Shown: piece by piece, positions 1 to 64,000 of the stretch
How positions within the stretch are numbered: the stretch's first letter is position 1
How the letters are laid out: the number at the start of each line of letters is the position of its first letter
Translations under genes and position numbers: made by a program
Source of the DNA: an uncultured Selenomonadaceae bacterium
Lineage (GTDB): Bacteria; Bacillota; Negativicutes; Selenomonadales; Selenomonadaceae
Assembly (NCBI GenBank): GCA_905234235.1
Contig: CAJOHN010000005.1
Location: 62,001-126,000, forward strand
Reading direction: 5' to 3'
Length of the DNA stretch: 64,000 nt
Notes under the pieces: model-generated
Told to the model about the DNA's origin: nothing
The model's database searches: none
Seen by the model: only the letters and a program-made list of their open reading frames with translations

Positions 1-681
1 CGACACGTCAGAATTTGCGGCTTTGAAGACGGCGGCAACTTCGTCGGGCGGATTCGCTAACATACCGCCCTTAATCGGCTCCATGATGACAATCGGCTTG
101 CCATGCTTGCGAGCGACTTCATAACAACCGCGCGATTGAATGGCAGGATTTTCCCAGTCAGCGTAATTTATTTGGAGCTGAACAAATTCTGCTTCAGGGT
201 GCGCCGTTAAAATTTCGTCGAGTTCAGCGGGCGTCGAGTGGAATGAAAAGCCTACGTGTTTAATTTTGCCCTCGCGTTTTTTCTCCGCGACGAAGTCCCA
301 CATCTTAAAGCGTTCAAAAAATTCCGTACGCGTTTCGCCGAGATTGTGCAGGAGATAAAAATCAAAGTAGCCCGCGCCCGTTTGACGTAACGACGTTTCA
401 AATTGTGCGATTGCGTCTTCGCGAGTCTTGCAATTAATCCACGCCGCATTTTTTGTTGCCAACTGAAATTTTTCACGCGGATAACGCTCGACTAACGCCT
501 GCCGGATTGCGTCCTCACTGCCGGGATATGCCCACGCCGTGTCAAAATACGTGAAGCCCTTCGACAGGAATAAATCGACCATCTGTTTGACTTGCTCAAG
601 GTCAATGGTCTCGTCGTTGAGTCGCGGCAACCTCATCAGCCCGAAGCCCAACTTTTTAATTTCTTCGCCGAGATAAGCCAT
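1..681 (-). CDS. Aldo/keto reductase, C-terminus outside the window
   Basis: The frame is open from an ATG at 681 to the window edge (227 codons), too truncated for the ORF track. The N-terminus reads MAYLGEEIKKLGFGLMRLP, followed by the FDTAWAYPGSE segment that carries the catalytic Asp and Tyr of the family. The later K of LATKNAAW and the H of YFDFYLLHNLGE match the Asp-Tyr-Lys-His tetrad. The form with GLMRLP and a long HNLGETRTEFFERF stretch is typical of Firmicute NAD(P)H oxidoreductases, many of which carry a C-terminal Fe-S domain that would lie outside the window. The substrate cannot be told. It is transcribed with the minus-strand block but separated from aroH by about 55 bp, so it may have its own promoter. 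Confidence 0.88.
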   Translation of the reverse strand, partial: MAYLGEEIKKLGFGLMRLPRLNDETIDLEQVKQMVDLFLSKGFTYFDTAWAYPGSEDAIRQALVERYPREKFQLATKNAAWINCKTREDAIAQFETSLRQTGAGYFDFYLLHNLGETRTEFFERFKMWDFVAEKKREGKIKHVGFSFHSTPAELDEILTAHPEAEFVQLQINYADWENPAIQSRGCYEVARKHGKPIVIMEPIKGGMLANPPDEVAAVFKAANSDVS

Positions 682-735
682 GTTAAAATCTCCCAAAAAA
701 AATTTTACACACACGCTGATTTTATCATTTGAAGT

Positions 736-1104
736 TTACTTTTGGTCAAGGTCGGGACGCAAATTTTTCGCGCCGCCCAAGTACACGTGATGAATTTTAT
801 TTTGCTCCTTATCGGTTTCCGCCAAGACTAAAACGCGAACGCAACGCGCCAAAGAATCCTCAACTGCAGGCTCTCGCGTGTCGAACAGCGGCACTAATCT
901 CAAGGCGGGCAGTTGTCTTATGGCGGAGCTCGGAAAGGCGGCTGTTAAATCTTCCGTCGTCGAAAAGATTATCGCGCCGATATTTTCTGCTCTCAATTCG
1001 TTCAGCGATAAAATTTTAGTGACGAGATGCCGCGCAGATTGCCAAATTTTTTCCTTTGAATTTTCGTCGACCGTAACCGCGCCCCGAATCCCGCGCATTG
1101 CCAT
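736..1104 (-). CDS. aroH: Chorismate mutase, AroH type
   Basis: Converts chorismate to prephenate in phenylalanine/tyrosine synthesis. About 122 residues, the size of the monofunctional AroH trimer subunit. The start MAMRGIRGAVTVDENSKE aligns with Bacillus AroH (IRGATTVE), and conserved blocks follow: SATEDL-like FSTTEDLTAAFP, VPLFDTRE, CVRVLVLAETDK and IHHVYLGGAKNLRPDL. The C-terminal Arg and the Tyr of HVYL are active-site residues in the family. The ORF-track GTG start overlaps its own Shine-Dalgarno; AAGGAG lies 8 nt before the ATG at 1104, which is preferred. It directly follows the ABC-F-like gene with a 12-bp gap, so the two are probably cotranscribed. Confidence 0.93.
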   Translation of the reverse strand: MAMRGIRGAVTVDENSKEKIWQSARHLVTKILSLNELRAENIGAIIFSTTEDLTAAFPSSAIRQLPALRLVPLFDTREPAVEDSLARCVRVLVLAETDKEQNKIHHVYLGGAKNLRPDLDQK

Positions 1105-1116
1105 TGAAACCACTCC

Positions 1117-2190
1117 TTAAATCTTGTACTTCTCTTTTATCTGCAACTTGACAGTCTCATTCGCCAAAAAGTCGTCGTAGCTCGAAATTCTATCAACCGT
1201 ACCTTGCGGCGTGATGTCGATTATTCGATTGGCGATGGCGCGGATAAATTCTCTGTCCTCGTCGACAAAAATAATCGTGCCGGGAAATTCAGCCAAACTT
1301 TTCTCCAAAGCCTCAATCGTCGGCAAGTCGAGGTTGGCAGTCGGATTGTCAAGCAATAAAAAATTCGCCGTGCCGTCCGCTAACTTTTCAAACTCAGCCT
1401 TAGCCGCCGCGCCCGTGTATACTCTCGGCAAGTAAAAAATTTTCGCGCCGTCAGAAAATTCTAACCGCCCGCGTTGACAACCGCCCGTCGTGTCGTGATT
1501 CTGATAAGCCGTCGCCAAAGCCTTAAGCAATTTCGATTTGCTACGCTCGTTGCGCCCGACGAACGCTACCTTTTGCCCCTGCCGTATCGTGAAACTTACA
1601 TCTTTGAATAAAGGCTCGCCGTCGCGGTGTTTAAGTAAACTGTTCGCCTCAAGGACAGCCGGAACTGCGCCCGATGGCGTCGGCGGTAAAAGCTCCGCGC
1701 AATTAATTTTTATCGGCTCAATTTGTTCGTCGCCCAACTTAATCAATCGCGAACAAGTTTCCTTCAAAAAATATCTGTCGCTGCTGACGATGACGCTCGT
1801 TAAAGCTTCGTGTTCGTTTAGGAATTTTATCAGCCAATCGACGCCATCCGCGTCAAGATTTTTAGTCGGTTCGTCGAGGAGTAAAATTATATCGTTATCG
1901 CTGAGTCCGCGCAGTGCCCGCTTAAGTTTTTCAATCGCCGACATCTCCGCCATGCGCACTTCCGAAAAATCGGCGTAGACATTCCCGTTGACCGAATGAA
2001 CTTCGCCCGAAATTTTAACGTCGCCCGCTGAAGGCATGATTCGCCGCGCCATGATGTCCAGCAAAGTAGACTTGCCCGAACCTTCGCCGCCGACTACGCC
2101 AACTTTCTCTCCGCGTCCAATTTCTAAGTCTAAGCCCGAAAATATTTCGCGCTTGCCAAGTTTCAGTTCCAGATTTTTTATTTGTATCAA
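1117..2190 (-). CDS. Degenerate ABC-F-like tandem ATPase
   Basis: A 357-residue protein with two ABC domains, shorter than usual ABC-F proteins (500-650), with no transmembrane segment. Domain 1 has a good Walker A (GGEGSGKST, about residue 34) and Walker B (IILLLDEPTKNLD), but the signature that should read SGGE is SAIEK. Domain 2 is worse: Walker A is GRNERSKSK, the signature region is TGAAAKAEF, and Walker B ends LLLDNPTANLD with Asn in place of the catalytic Glu. ABC-F proteins act on the ribosome (translation factors, antibiotic protection). This one may bind but hardly hydrolyse ATP at site 2. It sits between ftsQ and aroH, 16 bp after ftsQ. Its function is unknown. Confidence 0.75.
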   Translation of the reverse strand: MIQIKNLELKLGKREIFSGLDLEIGRGEKVGVVGGEGSGKSTLLDIMARRIMPSAGDVKISGEVHSVNGNVYADFSEVRMAEMSAIEKLKRALRGLSDNDIILLLDEPTKNLDADGVDWLIKFLNEHEALTSVIVSSDRYFLKETCSRLIKLGDEQIEPIKINCAELLPPTPSGAVPAVLEANSLLKHRDGEPLFKDVSFTIRQGQKVAFVGRNERSKSKLLKALATAYQNHDTTGGCQRGRLEFSDGAKIFYLPRVYTGAAAKAEFEKLADGTANFLLLDNPTANLDLPTIEALEKSLAEFPGTIIFVDEDREFIRAIANRIIDITPQGTVDRISSYDDFLANETVKLQIKEKYKI

Positions 2191-2206
2191 GATTTTTCAC
2201 TCCCTT

Positions 2207-2950
2207 TTATTCAGCCAACTTGATGAACGGGGCAGTATAATTGAAATCGACATATTCGACGGCGTGCGGATTCATTTCGAGGTCGCGCAGGAAATCTTCA
2301 GTGAGACGTGCCTTTTCGTCGAGACGTTCCAATTTCCCGATACGAATCTGAACCGGTCGCTCCGTCGCGCTGTACATGACGATATAATCCGACTCGACAA
2401 TCGCAATTTCGGACAAAAGATTTAAAGTTTCCTCGTCGAGCCGCTGAAGGAAGTCGAGAATTTTTTTGACGTGTTCATCCTCCACCGCGTCGCCGATATA
2501 CAAATCGCGAACCGCCGCGCCCGTTATCATCGGGATTTGCATCGTCTTCAAAGTTTTGTAGCTGTCGATAATCACGCCGTTACGGTCGAGATCGAGGTAG
2601 CCGTAATCGCATGACACTGTTGCCAACGGTCGCCGCTCCTTTATTTTTATTTCGAGGGTGTGCGGCAATTTTCGGCGGACGCTTACCTCCTCAATGCGTA
2701 AATCTTTCGACAGGCGACTTTGTACAACGTCAGTCTCCAAACGGAAAAGTTGTTCGCCCATGTAAATGCCGCCGACGCGCAGAATGTCTTCCTCCGTCAA
2801 ATATTTTGCGCCGTCAAGTTTTATTTCGCTGAGTGTGAAGAACGGCACGTAGACAAAGAAACCAAGCACCGCCGCGCTTACGACAATAAAAATTAATCCT
2901 CTGAAGAATCGCCTTAAACTTCGTCGACGCCGACGCCTTATCACAGCCAT
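2207..2950 (-). CDS. ftsQ: Cell-division protein FtsQ/DivIB
   Basis: Bitopic divisome protein. A short, very basic cytoplasmic N-terminus (IRRRRRRSLRRFFRG) precedes one membrane segment (LIFIVVSAAVLGFFVYV, about residues 19-36). A POTRA domain follows (FTLSEIKLDGAKYLTEEDIL, then VEEVSVRRKLPHTLEIKIKER), then the FtsQ beta domain. About 247 residues, normal for the family. The ATG at 2950 has AAGGGGTG at good spacing; the ORF-track start 7 codons upstream lacks a ribosome site. Last gene of the dcw-type cluster here; ftsZ/ftsA are not in the window. Confidence 0.9.
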   Translation of the reverse strand: MAVIRRRRRRSLRRFFRGLIFIVVSAAVLGFFVYVPFFTLSEIKLDGAKYLTEEDILRVGGIYMGEQLFRLETDVVQSRLSKDLRIEEVSVRRKLPHTLEIKIKERRPLATVSCDYGYLDLDRNGVIIDSYKTLKTMQIPMITGAAVRDLYIGDAVEDEHVKKILDFLQRLDEETLNLLSEIAIVESDYIVMYSATERPVQIRIGKLERLDEKARLTEDFLRDLEMNPHAVEYVDFNYTAPFIKLAE

Positions 2951-2980
2951 AACTTCACCCCTTTGCACCAAGCTGAACTT

Positions 2981-5302
2981 TTAAAAATCGGCGAGCCCAA
3001 GAATTTTTTCGCACAGTTCGGGGAACTCAATGCCTGCCGCTCTTGCCGCGTCGGGAACTAAAGAAGTTTCCGTCATGCCGGGCACCGAGTTGACTTCGAT
3101 AACGTAAGGAACATTTTCCTCCGACAACATCATATCGACGCGAGCGACGCCTGCGCATTTACAAATTTTGAACGCCGCAATCGCGAGGCTCTGAACTTTG
3201 GCGGTTAATTCTTCGGGAATCTGCGCGGGGACAATGTGCGTCGACATGCCCTTAGTGTATTTGGTTTTATAATCGTAGCGACCGGTTGTAGTGGTAATTT
3301 CAATGACGGGCAAAGCTTCCGCCTCGTCCTCGTTGCCCATAACAGCAACCGTCAACTCGCGCCCCTTAATAAATTCCTCAACCAAAATCTCGTCGCCTAA
3401 AGCAAATGCGTTATCAATCGCCTCGTCAATGTCCTCAGAATGCTCAACGATACTCACGCCGATACTCGAACCCTGCGCGGCGGCTTTAATCACGACGGGC
3501 AAGCCGAATTTCTTTTCAATGTCTGCGGCAAGTTCCTCTGTCCTGTCGACTTCGCGATAAACAGTAAACTTTGGCGTAGAAATCTGCGCGGAGTTCAAGA
3601 AATGTTTCGTGGCGACTTTATCCATAGTCAGCGCGGCGGCAAGCACTCCCGAACCCGTGTAGGGAATTTTCATCATATCGAGCGTGCCTTGAATCAAACC
3701 ATCCTCTCCGTATTTGCCGTGAACCGCGTTGAAAACGATCGCGCAATTTTTTTCTCGAATGGTACCGGCAAAAGTCTGCGGATTAAGTTCCAAAAGTTCG
3801 ACGTTGTAATTTTTAGATTTGAGAGCGTCGGCAACAGCCTTACCCGTGCGCCGCGAAACTTCCGCCTCCGTAGAAGTCCCGCCGCATACGACGACAATTT
3901 TTTTCCGGCTCCAATCCTTAAGTTGTTCCAAAAGTTCTTCGCCCGTCTTGTAAATATCGCCCGCGCCCATCGTGATAACTAAATCGCCCGCCGTCAACTG
4001 GTCTTTAATTGCGGCGGCAATGTTTTCGCGCTTCGGGATATACGATACCGCTTGATTAGTCGTGCTTAAAACTTCTTGCAGAATCGACTCGCCACTCACG
4101 CCCGCAATTTTTTCTTCGCCCGCCGAATAAACATCAGTCAAAATCAACATGTCGGCATTCTTAAACGCGCCGCCAAATTCCTTAAGCAAAAGTTGAGTGC
4201 GACTGTATCTGTGCGGTTGGAAAATGCAAACGACTTTGTTAGGCTTAGTCTCGCGGGCGGCTTTTAATGTCGCGGCAATTTCGGTCGGGTGGTGCGCGTA
4301 ATCGTCGACGACTAAAATATTTCTGACACGCCCTTTAACTTGGAAACGTCTCTTCGCGCCGTGAAAGTTGCTTAAGCCTTCGGCAATGCGTTCAAAGCTC
4401 ACACCAACCTCCAAAGCCGTCGCGATTGTCGCCAATGCATTCAAGACGTTATGCCGCCCGTGAATCGCCAACTGAATCTTACCTAACGTATCCGCGCCGT
4501 GCACAACTTCAAAATTAACTCCCTTAGTCGTCGTGCGAATGTTCCGCGCAGTATAATCAGCCTCGTTATCAATCGCGTAGGAAATAATTTTGCGGTCGAT
4601 ACCCTTTGCAAGCCCGCGCAGATTATCATTGTCGTAGCAAAGAATCGCAACGCCCGAATCGCGTTTGATATTCTCGATAAAAATTTTGAACGCGGCGCGA
4701 ATCTTCTCAATCGTGCCGTAATGGTCGAGGTGGTCATCTTCAACATTGGTGACGACGGCTATCGCGGGCTTAAGTTTGATAAAGGAGCCGTCGCTTTCAT
4801 CCGCCTCAGTGACAAGCCAATCACTTTTGCCGAGAATCGCACCCGTGCCCAAGTCAGTACTTTCGCCGCCGATTATTATTGTCGGGTCGACGCCCGCGCT
4901 GTGCAGAACGTAACCAATCATCGAAGTCGTAGTAGTTTTCCCGTGCGAGCCCGCGACTGCAATTCCTTTCTTGGCGTTAAGAAGATAGGCGTTGATGTCG
5001 GAGCGGTGGAGCTTCGGGAGCTTGAACTTACTCGCCGCGATTATTTCGGGATTATCGGCGGGGATAGCCGACGAGCAAACAATCGCTTCTACGGGGTTGC
5101 CTTTATCGTCGAGAATATTTTTAGCTTTATGCCCGACGAAAACTCTCGCGCCGAGATTTTTAAGCATGTCGAGCGTCGGAGAATCTTTAGCATCGGAGCC
5201 GCTGACTTCAAAGCCGCTTTCAATCAAAATTTTAGCGAGCGCACTCATGCCCACGCCGCCTATTCCTATAAAATGAAATTTCTTCAAGCCGTCAAGTTTC
5301 AA
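2981..5302 (-). CDS. murC-ddl: MurC-Ddl fusion: UDP-MurNAc-L-Ala ligase joined to D-Ala-D-Ala ligase
   Basis: Residues 1 to about 463 are MurC: the Rossmann GIGGVGMSALA near the N-terminus, the ATP loop GSHGKTTTTSMIG, the ADESDGSF block, the HHPTEIAATL segment and FQPHRYSRT. From about residue 466 (KKIVVVCGGTSTEAEVSRRTG) the chain continues as a full Ddl: NAVHGKYGEDGLIQG, the ATP-grasp KAAAQGSSIGVS, and PYVIEVNSVPGMTETSLVP at the end. The linker is only a few residues (LLEQLKDWSR). It would add L-Ala to UDP-MurNAc and also make D-Ala-D-Ala in the cytoplasm. Such fusions are known in chlamydiae. The start is TTG with AGGAGG upstream. murB, often found here, is absent. Confidence 0.93.
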   Translation of the reverse strand: MKLDGLKKFHFIGIGGVGMSALAKILIESGFEVSGSDAKDSPTLDMLKNLGARVFVGHKAKNILDDKGNPVEAIVCSSAIPADNPEIIAASKFKLPKLHRSDINAYLLNAKKGIAVAGSHGKTTTTSMIGYVLHSAGVDPTIIIGGESTDLGTGAILGKSDWLVTEADESDGSFIKLKPAIAVVTNVEDDHLDHYGTIEKIRAAFKIFIENIKRDSGVAILCYDNDNLRGLAKGIDRKIISYAIDNEADYTARNIRTTTKGVNFEVVHGADTLGKIQLAIHGRHNVLNALATIATALEVGVSFERIAEGLSNFHGAKRRFQVKGRVRNILVVDDYAHHPTEIAATLKAARETKPNKVVCIFQPHRYSRTQLLLKEFGGAFKNADMLILTDVYSAGEEKIAGVSGESILQEVLSTTNQAVSYIPKRENIAAAIKDQLTAGDLVITMGAGDIYKTGEELLEQLKDWSRKKIVVVCGGTSTEAEVSRRTGKAVADALKSKNYNVELLELNPQTFAGTIREKNCAIVFNAVHGKYGEDGLIQGTLDMMKIPYTGSGVLAAALTMDKVATKHFLNSAQISTPKFTVYREVDRTEELAADIEKKFGLPVVIKAAAQGSSIGVSIVEHSEDIDEAIDNAFALGDEILVEEFIKGRELTVAVMGNEDEAEALPVIEITTTTGRYDYKTKYTKGMSTHIVPAQIPEELTAKVQSLAIAAFKICKCAGVARVDMMLSEENVPYVIEVNSVPGMTETSLVPDAARAAGIEFPELCEKILGLADF

Positions 5303-5316
5303 GTTATTTTTACCTC

Positions 5317-6408
5317 CTAAGTCAAGTCTAAGATTAAGTCCGCGATTTCGTTTGCGGCGTTGGGTTTGCCGAGTGATAAGCTTGCCGCCGCCATTGATTT
5401 TAATTTTTCGGGCGAGACTAAGAGTTCGTCGAGGTTTTTTTGTAAAAGTTCAGCCGTCAAATCTTTATTGAGAATCATGCGAGCGGCTCCCGCCTCGACT
5501 AAAGATTTTGCATTGAATTCTTGATGATTTTCCGCCGCGTAAGGATACGGGATTAAAATTGCCGGAACGCCTCGCGCCGTCAATTCTGCCAAGCCCGTTG
5601 CACCTGCGCGGAAGATTGCTAAGTCAGCCATCGCCATAGCTCGCGGCATGTTGTAAAGGTAGGGAACAATTTTTATATTGGGCGCGTCGAGGTCGGCTAA
5701 TTTTTCTTTGACGGAATCGAATTCGCCCTTGCCCGTGACGTGAAGGAACTGCGCGGAATTTTTTTTGGCCGCCGCTTTTAAAACGTCAATCATCGCGTTG
5801 TTGATACTGCGCGCCCCGCGACTGCCGCCTGAAATTAAAACTATCGGCTTATCGTCGGTGAATCCGAATTCTTTAAGCCCGTCGATTTTTTTAGCGGCGA
5901 GGACTTCCTTGCGAATCGGGTTGCCGGTGTAAGTCGTCTTATCGGCTGGGAAATTTTTCAAGGCGTCGCGAGTGCCGACGGCGATTTTACTGACGAACTT
6001 GGACAGAATTTTATTGGTGACGCCCGCGACGGCATTTTGTTCCTGAATCAACGTAGGAATTTTCATAAGGCTGGCGGCGAGGAGAATCGGTCCGCAGACG
6101 TAGCCGCCCGTCCCGACGACAACATTCGGCTTAAAATTTTTTACAATGTCGCTGGCAGATTTTATACTCCAAATTGCATTCGCGGCGCGAGAAATATTTT
6201 CCAAAGTAAAGCGACGTTCAAGCCCGCCCTCCAATTTCAGCGCAGTAAAATTTATGCCCGTCTTCGGGACGATGTCAGCCTCCAAACCTTTTTTTGTGCC
6301 GACGTATAAAAATTCTGCGTTGGGGCGTTTATCTTTAATTGCGTCAATGAGCGTCAGCGCAGGGTAAATGTGTCCGCCCGTGCCGCCGCCCGATACGATT
6401 ATTTTCAT
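5317..6408 (-). CDS. murG: MurG, lipid II-forming GlcNAc transferase
   Basis: Transfers GlcNAc from UDP-GlcNAc to lipid I on the inner face of the membrane. 363 residues, the usual length. N-terminal glycine-rich loop VSGGGTGGHIYPALTL, second G loop region VGTGGYVCGP, QEQNAVAGVTNKIL, ISGGSRGARSINN, and the nucleotide-sugar block RAGATGLAELTARGVPAILIPYPYAAENHQ. Overlaps the murD stop by 4 bp (translational coupling) and precedes murC-ddl by 14 bp. Confidence 0.97.
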   Translation of the reverse strand: MKIIVSGGGTGGHIYPALTLIDAIKDKRPNAEFLYVGTKKGLEADIVPKTGINFTALKLEGGLERRFTLENISRAANAIWSIKSASDIVKNFKPNVVVGTGGYVCGPILLAASLMKIPTLIQEQNAVAGVTNKILSKFVSKIAVGTRDALKNFPADKTTYTGNPIRKEVLAAKKIDGLKEFGFTDDKPIVLISGGSRGARSINNAMIDVLKAAAKKNSAQFLHVTGKGEFDSVKEKLADLDAPNIKIVPYLYNMPRAMAMADLAIFRAGATGLAELTARGVPAILIPYPYAAENHQEFNAKSLVEAGAARMILNKDLTAELLQKNLDELLVSPEKLKSMAAASLSLGKPNAANEIADLILDLT

Positions 6409-7730
6409 AGTGCGTGAACAATCCTCTTAAAATCTCTGCCGCGCTCCTCGAAGTCGCTGTACATATCGAAACTCGCGCAGGCAGGACTCAACAATACAAC
6501 TTGCGGCGGACGAGAAATTTCTTTGGCGAGCGCAACTGCCCGCTCCATTGAATAGCCCGCCTCCAAAATTTTTTCGACTGCAAAACCATTTTCAACCGCG
6601 CAGGTTTTAAATCTTGCCGCCGCGTCTCCGACTAAAATTAAATAATCGACGCGCTCCTTGACGAGATTTAAAAATTCTGTAAGGTCAGTGCCCTTATCGT
6701 CGCCGCCCGCGATTAAAATTATATGCCCCGCAAAAGTTTCAAGAGCTTTAATCGCCGAATCGGTGTTGGTAGCTTTGGAATCGTTGTAATATTTCACGCC
6801 GCCAATTTCTCTGACGAATTCAATCCTATGTTCGACGCCTTGAAAACTTTTCAGCACGTTAGAAATTTTATCAGCCTCGACGCCCGCCAGATACGCCATA
6901 AGCGACGCCGCCAAAGCATTCTCGACATTGTGCCCGCCTTTAATTCCGAGTTCGTCAATCGTGCAAAGTTCGTGAGTGCCGTTAAATTTTATGACGAGCC
7001 GATTATTTTTTATGAACGCGCCTTCGCTAAGCTCACGTTGCCTGCTGAAGTATAAAACTTTGCAAGCGGCACGATTAATCATTTCGCGGGTACGTTCGTC
7101 GTCAAAGTTCAGAATCAAAAAATCTTCGGCGGTTTGTTGAGCAAAAATTTTCTCCTTCATGAGCTGATAAACTTCCATCGAGCCGTGACGTTTGAGGTGG
7201 TCGGGCGTGACGTTAAGAATCGCTGAGATGTGAGGTTTGAAATTTTTCGTCGCTTCCATTTGGTAACTTGAAATTTCTGCCGCGATACAGCCGCCCGCGC
7301 CGACTTCCAACGCAACTTCCGACAAGGGCACGCCGATATTCCCGCCGACGCCGACGCGAGAAAATTTTTCCTTAAGCAAAAGTCCAAGCAAAGTTACTGT
7401 CGTCGTCTTGCCATTGGTGCCGGTCACCGCGCAGATTGGAGACTTCGCTAAGTCGTAAGCAAGTTCAACCTCGCTGATAATCGGAATATTTTTACTCGCC
7501 GCTGACTTAAGCAGAGGAATTTTTATCGGGACGGCGGGCGAGACAATTATTTTATCAACGCCATCCAAAAGTTCATCGGTTTGTTTGCCAAGTTTTATTT
7601 CTATGCCGCGCAGATTAATGTCGAGTTCCGGCTTGCTGTCGCTTATAATTACTTGTGCGCCGCGTTCGCTTAAAATTTTCGCCGCCGCAATGCCGCTTCG
7701 TGCCGCGCCAATCACTAAAATTTTTTCCAT
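6405..7730 (-). CDS. murD: MurD, UDP-MurNAc-L-Ala:D-Glu ligase
   Basis: Cytoplasmic Mur ligase of 441 residues. N-terminal Rossmann domain (ILVIGAARSGIAAAKILSERG), the ATP loop AVTGTNGKTTTVTLLG, carbamoyl-lysine region (EISSYQME...LNVTPDHLKRHG), and the C-terminal domain with YNDSKATNTDSAIKAL and LLSPACASFDMYSDFEERG, a MurD hallmark. It overlaps murG by 4 bp and follows mraY by 12 bp, so the cluster reads as one operon. Confidence 0.97.
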   Translation of the reverse strand: MEKILVIGAARSGIAAAKILSERGAQVIISDSKPELDINLRGIEIKLGKQTDELLDGVDKIIVSPAVPIKIPLLKSAASKNIPIISEVELAYDLAKSPICAVTGTNGKTTTVTLLGLLLKEKFSRVGVGGNIGVPLSEVALEVGAGGCIAAEISSYQMEATKNFKPHISAILNVTPDHLKRHGSMEVYQLMKEKIFAQQTAEDFLILNFDDERTREMINRAACKVLYFSRQRELSEGAFIKNNRLVIKFNGTHELCTIDELGIKGGHNVENALAASLMAYLAGVEADKISNVLKSFQGVEHRIEFVREIGGVKYYNDSKATNTDSAIKALETFAGHIILIAGGDDKGTDLTEFLNLVKERVDYLILVGDAAARFKTCAVENGFAVEKILEAGYSMERAVALAKEISRPPQVVLLSPACASFDMYSDFEERGRDFKRIVHAL

Positions 7731-7742
7731 TAAAAAGACTCC

Positions 7743-8696
7743 TCATAACATCGCCAAGCCGATAACGCCTGCTATAAGCCCGACCGTCCAGAATACGAAC
7801 ACGACTTTGACTTCCGACCAGCCGCCCAGTTCAAAGTGATGATGTAGCGGACTCATGCGGAAAATTCGCTTGCCCGTCGTCTGAAACGATATGACTTGCA
7901 AAATTACCGACAACGCCTCGCACACGAAGACAAAGCCGATTATCGCCAATAAAATTTCTGTGTGCGTTAAAATGCCGACCGCCGCGAATGCTCCGCCCAA
8001 TGCTAATGAACCCGTGTCGCCCATAAAAACTTTCGCCGGGTGGAAATTGAACTTTAAAAAGCCTATGCAAGCTCCGACCGTCGCCGCGCAGAAAATCGCT
8101 AAGTCTTCGTGCCCCGTCAATATACAAATCACAGCGTAACAACTCGCCGCTATCGCCATGCAACCGGAAGCCAAGCCGTCAAGCCCGTCCGTTAAATTAA
8201 CCGCGTTCGACGCACCAACCATTACAATCAGCATGAAAGGCAAATATAATTTCCCCGCGTCAAGCGTCGTGTCGATTATCGGCAACCAAATCGTCGGGCT
8301 GAAATTCGTAAGCAATTCGCTTGCTACAAACGTCGTGACGATTGCGATTATAATTTGCCCAAGAAGTTTGTATCGGGCGAGCAAACCTTGATTGTGCTTG
8401 CGGACGACTTTTAAATAATCGTCGATAAAACCTAAGATGAAATGTCCGAGCAGTATAAACAGCGCGATGAAAATTTCCGCATTCCAATCGGCGAAAACCA
8501 ACGTCGCCGCGACAATCCCCGCGATTAAAAATATCCCGCCCATCGTCGGCGTGCCGCTTTTCTTCTGATGACTTTTGGGACCTTCCTCGCGAATGCTCTG
8601 CCCAAATTTCAATCGGTGTAAAATCGGTATGCAAATCGGAGCCAAAATCATCACGACGACTGCCGCGACTGCTCCCGCTATTAAAATTTTTTCCAT
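7743..8696 (-). CDS. mraY: MraY, phospho-MurNAc-pentapeptide translocase
   Basis: Makes lipid I from UDP-MurNAc-pentapeptide and undecaprenyl phosphate. 317 residues with about ten hydrophobic segments. Signature stretches are present: KSHQKKSGTPTMGG, the Asp-rich FIDDYLKVVRK, NLTDGLDGLASG, FLKFNFHPAKVFMGDTGSLALGG, and MSPLHHHFELGGWSE near the end. The gap to murF is 12 bp. Confidence 0.97.
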   Translation of the reverse strand: MEKILIAGAVAAVVVMILAPICIPILHRLKFGQSIREEGPKSHQKKSGTPTMGGIFLIAGIVAATLVFADWNAEIFIALFILLGHFILGFIDDYLKVVRKHNQGLLARYKLLGQIIIAIVTTFVASELLTNFSPTIWLPIIDTTLDAGKLYLPFMLIVMVGASNAVNLTDGLDGLASGCMAIAASCYAVICILTGHEDLAIFCAATVGACIGFLKFNFHPAKVFMGDTGSLALGGAFAAVGILTHTEILLAIIGFVFVCEALSVILQVISFQTTGKRIFRMSPLHHHFELGGWSEVKVVFVFWTVGLIAGVIGLAML

Positions 8697-8708
8697 TAAA
8701 AATTTCCC

Positions 8709-10067
8709 TCAGATAAGCTCAATAATTTTTTCCATGTGCATGACGTGCGAAGCCTTGAACAAAATCGTATCGCCGTCGCGGACAAGTTCCAAAATTTTTC
8801 TAGCGGCGTCTTCGTGCGTGTCGAAGCTGTAAATATTTTTCAAACCGGCATCACGCGCCCCAGCCGCAATGAACTTGCCGAGCTCTCCGAGTGTTATTAA
8901 CGTGTCGAATTTGTATTCAACGAGATCCACGCCAATCTCCCTGTGAACTTTTTCGGAAATATTTCCAAGCTCCAACATGTCGCCCAAAACCGCGATTAAT
9001 CGTCCGTCATAAACCTCAGAAGTCGTCCGAATCGCTGCACGCATTGAAGCCGGACTCGCGTTGTAAGCGTCGTTAATTATCGTCAAGCCGTCGCGCCGAA
9101 TCACTTCGTAGCGCATTTTAGTTGTCGTCAACGTTGAAAAGCCGCGTTGAACTTCGGGCACCGTCAATCCGCAGGCATAACCCGCCGCTATCGCCGCCAA
9201 CGCATTCGAGACATTATGGCGACCGAGCATTGGGATTTCAAAATCATAATTTTTGCCGTGAAAGTCCAAAGTAAATTCCGTCGACACGCTACCGATTAAA
9301 ATGTCCTTCGCGACAAAATCCGCGTCCTTATCCAAAGAGTAAGTCAAAACTTTAACGCCGTCGCCCGCAATATTTTTCATTCCCAACGTGTGCTGATTGT
9401 CTGCGTTCAAAATAATCGTGCCGCCCGCTTGAATCGCCTCGACAAGTTCGCCCTTAGCCTTTGCGATATTTTCTATCGAGCCTAAAAGTTCAATGTGCGC
9501 CTCGCTGACGTTCGTGACAATGCCAATCGTCGGCTTAACAACTTCGGCGAGCGATTCAATCTGTCCAAGCCCGCGCATTCCGATTTCGACGACGGCGGCT
9601 TTATGTCTATCGTTGAGTTCAAGCAACGTCATCGGGACGCCGACCTCGTTATTAAAGTTGCCGGAAGTTTTTTGAACGTGCCCTAAGCCATTCAAAGCGG
9701 CGGCTGTTAAATCTTTAGTTGTCGTCTTGCCGTTGGAACCGGTGACTGCGACGATCGGAATTTGGAAACGGTCGCGCCAAGCTCCGGCGATTTGCCGATA
9801 AGCCTCCAAAGTATCGTCGACTTTCAAAACGATGCCGTCGGGAATTCTTTTAGCGGTTTTACTCACGAGAACTGCCAATGCGCCTTTTTTGAACGCGTCT
9901 TTAGCAAAGGATTCGCCGTTGCAATTCTCGCCTTTAAGCGCGACGAACAACATACCTGCTTTAATTTTCCTGCTGTCAGTGGAGACGCCCTCGAAAAAAA
10001 TTTCAGCGTCCGAATTTACTTCCGCGCCCGTAACTTGCGCGACTTCTTTTAAGCTTAACTTATCCAT
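8709..10067 (-). CDS. murF: MurF, D-Ala-D-Ala-adding ligase
   Basis: Adds D-Ala-D-Ala to the UDP-MurNAc tripeptide. 452 residues. The N-terminal substrate domain includes GVSTDSRKIKAGMLFVALKGE; the ATP loop is VAVTGSNGKTTTKDL; NVSEAHIELLGSIENIAKAKGEL is the metal/carbamoyl-Lys area; NDAYNASPASMRAAI and VLGDMLELG are MurF-specific blocks. It overlaps the murE stop by 13 bp, and its product works with the fused Ddl encoded downstream. Confidence 0.96.
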   Translation of the reverse strand: MDKLSLKEVAQVTGAEVNSDAEIFFEGVSTDSRKIKAGMLFVALKGENCNGESFAKDAFKKGALAVLVSKTAKRIPDGIVLKVDDTLEAYRQIAGAWRDRFQIPIVAVTGSNGKTTTKDLTAAALNGLGHVQKTSGNFNNEVGVPMTLLELNDRHKAAVVEIGMRGLGQIESLAEVVKPTIGIVTNVSEAHIELLGSIENIAKAKGELVEAIQAGGTIILNADNQHTLGMKNIAGDGVKVLTYSLDKDADFVAKDILIGSVSTEFTLDFHGKNYDFEIPMLGRHNVSNALAAIAAGYACGLTVPEVQRGFSTLTTTKMRYEVIRRDGLTIINDAYNASPASMRAAIRTTSEVYDGRLIAVLGDMLELGNISEKVHREIGVDLVEYKFDTLITLGELGKFIAAGARDAGLKNIYSFDTHEDAARKILELVRDGDTILFKASHVMHMEKIIELI

Positions 10068-11521
10068 TGTCTTATTGCCTCCTGCGCAATCTCTCTGTCG
10101 TCGAAATGAATAGTTTTATCTTTAAGTATCTGATACGTCTCGTGCCCTTTGCCGAGAATTAAAACCACGTCGCCCGCCTTTGCAAGCTCAATCGCTTTAA
10201 AAATAGCCGCTCGCCTGTCGATTATGCGCTCGTGAATTTTATCGCCAATGCCGCGTTCAATGTCGTCTAAAATTTTTTCGGGGTCTTCGGTACGCGGGTT
10301 ATCCGAAGTCGCAATAACAATGTCGCTGAATTGCGCGGCAAGCTTGCCCATAATCGGACGCTTTGAATGATCTCTATCGCCGCCGCAACCAAACACCGTT
10401 ATAATTTTGCCCTTAGCAATCTGCGCGGCAGTCTCTAAAACATTTTTTACACCGTCGGGCGTGTGCGCGTAGTCTACGATAACTTCAAACGGAACGTCGG
10501 CAAAAATCCTCTCGAAACGACCGGGCACGCTTTTAAAATTTTCCAATGCACTCTTGATAACTTCGGGCGAAATATTTTCTGTAAACGCCGCGCCAATCGC
10601 CGCAAGCACGTTATAAACGTTGAACAGCCCCGTGATGTGCAAACTTAATTCGAGTTCGTCGCCAATCTTAAAGTTCATGCCGCCGGATTTTATTTCAAGC
10701 TCATTTCCGCGCAGGTTGGCAAGATTTTCGACGCCGTAAGTAATTTTCTTACACAGACAATGCTTAAGAATTTCTGCGCTTGCCGCGTCGTCGACGTTGA
10801 TTATCGCAGTTTTATTTTGCTTACGACCGCGCCGCGAAACCATATCGAAAAGCTTACACTTCGCCCGCAAATAATTTTCCATCGTCCCGTGAAAATCCAG
10901 ATGATCTTGCGTCAAGTTCGTAAAAATCGCCGTATCGAATTCGACGCCCGCAACTCGATTCTCCGCCAACGCGTGGCTCGAAACTTCCATGACGACGACT
11001 TGAATATTTTTATCGCGCATGTCGGCTAAAATGTGTTGCAAATCGATAACGTTAGGCGTGGTGTTGCGAACGGGAAAACTTTCGTCGCCGATAAGAATTT
11101 GAATCGTACCGATAAGCCCGACCGTCAAGCCCGCGCTCTTAAAAATTTCCCGCAATAAATATGTCGTGGTAGTCTTGCCGTTAGTGCCCGTGATTCCGAT
11201 AACTCGCATCGCCCGCGCAGGATAATCGTAAAAATACGGAACGATAACCGCCAGTGCGTTCAACATATCGGGGACAATCAGCGCGGAAGTATTTTCGGAC
11301 GGAATAAAATTTTGTCGCGCCGTGAGGATTGCAACTGCGCCCTTAGCCGTCGCTTGCGGTATGAAATTATGCCCGTCAACGTGTGCGCCTTCCATACACA
11401 CGAATAAATTATTTGCCGTAACCTTGCGCGAATCGTGCTCAATGCCGCTAATCAAAACGTCGTCGCCGATAATACGGGCGTCGGGGATGAGCAATGCCAG
11501 TTCGCTGAGTTTTTTAATCAA
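10055..11521 (-). CDS. murE: MurE, UDP-MurNAc-dipeptide:diamino acid ligase
   Basis: Adds the third stem residue. About 488 residues. Motifs: GIEHDSRKVTANNLFVCMEG, ITGTNGKTTTTYLLREI, TNLTQDHLDFHGTMENYLRAK, FGCGGDRDHSKRPIMG, and the specificity loop TSDNPRTEDPEKILDDI. The DNPR form is the one associated with meso-diaminopimelate, but specificity is inferred, not shown. The ORF-track start at 11575 is too early: AGGAGGGAGGCG lies just upstream of a TTG at 11519-11521, which gives MIKKLSELALLIPD, the usual MurE N-terminus. First gene of the cell-wall operon. Confidence 0.95.
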   Translation of the reverse strand: MIKKLSELALLIPDARIIGDDVLISGIEHDSRKVTANNLFVCMEGAHVDGHNFIPQATAKGAVAILTARQNFIPSENTSALIVPDMLNALAVIVPYFYDYPARAMRVIGITGTNGKTTTTYLLREIFKSAGLTVGLIGTIQILIGDESFPVRNTTPNVIDLQHILADMRDKNIQVVVMEVSSHALAENRVAGVEFDTAIFTNLTQDHLDFHGTMENYLRAKCKLFDMVSRRGRKQNKTAIINVDDAASAEILKHCLCKKITYGVENLANLRGNELEIKSGGMNFKIGDELELSLHITGLFNVYNVLAAIGAAFTENISPEVIKSALENFKSVPGRFERIFADVPFEVIVDYAHTPDGVKNVLETAAQIAKGKIITVFGCGGDRDHSKRPIMGKLAAQFSDIVIATSDNPRTEDPEKILDDIERGIGDKIHERIIDRRAAIFKAIELAKAGDVVLILGKGHETYQILKDKTIHFDDREIAQEAIRQWIS

Positions 11522-11545
11522 AATTTCGCCTCCCTCCTGCCGCCA

Positions 11546-11575
11546 ATTATAATTGAACTTTGCATGAAAACACAA
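11546..11575 (-). promoter_or_regulatory. Putative sigma-70 promoter of the murE operon
   Basis: Read on the minus strand: TTGTGT, an 18-bp spacer, then TATAAT, about 25 bp before the murE ribosome site. Perfect -10 and a 4/6 match at -35. It lies back to back with the plus-strand promoter of the SppA-like gene. Confidence 0.6.
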
Positions 11576-11618
11576 GCCGCGCAGAAAAATTTCGTGACTT
11601 TGATAAATCTGCGCGGCT
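11575..11618. promoter_or_regulatory. 11-bp inverted repeat between divergent promoters
   Basis: AGCCGCGCAGA and TCTGCGCGGCT form a perfect inverted repeat with a 22-bp loop, placed between the murE and SppA-like promoters and covering the -35 region of the latter. No long T-run follows, so an operator or cruciform is more likely than a terminator. The bound protein is unknown. Confidence 0.45.
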
Positions 11619-11628
11619 GTGGTAAAAT
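11600..11628 (+). promoter_or_regulatory. Putative sigma-70 promoter of the SppA-like gene
   Basis: TTGATA, a 17-bp spacer, then TAAAAT. The ribosome site AAGGTGG and the ATG at 11676 follow. Confidence 0.65.
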
Positions 11629-11675
11629 ATTTATGCTGTTAAAATTTTATCTGTTTCAGTAAGGTGGTTTAATCC

Positions 11676-12479
11676 ATGAGCATTTTATCTCGTAAAAAAA
11701 AGATTTTGAAACTCTATTTGAACGGCGAAATAACTTCCAACGCTTCAAAATTCAGTAGCGATAATTCAGTCCAGAAGTTGAAGGAAGAATTACTTGAAGT
11801 AAAGCAGACGAACAAAGACAATTACAAGGGCATTCTTTTGAAGATAAATTCGCCGGGTGGCGCGGCTGCTACCAGTGAGGAATTATCCAAATTGGTTCTC
11901 AGCTTACGGCAGGAGGTTCCTATCGTCACTTCGATTGGCGACAGTGCTTGTTCGGGCGCGTATATGGTTGCCGCCGCCTCGAATTATATTTTTGCCAACA
12001 CATTGTCTTGGACGGGCTCAATCGGCGTGATTATGACGTTGCCGAACTACCAAGAGCTCTCGAAAAAATTGGGGATGTCCGTAAAGACGATTAAAGCCGG
12101 CAAGATGAAAGATTTGGGCAACCCCTTCCGCGAAATGACGCCCGAAGAAGAAAATTACCTTGAAACGCTCGTCAAGTCGGCGCACGAGGAATTTATTAAC
12201 TTTGTAAGGCTCACGCGCCCGAATGCAATTAATCTTGAAGAATTAGCGGACGGCAGAGTTTTGGATGCTCGCACCGCTCTTGAAAACAATCTTATCGACG
12301 CACTCGGCACTGAGGACGACGCGTTGAACTATTTGATGACAGAGATTCTTAACGGCGACGAAAAAGATTTTACTGTAACCGACACCGCGCCCAAGCCCAG
12401 CTTTTTGAAACGAATACTCGATATGAATTCGCCGATTACAATTAAATTCGAGCTACCGGATAATTTCCGTAGGTTTTAA
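11676..12479 (+). CDS. SppA-family (S49) serine peptidase without a membrane anchor
   Basis: 267 residues of the ClpP/crotonase-fold SppA protease. The oxyanion block ILLKINSPGGAAATSEEL is at 53-70, the nucleophile is Ser93 in GDSACSGAYMVAAAS, and the catalytic Lys is probably Lys145 in KAGKMKDLGNPFREMT. Classical SppA degrades cleaved signal peptides at the membrane, but this protein starts MSILSRKKKILKLYLNGEI and has no signal or transmembrane segment, so it is likely cytoplasmic or peripheral. Single-gene unit with its own promoter and a terminator 25 bp downstream. Confidence 0.85.
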   Translation: MSILSRKKKILKLYLNGEITSNASKFSSDNSVQKLKEELLEVKQTNKDNYKGILLKINSPGGAAATSEELSKLVLSLRQEVPIVTSIGDSACSGAYMVAAASNYIFANTLSWTGSIGVIMTLPNYQELSKKLGMSVKTIKAGKMKDLGNPFREMTPEEENYLETLVKSAHEEFINFVRLTRPNAINLEELADGRVLDARTALENNLIDALGTEDDALNYLMTEILNGDEKDFTVTDTAPKPSFLKRILDMNSPITIKFELPDNFRRF

Positions 12480-12501
12480 CTAAAAAATTGCTCCGACTAA
12501 G

Positions 12502-12538
12502 AAAGCCCTCCGACAGTCCCGCCGAAGGGCTTTTATTT
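12502..12538 (+). terminator. Rho-independent terminator after the SppA-like gene
   Basis: AAGCCCTCCG ... CCGAAGGGCTT stem followed by TTTTATTTT. A related CCCTCCGAC...GAAGGG hairpin recurs near 28.64 kb. Confidence 0.8.
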
Positions 12539-12662
12539 TGCGAAGCAACAATTGATCATTTATTTTCAAATTCTTTCATAGCTTTAATTAAAGGATTCAG
12601 ATCGCCGTAAACACTTCGATCAAAAAATTTTCATTTAAATTTACAACGTAGTTAAGTAGTAT

Positions 12663-12785
12663 TCACACTAAAGAATCAACAATCAAGATGAGAAGTATAA
12701 AATTGGCAAAAAGAGCATCTAATTTGTCATAGCGAGTGCTCTGGGGCATGATATTTTCGATTAAGTCTGTTAACTGTGATGTATG
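12663..12785 (-). pseudogene. C-terminal remnant of an IS5-like transposase
   Basis: The minus strand translates to a stub containing IMPQSTRYDKLDALFANFI, ending in a stop at 12663. The RYDKLxxxFxxF pattern is the usual extreme C-terminus of IS5-family DDE transposases. No start, catalytic triad or terminal inverted repeat is visible, so it is a fragment. The rest of the 12.54-12.80 kb gap shows nothing recognisable. Confidence 0.5.
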
Positions 12786-12803
12786 TATAAGCGATAGTTT
12801 AAG

Positions 12804-14261
12804 ATGACGACTTTAAATAAAAAAATTACTTTATCCAGATTGTTAATCATAGTGATGACGTTTTCCATGTTTTTAGGTGTAAGGTTATCACTTTCGTTTG
12901 CTGAACCGCGACTTTTTGAAGGCTATGGCGAATGTGAAATGGGCAATACTGGCGTAGAAAGTATAGATGTTGCACAACGAAAAGCTCGAGATGAAGCTTA
13001 TCGTAACGCAAGTGAGAAGGCTGGTGTTTTTGTTCATTCAATATCTGAAATGAAGGATCATGAGTTAACCAAAGATCAAGTAACTGTTTTATCTGCACAT
13101 TTCTTAAAAATAGAGTACTCTGAGCCGGAAATTGAGCCTATTCCAGGAACGAAAAGTACTGTCAGAGTTAAATGTCACGCTAAGGTTTGGATTGACCCAG
13201 AAGAGTTTATGCAAAAAATAGCTACTTTCACTAGGGAAAAAATTGAAGACCAAGTCAAAATGAGCAAAGATCAAGATAGTTATCGTGAAAAGAATGAAGC
13301 AGAAATTGTTAATTTGCGAGAGCAGTATGAAGAGAATGATGATGAAAATAAGCGGCAGGAAATTGCTGTAGCTATCAAGCATAACGAAGAAAAATTTACT
13401 GCTTCACATTTTTATAAGAGCGGTTCTGAGTTCTATAATAAAGGTGACTTGGCTGAGGCTATAAAATGGTATAATAAAGCTATAGAATTGGATGACAAAT
13501 ATGCGGCTCCTTGGACTGGACTCGGTTGGATTTATAACGACCAAGAGCAATATGCGAAAGCTGTGGAGTGTTTCCAAAAATCCATAGAACTGTATGATGC
13601 TTTCGCTGTTCCTTACAATGGTCTGGCATATGCTTACAATTACAATAAAAACTATGATAAAGCCATAGAGTATGGCAGTAAAGCTGTTCAACTCGATCCT
13701 GACTACGCGGCTGCTTGGAATAATATTGGTCTTGCTTATAACAATCTGGGAGAATATGCCAAAGCTACTGAATACTACAAAAAGGCTATCGCGATTGCCC
13801 CCAATGATGACGTACCTTTGGCTAATCTCGGTAACGTCTTTTATAAGCAAAAAGATTTTGAAAAGGCTTTCGAGCTCTATCAGAAATCAACGCGTATAAA
13901 TCCTAATCATGCAAGCGTTTGGTATAACCTAGGAAATATATACGGTCAGAAGAATGAGTTCGACAAAGCGATTGACAGTTACAAAAAGGTTACTTCGCTT
14001 GATCCCCAGAACATACGTGCTTGGATTATACTGGGATATTTGTACAACGACCAGAAAAAGTTTGAAGATGCCAAGAAATGTTTCAAAAAGGCAATTAAAA
14101 TCAATTCAACCGACGCACTGGCATGGGCAGGTTTGGGTTTTGCTTATGATGGCTCTGAGGATTATGCCAATTCATACGAGGCATATAAGAAGGCAAGCGA
14201 ACTGGATCCGACTAATGAAAATTTCAAAAAGAGCTTGGAAATTTCTAAGCAAAAATTGTAA
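12804..14261 (+). CDS. Secreted TPR-repeat protein
   Basis: 485 residues. An N-terminal signal sequence (LLIIVMTFSMFLGVRLSLSFA) ends around residue 34. Residues 35-140 form a domain with EGYGECEMGNTGVESIDVAQ and VRVKCHAKVWIDPE, resembling the LPP20/SIMPL-like domains of envelope proteins. A short charged helix (about 145-190) follows, then about eight tetratricopeptide repeats to the C-terminus (for example AIKWYNKAIELDDKYAAPW). TPRs mediate protein contacts; in a diderm cell this would sit in the periplasm. The TonB-dependent receptor starts 32 bp downstream, so the two may act together. Base composition is more A+T-rich than the mur block. The precise function is unknown. Confidence 0.8.
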   Translation: MTTLNKKITLSRLLIIVMTFSMFLGVRLSLSFAEPRLFEGYGECEMGNTGVESIDVAQRKARDEAYRNASEKAGVFVHSISEMKDHELTKDQVTVLSAHFLKIEYSEPEIEPIPGTKSTVRVKCHAKVWIDPEEFMQKIATFTREKIEDQVKMSKDQDSYREKNEAEIVNLREQYEENDDENKRQEIAVAIKHNEEKFTASHFYKSGSEFYNKGDLAEAIKWYNKAIELDDKYAAPWTGLGWIYNDQEQYAKAVECFQKSIELYDAFAVPYNGLAYAYNYNKNYDKAIEYGSKAVQLDPDYAAAWNNIGLAYNNLGEYAKATEYYKKAIAIAPNDDVPLANLGNVFYKQKDFEKAFELYQKSTRINPNHASVWYNLGNIYGQKNEFDKAIDSYKKVTSLDPQNIRAWIILGYLYNDQKKFEDAKKCFKKAIKINSTDALAWAGLGFAYDGSEDYANSYEAYKKASELDPTNENFKKSLEISKQKL

Positions 14262-14293
14262 TGTTGTAATGCTACTTGTAAAAGGAGGACATT

Positions 14294-16333
14294 ATGTTCA
14301 AGCTATCATCCGGTCGACTATCTATGCATAAGAAATTGGCACTCGCGTTAGCTTTAAGCAGTAGTGGCTATTTATTTGTTCCGACAAGCGTCGCATTTGC
14401 CGCTGAACAAACCGCTGGCGAGGAAGCGTTGCCCACGAAACAAACCGCTGGCGAGGAAGTATTGCCTCCGAAACAAACCGTTGGAGAGGAAGTATTGCCC
14501 TCGAAACAAACCGCTTACGGTGATGAAGTATTTCCCCCGAAATATCTGGATTTCAGCCAATTCGTCATTACAGCGGATCGTATACCGGTAAACAAATGGG
14601 CGACTCCCGCGAACGTAATAACCATAACCGACAAAGACATTGAAGCCAATCATTATCAAAACATTGCAGAAGCATTAAATCACGTAAATGGCGTAATCGT
14701 TCCCGCAGGGGTGGACATTCCCATTGTAAACGGGTTGGAAAAAGTCTTGGTGTTGATAGACGGTCACCAGCTTTATAATGATGGTGTGGACTATCGCGAC
14801 ACTGTGGAGCTGTCCGCAATCCCCTCAATGAAAAATATTAAGCGTATCGAGATTGTTAAGGGCGGCGGCTCTGCGCTTTACGGTAGTGACGCTGTTACAG
14901 GCATAATCAACATAGTAACCAAAAAAGGTGAACGCAACGAAACAACTTTCGACTTTAACACAGGCTCTTGGCATCAACATAACTATGAGCTGACAAATCA
15001 AGGTGTAGTCGGAGATTTCAGTTGGTTCGTTACAGGCGGCATTCATAAAAGTAAGCCTTATAATTATCCGGGCAGTGTCGAGCGTAGATATAATTCTCGC
15101 TCACGTGAAAGTGATCTTAGTGATAATGCTCTTACAGTCAGATTGGACTATAAAATCAACGAACGCAATTCGCTCACACTTAGTGGACAGCATGTTGCTC
15201 ACAAATACAACAGGGTCTACGAATATACAAACGGTGATCGCTATAAATCGATGTTGTACAATAACGTTTCTCTGGTATACAATTTCAAAGAAAATTCTCA
15301 AACTCCTGGTTGGTTGCGTTATTTTAACGATTATAAAGCCAGAAACGGTTATGACCAAGCTCGTAATAGATCCGAAGTTGGAGACAACAGAGTTTCTAGT
15401 TTCCGTGCACAAGGTCTTGATTATCAGAACAGCTGGATATTCGGACAACATAAAATCGTTACAGGTCTTGAGTGGCATCAGATGGGTACGAAGCATTGGT
15501 CATGGGGTTATGATAATCGAAAGACAATTAACCGCGCTGCCTATTTACAAGATACGATAAGCTTGGGTAAAAAATGGAAAGTCCTTCCGGGCGCACGTTA
15601 TGACAATAACAGTGAATTCGGACATCAGTGGTCTCCAAAATTGGCAGTGAACTACAGAATGGACGATCAAACAAAAGTCTACGCTTCGTGGGGGCGCGTC
15701 TATAAAGCCGCTACGCCTTATCAATTGTACGTTCATCAAGACGATCTCGAAGGTAATCCTCATTTGCGTCCGGAAAAGGGGCATACCGAAATTTTGGGTA
15801 TCGAGCATGATTTCGGCTCTAAGAGCAGTGTGAATGTGAACTTATTCTACGTTGACTTAAATGATGCAATAGATGTTGAAGAGGGTGCTGATGGTAAAGG
15901 TCACTTCATCAATGTCAAAAATGAAAAATCTCGCGGCGTGGAAGCAACTTTTAAACAAAAAATTGACGGTGATTGGAGCTACGATCTCGGTTATGTTTAC
16001 ACTAAAGTAGACATCGAGGGGTTTAACGCCAGCGGCTCATTTACTCAACCGAGAAACTCTTACAGAGTCGGGGTTCATTATAAACATGGCATTTGGCAAG
16101 CTAATTTGCTCGGCATTATGGGACACGGCGGGTTAAATTCAAGTTCTTTTGATGCTACCAGATATGCTGTTTTGGATTTCAATGTTAACTGCAAAGTTCA
16201 CGATAATGCGACGGTTTATCTAAAGCTCAATAATCTTACCAATCAAAATTACTCTTACTATGGTAAAAATGGCACTAGTGTCTATACTTCGCCCGGTCGT
16301 TCATTCCTTGCCGGTGTGGATTTTAGATTTTGA
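14294..16333 (+). CDS. TonB-dependent outer-membrane receptor
   Basis: 679 residues. AAAGGAGG sits 5 nt before the ATG. Signal sequence KKLALALALSSSGYLFVPTSVAFA, then four tandem 11-12 residue repeats (QTAGEEVLPPK type), then the plug domain (FVITADRIPV, VLVLIDGHQLYNDGV, IKRIEIVKGGGSALYGSDAVTGIINIVTKKG) and a 22-strand-type barrel ending SFLAGVDFRF with the terminal Phe used by the Bam machinery. It would import a large ligand (siderophore, haem, cobalamin or glycan) using TonB energy. The plug is closest in style to BtuB/colicin I receptor types; the ligand cannot be told. Its presence shows the organism has an outer membrane. Confidence 0.92.
   Translation: MFKLSSGRLSMHKKLALALALSSSGYLFVPTSVAFAAEQTAGEEALPTKQTAGEEVLPPKQTVGEEVLPSKQTAYGDEVFPPKYLDFSQFVITADRIPVNKWATPANVITITDKDIEANHYQNIAEALNHVNGVIVPAGVDIPIVNGLEKVLVLIDGHQLYNDGVDYRDTVELSAIPSMKNIKRIEIVKGGGSALYGSDAVTGIINIVTKKGERNETTFDFNTGSWHQHNYELTNQGVVGDFSWFVTGGIHKSKPYNYPGSVERRYNSRSRESDLSDNALTVRLDYKINERNSLTLSGQHVAHKYNRVYEYTNGDRYKSMLYNNVSLVYNFKENSQTPGWLRYFNDYKARNGYDQARNRSEVGDNRVSSFRAQGLDYQNSWIFGQHKIVTGLEWHQMGTKHWSWGYDNRKTINRAAYLQDTISLGKKWKVLPGARYDNNSEFGHQWSPKLAVNYRMDDQTKVYASWGRVYKAATPYQLYVHQDDLEGNPHLRPEKGHTEILGIEHDFGSKSSVNVNLFYVDLNDAIDVEEGADGKGHFINVKNEKSRGVEATFKQKIDGDWSYDLGYVYTKVDIEGFNASGSFTQPRNSYRVGVHYKHGIWQANLLGIMGHGGLNSSSFDATRYAVLDFNVNCKVHDNATVYLKLNNLTNQNYSYYGKNGTSVYTSPGRSFLAGVDFRF
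14408..14542 (+). repeat. Tandem 33-bp repeats in the TonB receptor gene
   Basis: Units at 14408, 14441, 14474 (33 bp each) and 14507 (36 bp) encode QTAGEEALPTK, QTAGEEVLPPK, QTVGEEVLPSK and QTAYGDEVFPPK, between the signal peptide and the plug. The first two are nearly identical in DNA, indicating recent expansion. Confidence 0.9.
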
Positions 16334-16418
16334 AGATGACGCGGTAGACGCATGTTCCAAAAATATTCCGTGTTCGTCTCGTCTCGGCTTCGTCGACGTG
16401 TTACAGAAGGAGGTGTTA

Positions 16419-16592
16419 ATGATGAAAAAATTTTTAATCGCAATGGCAATCTGCGCGGGGATGTGTGCGTTCGCTAATACTAGCTTTGCAGAAGCAGCGG
16501 ATCAGCAAACGGCGGAAGCTGTCTCACTTGCTCCGAGCACGTCTGTCGACACCCAACAAATGAGTACTAAGACTAGAGAAGACGATTGTTAA
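16419..16592 (+). CDS. Small secreted protein
   Basis: 57 residues with GGAGG 7 nt before the ATG. MMKKFLIAMAICAGMCAFA followed by NTSFAEAA is a clear signal peptide with an AxA-type cleavage site. The mature part is about 30 residues, acidic and Ser/Thr-rich, ending TKTREDDC; the terminal Cys is unusual. It lies 85 bp after the receptor and before a strong terminator, so it is probably cotranscribed with it. Function unknown. Confidence 0.65.
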   Translation: MMKKFLIAMAICAGMCAFANTSFAEAADQQTAEAVSLAPSTSVDTQQMSTKTREDDC

Positions 16593-16632
16593 AAACATGA
16601 CGAATGTAATCAAATGGTGATTGTTTTCATAT

Positions 16633-16664
16633 TCTGCGGATGATGCGTCCGCAGATTTTTTTTT
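16633..16664 (+). terminator. Rho-independent terminator of the receptor unit
   Basis: TCTGCGGA-TGATGCG-TCCGCAGA perfect 8-bp stem followed by nine Ts. Confidence 0.9.
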
Positions 16665-16715
16665 ACTAACAATTGATAGGGAAAGGGTAGGACACATGCG
16701 GATTGAAACGATAAT

Positions 16716-17080
16716 GAGTTCATCCGTCGGAAGGGGTCGACAGACAAGCCGCTAACATGATTCTCGTTGTCAACAAAATGGATAGAACAAATCTCGGAAA
16801 CACTGACGAGCAACAGAAAGTCATTGCCAACGATTTAACTAAAGTTATTGAGTCTTATACGCCAAATGATTTATATCTCTCGTTTTTGAGCACTGAGGAT
16901 TATTTTTCCGCGCTCGATGAAAGTGACGAAGAAATAAAAACAGAACTGATTGAACGGAGCGGCTATAATATTTTCGTTGATAACTTGAATAAATTCGTCA
17001 CGGAACATGCAATTCTGGCTAAATCAAGAGTTACCGATGGCATAAAAATTTACGACGGTTCCTATGGAGACGATAACTAA
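16716..17080 (+). pseudogene. Middle fragment of a dynamin-like GTPase (G4 region)
   Basis: The ATG ORF starts at 16757, but the same frame runs upstream (GVDRQAANMILVVNKMDR) to a TGA just before. NKMD is the G4 guanine-specificity motif. The G1 (P-loop), switch and G3 motifs are missing, so the fragment cannot bind GTP as it stands. Downstream it has the helical LSFLSTEDYFSALDESDEE and ELIERSGYNIFVDNLNKF stretches of the family that includes LeoA-like dynamins. The missing N-terminal half of a close relative (P-loop to IIDTPGIHTELR) is found on the other strand at 24376-24759. Probably one gene split by rearrangement, or two decayed copies. Confidence 0.6.
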
Positions 17081-17441
17081 AGAAGTTCCAAGCGCATTTG
17101 GCGAAGTTGCCGGTAACATTCTCGGAAAAATGGCTGATGCAACTAATACGGTCACATTAGCTGGGGAAATTGGTTCTTTATCTAAAGTTGTTGGCTCAAA
17201 AGTTAATGACGGCGTGAATTTTATTGTGCAAAATACTTTTACCGACACGATAACGACGACCATCCCGAAAACCGCTGTTTTGCCGCCAAGTACAACGAAT
17301 AAAATCGCCAGTTTTATCTCTCAAAAGTTTAAAGTCGGCAATCAAATCCGAAACGCGTTCAGGAAGTCGAAACATTTTATTTTTGTGAGTAGGTTCGGCA
17401 AGCGCAAATGTCAGTCACATCAAGTTTCGGGTTGCCAATAG
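17064..17441 (+). CDS. Hypothetical protein, likely C-terminal remnant linked to the dynamin-like gene
   Basis: 125 codons, starting in another frame 17 bp before the upstream fragment ends. Rich in V, T, S and G with amphipathic stretches (GEVAGNILGKMADATNTV, GSLSKVVGSKVNDGVNF) and a basic tail (RNAFRKSKHFIFVSRFGKRK). The pattern fits a membrane-touching helical region of a dynamin-like tail, but no domain is recognised. No good ribosome site. Its 3' end runs into the antisense remnant of a sulfite-reductase-like gene, so the last ~20 residues are probably read-through. Confidence 0.35.
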   Translation: METITKEVPSAFGEVAGNILGKMADATNTVTLAGEIGSLSKVVGSKVNDGVNFIVQNTFTDTITTTIPKTAVLPPSTTNKIASFISQKFKVGNQIRNAFRKSKHFIFVSRFGKRKCQSHQVSGCQ

Positions 17442-17606
17442 TCTCGGCGTAAATCAATTTTGTCTTTTCTCTGCGACGCTTTGAATAGTGCCGAGTTGCT
17501 CTGCCGTGAAATGCCCGCCGACACATTTCAGCCGCATGGAAAAATAATTCTGTTGACGTTGACGCATGAACCCGCCCTTTTTGAGTTCTTTGTAATTCAC
17601 GCTCAT
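17377..17606 (-). pseudogene. Remnant of a sulfite/nitrite-reductase-like gene
   Basis: From the ATG at 17606 (TAGGAG upstream) the frame reads MSVNYKELKKGGFMRQRQQN then LKCVGGHFTAEQLGTI, the N-terminus of ferredoxin-type sulfite/nitrite reductases, and stops at 17454. Another frame continues IYAETIGNPKLDVTDICACR and stops at 17377; the IGNPKL...C pattern is the start of the iron-sulfur core of the same family. The siroheme-binding body is gone, so the gene is dead. It was the last gene of the sulfate operon, where sulfite reduction belongs. Confidence 0.55.
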
Positions 17607-17627
17607 GTTAATCGCTCTCCTAAAATT

Positions 17628-18794
17628 TCACACGTCGATATTCAAACTGCCGGTTCGATAACCTTGCAAATCCAATGTGACATAATCAAAGCCAAGCTCC
17701 TTTAGCCGCGCAGATATTTCCTCTCGAATTTTTAAAAGCTTAGGAAAATCTTCGGGCATGACTTCAATCCGCGCAATTTTCCCGTGAACTCGCACGCGCA
17801 ACTGATTGAATCCCGCACTTAACAAAAATCCTTCCGCCATTTCCACCTGCGAAAGTTTTTGTGCCGTCAAAGACTCGCCGTAAGGAATTCGAGACGCCAA
17901 GCACGCCATTGACGGCTTATTCCACGTCGACAAGTTCATTGCTTTTGATAATTCGCGAATTTCAGATTTGCTTAAGCCGACGGCACGGAGCGGACTTTTG
18001 ACGTTGAGTTCAGCCAAAGCTCTCATGCCGGGACGATAATCGCTCGCGTCGTCCGTGTTGGAGCCTTCGACTAAAATTTTATCGTCGGCAAGGCGCAGAA
18101 AATTTTCAAACAGCGCACGCTTGCAAAGATAACAGCGGTCGACGGGATTTTTGGCAACGCCTTCGACGTTCAAAACGTCCGCATTTTCCGCGCAGAATTT
18201 GTTTGACGTGTCGAGTTCTCGGTAGGGAACGAATACACTTGCCGCCGTCAATGCTACGGCTTTATCGCCTAACGTATCGTGCGCGACTTTAAGCAGGAAA
18301 GTTGAATCGACGCCGCCCGAAAAAGCGACTGCCACTTTTCCCAGCCCGCGCAGATAATTTTTCAACCGCTCCAACTTTTTGGCAAGCTCCGCCGTCAATA
18401 TCATTTCCGGAAAAATATTTTTATCGCGGTCAAAGGTAAAACTTTTCAATGTCGGCTCCTTTTCAAGCGACAAAATCAAATAGCTCAACTTTGTATCAAA
18501 GACGAGGCGTTTATCTTCTTCTGACGGGCGTGCAGGGCTTTTCGGGTGCGAATGGAAATTTCCCAAAAGTTGCCAACCGTTTAAGCGCATATCTTTAACT
18601 GCGGCGAATTGTTCGGCGGGTTCCGTTGAAAAATGTTCGGGGCTTGCGTCGGTATTCGTGAGGAAGTAGATTTTTTCAACGGTTTTAACGTCACCCGAAA
18701 TTGTGCCGCCCAAAAGTCCGCAATCTTCGTTCGGTAAAATTTTTTTCGCGTGCTCAACCAGCGAATCAAATTGGTCTTTGCTCAAAATTATCAT
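17628..18794 (-). CDS. JAMM metalloprotease fused to LarE-like ATP-dependent sulfur transferase
   Basis: Start chosen at ATG 18794 (GGAG upstream, 4 bp after thiF), not the track start. Residues 1 to about 130 are a JAMM/MPN+ domain with the full zinc motif: Glu in ILPNEDCGLLGG and HSHPKSPARPSEED (HxHx7Sx2D). From about residue 135 the chain is a PP-loop ATP pyrophosphatase of the LarE type: VAVAFSGGVDSTFLLKVAH, CYLCKRALF, and EGSNTDDASDYRPGMRA. JAMM enzymes trim the C-terminus of ubiquitin-like sulfur carriers to expose Gly-Gly; LarE/PP-loop enzymes activate substrates with ATP for sulfur insertion. Next to a ThiS-like carrier and a ThiF-like E1, this fits sulfur-carrier processing for assimilated sulfide. 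The fusion is intact in sequence although neighbours are decayed. Confidence 0.85.
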   Translation of the reverse strand: MIILSKDQFDSLVEHAKKILPNEDCGLLGGTISGDVKTVEKIYFLTNTDASPEHFSTEPAEQFAAVKDMRLNGWQLLGNFHSHPKSPARPSEEDKRLVFDTKLSYLILSLEKEPTLKSFTFDRDKNIFPEMILTAELAKKLERLKNYLRGLGKVAVAFSGGVDSTFLLKVAHDTLGDKAVALTAASVFVPYRELDTSNKFCAENADVLNVEGVAKNPVDRCYLCKRALFENFLRLADDKILVEGSNTDDASDYRPGMRALAELNVKSPLRAVGLSKSEIRELSKAMNLSTWNKPSMACLASRIPYGESLTAQKLSQVEMAEGFLLSAGFNQLRVRVHGKIARIEVMPEDFPKLLKIREEISARLKELGFDYVTLDLQGYRTGSLNIDV

Positions 18795-18798
18795 GTCG

Positions 18799-19623
18799 TC
18801 ATGCTCCAAAACTGCAAGTCGGTTGCTCATAGTCGACGAGCTCAGTAATCGTCGGATTGTCTGAACAGACCGCACATTTTTTGTTACGCGGAATTCTAAT
18901 CTTGCGAAAAGTCATTGTCAGCGCGTCGTAAGTGAGCAAGTAACCCGTAAGCAGTTCGCCGATACCCAAAATATATTTCAAAGCTTCAGTAGCTTGAATC
19001 GTGCCGATAACGCCGCCCATAACGCCCAAAACTCCTGCTTGACGGCAAGTCGGAACGGCGTCTTTCGGCGGCATGGTCGGGAAGACACAACGATAACACG
19101 GACTTTGGTCGGGGACGTAAGTCATAGTCTGCCCTTGAAAACGAATAATCCCTGCGTGCGAATAAGCCTTCTTCAGCAGGACGCAAGCATCGTTAATCAA
19201 AAACTTTGTGGGAAAGTTGTCCGTGCCGTCGATTATGAAGTCGTAATTTTGGTCGTTAATGATGTCGCGAATGTTTTCCGAAGTGATTTGTTCGTCGTAA
19301 GTATGAACTTGAACGTCGGGATTCATTTCGTTTATAGTTTCGCGTCCCGAAATAATTTTTTCCTTGCCGATGTCCGCCGTTTGGTGAATAATTTGCCGCT
19401 GAAGATTAGACAAATCTACCGTGTCATAATCAACCAAGCCGATATGACCGACGCCCGCCGCCGCAAGGTACATTGCCGCAGGTGCTCCAAGCCCGCCAGT
19501 GCCGATTATCAAAATTTTTGCGTCGAGGATTTTTTTCTGACCCTTGCCACCGACTTGCTCAAGGATTATGTGACGGCTGTAGCGTTCGAGTTGCTCATTG
19601 GTGAGTTTAGCCAAGCTGACCAC
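18799..19623 (-). CDS. ThiF/MoeB-like E1 adenylyltransferase
   Basis: Adenylates the C-terminal glycine of a ThiS/MoaD-type carrier. From the GTG at 19623 about 274 residues: LERYSRHIILEQVGGKGQKK, the ATP loop IIGTGGLGAPAAMYLAAAGVG, DYDTVDLSNLQRQIIH, DGTDNFPTKFLINDAC, the catalytic Cys region SPCYRCVFPTMPP, and a C-terminal zinc pair CAVC. The gene ends DYEQPTCSFGA. Its start overlaps the stop of a ThiS-like reading frame (GGGQLG*), a TTG at 19614 being an alternative. The longer track ORF joins debris of cysN and thiS and is not the real start. Confidence 0.88.
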   Translation of the reverse strand: MVSLAKLTNEQLERYSRHIILEQVGGKGQKKILDAKILIIGTGGLGAPAAMYLAAAGVGHIGLVDYDTVDLSNLQRQIIHQTADIGKEKIISGRETINEMNPDVQVHTYDEQITSENIRDIINDQNYDFIIDGTDNFPTKFLINDACVLLKKAYSHAGIIRFQGQTMTYVPDQSPCYRCVFPTMPPKDAVPTCRQAGVLGVMGGVIGTIQATEALKYILGIGELLTGYLLTYDALTMTFRKIRIPRNKKCAVCSDNPTITELVDYEQPTCSFGA

Positions 19624-19830
19624 CGCCCATGAAGTACAAAAATTCAATCTCATCGCCGTTATGCACAAAAATTTTGGCAAAATCATCGCGACCAACGACT
19701 CCTCAAACAGTTCTGCGCGGAAATTTTGCTCGCCATTAGTAAAAATCGTGCCCTCAGTCGCCGTTTGCTCCGATTTTAGGATAATTCCGCCGCCCGCCAC
19801 GTCGTAACCGTCAATTAACACAAATCGACC
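19618..19830 (-). pseudogene. Collapsed aprA...cysN and ThiS-like carrier remnants
   Basis: Three pieces lie within about 200 bp. (1) MTKKYSSDVLIIG at the end of the cysA ORF matches the N-terminus of flavoprotein APS reductase subunit A (expected next: GGG of the FAD loop). (2) GRFVLIDGYDVAGGGIIL matches the extreme C-terminus of CysN, the GTPase subunit of ATP sulfurylase. (3) In another frame, KIFVHNGDEIEFLYFMGGG is the C-terminal half of a ThiS/MoaD-like carrier, ending GGGQLG. The bodies of aprA, aprB, cysD and cysN expected in between are missing, consistent with one large deletion plus a smaller lesion in thiS. Confidence 0.55.
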
Positions 19831-20803
19831 AGTCGCCGATTATCAGCACGTCACTCGAATATTTTTTCGTCATATTATCACCGACTCCCTGCAATCCGCG
19901 CAAAAGTTGCCCTTTGACCTCAATATCTATCTGAATCACGCTCCCGCGAAAATATGTGCCGCGAATTATTCCTTTTTCCGTCGTTACGGGCATTGGTTGC
20001 GGCATTTCCTCTATCGTCGCTCCGATTTCCAAAAATTCAGGGCGCAAAATTCCTTCGTGCGGCTCGTAGTCTTCAAATCCTTTGAAAATCGTATAATCCG
20101 CCACTTGCACGCTTTCGCCGATAAATTTCGCTACAAACGGCGTCTTCGGGGCTTGATAAATTTCTATCGGGACGCCCGCTTGCTCAATTCGCCCGCGATT
20201 CGTGATTATTATCTCGTCGGCGACTTCTACTGCCTCGTCTTGGTCGTGCGTCACAAATATTGCCGTGATTCCCAGTTGATGTATCGTTTTTTTCAGCCAG
20301 CCGCGCAATTCTTGCCGAACTTTCGCATCTATCGCCGCAAACGGCTCATCAAGCAATAAAAGTTCCGGATTCGGGGCTAAGGCTCGCGCAAATGCCACTG
20401 ATAATTGCAACGGATAACGCCGCGTGAAGTTTTTTAGCCCGATTAACTCCGCCAATTCCTCGACGCGGCTTTTTATTTCGGCGTCGGATTTTTTTTGAAC
20501 CGTCAAGCCGAACGCTATGTTCTCAAAAACCGTCATGTGCTTAAATAGCGCGTAACTTTGGAATAAAAATCCGATTCCGCGTTCGCCCGGCGGTAAATCG
20601 TTCACTTTTCGCCCGCCGATATAAATTTCTCCGCTGTCGGGCGTTTCAAGTCCCGCTATCATTCGCAATATCGTCGTTTTTCCACTTCCTGAAGGTCCGA
20701 GCAAGCCGATTAACTTCCCGCGTTCAATTTCAAAGCTCACGTTGTCCGACGCCTTGAAGTTTCCGAAAGTCTTATTCACGTTGCGGACTTCGACTTCAAC
20801 CAT
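19811..20803 (-). CDS. cysA: CysA-like sulfate ABC transporter ATPase lacking the signature motif
   Basis: 330 codons. The N-terminal ABC domain has Walker A (GLLGPSGSGKTTIL), the Q loop (FLFQSYALFKHMT), Walker B (LLLLDEPFAAID) and the H loop (IFVTHDQDEA). But the signature, normally LSGGQRQRVAFARAL, reads LSVAFARAL: six residues (GGQRQR) are missing in frame. The TOBE-like C-terminus (YFRGSVIQIDIEVKGQLLRGL) is followed by the start of an AprA-like frame, so the true CysA end is about GVGDN and the rest belongs to the deletion scar. Without LSGGQ the ATPase dimer should not hydrolyse ATP. The start overlaps the cysW stop (ATGGTTGA). Confidence 0.85.
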   Translation of the reverse strand: MVEVEVRNVNKTFGNFKASDNVSFEIERGKLIGLLGPSGSGKTTILRMIAGLETPDSGEIYIGGRKVNDLPPGERGIGFLFQSYALFKHMTVFENIAFGLTVQKKSDAEIKSRVEELAELIGLKNFTRRYPLQLSVAFARALAPNPELLLLDEPFAAIDAKVRQELRGWLKKTIHQLGITAIFVTHDQDEAVEVADEIIITNRGRIEQAGVPIEIYQAPKTPFVAKFIGESVQVADYTIFKGFEDYEPHEGILRPEFLEIGATIEEMPQPMPVTTEKGIIRGTYFRGSVIQIDIEVKGQLLRGLQGVGDNMTKKYSSDVLIIGDWSICVN

Positions 20804-21659
20804 TCGCTACACCAACTTTCAAATCGGCAGCCGGCTCAGCAATTTCCTCATGTTCAACGTCTTTGCCGTAATGTTCAACCACGTTGCGCAGAATCAAAAC
20901 GAGAATGGCAAGCATGACCAGCACCGACGCTACCGCAAATGCCGCCGTGAAGTTGTACTCGTTGTAAAGGATTTCAATGTGCAACGGCAATGTGTTCGTT
21001 TTTCCGCGTATATGCCCGCTTACCACGCTTACCGCTCCAAATTCGCCCATTGCTCGCGCTGAACAGAGAATTATTCCATATCCTAACGCCCATTTTATGT
21101 TCGGCAACGTAATTTTGCTAAAAATTGTCCAACCACTCGCGCCAAATGTCGCCGCCGCCTCTTCTTCCGAACGTCCTTGACTTTCCATGACCGGCACAAG
21201 TTCGCGTGTTATGAAAGGGAACGTCACAAACACCGTCGCCAAAATTATTCCGGGCACCGCGAATACGATTGCCACGTCATATTCCTGCAAAATCGGATAA
21301 AGCGGACTCATTCGCCCGAACAGCATGATAAAGAATAAGCCTGCCACTACCGGACTTATCGCGAACGGCAGATCTATCAGCGAACCAAGAAACGTCTTTC
21401 CTCTGAAGTCAAATTTCGTTAAAAGCCACGCCGACGCCAACCCGAACAGCGTATTTAGCAAGACCGCCAAAATCGTCGCCTCTATCGTCAAATATAATGC
21501 CTTCAGCGCAAATTCGTCCGTCAATGCCTTGAAGTAAAACTCGACGCCGCGAGCCAATGCCTCCTTTGCCACCAATATCAGCGGCATTACCAACATTACG
21601 AATAAAAATCCCGCAGATATTGTTATCAATGCCATTTTCAACCAAATCGGTTCACGCAC
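20796..21659 (-). CDS. cysW: CysW, sulfate ABC transporter permease
   Basis: About 287 residues. The GTG at 21659 has GGAGG 8 nt upstream. Six predicted membrane segments; the family stretch DLPFAISPVVAGLFFIMLFG, and the intact EAA loop EEEAAATFGASGWTIFSKITLP that docks on CysA. LCSARAMGEFGAVSVVSGHIRGKTNTLPL is typical CysW. Unlike its partner CysT it seems full length. It overlaps cysT and cysA by a few bases. Confidence 0.9.
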   Translation of the reverse strand: MREPIWLKMALITISAGFLFVMLVMPLILVAKEALARGVEFYFKALTDEFALKALYLTIEATILAVLLNTLFGLASAWLLTKFDFRGKTFLGSLIDLPFAISPVVAGLFFIMLFGRMSPLYPILQEYDVAIVFAVPGIILATVFVTFPFITRELVPVMESQGRSEEEAAATFGASGWTIFSKITLPNIKWALGYGIILCSARAMGEFGAVSVVSGHIRGKTNTLPLHIEILYNEYNFTAAFAVASVLVMLAILVLILRNVVEHYGKDVEHEEIAEPAADLKVGVANG

Positions 21660-22239
21660 CGACGACACCTCCAATCTTTTTCAACTGCCGAGACTGCCAG
21701 CCATGAATTCCAAGCAGAATTGCCAGCGAAAGGCTCATCATCACGATTGCGATAGCCGCCGCGCTCTGGTAGTCGAATTGCTCAAGCTTAATCCTAATCA
21801 TAAGCGGCGCGATTGTGATTCCGAGCGGAGAAAAGGCAGTTTCGATACCGATTTGATAAAAAAATTGACCGAGCAAGCCGTTTTGAGCGTAAAGAGTGGT
21901 TAAAGCAATGCCCGCGACCGCCGTCGGCAACGCGAACGGCAAATCAATCAGCGCATCCATAATTTTTTTGCCTTTGAAGTCGTATCTGACCAAAACCCAA
22001 GCGATAATCAGCCCGAAAAGCGCGTTAATCAGTCCAGCAGCCAATGCGCAGAAGAAACTGACGCCGTAAGCATGAATATTTCGCCAATCGGTGACTGCGG
22101 AGCAAAATTTATCGATTCCCATGCCGCTGGCGAACAAAATGAACGCCGCAAGCGGAATGAACAGGAATAAACTGACAAAAGTCATCGTGATACCCAAAGT
22201 TAAGCGTTTTCCTGGGATTACATTGCCATTTTGAAACAT
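21652..22239 (-). CDS. cysT: CysT (CysU) sulfate permease with an internal deletion
   Basis: Start chosen at ATG 22239 (AGGGAG upstream; MFQNGNVIPGKRLTLGI is the normal CysT N-terminus). Only 195 residues instead of about 275. The chain is normal through DLPFALPTAVAGIALTTLYA and IETAFSPLGI, then jumps to PLMIRIKLEQFDYQSAAAIA near the C-terminus. The missing ~75-80 residues include the EAA coupling helix and the ARAxGEYGSV segment. The deletion keeps the frame. The permease should neither dock on CysA nor form the full pore, so it is effectively a pseudogene with an open frame. Confidence 0.85.
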   Translation of the reverse strand: MFQNGNVIPGKRLTLGITMTFVSLFLFIPLAAFILFASGMGIDKFCSAVTDWRNIHAYGVSFFCALAAGLINALFGLIIAWVLVRYDFKGKKIMDALIDLPFALPTAVAGIALTTLYAQNGLLGQFFYQIGIETAFSPLGITIAPLMIRIKLEQFDYQSAAAIAIVMMSLSLAILLGIHGWQSRQLKKIGGVVGA

Positions 22240-22249
22240 TTTAGCTCCC

Positions 22250-23158
22250 TCACTTTGAATAAATCTGGTCGAAGGAGCCGCCGTCAACAAAATGCTCGTG
22301 AGCCTTGACCCAACCGCCGAAAGCCTCATCAATCGTGAACAAATCCAGCGGCGCGAACGTCTCGGAGTATTTTTCGAGAATTTCTTGATTGCGAGGGCGA
22401 TAAAAGTTCTGCGCGGCGATTTCTTGACCTTCAGGCGAGTACAAATAGCGAATATATTCCTCTGCGAGGTCGCGAGAGCCTTTTTTATCGACAATTTTAT
22501 CTACGACGGCGACAGAAGGCTCGGCGAGAATGCTTAAACTGGGCGTAATGATTTCAAAATCGTTTGGAGAGCCTTTTTTTGATAATAAAGCCTCATTTTC
22601 CCACGCGATGAGCACATCACCCTGTCCGCGTTGCACAAAACTGGTTGTCGCGCCTCTTGCACCGCTATCGAGGACTACGACATTGCCAAAAAGCTTTTTC
22701 ATGAAGTCGCGAACGAGATTTTCATCGCCATTGAACTTTCTGCGAGCAAATTCCCACGCGGCAAGGTAATTCCACTGCGCCCCGCCCGAAGTTTTCGGAT
22801 TCGGAGTGATAACGTCAATGTCGTCGCGGATTAAGTCGTCCCAATCGCGGATATTTTTCGGATTGCCCTTACGCACGAGGAAAACAATCGTTGAAGTGTA
22901 CGGCGACGAGTTATCGGGAAATTCATTCTGCCAACCGCCTTGAATCAGTCCGGCATTTTTAATTTCGATAACGTCATAAGCCAAAGCGAGCGTCACGACA
23001 TCAGCTTCGAGACCTTCAATAACTGCGCGAGCCTGTTTACCGGAGCCGCCATGCGACTGATTCAACGTCACTTCGCCATTGCCGAGTTCCTTAGTCCAAT
23101 GCTCATGAAATTTTTCATTGTACGCAGCGTAAAGTTCACGAGTCGGATCGTATGACAC
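22250..23158 (-). CDS. sbp: Sulfate/thiosulfate-binding protein without a signal peptide
   Basis: 302 residues, starting [17 protein letters not shown] at a GTG with AAGGAG 9 nt upstream. The mature-domain landmarks are all present: [81 protein letters not shown]. Family members begin with a signal peptide or lipobox before [11 protein letters not shown]; here an in-frame TAA lies 8 codons upstream of the GTG and no hydrophobic stretch exists. The protein would stay in the cytoplasm, useless for import. It heads the sulfate operon. Confidence 0.85.
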
Positions 23159-23442
23159 GTTCAGAAACTCCTTCGAGTCTTATCGAATCACTCTTAATTT
23201 TCGTATGAAGTTATGAATGAAATGATAGCCCATTTGTCTCTCGTTTTCAAGAATTTTTGTGCTTACATCAACAATAAGCCAAAATCGCCATCCATCGGAC
23301 TAAAGCGAAAACATCAACGAACCAACTCCACGAATCTTTTTACTTTTTTTACACGAAGGGAAAGGTAGCGGCACCTATGGGCAACAATGCGTTGTTTTTG
23401 AACGTATTTTATACTCGAAACCTTTTGCCAGTGATATAAGTC

Positions 23443-24100
23443 TCAAAGTCGGAATTGGAGCAACGGTGAAAAAACAACGTTATTTTTCCCTTTGCGGTAA
23501 AGATCTGTAATAAATTTGAGATTGTCAAGGGCATTGGGCAGTAAGTTTTGCTGATGAGCACGAACCACAAATGGCGAAATCCTCAGCAAGCTTGAAGTCA
23601 ATTTTGCGAGTGGAAAGCTCGTCGGCAAACTGAGCGAAGAGGCATTTAGAAATTGTGAACGAGAATATAGTCGGGATTATGCGTTTTGGAGCCGTTGAAA
23701 ATGATGACTTGAAGGTTTTCGGCTCACCCCTACGACTTACGGAATAGCTTGCGAAGTTTCACGTTTGCTATAGATAGAATTGGAAGCGAGATGTTCGACG
23801 AAATTATCAGAGATGTTATCGTAAACCTCGTTCGATTCAGTATGGCAGAAATAATCTTCGAGAGCTTTCCAGATGTTATTGCTTTTTTGTAATTTGGACG
23901 ATACCTTGCAATTCAGTCCGTAAACGTTGCCGAAAGTTTTCCCACTTCACACCATACAAGCGACTTTCACCGCATACGATCTTACCGTATCTGTTTTTTT
24001 CAGGTCGAGAGATTTGGCAACAGCGCGGAGCGTTGATAGGAATATACATCTTTTCACTGGCGGCCACCCGTGCAGACATCGATTTGCGTAAGAGCGGCAA
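23443..24100 (-). pseudogene. Ghost of the mobile-element recombination genes
   Basis: This gap (23.16-24.37 kb) has no intact gene but holds echoes of the 49-51 kb element genes. Minus strand around 23588-23629 reads FADELSTRKIDFKL, identical to the ERF-linked protein at 49.4 kb. Around 24001-24049 MYIPIN followed in the next frame by TLRAVAKSLDLKKT matches the Cas4-like nuclease start (MFLPTLRAVANSLDRKL). A group II intron domain V lies between them. The order is the same as in the intact element, so this is probably a decayed earlier insertion. The rest of the stretch, including 24.10-24.37 kb, shows no recognisable feature beyond helical-looking tail codons of the adjacent GTPase fragment. 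Confidence 0.55.
23947..23981 (-). ncRNA. Group II intron domain V remnant
   Basis: Minus strand GATCGTATGCGGTGAAAGTC continuing GCTTGTATGGTGTGA: a 34-nt hairpin with the GAAA-type loop and bulge of bacterial domain V (consensus GAGCCGUAUGCG-GAAA-CGCACGUACGGUUC). No reverse transcriptase remains nearby, so it is the 3' stump of a dead intron. Confidence 0.6.
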
Positions 24101-24375
24101 TTAAACATTTCGCTTGCTTTTAAAGTTCCGCCGATTATTTACAAGCTTGAATTTCAGCAATAATATTTTCTGTTTGATGAAGAAGCTGAGCAAGTTTTTC
24201 GCTCTTAATCTTTTCGTTGGCTTTTCACGGATTCGACAGCTTTTATTTTTTCGTTGAACGCTAAAATAATCGATTCAACATTCTGTGTCATGAAATTGCG
24301 AACTTTTTGAGCGCAATCTTCGGTAGAAAGTTTAACATGTTCTTGCGCGTCGGAAAATTTTCTCTCATCCTCAAC

Positions 24376-24759
24376 TTAGTTGTACTTTTCAAAAGAAATA
24401 CTCTCAGCCGTCTCGCGCCCGCGTCTGGAAAGGAACGTTGCCGAGCGCAGTTCGGTATGGATGCCGGGCGTGTCGATGATTTCCAAACCGTTCCACTCGT
24501 AAGGCGTCGAATCTTGTTGCGTAGTGATAGTCGCACCAATTGCAACGTCTTCGCTCGTGAACATTTTTATGATACTCGATTTGCCCGCGCTGTATTGTCC
24601 AACGAAGACAAGCTTAATCTTGCCGCTGTCATCGGGAAAAGTTTTCGGAAGACGTGAAGAATCAATGCCGAGCCGCTTAAATTCCTCTGTCACGCCGCAC
24701 ATGAGTTGTGCGCCTTCCTTTGTAAATTTACTTAACTGAAATTCTTCCATATCGTTCAC
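24376..24759 (-). pseudogene. N-terminal fragment of a dynamin-like GTPase
   Basis: 127 codons. It begins MNDMEEFQLSKFTKEGAQLM, then the P-loop VFVGQYSAGKSSIIKM (G1, about 51-66), a Thr-rich switch (GATITTQQDSTPYEW) and G3 IIDTPGIHTELR. After HTELR the family sequence breaks off and the frame ends 22 codons later. The G4 motif and helical domains are absent here, while a matching G4-containing piece lies at 16.7 kb on the other strand. A helical stretch (KLSTEDCAQKVRNFMTQNVE) continues in frame past the stop, suggesting an internal deletion plus nonsense mutation. Bacterial dynamin-like proteins remodel membranes and are often encoded in pairs, as here with the gene just upstream. Confidence 0.7.
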
Positions 24760-24819
24760 CTCACGATAATCGGGACGCCCGCGATTTATTGAGCGAGTTT
24801 AAAGCTCGTCGCGTTGACT

Positions 24820-24957
24820 TTATTTTTTGGGAAAACAGCATGTGCGTATTTTTGTCTTTTCGGTTTCCTTATCAAAATCGAGCGGATAAGAGTCAACGTC
24901 CAAATCACTGACCAAAATTTTTCTGACAGTATCGGGAAGTTTTTCCTCCGTCTTCAT
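24820..24957 (-). CDS. Small ORF between the two GTPase genes
   Basis: 45 codons, MKTEEKLPDTVRKILVSDLD onward, ending TCCFPKK. It fills the gap between the paired GTPase genes, starting 10 bp after the upstream stop. No clear ribosome site and no recognised domain; it may be a small spacer protein or the remnant of the N-terminus of the next gene. Confidence 0.3.
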   Translation of the reverse strand: MKTEEKLPDTVRKILVSDLDVDSYPLDFDKETEKTKIRTCCFPKK

Positions 24958-24966
24958 GACTGAAAC

Positions 24967-26090
24967 TCATATTGACTTTTGCTGAGACGCACCAGCATAT
25001 TTTGCTTTACGGATTTTCTCTTGCTTATTTTCAAACAAAAACGAAATCAACACACTGCCGACGCCGATTGCGATTCTCGCTCCCCAGCCTATACCGGGAA
25101 TAAGTACAAGAAGATTAGACGCGGCAAATAAATATTTTCCCCAAGTCGTCGTTCTTTCAAGTGTAATGTTGGTACTCGTGTTACCGCTGAAGTCGTAGGA
25201 AAGTTCTTGCGTCAATTCGTCGCTGAGTTCCTTGCGTTTGCGTTCGCATTCGTCCTTTTCTGTGGAGCGTGCATTAAATTTTTCAATCCACTCGTCGAGC
25301 TGACGACGCTTATCAAACCAAACATCGCTTGCCTGCAGAGACGCGGCACTTTGTTTATAAATCTCCAAGATTACATTGCTCATGAGAACGGCTACGGCGT
25401 CGGCGAAAGTTTTTATTCGCAAAAATCTGCCGTCGTTGCGCACCTTGTCCAGAATAAAATCTTCGACTTCGGCAAAGCGACTAATCTTGAAAACTTTTAG
25501 ATTTTTATCTTGCGACTGGTAAGCCGAAAGCAAATGCGTCGCTACAAATTTTATGCCGCTCCAATCTTGATTGTGATTTGCGGAAAATTTTTTGAACTGA
25601 TTAATATCGTGGCGTCAATGGTTGAGGTGTCGGCAAGCTTGTCCTGCAAATCCTCAATGTCCAAGTCGTCGTTAATGTTAAAGCTCATCTTGACGTTGAT
25701 AACGCCGAGAACAGGTTTGCCGAGACTCCTGAGTTGCGCCAATTTTTCCGCCTCGTCGGGTTGAGGTGCATCGCTCGTCAGCAGAAATGAAATTAAATCT
25801 GCCTTCTTCTCCACCTCCAAAGCCAAACTTTCATCGACGCGAGCTTCTTTTGCGTCCAAACTGAATGCACTAATGCCCGGCACTTCGGTTATCTGTAAAA
25901 CGTTCCAATAGTAGTCGCGCACGTCGAATGTTGTACGTTGCGAGCCTTTGCCGATGGATTTTCCGTTGCCGTGCGTCAAAATTTCCATGAGCGTCGACTT
26001 GCCCGCCATTGTCCGACCGTAAACTACGATAGAAAAATCTTTCATACGTCCGCGCAGAACACTCACTAAGCGATTCAATATTTGCAACAC
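24967..26090 (-). pseudogene. Second dynamin-like GTPase, frameshifted at an A6 run
   Basis: Two track ORFs are one gene. 26090-25551 carries the G domain: P-loop VVYGRTMAGKSTLMEIL, ITEVPGISAF as G3, LGVINVKMSF in the G4 position. It runs to ISSKNFPQITIK; the other frame, FSANHNQDWSGIKFVATHLL, then continues as 25533-24967. Adding one A to the AAAAAA run near 25590 restores KKFSANHNQ. The second half is coiled coil, then a glycine-rich hydrophobic hairpin (LFAASNLLVLIPGIGWGARIAIGVGSVLISFLF) that could insert into membrane, typical of bacterial dynamins. The lesion may be real decay or a sequencing error. It partners the truncated GTPase downstream. Confidence 0.65.
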
Positions 26091-26185
26091 CTAAAAATTC
26101 GGTTAAACGGATTTTTTATTTAGCGCCTCCAAACTCGTAAATTTTTGTGTTACAATGCTCCAAATTCACTTCGGGAGGCTTTCAA

Positions 26186-26569
26186 ATGATTTTTAACGAC
26201 GAAAAGATTATTAAACTCCTTAAAGACGCTCCAAACGGCTCCGAACTCAAAGTTTTCTTCTACATCGCCGCAAATCAGCCTCAAGACGGCATTTATGGCT
26301 TTCGCACAACTAAATTTCAGCTCGCCGGCGATTTAAACTTGAAACGTACTGCTATTTTTAACGCTATCAAGTGGTTGAAGTACGAAAATCTTATTCAGGA
26401 ACTTAAATGGCTGATGACTCCGATTTTATGGTTAATCTTCGTCATGAATAATTGCGACTTTGAAACCAGAAAAGCCGAGTGGGCGCGCCGTTGTCGCCGC
26501 GATATGCAACGCGAACTCCGATTGAGAGAACAAAAACGCCGTCGCAACCTTAAAAACCCTAAAAAGTAA
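26186..26569 (+). CDS. Winged-helix replication/regulatory-type protein
   Basis: 127 residues from ATG 26186 (GGGAGG upstream). MIFNDEKIIKLLKDAPNGSELKVFFYIAAN and YGFRTTKFQLAGDLNLKRTAIFNAIKWLKYENLIQEL form a wHTH like the N-terminal domains of plasmid/phage initiators (RepA/DnaD style). The C-terminus is very basic (RRCRRDMQRELRLREQKRRR), fitting nucleic-acid binding. It stands alone on the plus strand and ends in a terminator. Probably a solitary relic of a mobile element; its target is unknown. Confidence 0.6.
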   Translation: MIFNDEKIIKLLKDAPNGSELKVFFYIAANQPQDGIYGFRTTKFQLAGDLNLKRTAIFNAIKWLKYENLIQELKWLMTPILWLIFVMNNCDFETRKAEWARRCRRDMQRELRLREQKRRRNLKNPKK

Positions 26570-26576
26570 AAAAATC

Positions 26577-26608
26577 GCCCCGACTCCGCGTCGAGGCTTT
26601 ATTTTTTT
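26577..26608 (+). terminator. Rho-independent terminator after the wHTH gene
   Basis: GCCCCGAC-TCCGC-GTCGAGGC stem followed by a T-rich tail. Confidence 0.8.
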
Positions 26609-26680
26609 GAAATTCTTTGATAGAATGCGCCTGTCGTTGTCCGACCCCGTAGTTCGTTTGGGATAAAGGGGGTGATTACG

Positions 26681-26782
26681 ATGTTGAAGCTGATCCTTGA
26701 AGTACTTGAGAAAATCGTTGAGAGCATCATCAAACGCTCAATATACGACTGGTTCAAATCCTTATTTGAAGACAACGATTGA
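26681..26782 (+). CDS. 33-residue amphipathic peptide, toxin-like
   Basis: AAAGGGGGTGATTACG precedes the ATG: a very strong ribosome site of the style seen before type I toxins of Firmicutes. The product MLKLILEVLEKIVESIIKRS plus YDWFKSLFEDND is a single amphipathic helix with hydrophobic residues every 3-4 positions. A GCGCTGATATAGCGC hairpin and a 10-bp-stem terminator follow. Too short for the ORF track. Candidate type I toxin or membrane-active peptide; an antisense RNA was not identified. Confidence 0.5.
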   Translation: MLKLILEVLEKIVESIIKRSIYDWFKSLFEDND

Positions 26783-26806
26783 ACCAAAATTGCGCTGATA
26801 TAGCGC

Positions 26807-26856
26807 AACCCCCGAGAGTCTGTTTCCGGCAGATCATCTCGGGGGTTTTTGCTTTT
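26807..26856 (+). terminator. Strong terminator after the small peptide gene
   Basis: ACCCCCGAGA ... TCTCGGGGGT perfect stem, then TTTTTGCTTTT. Confidence 0.9.
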
Positions 26857-26919
26857 GTGATAACGATGCTGAAGTAATCCTCAATCTTCGCCGTAATTAT
26901 ATCAGCTCAAAAAATTTTT

Positions 26920-28644
26920 TCAAGCGTCGAAGTTGATTTCGGGCAAATTTTCTACGATGTCCAGAGTTTTTAGGCTGACGGTTATCGAACTCAAGATTAA
27001 ATCTAAAATGTAGCGCGGCTTGTCGTGTTCGGTCGCCCAATCGTTCGGATTATTGATTATTCCGCTCGCCGTGTCCGTTTTTATCTGGTAGCGGTCGATT
27101 ATCCACTCCAACGGACTGCGACCATTTACTACATACTCAAAACTGCGCGGCGGTATGTTTTTTATCGTGATGAAGTCGTTGTAAATCAAGGTCGTGCGGT
27201 CGTCGCGGGCAAATCGCAATTTTTTTACCCGAAAATCGCCGCCACCGATAATTTCAACCTTCGCGGGCGGCTGTGTCTCGTAGTTCAGATGAATTTCCGC
27301 TAAATCTCTCCCTGCGCGGCTAAATTCCCAAAATCGCTCGCTCAATATGATTCGCGGCAAACTTTTCTTCAACTCCGCACTAAATTTCTCCCGATAACTT
27401 CGCAAATGTAAAAATCCATACACGTAATAGAAAATATCTTCCTTGCTCACGTCGCCAAAGCGTTTTCGCGCCTCTGTCAAGATATAATCGCTGATTCCGT
27501 CCCGCCGCTCCAAATTTTCGCCAAATAAACTCCCCTGACCACTTCGCTCGTAATAATAAAGCGGATAACATTGCGTGTTAAAGTTCATTTGATAATCTGT
27601 GATTCGATTCGTGATTAAAACCGAAAAATCTTTTGAATTGCCAATGCCAGAGACGCAGATTAAGAGATTCTCCGCTCCATTCGGAAAAAGTTCGCGCATT
27701 TTGCCAAGTCGTTCGTTCAATAGCTCGTCGAGATAAAAATTTTGCTTGCAGAACGGGCGATTAAAGCTTTCAACGATTTTCGCGGCGTCAAATTCAATTT
27801 CAAGCCCGCGATTTTTATTTTTAACAGATGAACTGTTCCAAACAAACTTTGTAGGGTCAATTTCCATCGTCGAATGCGTGTTGTAGTAATCAATCGTCGT
27901 TCGGATATTTTTTTCGAGTTCGGAGCGCGAAAAATTGTAACACCATGCGTCTCGATTGGTTTTTAGCCCGTTTGAACGTGTCATGAACCAAATCCATATA
28001 TATGGATTTGAACTTTCGTGCAACGAAATGAACTTTTCAAACTCATTTCCGCGCTGATTTATCCAATCACACCGCTCATTCGGATAAATTTCCTCAAATT
28101 CGCCGCCAAACACTCTTGCACGCGAAATTATCGCCAATTTCTCCTCCCGACTCAAATATTCGCCGATGTCGCGGTAAAATATCTTCGCAGAGCCTTCGTG
28201 AGCACTTTTTACCAGGATTGTTATCGCTATCGGCGCTCTCGAACCACTTCCAAACACTTTTCCACCCTCTCGACGCGACATTTCGCCTTGCGTACGCTGA
28301 TTTCCGCGCAAATTGAACACATATATCTCGCTGAACTCGTTTTCAAAGCATTTTCGCAAGCCATCCATCGCCGCGCCGTCTATCCAGCCCGCATTCGTCA
28401 CAAATCCGATTATTCCCTCGTCAATTCGGTCGCTCGCCCAGCGAAATGCCTTGATATAGCTGTCGTACAGCGAATTTTTATTCGTCGCGGCTGTTTTGGC
28501 GGCATAAGTCGCTGAAATTCGATTTTCAAGGCGCGGATAGTAATTTTTAATCTTAAAACACTTTTGAGGACGATTTTTCAGCTCAAAATACAAAATCCTA
28601 TATATGGGATTTCGTAAAATGAACAACAAAAAACCCTCCGACAA
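26920..28644 (-). pseudogene. Methylase/target-recognition half of a helicase-type restriction enzyme
   Basis: 574 codons. Recognisable from RLENRISATYAAKTAATNKNSLYDSYIKAFRW and IGFVTNAGWIDGAAMDGLRK through the AIAITILV-like stretch APIAITILVKSA, to the recognition domain (FYYVYGFLHLRSYREKFSAEL, LEWIIDRYQIKTDTASGIINNPNDW). This is the C-terminal part of the large single-chain nuclease-helicase-methylase proteins (type ISP-like). The catalytic NPPY motif that should precede RLENRI is missing, and the ORF opens inside a terminator-like hairpin. The N-terminal half is at 28.85-29.78 kb in the same orientation, also broken. Confidence 0.75.
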
Positions 28645-28664
28645 GTCGCCGAAGGGAATTTTTA
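28633..28664. terminator. Terminator-like hairpin at the break in the restriction gene
   Basis: CCCTCCGAC-AA-GTCGCCGAAGGG followed by AATTTTTATT; a relative of the hairpin at 12.5 kb, and it covers the apparent start of the downstream half. Confidence 0.5.
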
Positions 28665-28684
28665 TTGCCGTGATTTATTTTCAC

Positions 28685-28804
28685 TCAAGCTATTATGTCA
28701 ATTCCGTTAGAAAATTGCGCGTGTGCTTTGCGATAGGTATCATTATCCTTTTGACGAAGTTCATTTTCGATTTGGGCAAGTTGTTTTTGTAGATTGTACT
28801 TCAA
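28685..28804 (-). CDS. Small coiled-coil ORF inside the broken restriction locus
   Basis: About 39 codons from a TTG, KYNLQKQLAQIENELRQKDN then DTYRKAHAQFSNGIDIIA. A charged helix ending just before the terminator-like hairpin, so it may be the tail of an inserted or deleted gene. No ribosome site is obvious. Confidence 0.25.
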   Translation of the reverse strand: MKYNLQKQLAQIENELRQKDNDTYRKAHAQFSNGIDIIA

Positions 28805-28848
28805 TAGTATACTGACTTTTTTTGAATCGTCAAGTAAAATACATGCGT

Positions 28849-29784
28849 TTATTGTTCTAATTCGATTTTAGCGGCAGAAACTTTATCGAGCGATTGATAA
28901 ATCGAGAAAATTACAGTCATAGCGTCGTTAAAAGTTTCCATGCGGCTTAAAATTTCGTTTGGATTGGTCGTGGCGGGCAATGGCAGGTTTACGGAGTGGA
29001 TTTAGTCGTCATTTTTCTTAGAAACGGTTTCATCGGAACAAACGCAAATATAATTGAACGGATTTTCGGAATAGGTAGCCCATTCGTGAAGAATTTGACC
29101 TAAAAGCGAGATTGACGGCACCAAAAATAAAATTTTACCGTTCGGAAAGAGTTTTTCGGCGATTTTTAAGCTGGTATAAGTTTTACCGGTGCCGCAACTC
29201 ATGATTAACTTGCCGCGCTCATGATTTTGGAAATAAATTTGCGTGGCGTTAATGGCATTGAGTTGATGCGGAAGAATTTCGCGAAATTTTTTGATTGCGC
29301 CTTCGCCAAAAGTGCCCGCGTCGAGTTTTTCCCAATCGACGGCGGCATTTTGCAAATCAGTCAGAGAAATTCTTACAACGGGCGGATTTTGATTCTGGAT
29401 AGCGCGTTCAGCCTCAGCGTTCCAATTATTTGTCGTAGAAATCTAGAGTCGCACGGAAAATTTTTGTCCGTTGAAAGTCTTTGAACTGGTTGCAAGGAAG
29501 GTATCGACCGCAGATTTAGTGATTGGCGTCGTTTCGGCGTAAAATTTGCATTGCACCGCCAAAAATTCTCCGTCAACAGTCTTGCAGACAATATCAATGC
29601 CCAAATCAACGGTGCCGAGTTCATTTTTAAACGGAAAATCATTCCACAGCCACACATCGGAAAATTTCCCTTGATATTCGGGATAAGTGAGCAGAAAATT
29701 TTTCATCAGCCGTTCAAAAGCTTTTCCGCAGTCAACTTTGCTATCGAACGCACGATATTTGGTTAAAAGTTCGTCAATCGTCAT
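28849..29784 (-). pseudogene. Nuclease-helicase N-terminal half of a restriction enzyme, with two stop codons
   Basis: From ATG 29784 (GGAGGTG upstream): MTIDELLTKYRAFDSK, then a Mrr-type PD-(D/E)XK fold, GIDIVCKTVDGEFLAVQCKFY, which has the D...QxK core. The same frame is cut by TAG at 29443, continues through helicase motif I (KLIMSCGTGKTYTSLKIAEKL) and motif Ia (ILFLVPSISLLGQILHEW), is cut by TAA at 29002, continues VIFSIYQSLDKVSAAKIELE, and ends at 28849 where motif II should begin. Two nonsense codons plus loss of the helicase middle make it nonfunctional. Together with 26.9-28.6 kb it was one defence gene just outside the tRNA-anchored element. Confidence 0.75.
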
Positions 29785-29886
29785 TGGCAACACCTCCGAT
29801 AAAAATTTTATGCGATTATATCACATTCAAACGGAAAAAGCCCCGCAAGTTAGCGAGACTTTGTTAATTTTCGATATTGGTTGGTA

Positions 29887-29926
29887 CGCTCGGCGCGACT
29901 CGAACGCGCGACCCACGGCTTAGAAG
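29887..29926 (-). tRNA. 3' fragment of tRNA-Arg(UCU), probable left attachment site
   Basis: Minus strand CTTCTAAGCCGTGGGTCGCG then CGTTCGAGTCGCGCC: anticodon loop with UCU, variable arm and T arm, but no 5' half (upstream bases do not pair). A terminator (AAAAAGCCCC...GAGACTTTGTT) follows it. The same fragment recurs at 59.6 kb in the same orientation, as expected for attachment-site copies. Confidence 0.7.
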
Positions 29927-29978
29927 TTCGATTGGAGCCGATTTCGTATTGTCCGCATATTCCGAGAAGTCTTGTATA

Positions 29979-31251
29979 TCAAGGTTCCGTCGAGTTCGTC
30001 CGTTGCAATTTTTCCGCCGAATTCGGCGATTTTTTCTGCTGTAGACCCACAAATGGACCCACTAAAATTTCTGATACAGACGAATTGACGTTGAGAAATT
30101 TTACGCCACGACTACAATCTCCGTGTATGTTAGACAATACGCGAATCCCTGCAGAGGAGATGTACTCAAGCTTTGAACAATCAATTTCCACTCCATCAAT
30201 GACATTAACGTTCTTTTCCGATTCCCACGCCGTCAAAATCTTCGGCGCGGATATGCTGTCAACTCTGCCGCGCAAAGTCAGCCGTAAAATTCCGTTTTCG
30301 AGAGCGTAACTCATCTCGAAATGTTGTTGCTTTTGAACTGCTTGAGGCTTTCGCGTGTCGTCAAGAATGATGACCCAATAATTGCAACGGCTCATGGCTT
30401 CTTTGAAGCGCAGAATTTGTTCCGACGTGAGCTGATTATAAACGCTGAGTTCGGACATATACTCCGCCAAATTGATTCGTTCGGCTTTCAGTCCGTGTTT
30501 TGCCAAAAGAGCATTCGCCGTTTTTCGGGAGCCGATTACGTCCGCCTCGTCCAAGATGAAGGAATTGAATAATTCGACAATGCCCGACTGTCTACTTGCG
30601 GCGTTCCCAGTTGTCGCCAGCTTAGCAAGCGAACTTTCGCCGAACACTGAACAAAAAGTTTCGATAAACTGCAACTTAACCTCCGGATCAGGCGTTATCC
30701 AGCAACCGCCGTGAATTTCCAACAAATTGCGGACGTTGTCGATGACGGTGTCGACTTCGTTTTCAGTGAAGTACATCATCATGCCTTCCGTCGTAATGCA
30801 CAGCGGCTCGTCAATATCACGCAATGCCGCTTCAAGTGATTCGTAATTTGTGGCATCAACTTCGCAAAAGGTCATACGCTCCGAATGATTAGCAAGGGAG
30901 CGAATAATCGGCGCAATTTCCTGCACAACGATTGGCAAATCCAGTCCGACAAAACGCAGACCTTTTCGAGTTAAATGAAGAGCTTTCGGCGTGTAACCGC
31001 AAGGCAAATCCACGCATGTACGATAACCGCAATCCTCAATCAATCGGCACATGGTGCGATATTTTGCCTCAACCACAATGGCATTTCCGAGAATCGTATC
31101 GGAATCCGCCATGCTTCGGAGCGGCTGATTGTCTTCCAGTTCCAAGCAACGGACGATTGAATCAGCGTCGGAAATTCCCGATTGCTGTTTTTGCCGTCAA
31201 GAATACAGGATTGGTTCGCGCCTGTGCGCTGTAATCAACTTCATGATTCAT
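29979..31251 (-). pseudogene. LCMT-like methyltransferase fused to a STAS domain, frameshifted
   Basis: Starts ATG 31251 inside the upstream stop (ATGA): MNHEVDYSAQARTNPVFLTA, then one extra A in AAAAA near 31187 shifts the frame; the continuation KQQSGISDADSIVRCLELED runs into the 388-codon track ORF. The methyltransferase part has VDLPCGYTPKALHL, VGLDLPIVVQEI and CITTEGMMMYFTENEV, like leucine carboxyl methyltransferase/PPM1 relatives. From about residue 275 there is a STAS anti-sigma-antagonist-like domain (LRGRVDSISAPKILTAWE, DCSKLEYISSAGIRVLSNI). The last ~30 residues, after SEILVGPFVG, come from element-end DNA. A signalling role is possible; the substrate is unknown. Confidence 0.65.
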
Positions 31252-31487
31252 GATGTCAAACTCCCGCTTGTCATTCCGTATTCGAGATTTTCGGGCGTGG
31301 TGTAGATCGTCTGAATGTCTCCCGTGCGTATTTGCATTTCCAAAAGTTCGCTTGAAGATTTGCCCGTAAACTTGACAACTGCAGAGCGAATGTTTGCACC
31401 GTCCTCCCAATCAATGTCGGAAAGACCTATCCATTGGTCGGGATACTTTTCTGCTATCTCGTTCCATGTCAATCTTTGCTTATCCAT
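31248..31487 (-). CDS. Conserved hypothetical small protein
   Basis: 79 residues from ATG 31487 (GGAGGTGAG upstream). MDKQRLTWNEIAEKYPDQWI, then GLSDIDWEDGANIRSAVVKF, TGKSSSELLEMQIRTGD. Acidic, probably a compact alpha/beta fold. Its TGA overlaps the ATG of the LCMT-STAS gene, so the two are translationally coupled and probably work together. No family name recognised. Confidence 0.65.
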   Translation of the reverse strand: MDKQRLTWNEIAEKYPDQWIGLSDIDWEDGANIRSAVVKFTGKSSSELLEMQIRTGDIQTIYTTPENLEYGMTSGSLTS

Positions 31488-31498
31488 GACGCTCACCT

Positions 31499-31860
31499 CC
31501 GAAAAATCTGTAAGCGGATTTTATCATAAAAATTTCTTTGTGACCACTGATTCAACAAGAAATTAAAAGCGATGCACAAATTCGTCCGTCGCGCTTGAAA
31601 TTTTGCATTGATCCACGCCTAAAAAATCGGCTGATTTCGTCCACTGTCTGTCAAAAACCGTTCCATTGCTTATATTCGGCGGACGAAACGGACGAAACGG
31701 ACGAACGGACGAGCCGCCAATTCAAAAGTGAATCACTTTACTTGCGACGCCTGTCAAAAAGTGATTCACTTTTCGACAAAAAATAAAAGCGGACGAGTAA
31801 TTAGCTCGTCAACCTTAAACGTAAGTTGTCATCGAAAAATACCCTGCAGAGCGTTGAAGA
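31499..31860. repeat. Imperfect direct repeat, copy A (integrase 3' end plus arm region)
   Basis: Matches 38555-38932 over most of its length (CGATGCACAAATT, TTGCTTATATTCGGCGGACGAAACGG, GTGAATCACTTTACTTG, CCCTGCAGAGCGT). It contains three GGACGAAAC-type direct repeats and two near-palindromes AAAGTGA(A/T)TCACTTT about 20 bp apart, the look of integrase arm and Xis sites. It ends inside the restriction gene, giving that protein the same ALQGIFR tail as the integrase. Confidence 0.8.
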
Positions 31861-33763
31861 TACAAATATTCCTCCATTCACGTGGAGCAAGTTTGGATTG
31901 AAAAGCCGCCTCAAATATTTCGTAGAGTTTCTCGTAGCGAAGATGATTTTTGATGATATTCTTTAAGTCGTCAATTTGCAGTGGAATAATCTTCATGCCC
32001 TCAATAAAATTGTTGTCGTCAGCTGTATCGTAGTATCGTTGATTTTTACGTCCTCTAAAATCAGAGACAACATTGATGTTCAAATCGTTTGTAGCAAAGA
32101 CACAGTAAGAATTCAAATTGTGAGTGCGGAGTATGTGATTGCCGAGATGTCTGGAAACAGGCTCCATTTCCATGCGCCGCTGATTGGTTCGGTCAGCCAG
32201 TGTCGCTTCAAGCAAAAGCGAATGAGCAGGATATACGGCAGATTTCGGAAAATCTGCGTCAAGCGAAAGTTTCATGTAGTCAAGAATCTTTCCTTGCCGA
32301 TTGCTGATTTTATACCAGAGAATACCGAGGACGTATTCAAAGATCGTCGGAATGTCGGCGTTGTCAGTTACCAGCTTTTGAATTTCGTCATCAGATCTTT
32401 CGGCGATAAGGTTTAAGAGGCTCAAGATTTTCTCATCGGTGAACTTGGAATCAATCAAGTGGTTAAGTCTGATGTAGCGTTGACGGTCTAAAATTTCTCC
32501 GGTGTCTTTCAGCGACTGTAACTTCAGTGCGAATTCTCGGTTAATGCCGTCAAGAATAACGTTTTCATTTGGACGAAGGAACGCCGCAATGTCTTCCAAT
32601 CGACAATTCTCTTGCAATAACGGAGAGTCATCAAAGGCAATATCCAATAACCTGTCGCAAATCGGAGCGAAGTAATGACGCGGAACAATGTCGAGCACGA
32701 CTTTTCCATCGGCAAACAGAATAACGTCTGCGGTCTTCATGTATCTGCGGTTGAGGTCGAAATAATCTTCGAGGCTCCGCTTGGCTTTAATTACGTGCAT
32801 TAGGGCGAAAAACGTCCGACGAAATTTTTTCTCTGTGTCAGCGTCATCAAAGCTGTTGATTTGCAGACATTCCAACGGAGCTTTTTTTATTTTGGCAAGG
32901 CTGTTATCGCCGAAAAGATACCGTTGCCAAAGCTTGCCGGTGTTCGTGAGATGTTTAAGTGCAAGAACTATCTCGTTGACGGCAATTTCATTGCGTTCCA
33001 AATAAAATTTGTGGAGCGCGTCGTAAAGCGGAAAATAAGCTTTGTCGTACTGCCGACTTTTTCTGTTTATGCCGACGTTGGCGATAACATCTGCCGTTAC
33101 AGTTTCGGCGCGAAGGAAATATTTCAGCGCGGTCTTGTAATTGTCCTTTGCCATAAGACGCGCCAAAATTATTTCGTCAATGGTGGTCAAATTATTTCGC
33201 AAAGCTTTTATCTTGTCGACGGCGTCTAATGTGCTTTGCCTGTTAATGCTCAACGGCAACAAGTAAGTGAACTCTTCATACGATAGCCCGCCAAGTTTCG
33301 TGATGAGATAAACCGTGACGATGAAGGGGCGCACTTGATCCATGTCGACTTTGACGGACGTTTTCAAGAGTTGCTTGAGGTAGATAAAACTGTCGGCGGG
33401 AATGCCCAACGAATTATCGACGGAAAAATCATTTCGTTTGCTAATGTTCAAAAGTTGTTTGCCGACTTCGGTAAGCCTACGATTGTCGTCAATTAATCCG
33501 AGCGACACCAAGCCGGATGTCTTTTCGCGAGCATCTTTGGGCTTATTGTTGGCGTTTCCGGAAATGAATCCGACTTCGTGCAGAAAATTATAGTAAGCTG
33601 TCTGAATTTTGTCGTTGCCGTTCCAGTCTTTGCCGACGTTTTCTTTCAGCGACCAAAAATCGCGTAGCAAAGCAAGTTGCTGTTCAATCTTTTTGTTGAA
33701 ATTTTTTGTGCGGAAGCTGGTAGTGCCCAAGCTCCAATAAAAACTTTTGTATTGCAGATTCAA
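31829..33763 (-). CDS. AlwI-family type II restriction endonuclease
   Basis: 644 residues. YKSFYWSLGTTSFRTKNFNK near the N-terminus, then KDAREKTSGLVSLGLIDDNR and RRLTEVGKQLL, characteristic of the AlwI family (GGATC, cutting outside the site). The C-terminal half holds HSLLLEATLADRTNQRRMEM, where the acidic/basic residues of the nuclease core lie, and HILRTHNLNSYCVFATNDLN. The TTG start overlaps the stop of the methyltransferase upstream (ACTTGAATC). Paired with two adenine methyltransferases, as an asymmetric site needs. The last seven residues derive from the repeated integrase-end DNA, so the natural C-terminus may be slightly altered. Confidence 0.82.
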   Translation of the reverse strand: MNLQYKSFYWSLGTTSFRTKNFNKKIEQQLALLRDFWSLKENVGKDWNGNDKIQTAYYNFLHEVGFISGNANNKPKDAREKTSGLVSLGLIDDNRRLTEVGKQLLNISKRNDFSVDNSLGIPADSFIYLKQLLKTSVKVDMDQVRPFIVTVYLITKLGGLSYEEFTYLLPLSINRQSTLDAVDKIKALRNNLTTIDEIILARLMAKDNYKTALKYFLRAETVTADVIANVGINRKSRQYDKAYFPLYDALHKFYLERNEIAVNEIVLALKHLTNTGKLWQRYLFGDNSLAKIKKAPLECLQINSFDDADTEKKFRRTFFALMHVIKAKRSLEDYFDLNRRYMKTADVILFADGKVVLDIVPRHYFAPICDRLLDIAFDDSPLLQENCRLEDIAAFLRPNENVILDGINREFALKLQSLKDTGEILDRQRYIRLNHLIDSKFTDEKILSLLNLIAERSDDEIQKLVTDNADIPTIFEYVLGILWYKISNRQGKILDYMKLSLDADFPKSAVYPAHSLLLEATLADRTNQRRMEMEPVSRHLGNHILRTHNLNSYCVFATNDLNINVVSDFRGRKNQRYYDTADDNNFIEGMKIIPLQIDDLKNIIKNHLRYEKLYEIFEAAFQSKLAPREWRNICIFNALQGIFR

Positions 33764-34698
33764 GTTGCGTCACCGCCCTTGCTCACATCGTAGTTGACGA
33801 CGAGGACTTCATCACTCGCCGAAATTTTGTCCGCCTTGTGATAGTTGGAGTTGGCGTAGCTGTGTTTCAAGTGAATGACCTTGTAGCTGTTCACGTTCCT
33901 GTCGAGCCAAGCAGATAAAATCTGATTGCGGTTGCCTTTACTGCTGAGAACGTTGGATAGAGCGAATCTTATTCCGGCGACGTGGATTGAATCCAAAAAC
34001 TTCAGCAGGTCGTGTTCGTCGCAGTCGTTCCAGCCGCCATTTTCATTGTAAGCCGCGCATGTTATCAGATACGGCGGGTCGGCGTAGACAAAATCATTTT
34101 GAGTAAGCGTCGCGGTATCAAATTGGCGGAAATCGCTACAGATGAACTTACAGCTTGTCGAGTGAATGCGGTCGATAAACGCACTGAGCTTTGAATGCAT
34201 ACGAGAATTGAAGTCGCGCTTGCCGACGGGCAGATTAAATTCTCCGGCAGAGTTGAAACGAATCTGATTGTTGAAGGCGTGAACGATTATGACGTACATC
34301 ATCACGTAATAGCGATAGTCAATGACGGCGCAGTTATTGAAATCCTCGCGCAGACGATTAAAAGCGTCGCGATTGTAAGCACCGAGACCGACACTGCTGT
34401 CACAACCATAGAACTTGTAACCATCGCGACTGACAAGCGAAAGTCTGTATTCCGCAATGATGTCGTAAATCCACTCGAAAACAACTTTCTTCTCAAGGTG
34501 TTGAAAAGTTTGGTATAGGTATATCAAATGCTCGTCGCGGTCGATGAAAATATTTTCCTTGCAGTCGACATTTATGCCGACATTGCAACCGCCGCAAAAA
34601 AAATCAAAGAAACGGTCAACGTTCTTTGGGAAAAGCGGAAGTATCTGCGGGAGCAACTTGAATTTGCCGCCCGTGTAGTTCAGCGGAGATTGAATCAT
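33760..34698 (-). CDS. DNA adenine methyltransferase, Dam/D12 class (first of pair)
   Basis: 312 residues from ATG 34698 (GGAGG 8 nt upstream; ATGA overlap with the upstream gene). SPLNYTGGKFKLLPQILPLFP and DFFCGGCNVGINV are the SAM-binding motif I region; DFVYADPPYLITCAAYNENG contains the catalytic DPPY. The order NYTGGK...FCGG...DPPY is alpha-class (Dam-like). It would methylate adenine on one strand of the site cut by the AlwI-like enzyme. Confidence 0.9.
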   Translation of the reverse strand: MIQSPLNYTGGKFKLLPQILPLFPKNVDRFFDFFCGGCNVGINVDCKENIFIDRDEHLIYLYQTFQHLEKKVVFEWIYDIIAEYRLSLVSRDGYKFYGCDSSVGLGAYNRDAFNRLREDFNNCAVIDYRYYVMMYVIIVHAFNNQIRFNSAGEFNLPVGKRDFNSRMHSKLSAFIDRIHSTSCKFICSDFRQFDTATLTQNDFVYADPPYLITCAAYNENGGWNDCDEHDLLKFLDSIHVAGIRFALSNVLSSKGNRNQILSAWLDRNVNSYKVIHLKHSYANSNYHKADKISASDEVLVVNYDVSKGGDAT

Positions 34699-35834
34699 AG
34701 GCAATTCCTCCGACGAACTTTACAAAGGAAAAGTCGTTCTTCATTTCCGCGAATGTCGGACTTGCCCGTTGTGAAGGGTTTATATTTCTTCGCGAAGACT
34801 TCAACATCTCCTTTGGCATTTAGAATACGGAAAATATCTTCGTCCGCGATACGAGCATTGGAACGAGCGTCGCCTTTGTTCGCCATGTTGTTGTAGGAAA
34901 ACAGGATATACTTGGTGTCGCAGTGTTGAATCAAATCTTCAAAGGCGTCGGTTGCCTTGATCGTGCAGTAACTGCTTTTCAGCCCATTACGGTTCATTTT
35001 GCGGGCGACCCCGTGCACGGGCGGCTTTTGCCAGCGGGCGACGTTTTCCAACAGGTGATATGTGTCGGAGTATTGGCGAGAGTTATACGGCGGGTCAATA
35101 TAAATCAAATCCGCTCTAATGTGTCTGACGAGTTCGTTGGCGTCTTCGTTGAAGCATTGATTCTGCTTGTTATTATCTGCCGGAACATTTAGCACAGGCA
35201 AAACTAATCGGCGTTCAAAATTTGCCCCGTGCCTCCAAGCGTCATAATGACCGCAAGTATTCGCGATTCTGTCCATGGCGTAAATCAGCGACGCGACGAG
35301 AATAGCACGCTCCCGTTCGTTGATAATGCCGAGCCGATATTTTTCTTCGACATCTTCACGAACAAAGCCGATCTTAGTGCAGTCTTGCTTGCTGAAGTAT
35401 GTGTCGGCAAAATTCTCGGTCATATAATTTGTCGGTAGATTTTCAGCCTGATTGTACTCAGCGATTAAATTTTGTAGCAGATGAAGACTCACCTTCTGGT
35501 TGCCGAACCAAGCGATGTTGCAAAGATAATTGCTGTAGAGCAAGTCGTTCGTTATAATTTTCTTATCCGTAAACGCCGACGCGACCGCGCCTGTCCCTGA
35601 AAAAATGTCTGCAACCGTTTCGATTGCAGAGCAATTTTCATCCACAACATTTCGGAGGAATTTGAGGAGCTTAAACTTATTTCCCAGATACCGTCGATTC
35701 CGAATGTCAGCTGTTTCATTATGGCGCAAACGCGAAATTATGTTGGCGGAGATATTCGCTTGCCGCATAAGAGCCGTACTCGTCATGTTTTGACTTTGCA
35801 TCAAATGGAACGACTTGTCGTAAGCGATTGCCAA
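34695..35834 (-). CDS. HTH-fused adenine methyltransferase (second of pair)
   Basis: About 379 residues from TTG 35834 (GGAGGG upstream). Residues 1 to about 40, IAYDKSFHLMQSQNMTSTAL then MRQANISANIISRLRHNE, are the first four helices of a Cro/XRE HTH like those of restriction controller proteins, but the fifth helix is missing and the chain passes straight to RNRRYLGNKFKLLKFLRN, the usual N-terminus of a methyltransferase. FSGTGAVASAF is motif I and LIYIDPPYNSRQYSDTYHL the catalytic motif. A deletion probably joined a separate controller gene to the methylase. It opens the methylase-methylase-endonuclease operon. Confidence 0.85.
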   Translation of the reverse strand: MAIAYDKSFHLMQSQNMTSTALMRQANISANIISRLRHNETADIRNRRYLGNKFKLLKFLRNVVDENCSAIETVADIFSGTGAVASAFTDKKIITNDLLYSNYLCNIAWFGNQKVSLHLLQNLIAEYNQAENLPTNYMTENFADTYFSKQDCTKIGFVREDVEEKYRLGIINERERAILVASLIYAMDRIANTCGHYDAWRHGANFERRLVLPVLNVPADNNKQNQCFNEDANELVRHIRADLIYIDPPYNSRQYSDTYHLLENVARWQKPPVHGVARKMNRNGLKSSYCTIKATDAFEDLIQHCDTKYILFSYNNMANKGDARSNARIADEDIFRILNAKGDVEVFAKKYKPFTTGKSDIRGNEERLFLCKVRRRNCL

Positions 35835-35868
35835 CCTGTTCACCCTCCATTGTCGTAGTGCCGTCATA

Positions 35869-36804
35869 TTATTGCGACCATCTTTTCAAACACTTTACGA
35901 GGTAATCGATGAGTATACCGCAGTATGGTCGGTACTCACCATTTTCGTAATGCTCAATTTTTATTTTGTCACGGATTCTGTTCATACAGTAAGCGCACAG
36001 ATAACCTTGCTCCTCCAACAGCGATTGACGCAAAGTGTCTTTAACCTCTGTTGGCATATCGTCGAAATGAGCTTGAGGATTTTGCAGTTTAAATTCTTGA
36101 AATTTCTTTGGCGAATTACTCTTTTGAATGTGAATCATTGCAGACCTCAAATTCTTTCCAAATCGAGAGTGACCTGTGCTCCGACGACTTCCGAATCCGT
36201 ATCGCCCAACTGTGTTCGCAATTTTGAAAGGTTTCGCGCTGAGGCAATTAACATAGCCATTCATTTGCGACAAGAAAGAAATTTCATTTGGTTTAGGATC
36301 ACCCGATTTATCCCATTGCCTGCGCATTCCATAGTACACAATTATTGGACAAACTACACTCTTACCATTGCTTATTCGATTCTGCAGTTCGCGCACATAC
36401 ATTCCAACTTTATCGACACCATTATATTTGAATGAAGCGTGGGAAAATAATTCATGAGTCCAAGATAACGATTGCCCCGTAGAAAATTCTGCGGTCACGC
36501 TTACAGCTAAAGGATAGCAGGATTCTTTGTTTATCGTGCTACCGGCGATGACGGTTTTTATTTTCGCGTCACTCTCTTGAAGTTTAATGTTGTTTATATA
36601 AGCAAAACCTTTACGTGCATCGCGTTGAGATAAAGAAACAAAACCATCTATGATTATCCGCAGAGCGTCCAGAATGGAAGATTTACCGGAACCGTTGATA
36701 CCAATCAAAACCGTGTAGGGTATCGAAAAATTTATAGTCAACTCTTCAAAGCAACGGAAATTTTTCAATTTCAATTCTTTAATTATCAACTCGTCCACCT
36801 TCAA
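35869..36804 (-). CDS. Collapsed Septu-like PtuA-PtuB gene
   Basis: 311 codons. Residues 1 to about 195 are the N-terminal lobe of an SMC/RloA-type ATPase: LKLKNFRCFEELTINF and Walker A VLIGINGSGKSSILDAL; no signature or Walker B follows. Then a stretch unlike ATPase (VGRYGFGSRRSTGHSRFG) leads to MIHIQKSNSPKKFQEFKLQN and MPTEVKDTLRQSLLEEQGYL, CAYCMNRI and KIEHYEN: the N-terminal half of the TIGR02646/PtuB HNH nuclease, with its first CxxC and the EH of the motif. The C-terminal nuclease half is missing. In Septu the two are separate proteins; here both lost their ends and share one frame. Probably inactive. Confidence 0.65.
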   Translation of the reverse strand: MKVDELIIKELKLKNFRCFEELTINFSIPYTVLIGINGSGKSSILDALRIIIDGFVSLSQRDARKGFAYINNIKLQESDAKIKTVIAGSTINKESCYPLAVSVTAEFSTGQSLSWTHELFSHASFKYNGVDKVGMYVRELQNRISNGKSVVCPIIVYYGMRRQWDKSGDPKPNEISFLSQMNGYVNCLSAKPFKIANTVGRYGFGSRRSTGHSRFGKNLRSAMIHIQKSNSPKKFQEFKLQNPQAHFDDMPTEVKDTLRQSLLEEQGYLCAYCMNRIRDKIKIEHYENGEYRPYCGILIDYLVKCLKRWSQ

Positions 36805-36982
36805 GCTATTTTTTCATACAAGACGACTCGAACAAAACAATTTTTCTTTCGAGTGATTCGTGATGTCGATTTTTCAACTCGTCTTTAAATTCTTCAGGTC
36901 GTCGACAATAGCGTATCAAATTCTTTTTAGAAATAATCCTGCTATAGCTGACAGATTGAGCGAGATTTTTTTTTTAATCTTT

Positions 36983-37342
36983 TCAAGTACTATGCTTCAG
37001 ATTAAATTTCTCGCACAGATTTTTGCATTCCAATACATACGACAATTCGTCTTCAAAATTTTTGTTCTGAATCAGTAGGAAAACATTTCCAGAGCAAATA
37101 CTCCTAAGCATTTTTACATTATGGAATAAAGTATCGAAATTAGTTGTTTCTATGCAATCGGTATCCAAAACACAATAGACTTTATCCCTGAAGCTCTTCA
37201 AAAGATCGTTTGAGCGTAAAAGTTTTGTTTGCATTAAGTTGAATTTCCTAAAACGACCAGGCTGGATAAAATCATTTTGATTCAAAAAACCAAAGAAACG
37301 TTCCTCAATTTCTCCTTCACCAATATATAAAACCTTAGTCAT
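36983..37342 (-). CDS. RloB/AbiL-type partner protein, truncated
   Basis: 119 residues: TKVLYIGEGEIEERFFGFLN, VYCVLDTDCIETTNFDTLF, FLLIQNKNFEDELSYVLEC. The GEGxxE and DTD positions match the Toprim-like acidic residues of RloB/AbiLii proteins, usually 180-220 residues. After KFNLKHST the frame stops; a helical continuation (EKIKKKISLNLSAIAG) is readable in another frame next to an A10 run, so the C-terminus is probably lost by mutation. It overlaps the ATPase gene upstream by 8 bp. Nothing else is seen in 36.81-36.98 kb. Confidence 0.6.
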   Translation of the reverse strand: MTKVLYIGEGEIEERFFGFLNQNDFIQPGRFRKFNLMQTKLLRSNDLLKSFRDKVYCVLDTDCIETTNFDTLFHNVKMLRSICSGNVFLLIQNKNFEDELSYVLECKNLCEKFNLKHST

Positions 37343-38513
37343 TGTTTCTTTCCTCTAAAAACTTGTCCAAAACACTGTAGTCTGGCAAAACTCCAAAATA
37401 ATCGTTTTCGTAATGCATCCTGAGATTTCTTATGTTCTTGCGGAGAACTTCAGAAGGGTATATTACTTCATTAAAACCTTCTTCGCTACGCCTAAAAAAC
37501 AGAAATGAAGTTATCGGTGCATTCAATTCTAAAAGCTCCGCGTTGTGTGTCGTAAAAAAAATTTGACTGTCAGAGGATTTTTTTGAAAATGCTTGGTATA
37601 TGAGATACGCTTCAAGCTCTGAATGCATGTGAGAAAGACGTTCATCAATATAAAATAAATGAGTAGTCTTCTCATTCAGTTCATTAAAAAGGCACAAAAA
37701 ATCTATTGCCTCAAAGGTTCCGTGAGAAAGCCTATCTCCACATCGACGAAGATCACCATCGGGGACAGTTAAAATTTCGTTATTCTTGAAAGTAATCTGA
37801 TATGATTTTGTCTTGACTGATTCACCGTCTTCTCCTTCGACGATTAAACGTTTCACACTTATAACGGAATTGTCAATTTTTGGAAGCACATTGTTTAAAA
37901 ACTCAATATTCGTTTCGCCAAGATAGGTTGAAGAGTTTAGCGGGAGCTCGGAGAAGCTGAACCAGAAACCGATTTTTTTACGTAAGTCTCTTAATTCTTT
38001 TGATGAAGCAAAGGCATAAGATTTACAGCCAATATCGAACAAATTTTTCACGGAGTCATACTTTTCAATTGTATCGCCCTCTGCCAATTTTTTTCTCAAG
38101 GTTTGTATGTTGTAAGACTTATAAATTTTTTGTCTAAAAATTTCCTCTGTATACAAACTATCATTGCGGAAGCACGCTTTTAATAAATAAGCCGTATCCT
38201 CAATGACAAACTCTACCTCGAAACTTGAGTTCTTAGACTTATCATATCGCGCTGAAGGAATGCTAAATGAGCCGTCGCCTAAATCTTTGCCGTAAACGAA
38301 ATTAAGAATCATGCAAAGCAATTTACCGAAAGTTGTTTTGCCAGAAACATTTGCCCCCATAACTATGAGATTCTTTCTGACCTTAATTTTTGAGCCAGCG
38401 AACAGTCTGTCATTCTCCGAGATATAGTGATTACTTTTGCGTTCGTACGTAAAGTCCACTTCAAAGTTTTTGAACATGTAAAAATTGTCGCAAGCTACCC
38501 TCAAAATAATCAT
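37335..38513 (-). CDS. AAA15/21-family ATPase, AbiL/RloA-like
   Basis: About 392 residues from ATG 38513. An OLD/SMC-like ATPase of phage defence: Walker A VMGANVSGKTTFGKLL (about 55), signature DRLSHGTFEAIDFL, Walker B HLFYIDERLSHMHSELE and H loop IFFTTHNAELLEL. All catalytic motifs are present. With the Toprim-like RloB partner just downstream (8-bp overlap) this matches abortive-infection ATPase-nuclease pairs (AbiL, RloAB). A+T-rich compared with the mur region, a sign of transfer. Confidence 0.8.
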   Translation of the reverse strand: MIILRVACDNFYMFKNFEVDFTYERKSNHYISENDRLFAGSKIKVRKNLIVMGANVSGKTTFGKLLCMILNFVYGKDLGDGSFSIPSARYDKSKNSSFEVEFVIEDTAYLLKACFRNDSLYTEEIFRQKIYKSYNIQTLRKKLAEGDTIEKYDSVKNLFDIGCKSYAFASSKELRDLRKKIGFWFSFSELPLNSSTYLGETNIEFLNNVLPKIDNSVISVKRLIVEGEDGESVKTKSYQITFKNNEILTVPDGDLRRCGDRLSHGTFEAIDFLCLFNELNEKTTHLFYIDERLSHMHSELEAYLIYQAFSKKSSDSQIFFTTHNAELLELNAPITSFLFFRRSEEGFNEVIYPSEVLRKNIRNLRMHYENDYFGVLPDYSVLDKFLEERNND

Positions 38514-38554
38514 CGAGTTCACATTCCTTCAAAACCTTGGTTGCGGTATTTTTC

Positions 38555-38932
38555 TCCGAAAAATCTACGCAGAGATTCTACCACAAAAATTTTGCTCTGA
38601 CTACTGCCTCAACGAGAGCTCAAACGCGATGCACAAATTTGTCCGTTGCGCTTGCAAACTTGCAGTGATCCGCACCTTAAAAATTGGCTGATTTAGTCCA
38701 CTGTCTGTCCGTCCGTGGAAAAAATCCCTGGCTGTCAACAACCTTTTCCTTGCTTATATTCGGCGGACGAAACGGACAGTCGGACAACTCTACAATCTGA
38801 TAGTGAATCACTTTACTTGCAACGCTTGTCAAAAAGTGATTCACGTTTCGGCAAAAAATAAAAGCGGACGAGCAATTAACTCGTCCACCTTAAGCGTAAT
38901 CTGTCATCGAAAAATGCCCTGCAGAGCGTCGA
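38555..38932. repeat. Imperfect direct repeat, copy B (integrase 3' end plus arm region)
   Basis: Partner of 31499-31860. It runs from just upstream of the AbiL-like gene, through GTGAATCACTTTACTTG...AAAAGTGATTCACG, into the last codons of the integrase (CCCTGCAGAGCGT). Copies A and B differ at roughly a fifth of positions, so they are related but not a fresh duplication. The 38.52-38.90 kb gap contains nothing else. Confidence 0.8.
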
Positions 38933-40079
38933 CTGCTTGCCGTTGCATGTCGGGCAAAACGTGGCTGTAAGTGTCCATCGTGACTTTGATTGAGCTGTGA
39001 CCTAAACGTTCCTGAACGATTTTGGGATTGACGCCTTGCCGCAGAAGTAACGTCGCGTGAGTGTGGCGCAAGCCGTGAAAAGTAAAATCCGAGCTGATGT
39101 CGCATTTCTTTAACAGCGGCTTGAAGTATCGTCTGCTGAAATTCGTCGGGCTTATCGGTTCGCCGAACGGGCTGGTGAAAACGAGATTATGCCCCGCAAA
39201 CAAATCGCCCAGCTCTTCGGAATAGTTTTCCTGCCACTTTTTATAGACGCGAAGATTTTTAATGTCTTCCGGCATGAGCAAAATGCGTCTGATACTGTTT
39301 TTGGTCTTGGGAGCTTGAAAAACCGCGCCTTTGCCTATGACGTGAGCCAACGAGCGGCGAATAAACAGGCAGGATTTTTCAAAGTCAACGTCTTCCCATT
39401 TGAGCCCGAACACTTCGCCTTGACGCATTCCGGTGTGAACAGTCAGAGAAATTATCTGCGGCATAACGACGCTCATGAACTGATGATCAATTTCTTTTGC
39501 CGCGTTGATAAGCCGAGCAATTTCATCTTTCGACAGGACGGCGATTTCTTTCTTGCTCAATTTCGGAGCTTTCGTAAGGCGAACGACATTCGACGATACA
39601 AGCCCTGACTTAACTGCGTCGTCAATGCACATGCTGAGATAACGCCGCGTTCCTCTGACGGTCGAACTTGATAAGCCTGTGCCGTCCGTTCGTCCCGTTT
39701 CCAACAGCCGATTGAAATTTTTCTGCAAATCTGCCGCAGTCAATTCGTTAAGCAGAACATTTTCAAAGACTGGCAGAATGTACGCCTTCAATGTACCGGA
39801 ATATTTTTCGTAAGTTCGCGGTCTGACATTCGGCTTTGCATAATTCTCCAACCAATTTCTAATCCAGTTTCCAACGGTTAATTTTTCGTCATCGTTTGCC
39901 GTTCGATTAAGGCTGTCGATAAACTCTTTGCCCTTCTGCATTGCCTCGCGCTTAGTCTTTGCGGCAAATTTTTTGCGGCCGCGATTTCCGTAAGCGTCGG
40001 TGTAACGGAGCTGGTAAATCCAAATTCCGCGTTTAACGTCGTGAAAGAAGCCGCCCTCGCCTGAATTTCTCTTGCCCAT
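38904..40079 (-). CDS. int: Tyrosine integrase, Tn916/phage type
   Basis: 391 residues from ATG 40079 (GGAGG upstream). The N-terminal arm-binding domain (GEGGFFHDVKRGIWIYQLRY) and SAM-like core-binding domain (LTVGNWIRNWLENYAKPNVRPRTYEKYSGTL is the usual pattern) precede the catalytic domain: Arg in HTGMRQGEVFGLKWED, HGLRHTHATLLLRQG, GHSSIKVTMDTYSHVLP with the nucleophile Tyr. All catalytic residues are present. It integrates and excises the element; excisionase lies directly upstream and tRNA fragments bound the element. Confidence 0.95.
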   Translation of the reverse strand: MGKRNSGEGGFFHDVKRGIWIYQLRYTDAYGNRGRKKFAAKTKREAMQKGKEFIDSLNRTANDDEKLTVGNWIRNWLENYAKPNVRPRTYEKYSGTLKAYILPVFENVLLNELTAADLQKNFNRLLETGRTDGTGLSSSTVRGTRRYLSMCIDDAVKSGLVSSNVVRLTKAPKLSKKEIAVLSKDEIARLINAAKEIDHQFMSVVMPQIISLTVHTGMRQGEVFGLKWEDVDFEKSCLFIRRSLAHVIGKGAVFQAPKTKNSIRRILLMPEDIKNLRVYKKWQENYSEELGDLFAGHNLVFTSPFGEPISPTNFSRRYFKPLLKKCDISSDFTFHGLRHTHATLLLRQGVNPKIVQERLGHSSIKVTMDTYSHVLPDMQRQAVDALQGIFR

Positions 40080-40160
40080 AATTGCCTCCAATTAAAACGA
40101 ACGGGCAGAAGCGCAGTTGCTTCCGCCCAAAACGGAACGATTGATTTTTGTTGCAAATAG

Positions 40161-40313
40161 TTATTTGTCGTCAACGAAGCTCGCGGGAATTAAGATGCGC
40201 CCCATGACGCGGCGATGGGGAATTTTTCCCTGCTGAACACCGGCGTAAATCAGAGACTTACTGACGCCGAGAATTGCCGCAACCTCTTTGACGGAGTAGA
40301 ATTTTTTCGTCAT
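40161..40313 (-). CDS. xis: Excisionase-like HTH protein
   Basis: 50 residues, too short for the track: MTKKFYSVKEVAAILGVSKS LIYAGVQQGKIPHRR, a MerR/HTH_17-type winged helix. TAAGGAGGG sits 8 nt before the ATG. Position just before the integrase and its size fit a directionality factor. Confidence 0.8.
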   Translation of the reverse strand: MTKKFYSVKEVAAILGVSKSLIYAGVQQGKIPHRRVMGRILIPASFVDDK

Positions 40314-40315
40314 GC

Positions 40316-42591
40316 TCAACCCTCCTTAGGCGCGATTAAAAACTGCGGACAGACGAAAGGCAAATTGCCGACAGCGGGCAGATGTTGTTGCCACCATTGC
40401 CGATAGTGAATCGGCACGGCGGTATTGAGGGGCACGTTCATTATGTATTCGATTGGATCCGTGACGTAAGCCGACATTGCGAGCATGGGAAGAACGAGTC
40501 TTTCGTTAAGCCAAAGCTTCGCGGCGTCCGCCGAAGAAAACTCCTTCAGCCCACTTGGCTTGAAATGTTCCACGAACTCGACGGCACCTTGTACAGTATC
40601 GTAAATGCCGATGTAATCGGGACTGACAGTCGCGAAGAACCTTTGCGCGGGAATTTGCGCGACGAAATTAGGAGCATGGTAAGGCGACTGAAGTACGTCC
40701 TCAAATTTGGGCAAGAACGGTTGATGATAAGGATTTTTTGTCCACTCGTCCCGAACAAATTGAGTGCAGGTGTCGAAATAAGCCTGCTCAACGTTCGGTG
40801 CCTCGACAACGTGAATGCCGCTGTTGTTGTTGATGAGCCACGTTAAAAGCTCGGTGCTGTTCGCCTTGCCGCTGATAAAAACTCACGACGAATTTGTAAG
40901 CGTCGTCAAAGCGTAGCCAAGCGGTATTCGTAGTTTTTTCGCGGAAGCCGATAAAACCGGACGAATCAGCGACATATTCTGATTCTGTTGCCGCAAGTCC
41001 GTTGTATTTTGTGGTGCCGATACTCTGTTTAAGCGCGTGCAAGAACCGAACCTCCGGCTTGCTTTCCTTCGTGCTCGTCAAGTTTTGCCGCATAATATTT
41101 TCAACGGCATTCAGCGCGTGCTCCCGATACGCTATCATTTCCGCGTCACTCATTCCGCAGTATATTCCGAATGCCGCAATCAAATTGATCTCGACAGCCA
41201 TCGTTGCAATAGCATCGATAAAGCGCGGAACAGAAAATTTTTGTTGGTAAAGCTCGCGATACTCTGCAAAACGTGATGCACATTCCCCGACGACACTTGA
41301 GCCGTATTCTGTGAGAAATTGGATTAACAACGCGAAGTGGATCAAAAGTCCCTTCGACGATTGGAAGGACAATTAGCCTGTACAAACTGGATTCGCTCAA
41401 GCCCAGCTCGTCTTCGCCTGTCATTACGATCACGCATTGAACGTCATCGGCACGTCCTGTAGATAAGTCGTTGACGTTCATCTTGCCAGAAAACATTCCG
41501 TCGCCGACAGCACGTATCGCAGTCTCGGCATTATCGCGGGCAAGGTTATTGCTTGCGCCGACCGTATTCGAGAAGTCATCGAGCAAGACAACAGTATCGC
41601 GCATCTTCGTAACGAATTCCTGCGTGTAAGCTTTGGTTGACGTGAGGCGCATGCTTGCTTTTCGGCGGTTCTTGGCGAAGATATTCGCGATGAGCGACAC
41701 GACCGTCGTTTTAAACAAGTTAGTCTTGCCTTTGACGAAAATGACGCTCCGAAAATCGACGCCAAACTTCCTCAGCCAGAACAAAGACAACGCGATATGA
41801 GCGACGAGCCAGAGAATTTCGATGACGCCATTTTGATGCCCGATTTCTCTAAACCTCGAACCTTCGGTGAAAATTTCTCGCCTGTTCAAATAACCGACGC
41901 TCGGCAAGATGATTTCCATGCCCGTATAAAATCTGTCCTCGCCGATGTAAAATTTAGGTGGCACTCCCTCGAATTCGACCCAGCCGCTAAGGTCGGAATA
42001 ATACTCAACCTCCACCGTTGATGCGTCGCGTTGGTAAATTCGTGTCAGATATTCATCCTTGGCATCCAAATCGCCGAGCGACGTGTACGCAGACGGCAAT
42101 TCTCGACGAATGACCTCGAAAATTTTTTTGAAATCGTGCGCGGGAATTTTGAGCGTTTTTGCAACGGTGCCTTGTTCGTCATTGAAAGAAACTTTGACGT
42201 GGAAAACTTCCTTAATCTTTTTGCCTGACCAGCGTCGCTCAATCTTGTTGATGGTGAGCGTCGTGTTGGCAATTTTTCGCCCCTGCTTGTCGCCGTCTCT
42301 GAGCTGATACAGACCGCCTTCGCCGACGATAAAATTTTCGCCAGTGAGTGATATGGTTGACGTTGCCGTAGCGGGAATATTTACGATCGCCTCCCACACG
42401 CCGAAGTTCTGATTGAATCGCGCAACCATGGGCTGAATATAGCCGAAACATTGCGTGCGATGTTCCTCCGGAAGGATATGCGGCGTTTTCGGATTCCACG
42501 GCGGCAAAACTTCCGGAAGAGGAATTTTGACGGGTTCACCTTCTTGTTTTTCAAGTATGCCGAATTCCGCTGTGCCGAATTTAATCGCCAC
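40316..42591 (-). pseudogene. DUF927-like primase/helicase ATPase, frameshifted twice
   Basis: Three track ORFs are one gene of about 755 codons. Frame 1 (from GTG 42591, AAAGGGGG upstream) has AQFNQN-type start, GWVEFEGVPPKFYIGEDRFY and a P-loop-like VIFVKGKTNLFKTTVVSLIA, then MRDTVVLLDDFS as Walker B and CVIVMTGEDELGLSESSLYRL as sensor/Arg-finger region. One extra G near 41350 shifts to LLIHFALLIQFLTEYGSS; one extra T near 40886 shifts to ISGKANSTELLTWLINNNSG. The C-terminal part has FFATVSPDYIGIYDTVQGAV, resembling the RNase H1/viroplasmin hybrid-binding fold. Likely the element's replication helicase. Both lesions are homopolymer changes. Confidence 0.6.
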
Positions 42592-42907
42592 GCCGATCGC
42601 CCCCTTTCAGAATTTCCTCGTTCGTGTTATTAAGTTCGACGAAATCTTCTAGGAACTGCGAATATCTAATCAGCGAATCAGCTACTTCTTCATTGAGCGG
42701 CTTGCTCTGTAGTAGTTGCCGAACGAGAGTTTTAAGCTCCTGCACGGCGTTTAGCATGTCTTGCCCGACGACGACGATAGAAATTTTCTTGCTCCTGAGC
42801 CGAAGATAAATCAGCCTACTAACAGAGATTCCCGATTCTTCCGCGAGGACTTTGTAGTGAGCAAGCATGTCCGGCGGCAGTGAAACCGAGATTCGTTTTT
42901 TTCGCAT
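42581..42907 (-). CDS. Ribbon-helix-helix accessory protein, MobC-like
   Basis: 108 residues from ATG 42907 (AAGGGAG upstream). RKKRISVSLPPDMLAHYKVL followed by ESGISVSRLIYLRLR is an RHH DNA-binding fold; a leucine-rich helix (LNAVQELKTLVRQLLQSKPL) follows. Such proteins bind oriT or origin regions. It overlaps the replication ATPase gene by 11 bp. No relaxase was found, so a replication or regulatory role is as likely as mobilisation. Confidence 0.65.
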   Translation of the reverse strand: MRKKRISVSLPPDMLAHYKVLAEESGISVSRLIYLRLRSKKISIVVVGQDMLNAVQELKTLVRQLLQSKPLNEEVADSLIRYSQFLEDFVELNNTNEEILKGGDRRGD

Positions 42908-43190
42908 TTGAATGCTCCCTTCTGTAAAATTTTCGTCAAGCCGCCCGCGCAGGTTTTCACCCCCTTCAAATCTATGGTATATTTTCAAGCGGTCTGACTT
43001 TGACAATGCAGATTATAAATGTTTTCATTGGTAATCGTTTCTTCCAGCAAAGCAGTGCAAAAAACTGCAAAATTCGTAACGAGGGCGTCAGGACGCGATA
43101 TAAAAAATTTTAGACGCCAAAAATTTTCTTTGAAAAATTTGCAACCCGTGATAGAATTATCAAAATTTTTTGGAGTCCACGGTGATAACC

Positions 43191-44968
43191 ATGAAAAACG
43201 ACTTGCATGACGCTTTTGACGAAGTCATATTTGATAAGTTGGGCGAGTGGAAAAATAACGTCGACAAAGAGTTTAACATTAATCTTGTCGACGCCTTTTG
43301 GCTCATGCACTTAGACTTTGAACATTTCAAACGTCATCTTCGACCTACTCCTACAGACAAAAAAAGGAACGCAATCACGTTCCATGAAGATATTGAGAAC
43401 ATCAAACATAAAATTCTTGAGCATTATTCCCGACGGTTTGAAGATGACTTCCAAAACTACCCGACAAATATGTTCGACAAAATTGACTACGAATTTCGTA
43501 ACTTATATTTGGAAAAATCTGTTTCTATCGGCAACAAGCTACTTTCAAAGACCCTTGATCTTGCAAAAAATGTCAAAAGTTTGTTCAAAGAAATTAGGGA
43601 ATTCCAAAACAGATACGGTCAAGAACTTCAAATACAAAAGCCAATTTCATCGCTCTCCGATATAGAGAAATTGCAAACTTCATTGACCAAAGATGAATTG
43701 AGTCCGGAGACAAGAAAAAATTTAAGCTTAATCTCGACGAAGGCTACCGACTTAAAAGATCAAATTCGAGAACTTACGCTTAATCCCGATGAAACCGAAT
43801 TTAATGCCGCAATAAAATTTTGTGACGAACACGCGAGCAAACTCGGAGAATTGGGCAAGCCTTTGAAAGATTGCTTGACTGCGATTTATTATTTGCTCGA
43901 TCATTCGTTTAATGTTGAACTGATTTTGGTTTTCCTCTTCGGTAAATTTGATCGTGCGGGAGCCGGCGAAGCTTTGACGCTTGTTATTGAACGGCATGAA
44001 AAATTTTTTCTATCCCTGTATAACGAACTCAAAAGTTTTTATCACGAAATCAATGCATTGCTCGAAATTGTTACCAACGATTGTCCGCGAGCGTTTGAAG
44101 AGGAATATTATCAGTGGTTACCTAAATTTTCCCCGCCCGACGAGCCGCGTGCCATACTTTTCAAACTTAAGAAACTGATTAACCTTTACAAATTTTATTG
44201 TAAGGCTCAAAAAGTTTCTCGCTCGAAATGTATTGAACATGTTCTGTTCACCTACGAAAAGATTCTTATTGAGACCCGCTTCACAGAATTTCATTATGCT
44301 CCAATGTGGAATAACCTGCCCAATTATATGATGCATTTTTTCGGATTAAATCAATCAGATTTGGCGAAAATATTAGGTGTCGGCAACCACAACATAACGC
44401 GAGAAATGAGCAAAGGTACTTTGGTCACCAATCACAAAGTTTTATTTCAAGCCGCCACAGATTTTTCTTATACTTACATCCTCGGAGAAACAACTATTCC
44501 TTATTACGGAAAAAATTATTCTCACGAAACAAAATATATGTTTGGGGTTGCCATACAGATGGCATATGCTGAAATGTTTTTGAACTATATTGACGCTTTA
44601 GTAGAGTACAGAGAGGAAATAGCGAACACTTCACATATATCAAAGAGTAAGCTTTCTTCAAAAAACGAATACACATTGAAAATGTCGGAGCAAATACAAA
44701 TTATGGTGAGACGTATTCAAGAAATGCGTGAATCCGTTTTTGATTGTCGCACGATACCTACCTACGACAAAATTCAAACGGCAAAAAAAAAAAGTTCACA
44801 GATGCGAAATCGCAACGCAATAAAGCCTATGATCTCGACAAGGCAGATGAAAAAATTGGAAACTTGCAACGCAAATATGAGTCTTTGAAGAAAGAATTTG
44901 AGATTCGTCCGAAACTACAACAAGAACTTTTGGATAAACTTGAACAATGTTTATTCCCTTTGAAGTAA
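43191..44968 (+). CDS. Large unknown protein with an HTH, C-terminus frameshifted at an A11 run
   Basis: About 590 codons, the only long plus-strand gene in the element. Mostly helical and charged (LLSKTLDLAKNVKSLFKEIR). Near residue 390, FGLNQSDLAKILGVGNHNITREM is an XRE-type HTH, followed by AATDFSYTYILGETTIPYYG, reminiscent of phage repressor-like proteins. The track ORF ends at 44888 in KKKSSQMRN; in the next frame KKKKFTDAKSQRNKAYDLDK continues a convincing coiled coil to 44968. The switch is at AAAAAAAAAAA (44783-44793); one more A joins them. Possible GTG start at 43182. No family recognised. Low G+C; ends at a bidirectional terminator. Confidence 0.6.
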
Positions 44969-44985
44969 TTTTTTCACGTAAGAAT

Positions 44986-45030
44986 AAAAAAGAACAGGAG
45001 CACTTTGGTAGAAATTCCCGTTCTTTTTTT
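44986..45030. terminator. Bidirectional terminator
   Basis: AAAAAAGAACAGGA ... TTCCCGTTCTTTTTTT between convergent genes. Confidence 0.8.
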
Positions 45031-45044
45031 GTTAACAGTACAGA

Positions 45045-45962
45045 CTATTTTTGATTGAAATATTCGCAATAATAAGGGGCAACTTCGTCGTTGTAAATTT
45101 GCCAGAGGATTTCATCACCGAATTCGGCACGAAAGGATTCGAGTTCGTTGACGGAATAGAAGTCGAGCAAGAATTTGTAGATGTCGCGTAGGTCAGCGGG
45201 AACTCTGCGCGGCAAGTAAAGCGATTCGTTACGGCTAATAGGCTTGCGCAATTCAACCGGCTGAATGTGTTCGATGTACTCGAATCGCGGCAATTTGGAA
45301 GCGTCGTTGATGATGTTAATAACCCTGTCGATTGTGCCGTCAAGTTCGGCACGATTGATGTACTCGTGAAGCGTGTGAGCCGCGTGATAACTGCTAGAGA
45401 GATTGACGGCGGCGACACCGAGTTCGGGCGCAATAAGCGAGATATCGGAGAAAGAACCTTGCGCGGTCTTGAAACCTTTGCCGTTGATGTAAGTTTCAAA
45501 CTCTTGATTGGCGCAGTGATAGTAAACAGCGTCGTTGGAGTCGCGCCGATCAATCTCGATGATAAACTTGATTGAATCAATTTCTTTGGGCAGTTGGTGC
45601 TGTTTGTGGGCGCGACAAAAAGCTTTAGCCCCGATACCGCCGACTTCCTCGTCACACGTAAAGAGAAGCCAAGGTTTAATCTTTGCAGACGTGTAGATTT
45701 TGACGAGAGCAAAAACGCCGCAGCGATCGTCGCCGCCAATACCCTGCGGGCTCATGAGGATATTACCGTCAGCCGTTTTGCAGATGTCGCGAACGGGTTC
45801 TTCATGAATGGTATCGAGATGGGAGACCAACATAACAGGAGCTTGCCCGCGAACGAGGATAAAGTTACCCTTGCTGATGAGAGTCTTGCCCTTGAATTTC
45901 TTGCAGAGCCGCTTGAAGAGTTGCTTTTGCGTGGGGCGCAGGAAGTCTTCCAAGGTTTTCAT
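45045..45962 (-). CDS. M20/M42-type zinc peptidase
   Basis: 305 residues from ATG 45962 (GGAGG upstream; ATGA overlap with the gene before). Metal-ligand motifs in order: VMLVSHLDTIHEE (first His-x-Asp), QGIGGDDRCGVFAL (bridging Asp), FTCDEEVGGIGAKAF (Glu general base and ligand), FIIEIDRRDSND, and YHAAHTLHEYINRAEL (final His). An aminopeptidase or deacylase. The target is unclear; its fixed position in a recombination operon suggests it acts on an element product. Confidence 0.85.
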   Translation of the reverse strand: MKTLEDFLRPTQKQLFKRLCKKFKGKTLISKGNFILVRGQAPVMLVSHLDTIHEEPVRDICKTADGNILMSPQGIGGDDRCGVFALVKIYTSAKIKPWLLFTCDEEVGGIGAKAFCRAHKQHQLPKEIDSIKFIIEIDRRDSNDAVYYHCANQEFETYINGKGFKTAQGSFSDISLIAPELGVAAVNLSSSYHAAHTLHEYINRAELDGTIDRVINIINDASKLPRFEYIEHIQPVELRKPISRNESLYLPRRVPADLRDIYKFLLDFYSVNELESFRAEFGDEILWQIYNDEVAPYYCEYFNQK

Positions 45963-46425
45963 GCGGAAGCCTCCTTTTGAGCAAGGCACGATTCGCAAAG
46001 GTAAATGGTTTTACCGTCAGAGTCGACAAAGGGCACGAGTTCGTCGGCAAGGAAATATTGGTCGCAATCGAAATCATTTTCCAGACACCGTTGGCAAACG
46101 GAACTGCCGTCGGCGACGGTAGTAAATTCGCTTTTGGGATGATATTCCTCGCAGTGTTCGCAGAAGCGGTAGTAGTTGTCCAAGCAGCGAGCACAAACGC
46201 GAATGAAATCACCGCGATAATTAATGACTTCCCAAGTTTCGTAGCAAGCTTGCTCGCACTCTTGGCAGAATTCGTGGTCATCATCAGGGTCGCAATCGGA
46301 GCAGTAAAGCCCATCGGAAGTTTCGCACCCGCAGGAAATGCACAAGCCGTAAGTAGCGACTTTGAAAGACTCGAAGTCGTGAGAGTCGCGAATGGAAATC
46401 TTGGCGTTGAAATCGGGATATAGTG
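45959..46425 (-). CDS. 3' exon of the intron-split element gene (zinc-ribbon tail)
   Basis: Reads LYPDFNAKISIRDSHDFESF, then a cysteine-rich tail with at least five CxxC pairs (CISCGCETSDGLYCSDC, CQECEQACYETW, CARCLDNYYRFCEHC, CQRCLEND, CESCL): tandem zinc ribbons. The track ORF (to 46507) starts inside intron sequence. Splicing out 46426-48965 would join it in frame to GGYCDWI of the 5' exon. Its TGA overlaps the peptidase ATG. Confidence 0.7.
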
Positions 46426-48965
46426 ATAGGTAAGGCTTTGAGGTAATCGCCGCCTTTTCCCCCACTCCACACCGTACGTGAGAGTTTCCCCTCATACGGC
46501 GTTCCATCTTTGATATTTCATTTCAATCTAATCAATCTACCGAAAGGGTATTGTTACCGATAATTTGTCTTAACACATTGAGCTTTTTGAAATTAGGTTT
46601 ACAGGCTTGCAGGTATTTTTGAATTGTTTTGATATTGGTTGCGTGAATGAGGTTATGAACGGTTGCCGTAACAAGGATTAGGTTTTGATAATCGTCCGTT
46701 CCGCCTTGAGATTTTGGAGTTTTGTGGTGGCAGTGGATTTCGTCCGTTGAAGTGAATTTCTCACCCGTGACAGCGCATAATCCCTTTTGAGCAAAGTAGA
46801 GAGAAATACGGTTGTTCGCATATTCGAGACTTCTGTCGAAAAGCGGTTGACGGAAAAGTTTGAGTTTGATTTCGTCAATCGCTTCGACTGGTGCCTGATT
46901 GCTATTGCACCTTGCAAATTTGTGCTGAACGTAACCGATAGGATAAATAGGCTCATCGGCGAGGTAACGTAGCATTGCCGATTTGCCGTAGCGTGTTCGT
47001 TCGGACGGAGTAAGTTTTCTTCCCTTTCTGCTGATTCCTTTAAGCCTGTTGGTGATGACAGTCATAATAGCCCTGTTGAGTTTGCTGGCGTCTTTGCTGA
47101 TGTTGGTTGCGATTTGGTAATAATTTTGAATTCCCAAAACCATTTTGTTGAAGAGAAAAATTTCTCCGAGCTGTCCTTTTTCCGGTCGAGGGTTCCTGAT
47201 TCGTTTAATTTGTTCAACAAGGACTTTACGTTTTGCCGTCAGTTGTTTGTCGCTGATGTGCGACTGTACTACCTGTTTATTGCCTCTGGAATGGACTTTT
47301 ATTTTAAAGCCTAAGAATTCGGAATATCTGTGCTTAACGTTGACGACGCGAGTTTTTTCTTGCGAGACTTCCAACTTGAGTCTTTCTTTGAGCCATTGCG
47401 TGATAGCAATTTTTGTCTTTTCAGCCGCAGTTTTTGTCCTGCAAAAGATACGGAAGTCGTCGGCGTAACGCACAATGTACATTTCTTTGAGATTGGTGTT
47501 GCGCATAGCTCTGTAAGCGTGACTTTTAATTTTAGTTCCCTTCGCGTTTGTTCTTTGCGAATATTTGTAAACGACGGGATTTTCTTCCCAGTTGCTTTCT
47601 ACCCAATGGTCGAGTTCATTTAGCACAATGTTTGCCAGAAGTGGTGAAATGATTCCGCCTTGCGGTGTTCCTTTTTGCGGATATATGAGTTTGCCGTCGG
47701 GCAGTTTGATAGGGGCTTTGAGCATACGCAAGATTTTTCCGAGTAAGTGTTTATCTCTGATTCCCAGCGTCCACATTTGCCGAATTAGTTTTGAGTGGTT
47801 GACGTTATCGAAAAATCCCTTGATGTCAAATTCGATAACGTAATGCAGGTGTCCGAGTTGCATTCGCATTCCTGCTTCTGCAATGGCATTTTCTGCAGAG
47901 TGGTTCGGTCTGAAGCCGTGGCTGTGCTTGCTGAAATGAGCTTCACAAATCGGCTCCAATACTTGCTTGAAACATTGCTGAATCATTCTGTCCCAAATGC
48001 AAGGGATACCGAGCGGGCGCGTGCTTCCGTTGGGCTTAGGAATGTCCTTCCGTCTGACAGGTTTAGGTCGGTAGCCTCTTTTTGTGCCAGAAATGATGAA
48101 ATTGATTTTAGCGGTCACTTCTTCGGGCGAAAGTTTGCCGATGTCCGCGATTGTCAATTTATCCGTTCCGGCGGTATTGCTCCCTGTGTTGTTCTTGATG
48201 TTCCTGTACGCAAGCAGAATATTTTCTCTGCTAAGGACGAGCGGCATTAAGTTTGTGAAGTGTTCGCCGTTCTTCGCCCGTTCGTACAGGTCGTTGTAAA
48301 TGTTTTCCTTTGGCATAAGGCATCACCCCCTTAGGAGTGACCCTTTTGGTCTTGCTCGAATCCTTATTCGATTGAGTGATTGATATGAAATTGTCAAAGA
48401 CTTGTGCCCATTCCTCCAGCCCCATTACAGAGCCTTCATAGGTTCGAGCACTACTTTTCAGCGTCGATTCAGCCGCTTATTTTTCTTCGTCGGCTTACTG
48501 AACTGTTCGACGCCTTTCCTTGTTCCGATAATCCTATCTTTGCATATGGCTTTAGGTCTTTGCTATGAGCCTGTGAGCTTGACAATGCCTGTAACATTGT
48601 ATGGCTTTCTGTAGGACACATTGAGTCAGCCACACTCACGACGATTTAACGCCAACTGCATTTCTACAGCTTCGACTTCTAGACCCGTACATTCGCAAAT
48701 TCGTCAGTCCTTATTCGGGACATTCTAACTATAGCCAATTTGTAGACCTCCGGCATATAGATGACACCAACCGCCTCCGGTCAGCTTTCCTCGGCTTTAA
48801 CCGTTAGGGTCATTGTCTGCCGCCTTTACCGAGCTTCGGACGAAATCGCCCGTCGGAGTATTAAGGAGAGCGTTTTGGGGCGTTACTCCCGCATTCCACT
48901 CTTCGGATTATCAGTTCGCTTGATTACTCAAGCGCAACGTCTTTTCAACGTTGAACAAGTCGCAC
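46426..48965 (-). mobile_element. Group II intron with reverse transcriptase
   Basis: The minus strand begins GTGCGACTTGTTCAACG (the GUGYG 5' end) at 48965 and ends about 2.54 kb later after domain V (46466-46504: GAACGCCGTATGAGGGGAAA and CTCTCACGTACGGTGTGGA) and a domain VI stem (AAGGCGGCG...GCCTT) with an AY end at CTAT or three bases on. The maturase lies in domain IV. The 48.32-48.97 kb stretch without a gene is the intron's structured 5' half (domains I-III). Both candidate 3' ends restore the host frame. Confidence 0.85.
46532..48316 (-). CDS. ltrA: Group II intron reverse transcriptase/maturase with HNH endonuclease
   Basis: 594 residues. RT0-7: RPLGIPCIWDRMIQQCFKQV, HSHGFRPNHSAENAI, VIEFDIKGFFDNVNHSKLI, PQKGTPQGGIISPLLANIVL and the catalytic MYIVRYADDFRIFC. 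Then domain X (FLFNKMVLGIQNYYQIATN) and a C-terminal HNH: CAVTGEKFTSTDEIHCHHKT with NLILVTATVHNLIH. All catalytic residues are present. It splices the intron and retrohomes it by target-primed reverse transcription. Confidence 0.95.
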   Translation of the reverse strand: MPKENIYNDLYERAKNGEHFTNLMPLVLSRENILLAYRNIKNNTGSNTAGTDKLTIADIGKLSPEEVTAKINFIISGTKRGYRPKPVRRKDIPKPNGSTRPLGIPCIWDRMIQQCFKQVLEPICEAHFSKHSHGFRPNHSAENAIAEAGMRMQLGHLHYVIEFDIKGFFDNVNHSKLIRQMWTLGIRDKHLLGKILRMLKAPIKLPDGKLIYPQKGTPQGGIISPLLANIVLNELDHWVESNWEENPVVYKYSQRTNAKGTKIKSHAYRAMRNTNLKEMYIVRYADDFRIFCRTKTAAEKTKIAITQWLKERLKLEVSQEKTRVVNVKHRYSEFLGFKIKVHSRGNKQVVQSHISDKQLTAKRKVLVEQIKRIRNPRPEKGQLGEIFLFNKMVLGIQNYYQIATNISKDASKLNRAIMTVITNRLKGISRKGRKLTPSERTRYGKSAMLRYLADEPIYPIGYVQHKFARCNSNQAPVEAIDEIKLKLFRQPLFDRSLEYANNRISLYFAQKGLCAVTGEKFTSTDEIHCHHKTPKSQGGTDDYQNLILVTATVHNLIHATNIKTIQKYLQACKPNFKKLNVLRQIIGNNTLSVD

Positions 48966-50190
48966 GAATCCAGTCGCAATAGCCGCCGAAGCCGTTACCA
49001 CAGCGAATGTAAACATCGTGCTTGTTGCCGCAGTATTTTTCAGTGAGCCAAAGATTGGGAACGCCTTCGAGTTCGGACAGTTCGCGCTGAACCAAATCGC
49101 GGTAAAGATTAGACTCAACTTGATTGCCGCAGGTGCCGCCGTGAGTGTTGTAAAGTCGACTTTGCAAGAGCAACCCGTTGTTCGGTTTGTACATGAAGAG
49201 CTGACGACTGGTCTTTCGATTGTTGAGCGTTTCGGGGTTGTCGGGGTCGGCCGCCGTGAAGACGATAAAAGTCACATTGTCGCGAGCGTAGCCGCTACAG
49301 CCGCAATTATATTCGCCGTCGACGACGTTGAAGGAGTGGCAAGAGGTCAACATAGAGCCGCGTTGGTCGTTCTTGGGATTGCTCATGGTGATGAAGTGGC
49401 ACGGATTAATAGACATGAAAAGCTTGAAGTCGATCTTGCGGGTGGAAAGTTCGTCGGCGAATTGAGCAAAGAGTTTCTGGAACTCGGAGCCGGCAGAATT
49501 GTCGGTGATGCCGAGGGAATCGCAGATAGCCTTGAAAATTCGGCTACGCTTTTTTCGAGGAGCATAGGCAAAGGGAGCAAGTTGATTGATAGCGTCGATG
49601 TATTCTTCGGCTTTGTCATTGGGTCGAGAGAAGAAGCAGACAGCGCGTTCAATCAAAGTGAGTTTATCGCAATCGGCGTTCAACTTGACGGGGCGAAGAA
49701 TGGAATTAGCGAGATTGTGAACGAGAAGATTGTTCGCGGGATTGTTTTTAACCTGCGCGGGTTTGGGTTGCATGACTTCATCGGTATGGCGGTCGGCTTC
49801 GGGGTCGTCGTTGGTGGCGATAGCGAGGCTGTTAAGATAAGCATATTTGATAGCCATAGTTTGCGCCTTGGCGATGCTTTTATCGCCGGAATCTTGCCCG
49901 GAACCGAGACCCTTGAGAGTAAGAGTTTCGCCGGATTCGCTGTCAATAAGCGTGATGACAACTTCAACGGTGGCAAGCTGTTCGACGTTGCCTTTGGCAG
50001 TGGTGACCTTTTCGAGCACGTCAGCGGCAGTTGCGTATTTATACTTATGGAAGTCGTTAGTTCCGTTTGAGAAAATTGAGCAATTTGGGAAATTGAGCTT
50101 GAGCGAAATGCCAGAGCAAGTGAACTTCCTCGCGCTCCAGTCCGACGAAACTGCCCTCTTCATCAGATTTCGCGAAGACGACAGAGCCAA
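48966..50190 (-). CDS. 5' exon: ERF-like annealing domain joined to an element protein, split by the intron
   Basis: About 400 codons up to the intron. HKYKYATAADVLEKVTTAKG, then VEVVITLIDSESGETLTLKG and SIAKAQTMAIKYAYLNSLAI are the core of ERF-family single-strand annealing proteins, but the ERF N-terminus is missing: the first ~45 codons are out-of-frame DUF3846 sequence. After a Pro/Asn linker (QPKPAQVKNNPANN) comes a second region (ILRPVKLNADCDKLTLIERA, LFMSINPCHFITMSNPKNDQ, YNCGCSGYARDNVTF, GNKHDVYIRCGNGFGGYCDW) of unknown family. The true start is unclear, and a deletion may have joined two genes. Spliced to the 3' exon, it would end in zinc ribbons. Confidence 0.65.
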
Positions 50191-50440
50191 AGATGATCAA
50201 GTCGTCATCGATGTAGAGATTGGGGGCAGGATTAGATTTGAGCAAAGCCTCATCGTCGCTCCAAACGTCGAAAAGCTTGCCGTTGACTTCGATTTGGGTG
50301 CAGGTGACGCAATCGCAGTTGATGATTTTGTACAGGTCTTTGAGGACGGTGGCGGGCGAAATGTAGCGGACGTGCGGGGAAATGGTTCGGGTTTCGTCGT
50401 CACATTCGAGAGTAAAAACCCTAAGCGGAGAGCTGTTCAT
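50057..50440 (-). CDS. DUF3846-family element protein (copy 1)
   Basis: 127 residues: LRVFTLECDDETRTISPHVR, then DLYKIINCDCVTCTQIEVNG, KLFDVWSDDEALLKSNPAPN and IIFGSVVFAKSDEEGSFVGL. This is the DUF3846 pattern (small phage/plasmid protein of unknown role). A paralogue at 60562 shares the same blocks. Its start overlaps the nuclease gene by 20 bp; its 3' end overlaps the ERF frame by more than 130 bp, supporting a deletion at that junction. Confidence 0.75.
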   Translation of the reverse strand: MNSSPLRVFTLECDDETRTISPHVRYISPATVLKDLYKIINCDCVTCTQIEVNGKLFDVWSDDEALLKSNPAPNLYIDDDLIIFGSVVFAKSDEEGSFVGLEREEVHLLWHFAQAQFPKLLNFLKRN

Positions 50441-51236
50441 CGATAATCACTTCCTTAACTAGCTTTTGAGCGTGCGGGCAATTTTCACGAGCGGCGCAGT
50501 AACCGAGGCATTTTCTGGCGCCCCAACGTTCGCGGACAGAGCAAACAGGCGGCAAAGTATTCGAGCCGATAGCCTCGCGCAGAACGTTGGCTTTGTGCTG
50601 GAAGTAGAGTTGGAGCCAGTGGTCGCTGATTCTGTTTATCTGAATGATGTAGATTGACTTGGTAATTCCACGTTCATCGGCAATGCGCAAACCCGAATCG
50701 CGGCACAGGGCTTGAATGTACATTCTGCGCACGTTGAAGCCGATGCGTTCGAGCAACATGCGGTAGTAATTCAGCTGGATAGCCCAGTCGAGTAAGTCAC
50801 GCACGCCGTCGAAACGGAGTTCATTTCTGAATTTGGGCAAGCCCTTCTTCGCGCCAGTCTTATAGACTTCGCCTGTGTCAACTTTGGTTTTGTAAATGCC
50901 GAGAGCTTTCATGAGCCTGAAACTGGACGTGACTTTCAAATCGCCCAGCACACCGTCATCAGCGTCGAGAATCTTGCCGAACAAATCGAATTGACCGCTG
51001 GTGATGTCATCTTTGAGGCGTTCTTCGGAGAGAATATCGCCTTGAGTGTGCCGCTCGTTGATTGAGTGAACGGCTTGTCCATGGAGTGCGTAGAGAACGG
51101 ACGCGGGGTCGACGGCATAATCGCTCGTTTTCTTGAGGAAAGTTTCGCGAGTGCCAGCGATAAGTTCGGTTACAGTTGGCTCGGAAAGCTTGCGGTCGAG
51201 AGAGTTGGCGACAGCGCGTAAAGTCGGCAGGAACAT
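50421..51236 (-). CDS. Cas4-like PD-(D/E)XK exonuclease
   Basis: About 271 residues from MFLPTLRAVANSLDRKLSEP. SGQFDLFGKILDADDGVLGD LKVTSS holds the D...DxK-type nuclease core; RYxxQLNYYR-like DWAIQLNYYRMLLERIGFNV gives the QxxxY helix; the C-terminal cysteines VCSVRERWGARKCLGYCAAR ENC, plus one upstream, could hold a Fe-S cluster as in Cas4/AddB. A recombination nuclease to pair with the ERF annealing protein. A well-placed GGAGGTGCTTAT-ATG opens MPAHPTLYVPADFT one frame off at 51270, so the real N-terminus is probably MPAHPTLYV... with a one-base lesion at CC. Confidence 0.75.
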   Translation of the reverse strand: MFLPTLRAVANSLDRKLSEPTVTELIAGTRETFLKKTSDYAVDPASVLYALHGQAVHSINERHTQGDILSEERLKDDITSGQFDLFGKILDADDGVLGDLKVTSSFRLMKALGIYKTKVDTGEVYKTGAKKGLPKFRNELRFDGVRDLLDWAIQLNYYRMLLERIGFNVRRMYIQALCRDSGLRIADERGITKSIYIIQINRISDHWLQLYFQHKANVLREAIGSNTLPPVCSVRERWGARKCLGYCAARENCPHAQKLVKEVIIDEQLSA

Positions 51237-51314
51237 ACAGCGTTGGGTGTGCGGGCATATAAGCACCTCCAAATGAAAAGCTCCGACCACAGTCGCAGTC
51301 GGGGCAGATTAAAT

Positions 51315-51587
51315 TCATGACGCAACGGAAAGTTCGTCGTCTTCGTCCTGCTCAATCTGAACTGTGAGATTTCCGAAGTGCTGTTCGTCGAGCAGGTTGG
51401 CGAAGTCGATTTGAGTGAGCGCAACGCTCAGATACTTGACCAGCGTGCGAACTTGCAGAGGATTGAGAGTGATATGGACGGACGTGTTCTTGTTTTTGTC
51501 GTCGAGAGCGAGGAAAACGACGTGCCTGTCAAGTCGAATCGTGGCGTCAATGTCCTCGTAGGCGACGCAGTTAAAGAAAGTGCACAT
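51315..51587 (-). CDS. Small hypothetical protein of the recombination operon
   Basis: 90 residues: FNCVAYEDIDATIRLDRHVV, FLALDDKNKNTSVHITLNPL, QVRTLVKYLSVALTQIDFAN, acidic tail QIEQDEDDELSVAS. Looks like a small beta-rich fold with an acidic C-terminus. It lies 12 bp after DUF932. No family recognised. Confidence 0.6.
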   Translation of the reverse strand: MCTFFNCVAYEDIDATIRLDRHVVFLALDDKNKNTSVHITLNPLQVRTLVKYLSVALTQIDFANLLDEQHFGNLTVQIEQDEDDELSVAS

Positions 51588-51599
51588 AAAATCATCTCC

Positions 51600-52706
51600 T
51601 TAAGCGGGAACGGATTCGTATTCGGGCAACGACTGCCAGGACGCGACGGTCGGCGGCGGCAACAGGTTTTGCGGCATCGGCAGAGACAAAATTTCGCCGC
51701 CAATGCGCTCCAAATCGGTCGCTCGTTCGTAAGACTTTGCGATTTTGCTGGCGGCAGTGATGGCGTTGATGAGCCCGTAGCGCGAATTGTCGGCACCGAT
51801 GAAGAGTTGGCGCAGTATATCGCCGCGTTCGTTTTCCGTCAGCTGGAATTTATCCGCAAGCAGTTCAACCGATTTAACGGGATCGTGCTTGAGCGGGATT
51901 TGAGTAGCTTCGCGCAGTTTGTCCACCGTGATAGCAAATTTAGCTTCGTCAACGGCGCAACGAACCACGTCTTGAACTTTCATGAAAAACGCCTTGTCAT
52001 CTTGCGCAAGTGTCTCGTCCGAGTACAATTCGTAAGCGGCGTCGTCGGAAACATTGACCTGCCGCCCGACGTGATATTTCTTCTGCGCAAGGTCTTTGCA
52101 AATCAAGCCATTCTTGCACACGAGGCGGAAGACGAGCGGTTCGACGCGCAAACTGCCGAGTCCCACTTCGCTGTTTGAAACGACAAAGCCGGCTTGCACC
52201 ACATCGCCCACTCTGACTTCCGCTTTGAACCGCCGATTGACGACCTTCAAGTAGAGATGAGTGGAAGTGACTTCGCAAGATTCGATGTTTGCGCCTTTCA
52301 TCTCGTTGATGACTGGTAAGACTGCCGCGCACAATTCGAGGTTGTCGAGTCGACGATAGCGGTCGGAAAGGAACGCACGGACATTGCCGTCGAGGACGCG
52401 AATCATGCGGCGTTCGGGCGTTTGATTGAACCAGCGATTAACATTCTGGTCGAGCAGGTCGGGCGCGGTCGTTTGCATTTTCTGATAATAACGGAACGGA
52501 ATGTTGAGGCGCGAGGCGATTTGCTGATGAGCAACGTCTCCGACCGTGAAGCTGTAGTTATGCCTGTCGAGCGACAAGCGCAGAATCGAGCCGCACGAAT
52601 CCGACTTCATTTCCAGCGAGCGCGTGTCGGCAAGGAAGTCTTGCCGATTGAGTCTTTGGCGTTGCAGCTCCCTGCCAAGCTCCGCCAATGTCTTGCCTTG
52701 TTTCAA
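51600..52706 (-). CDS. DUF932 (phage/plasmid TIGR03299-like) protein
   Basis: About 368 residues from TTG 52706 (GGAGGAG upstream). ASRLNIPFRYYQKMQTTAPD LLDQNVNRWF, RMIRVLDGNVRAFLSDRYRRLDN and EPLVFRLVCKNGLICKDLAQ are standard DUF932 blocks. The family is widespread on phages and conjugative elements, next to recombination genes, with no proven activity. Head of the recombination block DUF932-small protein-nuclease-DUF3846-ERF. Confidence 0.85.
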   Translation of the reverse strand: MKQGKTLAELGRELQRQRLNRQDFLADTRSLEMKSDSCGSILRLSLDRHNYSFTVGDVAHQQIASRLNIPFRYYQKMQTTAPDLLDQNVNRWFNQTPERRMIRVLDGNVRAFLSDRYRRLDNLELCAAVLPVINEMKGANIESCEVTSTHLYLKVVNRRFKAEVRVGDVVQAGFVVSNSEVGLGSLRVEPLVFRLVCKNGLICKDLAQKKYHVGRQVNVSDDAAYELYSDETLAQDDKAFFMKVQDVVRCAVDEAKFAITVDKLREATQIPLKHDPVKSVELLADKFQLTENERGDILRQLFIGADNSRYGLINAITAASKIAKSYERATDLERIGGEILSLPMPQNLLPPPTVASWQSLPEYESVPA

Positions 52707-52722
52707 AGCTATCTCCTCCAAT

Positions 52723-52920
52723 CTAACTTAAAAGCAACAATAGGATCAAAATTGCCACCGACAGACAGCCTAAAATTGGATAACACCACCTGATGATTGC
52801 TATAAACAGCAAACCTTTAAGCACCGTCGCCACGTCGACTGTCAATATCACCCATTCCAAGACGTTTTCCAAAACGCAATCAATTAATGCTCGCACTATT
52901 GACTTGCCAATTTTCCTCAC
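52723..52920 (-). CDS. Possible small membrane protein
   Basis: About 65 codons from GTG 52920: VRKIGKSIVRALIDCVLENV, then two hydrophobic stretches (TVLKGLLFIAIIRWCYPILG, CLSVAILILLLLLS). The terminator just upstream cuts the longer track ORF. The ribosome site is poor. Could be a small inner-membrane protein or chance. Confidence 0.35.
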   Translation of the reverse strand: MRKIGKSIVRALIDCVLENVLEWVILTVDVATVLKGLLFIAIIRWCYPILGCLSVAILILLLLLS

Positions 52921-52939
52921 CTTCTTTCTAAATCGCAGA

Positions 52940-52976
52940 CAATATAAAAGCACAGGCACCTTGAACACCTGTGCTT
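52940..52976 (-). terminator. Terminator at the end of the GTPase operon
   Basis: Minus strand AAGCACAGGTGTTCAAGGTGCCTGTGCTTTT: a 9-bp stem followed by TTTTATATT. Ends the 57.4-53.0 kb operon. Confidence 0.75.
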
Positions 52977-53010
52977 ATTCAAATTTATAGTATGCGATTC
53001 AAATAGTCGA

Positions 53011-53676
53011 TTACTTGAGCAATTTGGTATCGTTGCCGCCGCGCAGAGCATTGTTCGCGAAAGTCGGCGAAATATATTGGCTTGCGTTCGTCATCGTGTT
53101 TTCGGTGATTCGTTGCACGCTGTCCATCATCTTTGAAAAATCAGCGTCGATTGTCCGCATGAACCGATCCGACGTGTCGATAATGTTGTTGAGCTGTTTT
53201 TCGACCGCGTTTTCCATAATCGTCCGCGCACGTGTCTCCGTCGGAAATTTTTCGTAAATGCGTTCGAGTTGAGCCGCCGCCTTGTCCATTGCCGCTTCTT
53301 GCAACGCCGAATATTGTTTCTGTTTATCTTCGACCAAAGCCGTTGCGCGTTCGCGAAGTTCGATATTCATGTTGCCGAGCGAATTTCCGATTGAAACAGT
53401 GCACTCCGCCATCGTCCGCTGATATTTTGCAATCGCTTCCATGACCAGAGAGTTTCGCTCAATTTCCTTGCGAGCAACCATGTCGTCGAGTTCAGCGTTA
53501 AATTTCTGGCGGTCGAACTCCAGCTTTTGCATGAATTGCGCCTCTTCCTGCCGGAGTTTTTGATCGTGAGCGGCGTTTTTGCGTTCCTGATAAAATTTCA
53601 GCTGATTGTCAATGATCTCAAGCGGCTTGTCGATAATCGAGCCGCCGACGAGTTTCAAAACTTTCATCAAGCTCAT
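53011..53676 (-). CDS. Coiled-coil protein, last gene of the GTPase operon
   Basis: 221 residues, almost all helical. MSLMKVLKLVGGSIIDKPLE, then heptad-rich stretches (HDQKLRQEEAQFMQKLEFDR, ATALVEDKQKQYSALQEAAM), ending NALRGGNDTKLLK. The N-terminal short hydrophobic helix VLKLVGGSII may touch membrane. It overlaps the preceding gene by 4 bp. Unknown family; may scaffold the complex. Confidence 0.7.
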   Translation of the reverse strand: MSLMKVLKLVGGSIIDKPLEIIDNQLKFYQERKNAAHDQKLRQEEAQFMQKLEFDRQKFNAELDDMVARKEIERNSLVMEAIAKYQRTMAECTVSIGNSLGNMNIELRERATALVEDKQKQYSALQEAAMDKAAAQLERIYEKFPTETRARTIMENAVEKQLNNIIDTSDRFMRTIDADFSKMMDSVQRITENTMTNASQYISPTFANNALRGGNDTKLLK

Positions 53677-54136
53677 AATTTTTTTGCCTCCTCAATTTCG
53701 CGGTCGAGCAATTTTGTTTCGCGAATAAATGACATTTCCAGTTGGTCGAGTTGCGCCGGCCAGCGTTGATTCGTGTCGATTAGTACGCCGAGCGATTCGA
53801 TTTCCGCGTTGAAAAAAATGAGTCCGTCGATTTGTAGCCCCACGCCTCCAAAAATTTTTGATACCACCGCAAAAAAATTTTCAGTATCTCACGGCGCGTG
53901 GCAACTGGAATTTCCGTGTCGTCGAACAATTTTTTGCACTTCGACCAATGCGCCTCCAGCCATTTGAGTTCGTAGCGTTTTTTGTACAGTGCGCGGACGC
54001 TTTCGTTTTTGTCCTCATACAGGAAGCGGAAAAGTTCGGGATTGCCGCTCAAAACATCTTCGACGAGCTGACGGCGGCATTCTCGCGTTATCTCGATAAA
54101 ATTTACGAGCGCAAAAACTTCCCTTTCGCTTTTCAC
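53673..54136 (-). pseudogene. Helical operon protein, frameshifted at a T7 run
   Basis: The track shows 54136-53780 (ending KSTDSFFSTRKSNRSAY) and 53867-53673 (LIFFNAEIESLGVLIDTNQR...REIEEAKKL). Adding one T to TTTTTTT near 53814 joins KSTDSFF to FNAEIESLGV and gives one helical protein of about 154 residues, with RECRRQLVEDVLSGNPELFR and WSKCKKLFDDTEIPVATRRE in the first part. Both ends overlap neighbours by 4 bp, as expected of an intact operon gene, so the lesion may be a sequencing error. Confidence 0.6.
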
Positions 54137-54525
54137 AAGACACCGCCCCCGAATATTTTTTCACGAAGAGCCGCGTTGAACTCCTCGACTTTTTTCGTGG
54201 TGAGGACGCCGATAAAATGCCCGCTCATGTCGAAACTTTTGTTCATGTGCTGTTCAAGGTGCTTGAGCCATTCGCGGCGCACATCGTCGGCAATCGGTTC
54301 CGCCTCTAATTTCTTCATAATCGCGGGCAAATCGTTCGCATAAAAATTTTTGACTTCCCGCGTGTGCGTCGTGTGCAAGTCGTTGATGAATTCGATTTCG
54401 TGCCGATAACTTTTCACGAGCCGCATATAATGTTCCTCGTAATCGAAAAGCATTTCTGCAGTCGTGTCTGAACGCGCAGACGATTTTCTGTGAAATTTAT
54501 CGAAAACACTGCCGCCGCTATTCAT
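54133..54525 (-). CDS. Helical protein of the GTPase operon
   Basis: 130 residues: FDKFHRKSSARSDTTAEMLF, DYEEHYMRLVKSYRHEIEFI, HTREVKNFYANDLPAIMKKL, ADDVRREWLKHLEQHMNKSF. All-helical and charged, similar in style to the next gene downstream, perhaps a paralogue. It overlaps by 8 bp upstream and 4 bp downstream. No family recognised. Confidence 0.65.
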   Translation of the reverse strand: MNSGGSVFDKFHRKSSARSDTTAEMLFDYEEHYMRLVKSYRHEIEFINDLHTTHTREVKNFYANDLPAIMKKLEAEPIADDVRREWLKHLEQHMNKSFDMSGHFIGVLTTKKVEEFNAALREKIFGGGVL

Positions 54526-54763
54526 TGCTCTCCTCCAATATCAAGTAAACAAGTTTCGCTTTATTTTGCGTCATAAGACGTCTTAGGATATATTCTGCAG
54601 TTCCGCTACCGACCGAAGCCACGCGATATTTGCCGTTGCGAATTCCGTCGTGAATGATTTGATAATTTGTTGACGCCCGCGGTTTGGGCAATTCGGCACC
54701 GAGATAGTTGTCTTCAATGTCGGCGACTAAAGCGTCGATGCTGTCGAATTTTTTGTCGCTCAA
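54518..54763 (-). CDS. Small operon protein
   Basis: 81 residues from a TTG overlapping the upstream stop (AGTTGAGCG); the longer track ORF is a shadow. SDKKFDSIDALVADIEDNYL, PRASTNYQIIHDGIRNGKYR, VASVGSGTAEYILRRLMTQN, KAKLVYLILEESNE. A small alpha/beta fold; function unknown. Confidence 0.55.
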   Translation of the reverse strand: MSDKKFDSIDALVADIEDNYLGAELPKPRASTNYQIIHDGIRNGKYRVASVGSGTAEYILRRLMTQNKAKLVYLILEESNE

Positions 54764-55563
54764 CTTATCACGAAGAATATTATCGCTAGAATCACGACTA
54801 CCGCCGCGCAAATTAAAATTATCGGACTGCCTTTTTCCTCCGAAGACTTCGGGCTTTGGTTGCGTTTGCCTTGAAAATGTTCCGTAGCTTTGTCTTGGCG
54901 CGATGACGACGGAGGGGGAGTTTTTTTTTGAGCCTCGGCTTGCAGACGATTGATCACGCTTTGCGGCGCAGTGATGATTTCGTATTTGCCGTTCTCGAAA
55001 ATTTTCACAGCGTCGACATTTGAGCAAAAATCTTTCTGTGTGGCAAGACACTGCTCAAAAATTTCAACGTCTCCGCGCTCATCGGACGGATAAAATTTGT
55101 CGAGAGATTTTTTTTCGACGGACTTAATGCCGCAACTTTCGTAGGGCGCAATGACGGTTTCGACGGTTTGACGCTCCCATTCCGGTGCAAGATTTTTTTT
55201 GAACATCTGCCAAAGTTTGGAGTCGCTCACGTCGGGAACGCCACTGCCTTTAAATGCGTAACCGAGAAAAATTTTGACTTCCCTGTTGCGTTCATCGTGA
55301 AGATAATTTTCAGCCTCCGTGCGTTCGTCAGCTGACAGATAATTTTCAGCGAAGTAGCGGAAGTTACACGCAATACCCGCGACACAAATTTTGCCGTCAG
55401 TGGCGACGACGCGGCGCACGCCGTTTAATATGTCGACGTCGCTCATGGCGGGCAAAATTTTATTCATCGCCCACTGAACGTTCAAATCGTCAGGACGCAC
55501 CGCGAAATTCGTATTGAAGTCGCAGTAAAATGTTCGGCTGTGAATGAGCGGAGCAATTTCCAT
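54760..55563 (-). CDS. Tail-anchored protein of the GTPase operon
   Basis: 267 residues. Globular N-terminal part (FYCDFNTNFAVRPDDLNVQW, RRVVATDGKICVAGIACNFR YFAENY), a middle region FYPSDERGDVEIFEQCLATQ, a Pro/Ser/Lys-rich linker (KKTPPPSSSRQDKATEHFQG), and one C-terminal membrane helix (IILICAAVVVILAIIFFVIS) at the very end: a type IV (tail-anchored) topology. It starts 15 bp after the GTPase. No family recognised. Confidence 0.7.
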   Translation of the reverse strand: MEIAPLIHSRTFYCDFNTNFAVRPDDLNVQWAMNKILPAMSDVDILNGVRRVVATDGKICVAGIACNFRYFAENYLSADERTEAENYLHDERNREVKIFLGYAFKGSGVPDVSDSKLWQMFKKNLAPEWERQTVETVIAPYESCGIKSVEKKSLDKFYPSDERGDVEIFEQCLATQKDFCSNVDAVKIFENGKYEIITAPQSVINRLQAEAQKKTPPPSSSRQDKATEHFQGKRNQSPKSSEEKGSPIILICAAVVVILAIIFFVIS

Positions 55564-55578
55564 TGCGCTAATCCCTCC

Positions 55579-56670
55579 TTAAAAATTGTAGTCGGCAATG
55601 CTCTGAACGTCAGCCCAAAGTCTTTTTATGCCGCCCTTGTTTAACCACGTGCCGTTGGCAAAAATCATTTCGAGCGCATCCAATTCGCGATTCATGCGCT
55701 TAAGACTTTTCTTGAAGTATTTGACGACTTCGCGATTATTGCGAATGGCTTGTTCGGTATCGTTAATTTCCTGCCTCAGCGCGTCAGGATCATATCCGCC
55801 GAAAAACCAGCGAGTTATTCCCCAGCGGTCATCCTCGATGCGCTTTTGTTCGCGTGCCCAATCAAGATTTTCGCGTTGCTGTTCAATAAGATATTTCCCT
55901 TCATAGAGTTGGTCAATCAGCGCGAAGTTAATTCCCATGAGAATCGGCAGGTGAATGTTTATCGGATCCAAATCGCCTTGATAGCTGTCGTCTTGCAATG
56001 TGTCGCCGAGTGAAACCGGAATTATCGCGATAATATTTTGGTTATCCTCTTCGCCGAAAAGACCTTCAAAAGCTTCCTCGACGATTTCGCGAATTTCATC
56101 GGGGTCGGTGTCGTCTTGGCACATGTCGTATTTCGTGATGAGCATTCCGATCGGCGGCAGACCAACTTTGCCCTCGTCCTTGAATTTGTTGCGCAGTTCG
56201 GTAAGATATGGATTGATATGTTTGGCGCAACGAGTCTTGACCTTGCGAATTTTGTTCCGCGTGCCGCTGCCGACCAAGTTCGCGCCGTCAATGCAGATGA
56301 AAAGCATTTCAGACTCTTTAATCGATTTTTCAACTTCCTTGTATTGCTCGCTTCCGACATCTCGACGCGTGGCGTCCAGGAAACCACCGGGATAATCTAC
56401 CCACGTAAACGGCAAAATCGTTTCGTAATCGTACTGCAAATTGAAGTTGAATTTCTGCACGTCGTCGGTGCCGGCGGGAAATCTGTTTTGCCCGCGCGAT
56501 TTGTCTTTGAGCATTTCATAGCGCAACGTGAGATTTTTATCGGCGTCGGGGTCGGTGGCAATGACCGTGTAGCCCGCAACGCTCATGCTCATTTCGTAAT
56601 ACATGCCGAGCAGGTAACACGTCTTGCCCGAACCCGTTTCGCCCAAGATCGTAAATTTTCTTCCGTCCAT
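55579..56670 (-). CDS. TRAFAC-type GTPase (double-GTPase-2-like)
   Basis: About 363 residues from ATG 56670, which has AGGAG 8 nt upstream; the track start 47 codons earlier has no ribosome site. G1 ILGETGSGKTCYLLGMYYEM, G3 FTWVDYPGGFLDATRRDVGS, G4 IGMLITKYDMCQDD; LFICIDGANLV sits before G4 as expected. The extended lid (GFLDATRRDVGSEQY) resembles the double-GTPase families found in bacterial conflict systems. C-terminal coiled coil (LIEQQRENLDWAREQKRIED, ALRQEINDTEQAIRNNREVV). Probably the switch of the operon, acting with two membrane-anchored partners. 56.67-56.83 kb holds only an unassigned short extension. Confidence 0.78.
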   Translation of the reverse strand: MDGRKFTILGETGSGKTCYLLGMYYEMSMSVAGYTVIATDPDADKNLTLRYEMLKDKSRGQNRFPAGTDDVQKFNFNLQYDYETILPFTWVDYPGGFLDATRRDVGSEQYKEVEKSIKESEMLFICIDGANLVGSGTRNKIRKVKTRCAKHINPYLTELRNKFKDEGKVGLPPIGMLITKYDMCQDDTDPDEIREIVEEAFEGLFGEEDNQNIIAIIPVSLGDTLQDDSYQGDLDPINIHLPILMGINFALIDQLYEGKYLIEQQRENLDWAREQKRIEDDRWGITRWFFGGYDPDALRQEINDTEQAIRNNREVVKYFKKSLKRMNRELDALEMIFANGTWLNKGGIKRLWADVQSIADYNF

Positions 56671-56829
56671 GTCGTTATCTCCTGTCGAATTGTTTGTGGC
56701 GGGAACCGTAAGTGTTTGCCCGTCAGCCGTGAAAATAATGTCGCCGAAATCTTTGTCATTGGCGACGACAAACGCTACGGTGCTACTCACTTGAAGGTTT
56801 ATGGCGGCCAAATTTTGATGATTTTCGAT

Positions 56830-57240
56830 TCAGTCGCCTTCGCCGACGAAAACTGTACCCAAACCGAATTGAATAATAAGTTTGATGCCGTCATTCGATT
56901 CAATGACAAGTCCGTCATCGAGAACTTGGAGCACACGCCCGTTGAACGGCGAAATAATTCTTCCGGTGCAATTATTTTTAATTGCGGCACCGCGACATTT
57001 TCCGCGCGAAAAATCTTCGTCGCCAAGTTCCACGAGGTCACCCTCTGCGGGAGCCGACAACAATATATTCCGTTTGGATTTTGGTTCGGAAGGTGTGTCA
57101 ATTTTTTCGCGAACGTCGGGCGGTACTTCCGAGGGCGGAATTTCTCTTGTCGTCGTCGTATCCGAATTTTTCTTATCGTCACCCGAAAGTGCCAAGCCCA
57201 CCAAACCTGCCGCCGCCGCGCCTATGAGTAAAGGAATCAT
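56830..57240 (-). CDS. Membrane-anchored EIIA-Glc-like domain lacking catalytic histidines
   Basis: 136 residues from ATG 57240 (AAAGGTAG upstream). N-terminal membrane helix IPLLIGAAAAGLVGLALSG, a Thr/Pro linker, then an EIIA-Glc-type beta fold: LSAPAEGDLVELGDEDFSRG KCRGAAIKNN, GRIISPFNGRVLQVLDDGLV, ESNDGIKLIIQFGLGTV. This tracks the PTS IIA order (SPxxGxV, GVAI, GxVxAPxxGxV, GLxxxxGxExLIHxGIDTV). The two active-site positions, KHAIG and LIHIG, read DDGLV and LIIQFG, so it cannot carry phosphate; it may instead bind a peptidase, sugar or partner protein. It sits directly before the GTPase. Confidence 0.65.
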   Translation of the reverse strand: MIPLLIGAAAAGLVGLALSGDDKKNSDTTTTREIPPSEVPPDVREKIDTPSEPKSKRNILLSAPAEGDLVELGDEDFSRGKCRGAAIKNNCTGRIISPFNGRVLQVLDDGLVIESNDGIKLIIQFGLGTVFVGEGD

Positions 57241-57257
57241 CTTATCACTACCTTTCG

Positions 57258-57412
57258 CTAGTTCTCGAATTTGCGATTGATTGTCCAAACGTGCGGTTTG
57301 TCGCCTTGCCGACGCGGGCATTTGCCGGGTTGTGGCTTACCCAGCGACACAAAGCGGATTTCTTTCTTGCCGCAGTGACTGCACATATACTCGATTCTTT
57401 TCGTTGCCATTA
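57258..57412 (-). pseudogene. Small zinc-ribbon protein, frameshifted
   Basis: ATG 57412: MATKRIEYMCSHCGKKE, then one A short in GAAAAATCC; the other frame IRFVSLGKPQPGKCPRRQGD KPHVWTINRKFEN ends in TAG at 57258. Together they make a ~51-residue CxxC...C ribbon typical of small phage/ICE proteins. Just upstream of the EIIA-like gene, so probably the first gene of that operon. Confidence 0.55.
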
Positions 57413-57530
57413 GATCAATCCTTTCAAACAATCGCACGACTTATTAAGTAAAAAAGTAGCGGTCGATCTTTCGTCTAATCGGTCGCACGCAAACAAACAG
57501 CTAAGTGCAAGATAAGTCATCTTACCAAAG

Positions 57531-57881
57531 TCAAATTCCCTTTTGGTGTTCTGCCGGAACACTGGCGACGGAATTTTCGTCCTCGGATTCCTCTTCTTCA
57601 TCATCCTTGAGTTCAGAAGGCAGAGGATTCCACCACATTTGTTTCTCCATCTCATTGAAAGTCACCAACAAGGTGATGTCGATTTGCAGTGCTTCAGCAA
57701 TGTCCGACAGGGTTATCACCGAAACGTTGTCGTGATACTTACCTCGCTCGATTCGGCTCAATGCACTGCGGCTGAGATATACCCGTTTTGCCAATTCAGA
57801 CTGGCTCATATCGCGCAGGGTTCTGTAATAGGCAATCTTCGCGCCGATCTGCTTGAGCAGTATTTGCTTTTTAACCTCCAA
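57531..57881 (-). CDS. XRE-family repressor with an acidic tail
   Basis: About 116 residues from TTG 57881 (GGGGAGG upstream). HTH IGAKIAYYRTLRDMSQSELA KRVYLSRSALSRIERGKYHD, then SDIAEALQIDITLLV, and a very acidic tail ELKDDEEEESEDENSVASVP. Probably the element's lysogeny-type regulator of the GTPase operon. Nothing is seen in 57.41-57.53 kb. Confidence 0.8.
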   Translation of the reverse strand: MEVKKQILLKQIGAKIAYYRTLRDMSQSELAKRVYLSRSALSRIERGKYHDNVSVITLSDIAEALQIDITLLVTFNEMEKQMWWNPLPSELKDDEEEESEDENSVASVPAEHQKGI

Positions 57882-58063
57882 GTTCCCAACCTCCCCAGTT
57901 TCCTCGTAATTATCGCATATTGCCGCGACCTTTGCTTGCACAGACTAGCCCAAATGGTGTTCAAACGTCACTTTTAAGAAACGTTCCGCTCCGCAATGAG
58001 TAAGTGGCTCATTTCCATAGTATGTGGTTCATATAACCCGCATTTACGAAGTGAAACAAAAGC

Positions 58064-58093
58064 AGGGGCTGTCACTGCGACAGCCCCTTTTTT
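58064..58093. terminator. Strong terminator
   Basis: AGGGGCTGTC-ACTGC-GACAGCCCCT stem followed by TTTTTT. The preceding 57.95-58.06 kb may hold operators: TGGCTCATTTCCATA and TGGTTCATATAA repeat a TGGyTCAT core. Confidence 0.85.
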
Positions 58094-58163
58094 ACTGGTT
58101 ATCGTTATGCGTAGAGATGATGAAGAATGTTGGTCACTAATGCCTATTCACCGCCGTGTCGGG

Positions 58164-58832
58164 TCAAACTACCGGCTTGCCATTTTGGTAAACAATGAGC
58201 TTTGTCGTTACCGGCAACTCGTGTTCTTCCAAGTCCTCAAAGAGCTCTTTGTCCCTCGGCGTCTCTAACTTCAATGTCGCCGTTGCTTGCGGGGCGAAAA
58301 GCATTCCGTACTGCTCTCGTAGCAGATATTCAAACCACTTAGTGGTCGCCACGGGCATCATTACGTCTAACGGCAAGTCAGGGCAAATCGGCGTACGCTG
58401 ATAGGTGGCGACTTCCATTGGGTGTTGACACATGTACCCATACGCAATTATTGCTCTGGCGTCCTCTATGTTCACGGCTTCGACGACTTCGGCGAAGGGG
58501 AGCCTCTCAAGAACGTCTACCAACATTTCCTCATCGATGAATATCCCGACGTACCACGGGTGCATTACCGCGTAGATACACCGATAATCGATAACGGGTG
58601 CCACGTAATCCGGCTTAAAGAAAAGCGGACGCGTCAGCATTTCCTCGTAGGTCGGAACCGTTACACCGCCCGAACGAGCTTGGCATTCATTGTAAGCCTG
58701 GACATATGCGTCGACAGGAGTGGCGAACTCCATTATGTGAACTCTCTCGACTGTCGGCATAATGTCAAGAAGCTCGTGTGCCGAATTTGCCAGTTTGAAG
58801 CCGCCGTCGAAAACCATGCTGAAATACCTCAT
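58164..58832 (-). CDS. Hypothetical element protein
   Basis: 222 residues. RYFSMVFDGGFKLANSAHEL, HIMEFATPVDAYVQAYNECQ ARSGG, FVVEAVN-type VVEAVNIEDARAIIAYGYMC, ending KLIVYQNGKPVV. Mixed alpha/beta, slightly acidic, no membrane segment. Its start overlaps the HTH gene (ATGA), so they are coupled. No family recognised. Confidence 0.6.
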   Translation of the reverse strand: MRYFSMVFDGGFKLANSAHELLDIMPTVERVHIMEFATPVDAYVQAYNECQARSGGVTVPTYEEMLTRPLFFKPDYVAPVIDYRCIYAVMHPWYVGIFIDEEMLVDVLERLPFAEVVEAVNIEDARAIIAYGYMCQHPMEVATYQRTPICPDLPLDVMMPVATTKWFEYLLREQYGMLFAPQATATLKLETPRDKELFEDLEEHELPVTTKLIVYQNGKPVV

Positions 58833-59023
58833 TGTTCATTCCTCCTATTGCTCTGCTTTTGCAGATAATCCTGAACAGCTTTCTGCGAGACGAGCCATTT
58901 GCGATTAAGGTGAACCGCCTCGATTTGATTCGATTTCAACAGCCGATAAGCCGACGTGCGACCGATTCTAAGGAATTCGCACAGCTCGTCGACCGTCAAG
59001 AAACCGCTTTTTCCTGTGTCCAT
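58829..59023 (-). CDS. Excisionase-family HTH protein
   Basis: 64 residues: GFLTVDELCEFLRIGRTSAY RLLKSNQIEAVHLNRKWLVS QKAVQDYLQ. HTH_17/excisionase fold, as used by Xis and small regulators. It is near the right end of the element, far from the integrase, so it may regulate the coupled 222-residue gene or belong to a lost integrase. Confidence 0.8.
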   Translation of the reverse strand: MDTGKSGFLTVDELCEFLRIGRTSAYRLLKSNQIEAVHLNRKWLVSQKAVQDYLQKQSNRRNEQ

Positions 59024-59037
59024 AGGACATCACCTTC

Positions 59038-59135
59038 CTTTACCGATATGTACGATGGTTATTGAAAGCCAAAATCAGCACCGGTTGACCGCTAACATCA
59101 TTTGCCACTGCCGATTACCTATATGTACCGTTGCA
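59038..59135. repeat. ~97-bp imperfect repeat, copy 1
   Basis: GATATGTACGATGGTTATTG ... AACATCATTTGCC ... GATTACCTATATGTACC. The outer ends carry ATATGTAC in direct orientation (itself nearly palindromic). Copy 2 is at 59290. Confidence 0.75.
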
Positions 59136-59196
59136 AATCAAAATCTGTTCCTGCGATCACGTCGGACAAGCTTTATCAAATTCAGAATCTGAGGCA

Positions 59197-59242
59197 ATAA
59201 AAAAGGCAACCTTGGTGTTCTTCCAAAAGCTTGCCTCTTTCG
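59197..59242. terminator. Possible terminator hairpin between the repeats
   Basis: AAAAAGGCAA ... TTGCCTCTTT inverted repeat with a long loop and T-rich flank. Confidence 0.4.
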
Positions 59243-59289
59243 TTTTATACGGAGATACGTTTAATCGTGAGAATAGGAGATTGAACCTT

Positions 59290-59393
59290 TCCTTCCTACT
59301 GATATGTACGAAGGTTATTGAATACCAAAATCGACACGAGTTTACCATTAACATCATCTGCCGGTGCTGATTACCTGTATGTACGCTCTACAT
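59290..59393. repeat. ~100-bp imperfect repeat, copy 2
   Basis: GATATGTACGAAGGTTATTG ... AACATCATCTGCC ... GATTACCTGTATGTACG, about three-quarters identical to copy 1. No coding capacity; candidate protein-binding, transfer or replication site at the element end. Confidence 0.75.
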
Positions 59394-59578
59394 TCAAACA
59401 TAAATGAGAATCGTCAGCTCGTCACCGCCTGCAACCTTTGAAATCGCCGCTTGTTATCTTCGTTTCAAATATCGTCCGTTTGTCCGTGCCGTCCGTCGAT
59501 TTTATCAGTGGACCCACAAATGGACCAACAAAACGGAAAAAGCCCCAACCGAAGTCGAGACTTTGTTGATTTCATATG

Positions 59579-59625
59579 GCGCGCCCGGCGTGACTCGAAC
59601 ACGCGACCCACGGCTTAGAAGGACT
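59579..59625 (-). tRNA. 3' fragment of tRNA-Arg(UCU), probable right attachment site
   Basis: Minus strand GCAGTCCTTCTAAGCCGTGG GTCGCGTGTTCGAGTCACGCC: anticodon arm with UCU, T arm and 3' acceptor, with no D arm or 5' acceptor (A+T-rich DNA upstream). Same orientation as the 29.9-kb fragment. Followed on the minus strand by AAAGTCTCGACTTCGGTTGG GGCTTTTTCC, a tRNA-type terminator also seen at the left copy. Further out (59480-59535) are GTCCG repeats and GGACCCACAAATGGACC, shared with 30.05 kb. Confidence 0.7.
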
Positions 59626-60003
59626 GCTATATTAATTTTACGTTTTCTGCAACAACTATTTAGTCCTTGCCGTTGCTACTTTGGTTTTATCGTTCCGTCG
59701 TAAATTTTGCTCGCAGAAACATTCCTGCTTAAAATTCCTTGCCAAACAAGGCTTTTTAGTTACATACAAATTACATACTCGCCTGCAGGAACTCGTTTTT
59801 TCTTGCAGGTGTTTTAAATTTTAAAACACCTACCGTTTGCTGAAATATTGCGTTGCAGATTTTGTTTCTCTTGATTCCAAAATTTTTAGTGCAAGCTTTT
59901 GTATTAACTACAATTTTTATTGCCCACCGAATAAGCAAAATTTTTTCGTTCCTCGTTATATTTTTCGTTTCTCGTCATATTTCTTTGATGGAGGTGAATT
60001 ACT

Positions 60004-60495
60004 ATGCAAGAAATTCCTTTAGCCGCGAAAAGAAAATGTAAAAACAGCGGCAAATATTTTGCTCGCGTCGATGATGAACTGTTCGATGAGTTGAATAAAT
60101 ATCATTGGAGCATATCGACAAACGGTTATGCTCAGCGGCGTGACGACAAAGGGGCAATAATCCTTATGCACCGCCAGATTATGAATCTCACTTTTGGCGA
60201 TAAACAATGTGTTGATCATATCAACAGAGATCGTCTTGACAACAGAATATCTAATCTCCGACTTTGCACGCGAACCGAAAATAATCACAACATGAAACTC
60301 AGCTCTCGAAATAAATCCGGTGCCAAAGGCATTTATAAAGATAAAAATCGTCTTCGTGTGAGTATCATGTTCAACAGAAAAAAAATTTATCTTGGCACTT
60401 TTCCTAACACCGAACAAGGTTTCAAAGAAGCGACAAAAGCTTACAATGAGGCGGCTATCAAATATTATGGTGAATTTGCTTATCTCAATCCGTGA
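60004..60495 (+). CDS. HNH endonuclease with AP2 DNA-binding domain
   Basis: 163 residues; GATGGAGGTGAATTACT precedes the ATG. YHWSISTNGYAQRRDD and ILMHRQIMNLTFGDKQCVDH INRDRLDNRISNLRLCTRTE NNHN is the HNH homing-type nuclease; SGAKGIYKDKNRLRVSIMFN RKKIYLGTFPNTEQGFKEAT KAYNEAAIKYYGEFAYLN is an AP2 domain. Typical free-standing homing endonuclease of phages. First gene right of the tRNA fragment, so it belongs to the neighbouring element. 59.64-60.00 kb holds only A+T-rich leader. Confidence 0.92.
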   Translation: MQEIPLAAKRKCKNSGKYFARVDDELFDELNKYHWSISTNGYAQRRDDKGAIILMHRQIMNLTFGDKQCVDHINRDRLDNRISNLRLCTRTENNHNMKLSSRNKSGAKGIYKDKNRLRVSIMFNRKKIYLGTFPNTEQGFKEATKAYNEAAIKYYGEFAYLNP

Positions 60496-60514
60496 CGTTT
60501 GAAAACCTGCATAA

Positions 60515-60562
60515 AAAATCCGACCGAAACTTTAATGTTCAATTTCGCGTCGGATATTTTTT
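60515..60562. terminator. Bidirectional terminator
   Basis: AAAAATCCGAC ... GTCGGATATTTTTT between convergent genes. Confidence 0.7.
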
Positions 60563-60936
60563 CATTTCGCGAGGTTAATATGTAGTTTAACCGTCTGAAC
60601 AAGGATAAAGTCTATCAGCTTACAAATATCTTCTTCTGTCACGCCGCCGAGCTTGCCTTCTTCGTCGCACGTCGTGAAAACTAAATTTCCGCAAAGAACT
60701 TGTTCATCACTTAAAAATAAAGTCGGCACAGGTTTTTCTTTCAGCAAAAATTCGTCGTCACAATAAATATCGAAAAATTTTCCGTCGACTTCAATCCGTA
60801 CAAGGTCTATCGAGTCACAACCGATTATTCTGTACAATTCTTCAAGTGTCTTTTCTGAATCAATAAACCGAACGTGTGGAATAATCGCTTTGATTTTGTG
60901 GTTTACTTCCAGCGTCAAGACTTGAATTTGTTTCAT
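60562..60936 (-). CDS. DUF3846-family protein (copy 2)
   Basis: 124 residues from ATG 60936. IQVLTLEVNHKIKAIIPHVR, LEELYRIIGCDSIDLVRIEV DGKFFDIYCDDEFLLKEKPV, LCGNLVFTTCDEEGKLGGVT. The same blocks as the protein at 50.06-50.44 kb, but diverged, so it comes from a related element rather than a recent duplication. Confidence 0.75.
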   Translation of the reverse strand: MKQIQVLTLEVNHKIKAIIPHVRFIDSEKTLEELYRIIGCDSIDLVRIEVDGKFFDIYCDDEFLLKEKPVPTLFLSDEQVLCGNLVFTTCDEEGKLGGVTEEDICKLIDFILVQTVKLHINLAK

Positions 60937-60940
60937 GTCA

Positions 60941-61522
60941 TTAAGCCCTTTTTTCAATGAAGATGAGATTAAGCTTGGTAAAATCTTTCTCAGGCGCGTC
61001 TGAAATTGTCAGCAAATGCCACGCCCAAATCCCAACGTTTTCAAAGCCGATATTGCCTTCGTGGAAGTCTCCGCCGCCGCGTCCATTTCCTACCGCTGTG
61101 AGCAAGGGCAAAGGGTGAATGCACCAGCCGTGTTTGTCTATAGACTTCGCCCTGTACTCATTCAAATCCACGTATTCTTTCGTGTCATAATTGATGAGAA
61201 ATTTTCCGTCGAGGGTGAAGACTGTAGAAGTTGAGCCCAACATCTTAACATTGTCGCCCCACACTTCACGATAGCACGGAATGTAACTCGCCGAGCAATT
61301 CGGAAAGTTAAAGTCGTCGGGTTCGCCGGCATAATCGCCTACCCATGCCACGCGACCGAGCTTGTTATAAAGCCTCTCCGAAAACGAGTTGACGAACGAA
61401 TTTTCCCACCAACTATGTTCAAGCAGTTTCGCGAACATATATTCGCCGTCTACCGAGCGATTGAAAACTTTGCAGTCAGTGCCAAACTCGTTGCCCAAAA
61501 CCGCCATGTAATACTGTCCCAT
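60941..61522 (-). CDS. Hypothetical phage-like protein
   Basis: 193 residues from ATG 61522 (AAAGGAATTG upstream). MGQYYMAVLGNEFGTDCKVF, SWWENSFVNSFSERLYNKLG RVAWVGDYAG, INYDTKEYVDLNEY, IHPLPLLTAVGNGRGGGDFH, VGIWAWHLLTISDAPEKDFT. Trp/Tyr-rich, cytoplasmic. The MGQYY...WVGDYA...HPLPLLTAVGNGRGGGD layout recurs in phage and ICE hypotheticals, function unknown. Confidence 0.7.
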   Translation of the reverse strand: MGQYYMAVLGNEFGTDCKVFNRSVDGEYMFAKLLEHSWWENSFVNSFSERLYNKLGRVAWVGDYAGEPDDFNFPNCSASYIPCYREVWGDNVKMLGSTSTVFTLDGKFLINYDTKEYVDLNEYRAKSIDKHGWCIHPLPLLTAVGNGRGGGDFHEGNIGFENVGIWAWHLLTISDAPEKDFTKLNLIFIEKRA

Positions 61523-61616
61523 ACACATCAATTCCTTTCATTTAGTTTACGAGCTTATTATGTCGTGTATTGGCGAAAATTATACGGAATTTGGCAACTT
61601 TTTTATTAGAATCGCA

Positions 61617-61650
61617 CTAAAAAAACTCCCACATTTCTGCAGGAGCTTTG
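61617..61650 (-). terminator. Terminator
   Basis: Minus strand AGCTCCTGCAGAAATGTGGGAG followed by TTTTTTTAG. Confidence 0.65.
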
Positions 61651-61668
61651 TTTTCGTTTCAGCTGATT

Positions 61669-62256
61669 TTACTTTTTAACTTCGGTTTTGGTTTCAGTTT
61701 TCTTTTCTTCGTACAGACTCATCACCCAAGCTTCAAACCGTTTAATCTGCTTTTCGTATAAGTCGTTCGTCACCCAGAACTTTTTGTCGCCGATTTGAAT
61801 AACCGTCGTAGCGTATCTGGCGTGACCGCTGATTTTTCTGTCGTTCGGATTCTTCGTAACAGGCTTGAGGAACGCGTACCTGATATTGAGCGTCTTCTTC
61901 GTGTCGTCCGTGCTGAGGAGCAACTTCACAACGTCGGCGGTGATTTTGCCGTCGGCGAGGGCTTTTGCAAAGAGTTCGCGAATTTGTGCGCCTGCCGATT
62001 TTTTCTTGAGCTTGCTCGCGTTGACGACATTGTTCATAACCTGTTCGCTGATGATTGGCGTGCTTTCAACCTTCGCGCTCTTTTCGGGCTTAACGAGATT
62101 GACTTTGGTCGTCGTCGTTTCGTTCGTCACCGTCGCGATTTTGCTTGCCAGTTTCGTGGTTTCGGTTGCTGTGGCAATCTTGACTTCACTCGTCGCTTTG
62201 GCTTTGCCCTCAACCTTAGTTTCTGTCGTGGTCGCTACTTTCTTTGTTTCCGTCAT
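61669..62256 (-). CDS. Hypothetical protein with a Thr/Lys-rich N-terminus
   Basis: 195 residues. Residues 1-75 are low-complexity (TTTETKVEGKAKATSEVKIA type), likely disordered. Residues 80-185 are globular: SAGAQIRELFAKALADGKIT ADVVKLLLS, RYAFLKPVTKNPNDRKISGH ARYATTVIQIGDKKFWVTND, with a lysine-rich end EEKKTETKTEVKK. May bind nucleic acid; no family recognised. Strong codon repetition (ACT/GAA/AAA) in the first third. Confidence 0.65.
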   Translation of the reverse strand: MTETKKVATTTETKVEGKAKATSEVKIATATETTKLASKIATVTNETTTTKVNLVKPEKSAKVESTPIISEQVMNNVVNASKLKKKSAGAQIRELFAKALADGKITADVVKLLLSTDDTKKTLNIRYAFLKPVTKNPNDRKISGHARYATTVIQIGDKKFWVTNDLYEKQIKRFEAWVMSLYEEKKTETKTEVKK

Positions 62257-62406
62257 TTTTATCAGTTCCTTTCTTTGTGCAAGAGGTTTTATTTATCTTA
62301 TGGGCTTATATTAACGCGTCTTCACGGAAAACAGATGGAAAATGAGATTTTTTTATTAGAATTTGGCTAGAATCAGATTAGAATTACACGGAATTTCTAC
62401 GGAAAC

Positions 62407-62445
62407 AAAAAAAGCAGGATTTCTCCCGCTTAAAGACTTTCTGTT
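62407..62445 (-). terminator. Terminator
   Basis: Minus strand AAGCGGGAGAAATCCTGCTT followed by TTTTTTG. Confidence 0.75.
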
Positions 62446-62450
62446 TTAAG

Positions 62451-62900
62451 TTAAGTCGATAATTTTCCGTGCTGATGACTTTCGCGCACGAGCATAGCAC
62501 AGATTTTTCTCTGATACGGATTGTCCATTGTAAGTTCCTGCCCTTTTGGGAAACGCCGCGATTCGCGGTAGACTACCATATATTCTTCCGTTGACGGATT
62601 GTAAAACATTCCATAGCCGCCGTTCGGTCCGACAGGGTGTTCCTCAACGCTACCGTTAGATTCAATTTCGTAGACATCGAAAACTATGAATTCTTGATAA
62701 CGAAAAGAACTTCTGAAGTTCATATCCAGCATTCGCGCCGAGCTGATTCGGAAAACCATTTTCGAGCCGTCATTGCGTTCAACCCATATCGGCAAATCAG
62801 AATCACCCTTCCAATAAACCGTATCACTTGACGCCGCATTTGCCGAACTCGTGACCGCAACGAACAGCGCGAAGATCATAGCTGTAAAAATTTTTTTCAT
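62451..62900 (-). CDS. Small secreted protein
   Basis: 149 residues from ATG 62900 (GAGGTAG upstream). Signal peptide KKIFTAMIFALFVAVTSSANA with an ANA cleavage site. Mature part DTVYWKGDSDLPIWVERNDG, FRYQEFIVFDVYEIESNGSV, YMVVYRESRRFPKGQELTMD: a small beta-rich periplasmic protein. Function unknown; similar secreted proteins are common in Selenomonadales. Confidence 0.75.
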   Translation of the reverse strand: MKKIFTAMIFALFVAVTSSANAASSDTVYWKGDSDLPIWVERNDGSKMVFRISSARMLDMNFRSSFRYQEFIVFDVYEIESNGSVEEHPVGPNGGYGMFYNPSTEEYMVVYRESRRFPKGQELTMDNPYQRKICAMLVRESHQHGKLST

Positions 62901-62924
62901 AAGCACTACCTCATTCGCAGACAA

Positions 62925-63107
62925 TTATCTCAAAAGCAAAATGTAAGCTGCAGTAGCTTTCAATCTCAGCGACCACAAAGAACCAGAAGGAACTTCAACA
63001 CGTCCAATAGGATTTCCGCCGTATTCACTGTTGAAAATTATTCCGTTTTTGTCGATACGCCCGACGGTTCTGCCGCCATACTCGCTGTTAAAAATTATTG
63101 CCGCCAT
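62925..63107 (-). CDS. Tiny beta-repeat protein
   Basis: 60 residues from ATG 63107 (AAGGTGG upstream): two 16-residue repeats, IIFNSEYGGRTVGRIDKNG and IIFNSEYGGNPIGRVEVPSG, then a hydrophobic tail LRLKATAAYILLLR. The repeats would stack as beta hairpins, like the short GR(I/V)xxxG repeat units seen in surface proteins. May be the truncated end of a longer repeat protein. Function unknown. Confidence 0.55.
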   Translation of the reverse strand: MAAIIFNSEYGGRTVGRIDKNGIIFNSEYGGNPIGRVEVPSGSLWSLRLKATAAYILLLR

Positions 63108-63138
63108 AAAAAAACCACCTTCAATCAAAAATTTTATT

Positions 63139-64000
63139 TTAAACTAAGTTTTCCTTGATTGCTCGCGTAACACCAAGGATACCGGTAATTGCTCCGCTGA
63201 CAGGTTGCAACAGATTACACGTGTCTTTTATAAGTAAAATCTTGCCCTGTCTGTCAGCAAATGATGTCATTTCGACAAAACTACTTTTAAACAGATTTAT
63301 ATCTTCTTTAAGTTTTCCCGCTTCCCTTAATCCTATGTATATTTCTTCAGATAGATTTGAAGTTATGTTCAGATCGGCAACTTCGCTTACTTTAAGCGTC
63401 TTACGAACTTCTTTCATCATATTCCTTACAACTTGTATCCCTTTGAGCGAATCGGAAATATTTTTTTCGTCTCTCGCCGCCGCCGAAATTTTCAGTATTT
63501 CTTTAAAGTCCTCGATAATGTTATTGACACCAGACGACAGCGCATTGAATAAATCTTTTTCGACAAGTGAAAACGCTTTTTGAACCTCTGGATCATCTTG
63601 TGTGGACGACGTGGCGATGGGACGACTTACACTGCGGTCGGGCGAAGAATCCAAACGTTTTAAAACTTCCAGACACTCTTGGCGATTTTTAACGAATCCG
63701 CTGTTTATGAACGTCTTGATTTGCTGATAAAAAGTTTCGTTGTACTTGAAGGTGACGCTTACTTGCATTAGCGGAACGGAAATACTCGGCAAATTGTAAC
63801 CGGGCGCAGTTTCCAAATAAAGGGGCGTTGTATTATCTCGAATGAATTGGTCGGCTTGATTGATGTCATAAAAATTTCCGTGTTTAAGGTGAGTGTGTTG
63901 ACTTCTTGCGAAATAAAAATATTCTTCAACGCTTCTAAGTTTCTCGTCTACCGTCTTGGCGTCCAAAATTATCTTCAAGATTTTTCTGGCACGTTCATCA
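63139..64000 (-). CDS. Hypothetical helical protein, 5' end outside the window
   Basis: The track starts at a TTG (63978), but the frame stays open to the window edge (DERARKILKIILDAKTVDEK), so the gene probably starts beyond it. Globular N-terminal part with HGNFYDINQADQFIRDNTTP LYLETAPGYNLPSISVPLMQ, then a long helical part (VEKDLFNALSSGVNNIIEDF, IQVVRNMMKEVRKTLKVSEV) and a weakly hydrophobic end LLQPVSGAITGILGVTRAIK ENLV. No recognised domain; the ending GxxxGxxGV may dip into membrane. Confidence 0.6.
   Translation of the reverse strand, partial: DERARKILKIILDAKTVDEKLRSVEEYFYFARSQHTHLKHGNFYDINQADQFIRDNTTPLYLETAPGYNLPSISVPLMQVSVTFKYNETFYQQIKTFINSGFVKNRQECLEVLKRLDSSPDRSVSRPIATSSTQDDPEVQKAFSLVEKDLFNALSSGVNNIIEDFKEILKISAAARDEKNISDSLKGIQVVRNMMKEVRKTLKVSEVADLNITSNLSEEIYIGLREAGKLKEDINLFKSSFVEMTSFADRQGKILLIKDTCNLLQPVSGAITGILGVTRAIKENLV

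Follow-up and report, generated by a model that had tools for sequence, protein, structure and literature searches.

Tandem integration followed by deletion as the probable origin of a defence block behind the integrase gene of a tRNA-Arg element in an uncultured Selenomonadaceae bacterium

The 64 000-nucleotide stretch of DNA analysed here (the window), from the MAG of a rumen bacterium, contains an element that extends from about 29.88 to 59.62 kb and is integrated in tRNA-Arg(UCU). This element probably arose from two related ones, formerly in tandem at the tRNA gene, which a deletion fused into a single composite. The event is an ordinary and known process, accretion plus deletion, which is seen here in unusual detail: tandem accretion and the CIMEs of ICEs and IMEs have been described (Pavlovic 2004; Bellanger 2011; as reviewed in PMC5704250), and accretion in tandem followed by decay is documented for IMEs (PMC5704250).

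A sequence of 379 nt (copy A), located 3' of the integrase gene int, recurs in direct orientation as a sequence of 361 nt (copy B) 3' of the AlwI gene (Table 1). The first-pass annotation, made from the letters of the window, had placed a sequence of 360-380 bp at both edges of an AlwI/Septu/AbiL block, and the alignment bears this out: the two copies show 75% identity with gaps over about 390 columns (E ~1e-80), and their ungapped blocks are 81-90% identical. This divergence is at the level seen between elements and is unlike that of a fresh duplication. The whole genome holds these two copies and no others, so the repeat was rejected as a dispersed MITE; it was also rejected as a viral feature, as scans of IMG/VR with the integrase and the palindromes gave no match.

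Both copies start with the last codons of int. Read in the direction of int, the order within each is the last eight int codons, a terminator hairpin (13 bp in copy A, 6 bp in copy B), paired palindromes, a CGTCC/GGACGAAAC array, a GGACGGACAGACA block that is shorter in B than in A, a predicted extended -10 promoter, and the RBS of the gene that immediately follows. The repeats, near-palindromes and int codons reported earlier fall, by their coordinates, within both copies. Exact GGACGAAAC matches are located at 31681 and 31690 in copy B and at 38765 in copy A. The motif GTGANTCAC is present at 31728, 31761, 38803 and 38836, and at no other site across the 92-kb extended contig; the palindromes start 33 bp apart in both copies, and the full AAGTGANTCACTT palindrome is present twice in copy B and imperfect in copy A. 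With their fixed 33-bp spacing, and with none elsewhere in the element, the paired GTGANTCAC palindromes resemble the double operator of a regulator. In L009 (MAG RUI390), neither repeat copy has the palindrome pair (near 3990-4021 and 10860-10960), and there are small gaps in int, either through a true hairpin deletion or through an assembly artefact.

The predicted promoter, T[AG]GTCA-N17-TGnTA[AG]AAT, is kept at the distal end of four cargo-facing repeats, namely the two window copies, that of the relative L047 and the second copy (L011B) of the relative L011 (RGIG6653). It is degenerate or lost in the first copy of the latter (L011A), whose cargo reads in the opposite way. Because the promoter is conserved where it faces cargo and lost where the cargo is reversed, the repeat is best read, from its sequence, as a putative int terminator plus promoter for the cargo operon between int and the attL arm. 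A TTGACA between the palindromes was rejected as the main promoter, as it is not conserved in L011A or L017.

Table 1. Coordinates of the features in the window (a slash marks a joint between fused sequences).
Feature	Position	Strand	Basis or remark
Displaced tRNA-Arg(UCU) 3' fragment (attL)	29882..29926	-	
Methyltransferase-like/STAS protein, 3' end fused to attL arm (EIL/VGPFVG...)	29979..31145	-	
attL direct-repeat pair GACCCACAAATGGACCCAC (probable integrase arm sites)	30041..30062	+	
Small protein behind repeat B	31248..31496	-	no Pfam match
Repeat copy B: last codons of a putative second (lost) int fused to AlwI, terminator, palindromes, CGTCC repeats, predicted promoter of the 31248-31496 gene	31497..31857	-	
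Predicted promoter TGGTCA-N17-TGATAAAAT before the 31248 gene	31518..31546	-	
Paired palindromes, copy B	31724..31773	.	
Copy B counterpart of the int terminator, now 3' of AlwI	31792..31810	-	
AlwI-family restriction endonuclease with integrase tail (FN/ALQGIFR)	31829..33763	-	
D12-class adenine methyltransferase 2	33760..34704	-	
D12-class adenine methyltransferase 1	34695..35867	-	
PtuA-PtuB fusion via internal deletion (decayed Septu)	35869..36804	-	L047 has separate PtuA (472 aa) and PtuB (219 aa)
AbiLii-like ORF, apparently truncated	36983..37342	-	
AbiLi ATPase	37335..38522	-	PADLOC
Repeat copy A: last 8 int codons, terminator, paired palindromes, CGTCC repeats, predicted AbiL operon promoter	38554..38932	-	
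Predicted promoter TAGTCA-N17-TGGTAGAAT before AbiL	38575..38603	-	conserved in copy B, L011B, L047
Paired palindromes, copy A	38800..38848	.	
Terminator-like hairpin after int (copy A)	38861..38891	-	
Tyrosine integrase (Phage_integrase, SAM-like N domain)	38904..40091	-	Pfam, PF00589 3e-31
Xis-like HTH_17 protein	40161..40319	-	Pfam
attR flank: CGTCC block (also in repeats) and GGACCCAC repeat pair	59466..59526	+	
tRNA-Arg 3' copy common to window element and next (chimeric att)	59577..59621	-	

The assignment of the cargo to AlwI, Septu and AbiL was correct: the block encodes AbiLi, an AbiLii-like ORF, PtuA/PtuB, two adenine methylases and RE_AlwI. Of these, the R-M genes alone appear to be intact, Septu being internally deleted and AbiLii short, and therefore the 'defence module' is mainly an AlwI-type R-M system. 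In the decayed Septu, the N-terminal ATPase part of PtuA and the HNH part of PtuB are contained in one 311-aa frame. Elsewhere inside the element, a group II intron-type reverse transcriptase with an HNH domain is encoded at 46532-48316, and no relaxase was found with Pfam among the element ORFs scanned.

A trace of a fusion is seen at the end of the AlwI gene. It had been remarked that the restriction enzyme and the integrase end in the same residues, and this is indeed the case (...FNALQGIFR and ...DALQGIFR, each followed by the stop). The C-termini of the AlwI homologues are ...DICIVKKLN (L085), ...KFCIASKLA (L087) and ...EWRD (L086), while those of the window and L045 are ...NICIFN/ALQGIFR; because the homologues end otherwise, ALQGIFR is foreign to AlwI and is taken as a fused integrase tail. 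In L084 (genome G065), the C-terminus of AlwI is ...DICIAQ/ILVGPFVGPQQKK, the part after the joint being translated from the attL arm, and the breakpoint is right after TCAA both there and in the window. The STAS gene is likewise chimeric: in the window as in L141, L146 and L147, its own sequence stops at EIL and is joined to this same arm edge, vs. native STAS genes that run on past this point (L142, L145). The AlwI-attL end (L084) and the STAS-attL end (L141, L146, L147) thus occur separately in other genomes, and in L084 the AlwI and STAS modules stand in the opposite order to the window.

In the proposed course of events, an element a would have ended with int, repeat A, AbiL/Septu/AlwI R-M and attL, and an element b with int, repeat B, the small gene, STAS and attL. 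A deletion, for which a few common bases (TCAA) probably served as a guide, would then have extended from the last codons of AlwI, across the inter-element attL/attR and the backbone of b, into b's int as far as its last eight codons. This int tail, together with the terminator and promoter of b, would thereby have come to stand behind AlwI. We infer the deletion step, the promoter activity and the TCAA microhomology, the last being deduced from the homologues, not from the original AlwI end or from b's int. Tandem integration plus deletion explains why only eight int codons remain in copy B, why the promoter is present twice, why A and B diverge as much as separate elements do, and why both presumed parental ends exist. 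Against this reading, neither a complete element b (int-repeat-small gene-STAS-attL) nor a pre-deletion tandem is seen in any genome; element b was looked for with the STAS protein and also with repeat B joined to the small gene, and L084, L141, L146 and L147 are on contigs that break off within the STAS/small-gene region.

Relatives carry different defence cargo at the same place beside int. In L011, whose backbone is syntenic with 38.6-57.8 kb of the window, the order is int-repeat-TcmP/DUF5131 (reversed)-repeat-AbiL-PtuA, and the TcmP/DUF5131 pair matches candidate defence families in PADLOC; in L047, int is deleted and the order is xis-repeat-PtuA-PtuB; in L111, an int fragment is joined into the repeat, followed by an AbiL stub and then another gene. 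The check that the first-pass annotation had proposed, for different cargo between the same repeats, was positive in so far as different cargo adjoins the same repeat, and in L011 lies between two copies of it. In L010, L015 and L004, an ATPase with RelB/PIN lies between int and attL with no repeat. The names TcmP, DUF5131, RelB and PIN in these relatives are what we take the genes to be on reading their sequences. No cargo-free related element carrying both repeats was found.

These arrangements could also be produced by homologous recombination, with the repeat as the homology arm by which circles or incoming elements carrying repeat and cargo insert that cargo together with a second copy. 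The same repeat beside different cargo in the window, L011, L047 and L111 is in favour of this. In addition, the similarity between L011A and L011B is clustered mid-repeat, whereas the flanking parts of L011A resemble those of the window copies (runs test p=0.0015, on few sites), which is only suggestive but indicates that repeat copies have probably recombined at least once. However, the outer joints are not at the repeat ends and differ between elements: L011B has no int tail, L111 begins inside the repeat, and in L084, where no repeat was detected, the same modules are rearranged. Moreover, copy B has only eight int codons, whereas after a crossover within the homology one would expect an int that is complete, hybrid or absent altogether. 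As an account of the window, homologous exchange appears rather unlikely, though with appreciable weight. For L011 it is a live rival, as this element does not fit the same single deletion: its cargo points the other way, and no int tail is present in its second repeat. Overall, the joints from element to element look like deletion joints plus occasional homologous recombination between copies, with no dedicated exchange reaction. Of the modular cargo-exchange site suggested earlier, the modularity stands, in that different cargo lies beside the same repeat; a dedicated exchange does not, since the joints differ between elements, and exchange is only possible. It is conceivable, if doubtful, that the repeat is a portable module of int terminator and cargo promoter doubling as a homology arm, by which elements might add, stack and swap defence operons behind int, each operon with its own promoter regulated through the palindromes.

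Duplication in place of the region downstream of int, with later divergence and insertion of cargo between the copies, would give two direct copies near each other. However, copies A and B differ by about 10-19% in the aligned blocks, vs. neighbouring genes that are 96% identical between two genomes with the same composite, and the module behind copy B is a different one, found alone at attL in other genomes. Such a duplication is improbable.

The attachment sites bear on whether the integrase itself could have acted at the repeats. ARAGORN found no tRNA within the window; an intact tRNA-Arg(TCT) is located at L058:7628-7704, beside a different integrase (27% identical). Because tRNA 3' copies lie at 29.89 and 59.58 kb and the intact gene accompanies a second integrase, two elements are now in tandem (29.9-59.6 and 59.6-71.6 kb), meeting at one tRNA with a common chimeric att, an arrangement that favours the proposed tandem origin of the composite. 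The second of them (59622-71627, window plus L058) has its own tyrosine integrase, as well as genes reading like a cytosine DNA methylase and a ParB-like protein. Next to each of the tRNA copies, at about 30.04 and 59.51 kb, stands a direct-repeat pair GACCCACAAATGGACCCAC, and the relatives with a 66%-identical integrase (L010, L015, L004) have TGCCCCAC pairs at the same place and the same tRNA fragment at the end; by analogy, pairs of the GGACCCAC/TGCCCCAC type are probable integrase arm sites.

The 'arm sites' that the earlier annotation had seen in the repeats are therefore only partly such. Copies A and B do contain att-flank sequence, the CGTCC block being common to both and to the attR flank, but the tRNA core and the conserved GGACCCAC/TGCCCCAC pairs beside tRNA-Arg are absent from both. 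With a profile of the repeat core, the block was also picked up in L113-L118, where in every case it adjoins the tRNA at the same position (E 5e-6 to 4e-4 per genome); a family-wide search gave almost no match outside the genus. That the repeats are secondary attachment sites, where the integrase cuts and inserts cargo, would agree with the common CGTCC block and with palindromes adjoining int. However, the core is the tRNA-Arg 3' half flanked by GGACCCAC pairs, and the joints vary from element to element; because the core is absent from the repeats, integrase action there is very improbable. An integrase core at ACGCTCTG in the int tail, prompted by a 35-bp int fragment in L010 ending at the same bases, was dropped, as L010, L015 and L004 all end at the tRNA-Arg fragment.

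Some further observations concern the surroundings of the tRNA gene. The int 3' piece of L010 (4032-4066) is in flanking chromosomal DNA, about 270 bp outside attL. Selenomonas ruminantium and relatives (L013, L016, L020) have pieces of int that are truncated at the 5' end and keep the last 47-135 residues, at a distance of about 130-200 bp from the intact tRNA-Arg. The orientation of int with respect to the core is inverted between types: the Selenomonas int faces the tRNA 3' end and the Quinella-type int faces the displaced fragment. Directly left of attL in the window is a broken type ISP-like restriction gene (26920-29793), homologues of which stand beside tRNA-Arg in many relatives (L113, L115-L118, L141, L146).

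Finally, a chimeric contig is scarcely credible: the genome is a MAG of 46 contigs with 86% completeness, but the same gene order and AlwI-int-tail junction recur in an independent MAG (L009/L045), and copies A and B are too diverged for an assembly duplicate.

Tandem integration plus deletion, the reading preferred here, resembles the accretion of ICEs and IMEs, in which related elements occupy a single tRNA gene side by side, one of them decays through deletion, and the composite is transferred or inherited as a unit (PMC5704250). Unlike a CIME, which keeps attL and attR and has no integrase, the window element would have lost the att between its parts, and its flanking repeats are int-tail/promoter segments without core or GGACCCAC sites. 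As in the defence hotspots of P4 satellites and prophages, variable anti-phage systems lie beside int, flanked by conserved element sequence (PMC9122126); the P4 pocket, however, is between psu and int (PMC9122126), whereas the present one, in a tRNA-Arg element, is bounded by the int terminator on one side and by the attL arm on the other, and its flanking conserved DNA can be double. Integron gene cassettes are likewise cargo between recurring short sequences beside an integrase gene, but here no attC-like sites were recognised, the joints are non-uniform, the integrase is an ordinary tRNA-targeting tyrosine recombinase, and at least six genes form one block.

In the window, the way in which defence cargo is stacked behind an integrase can thus be followed at the nucleotide level, with the presumed parents, the reversed arrangement and the chimeric frames all visible. 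This suggests that tandem integration and deletion, and not a specialised cassette system, can make defence pockets grow, and that the predicted promoter conserved downstream of int may allow new cargo to be expressed at once.
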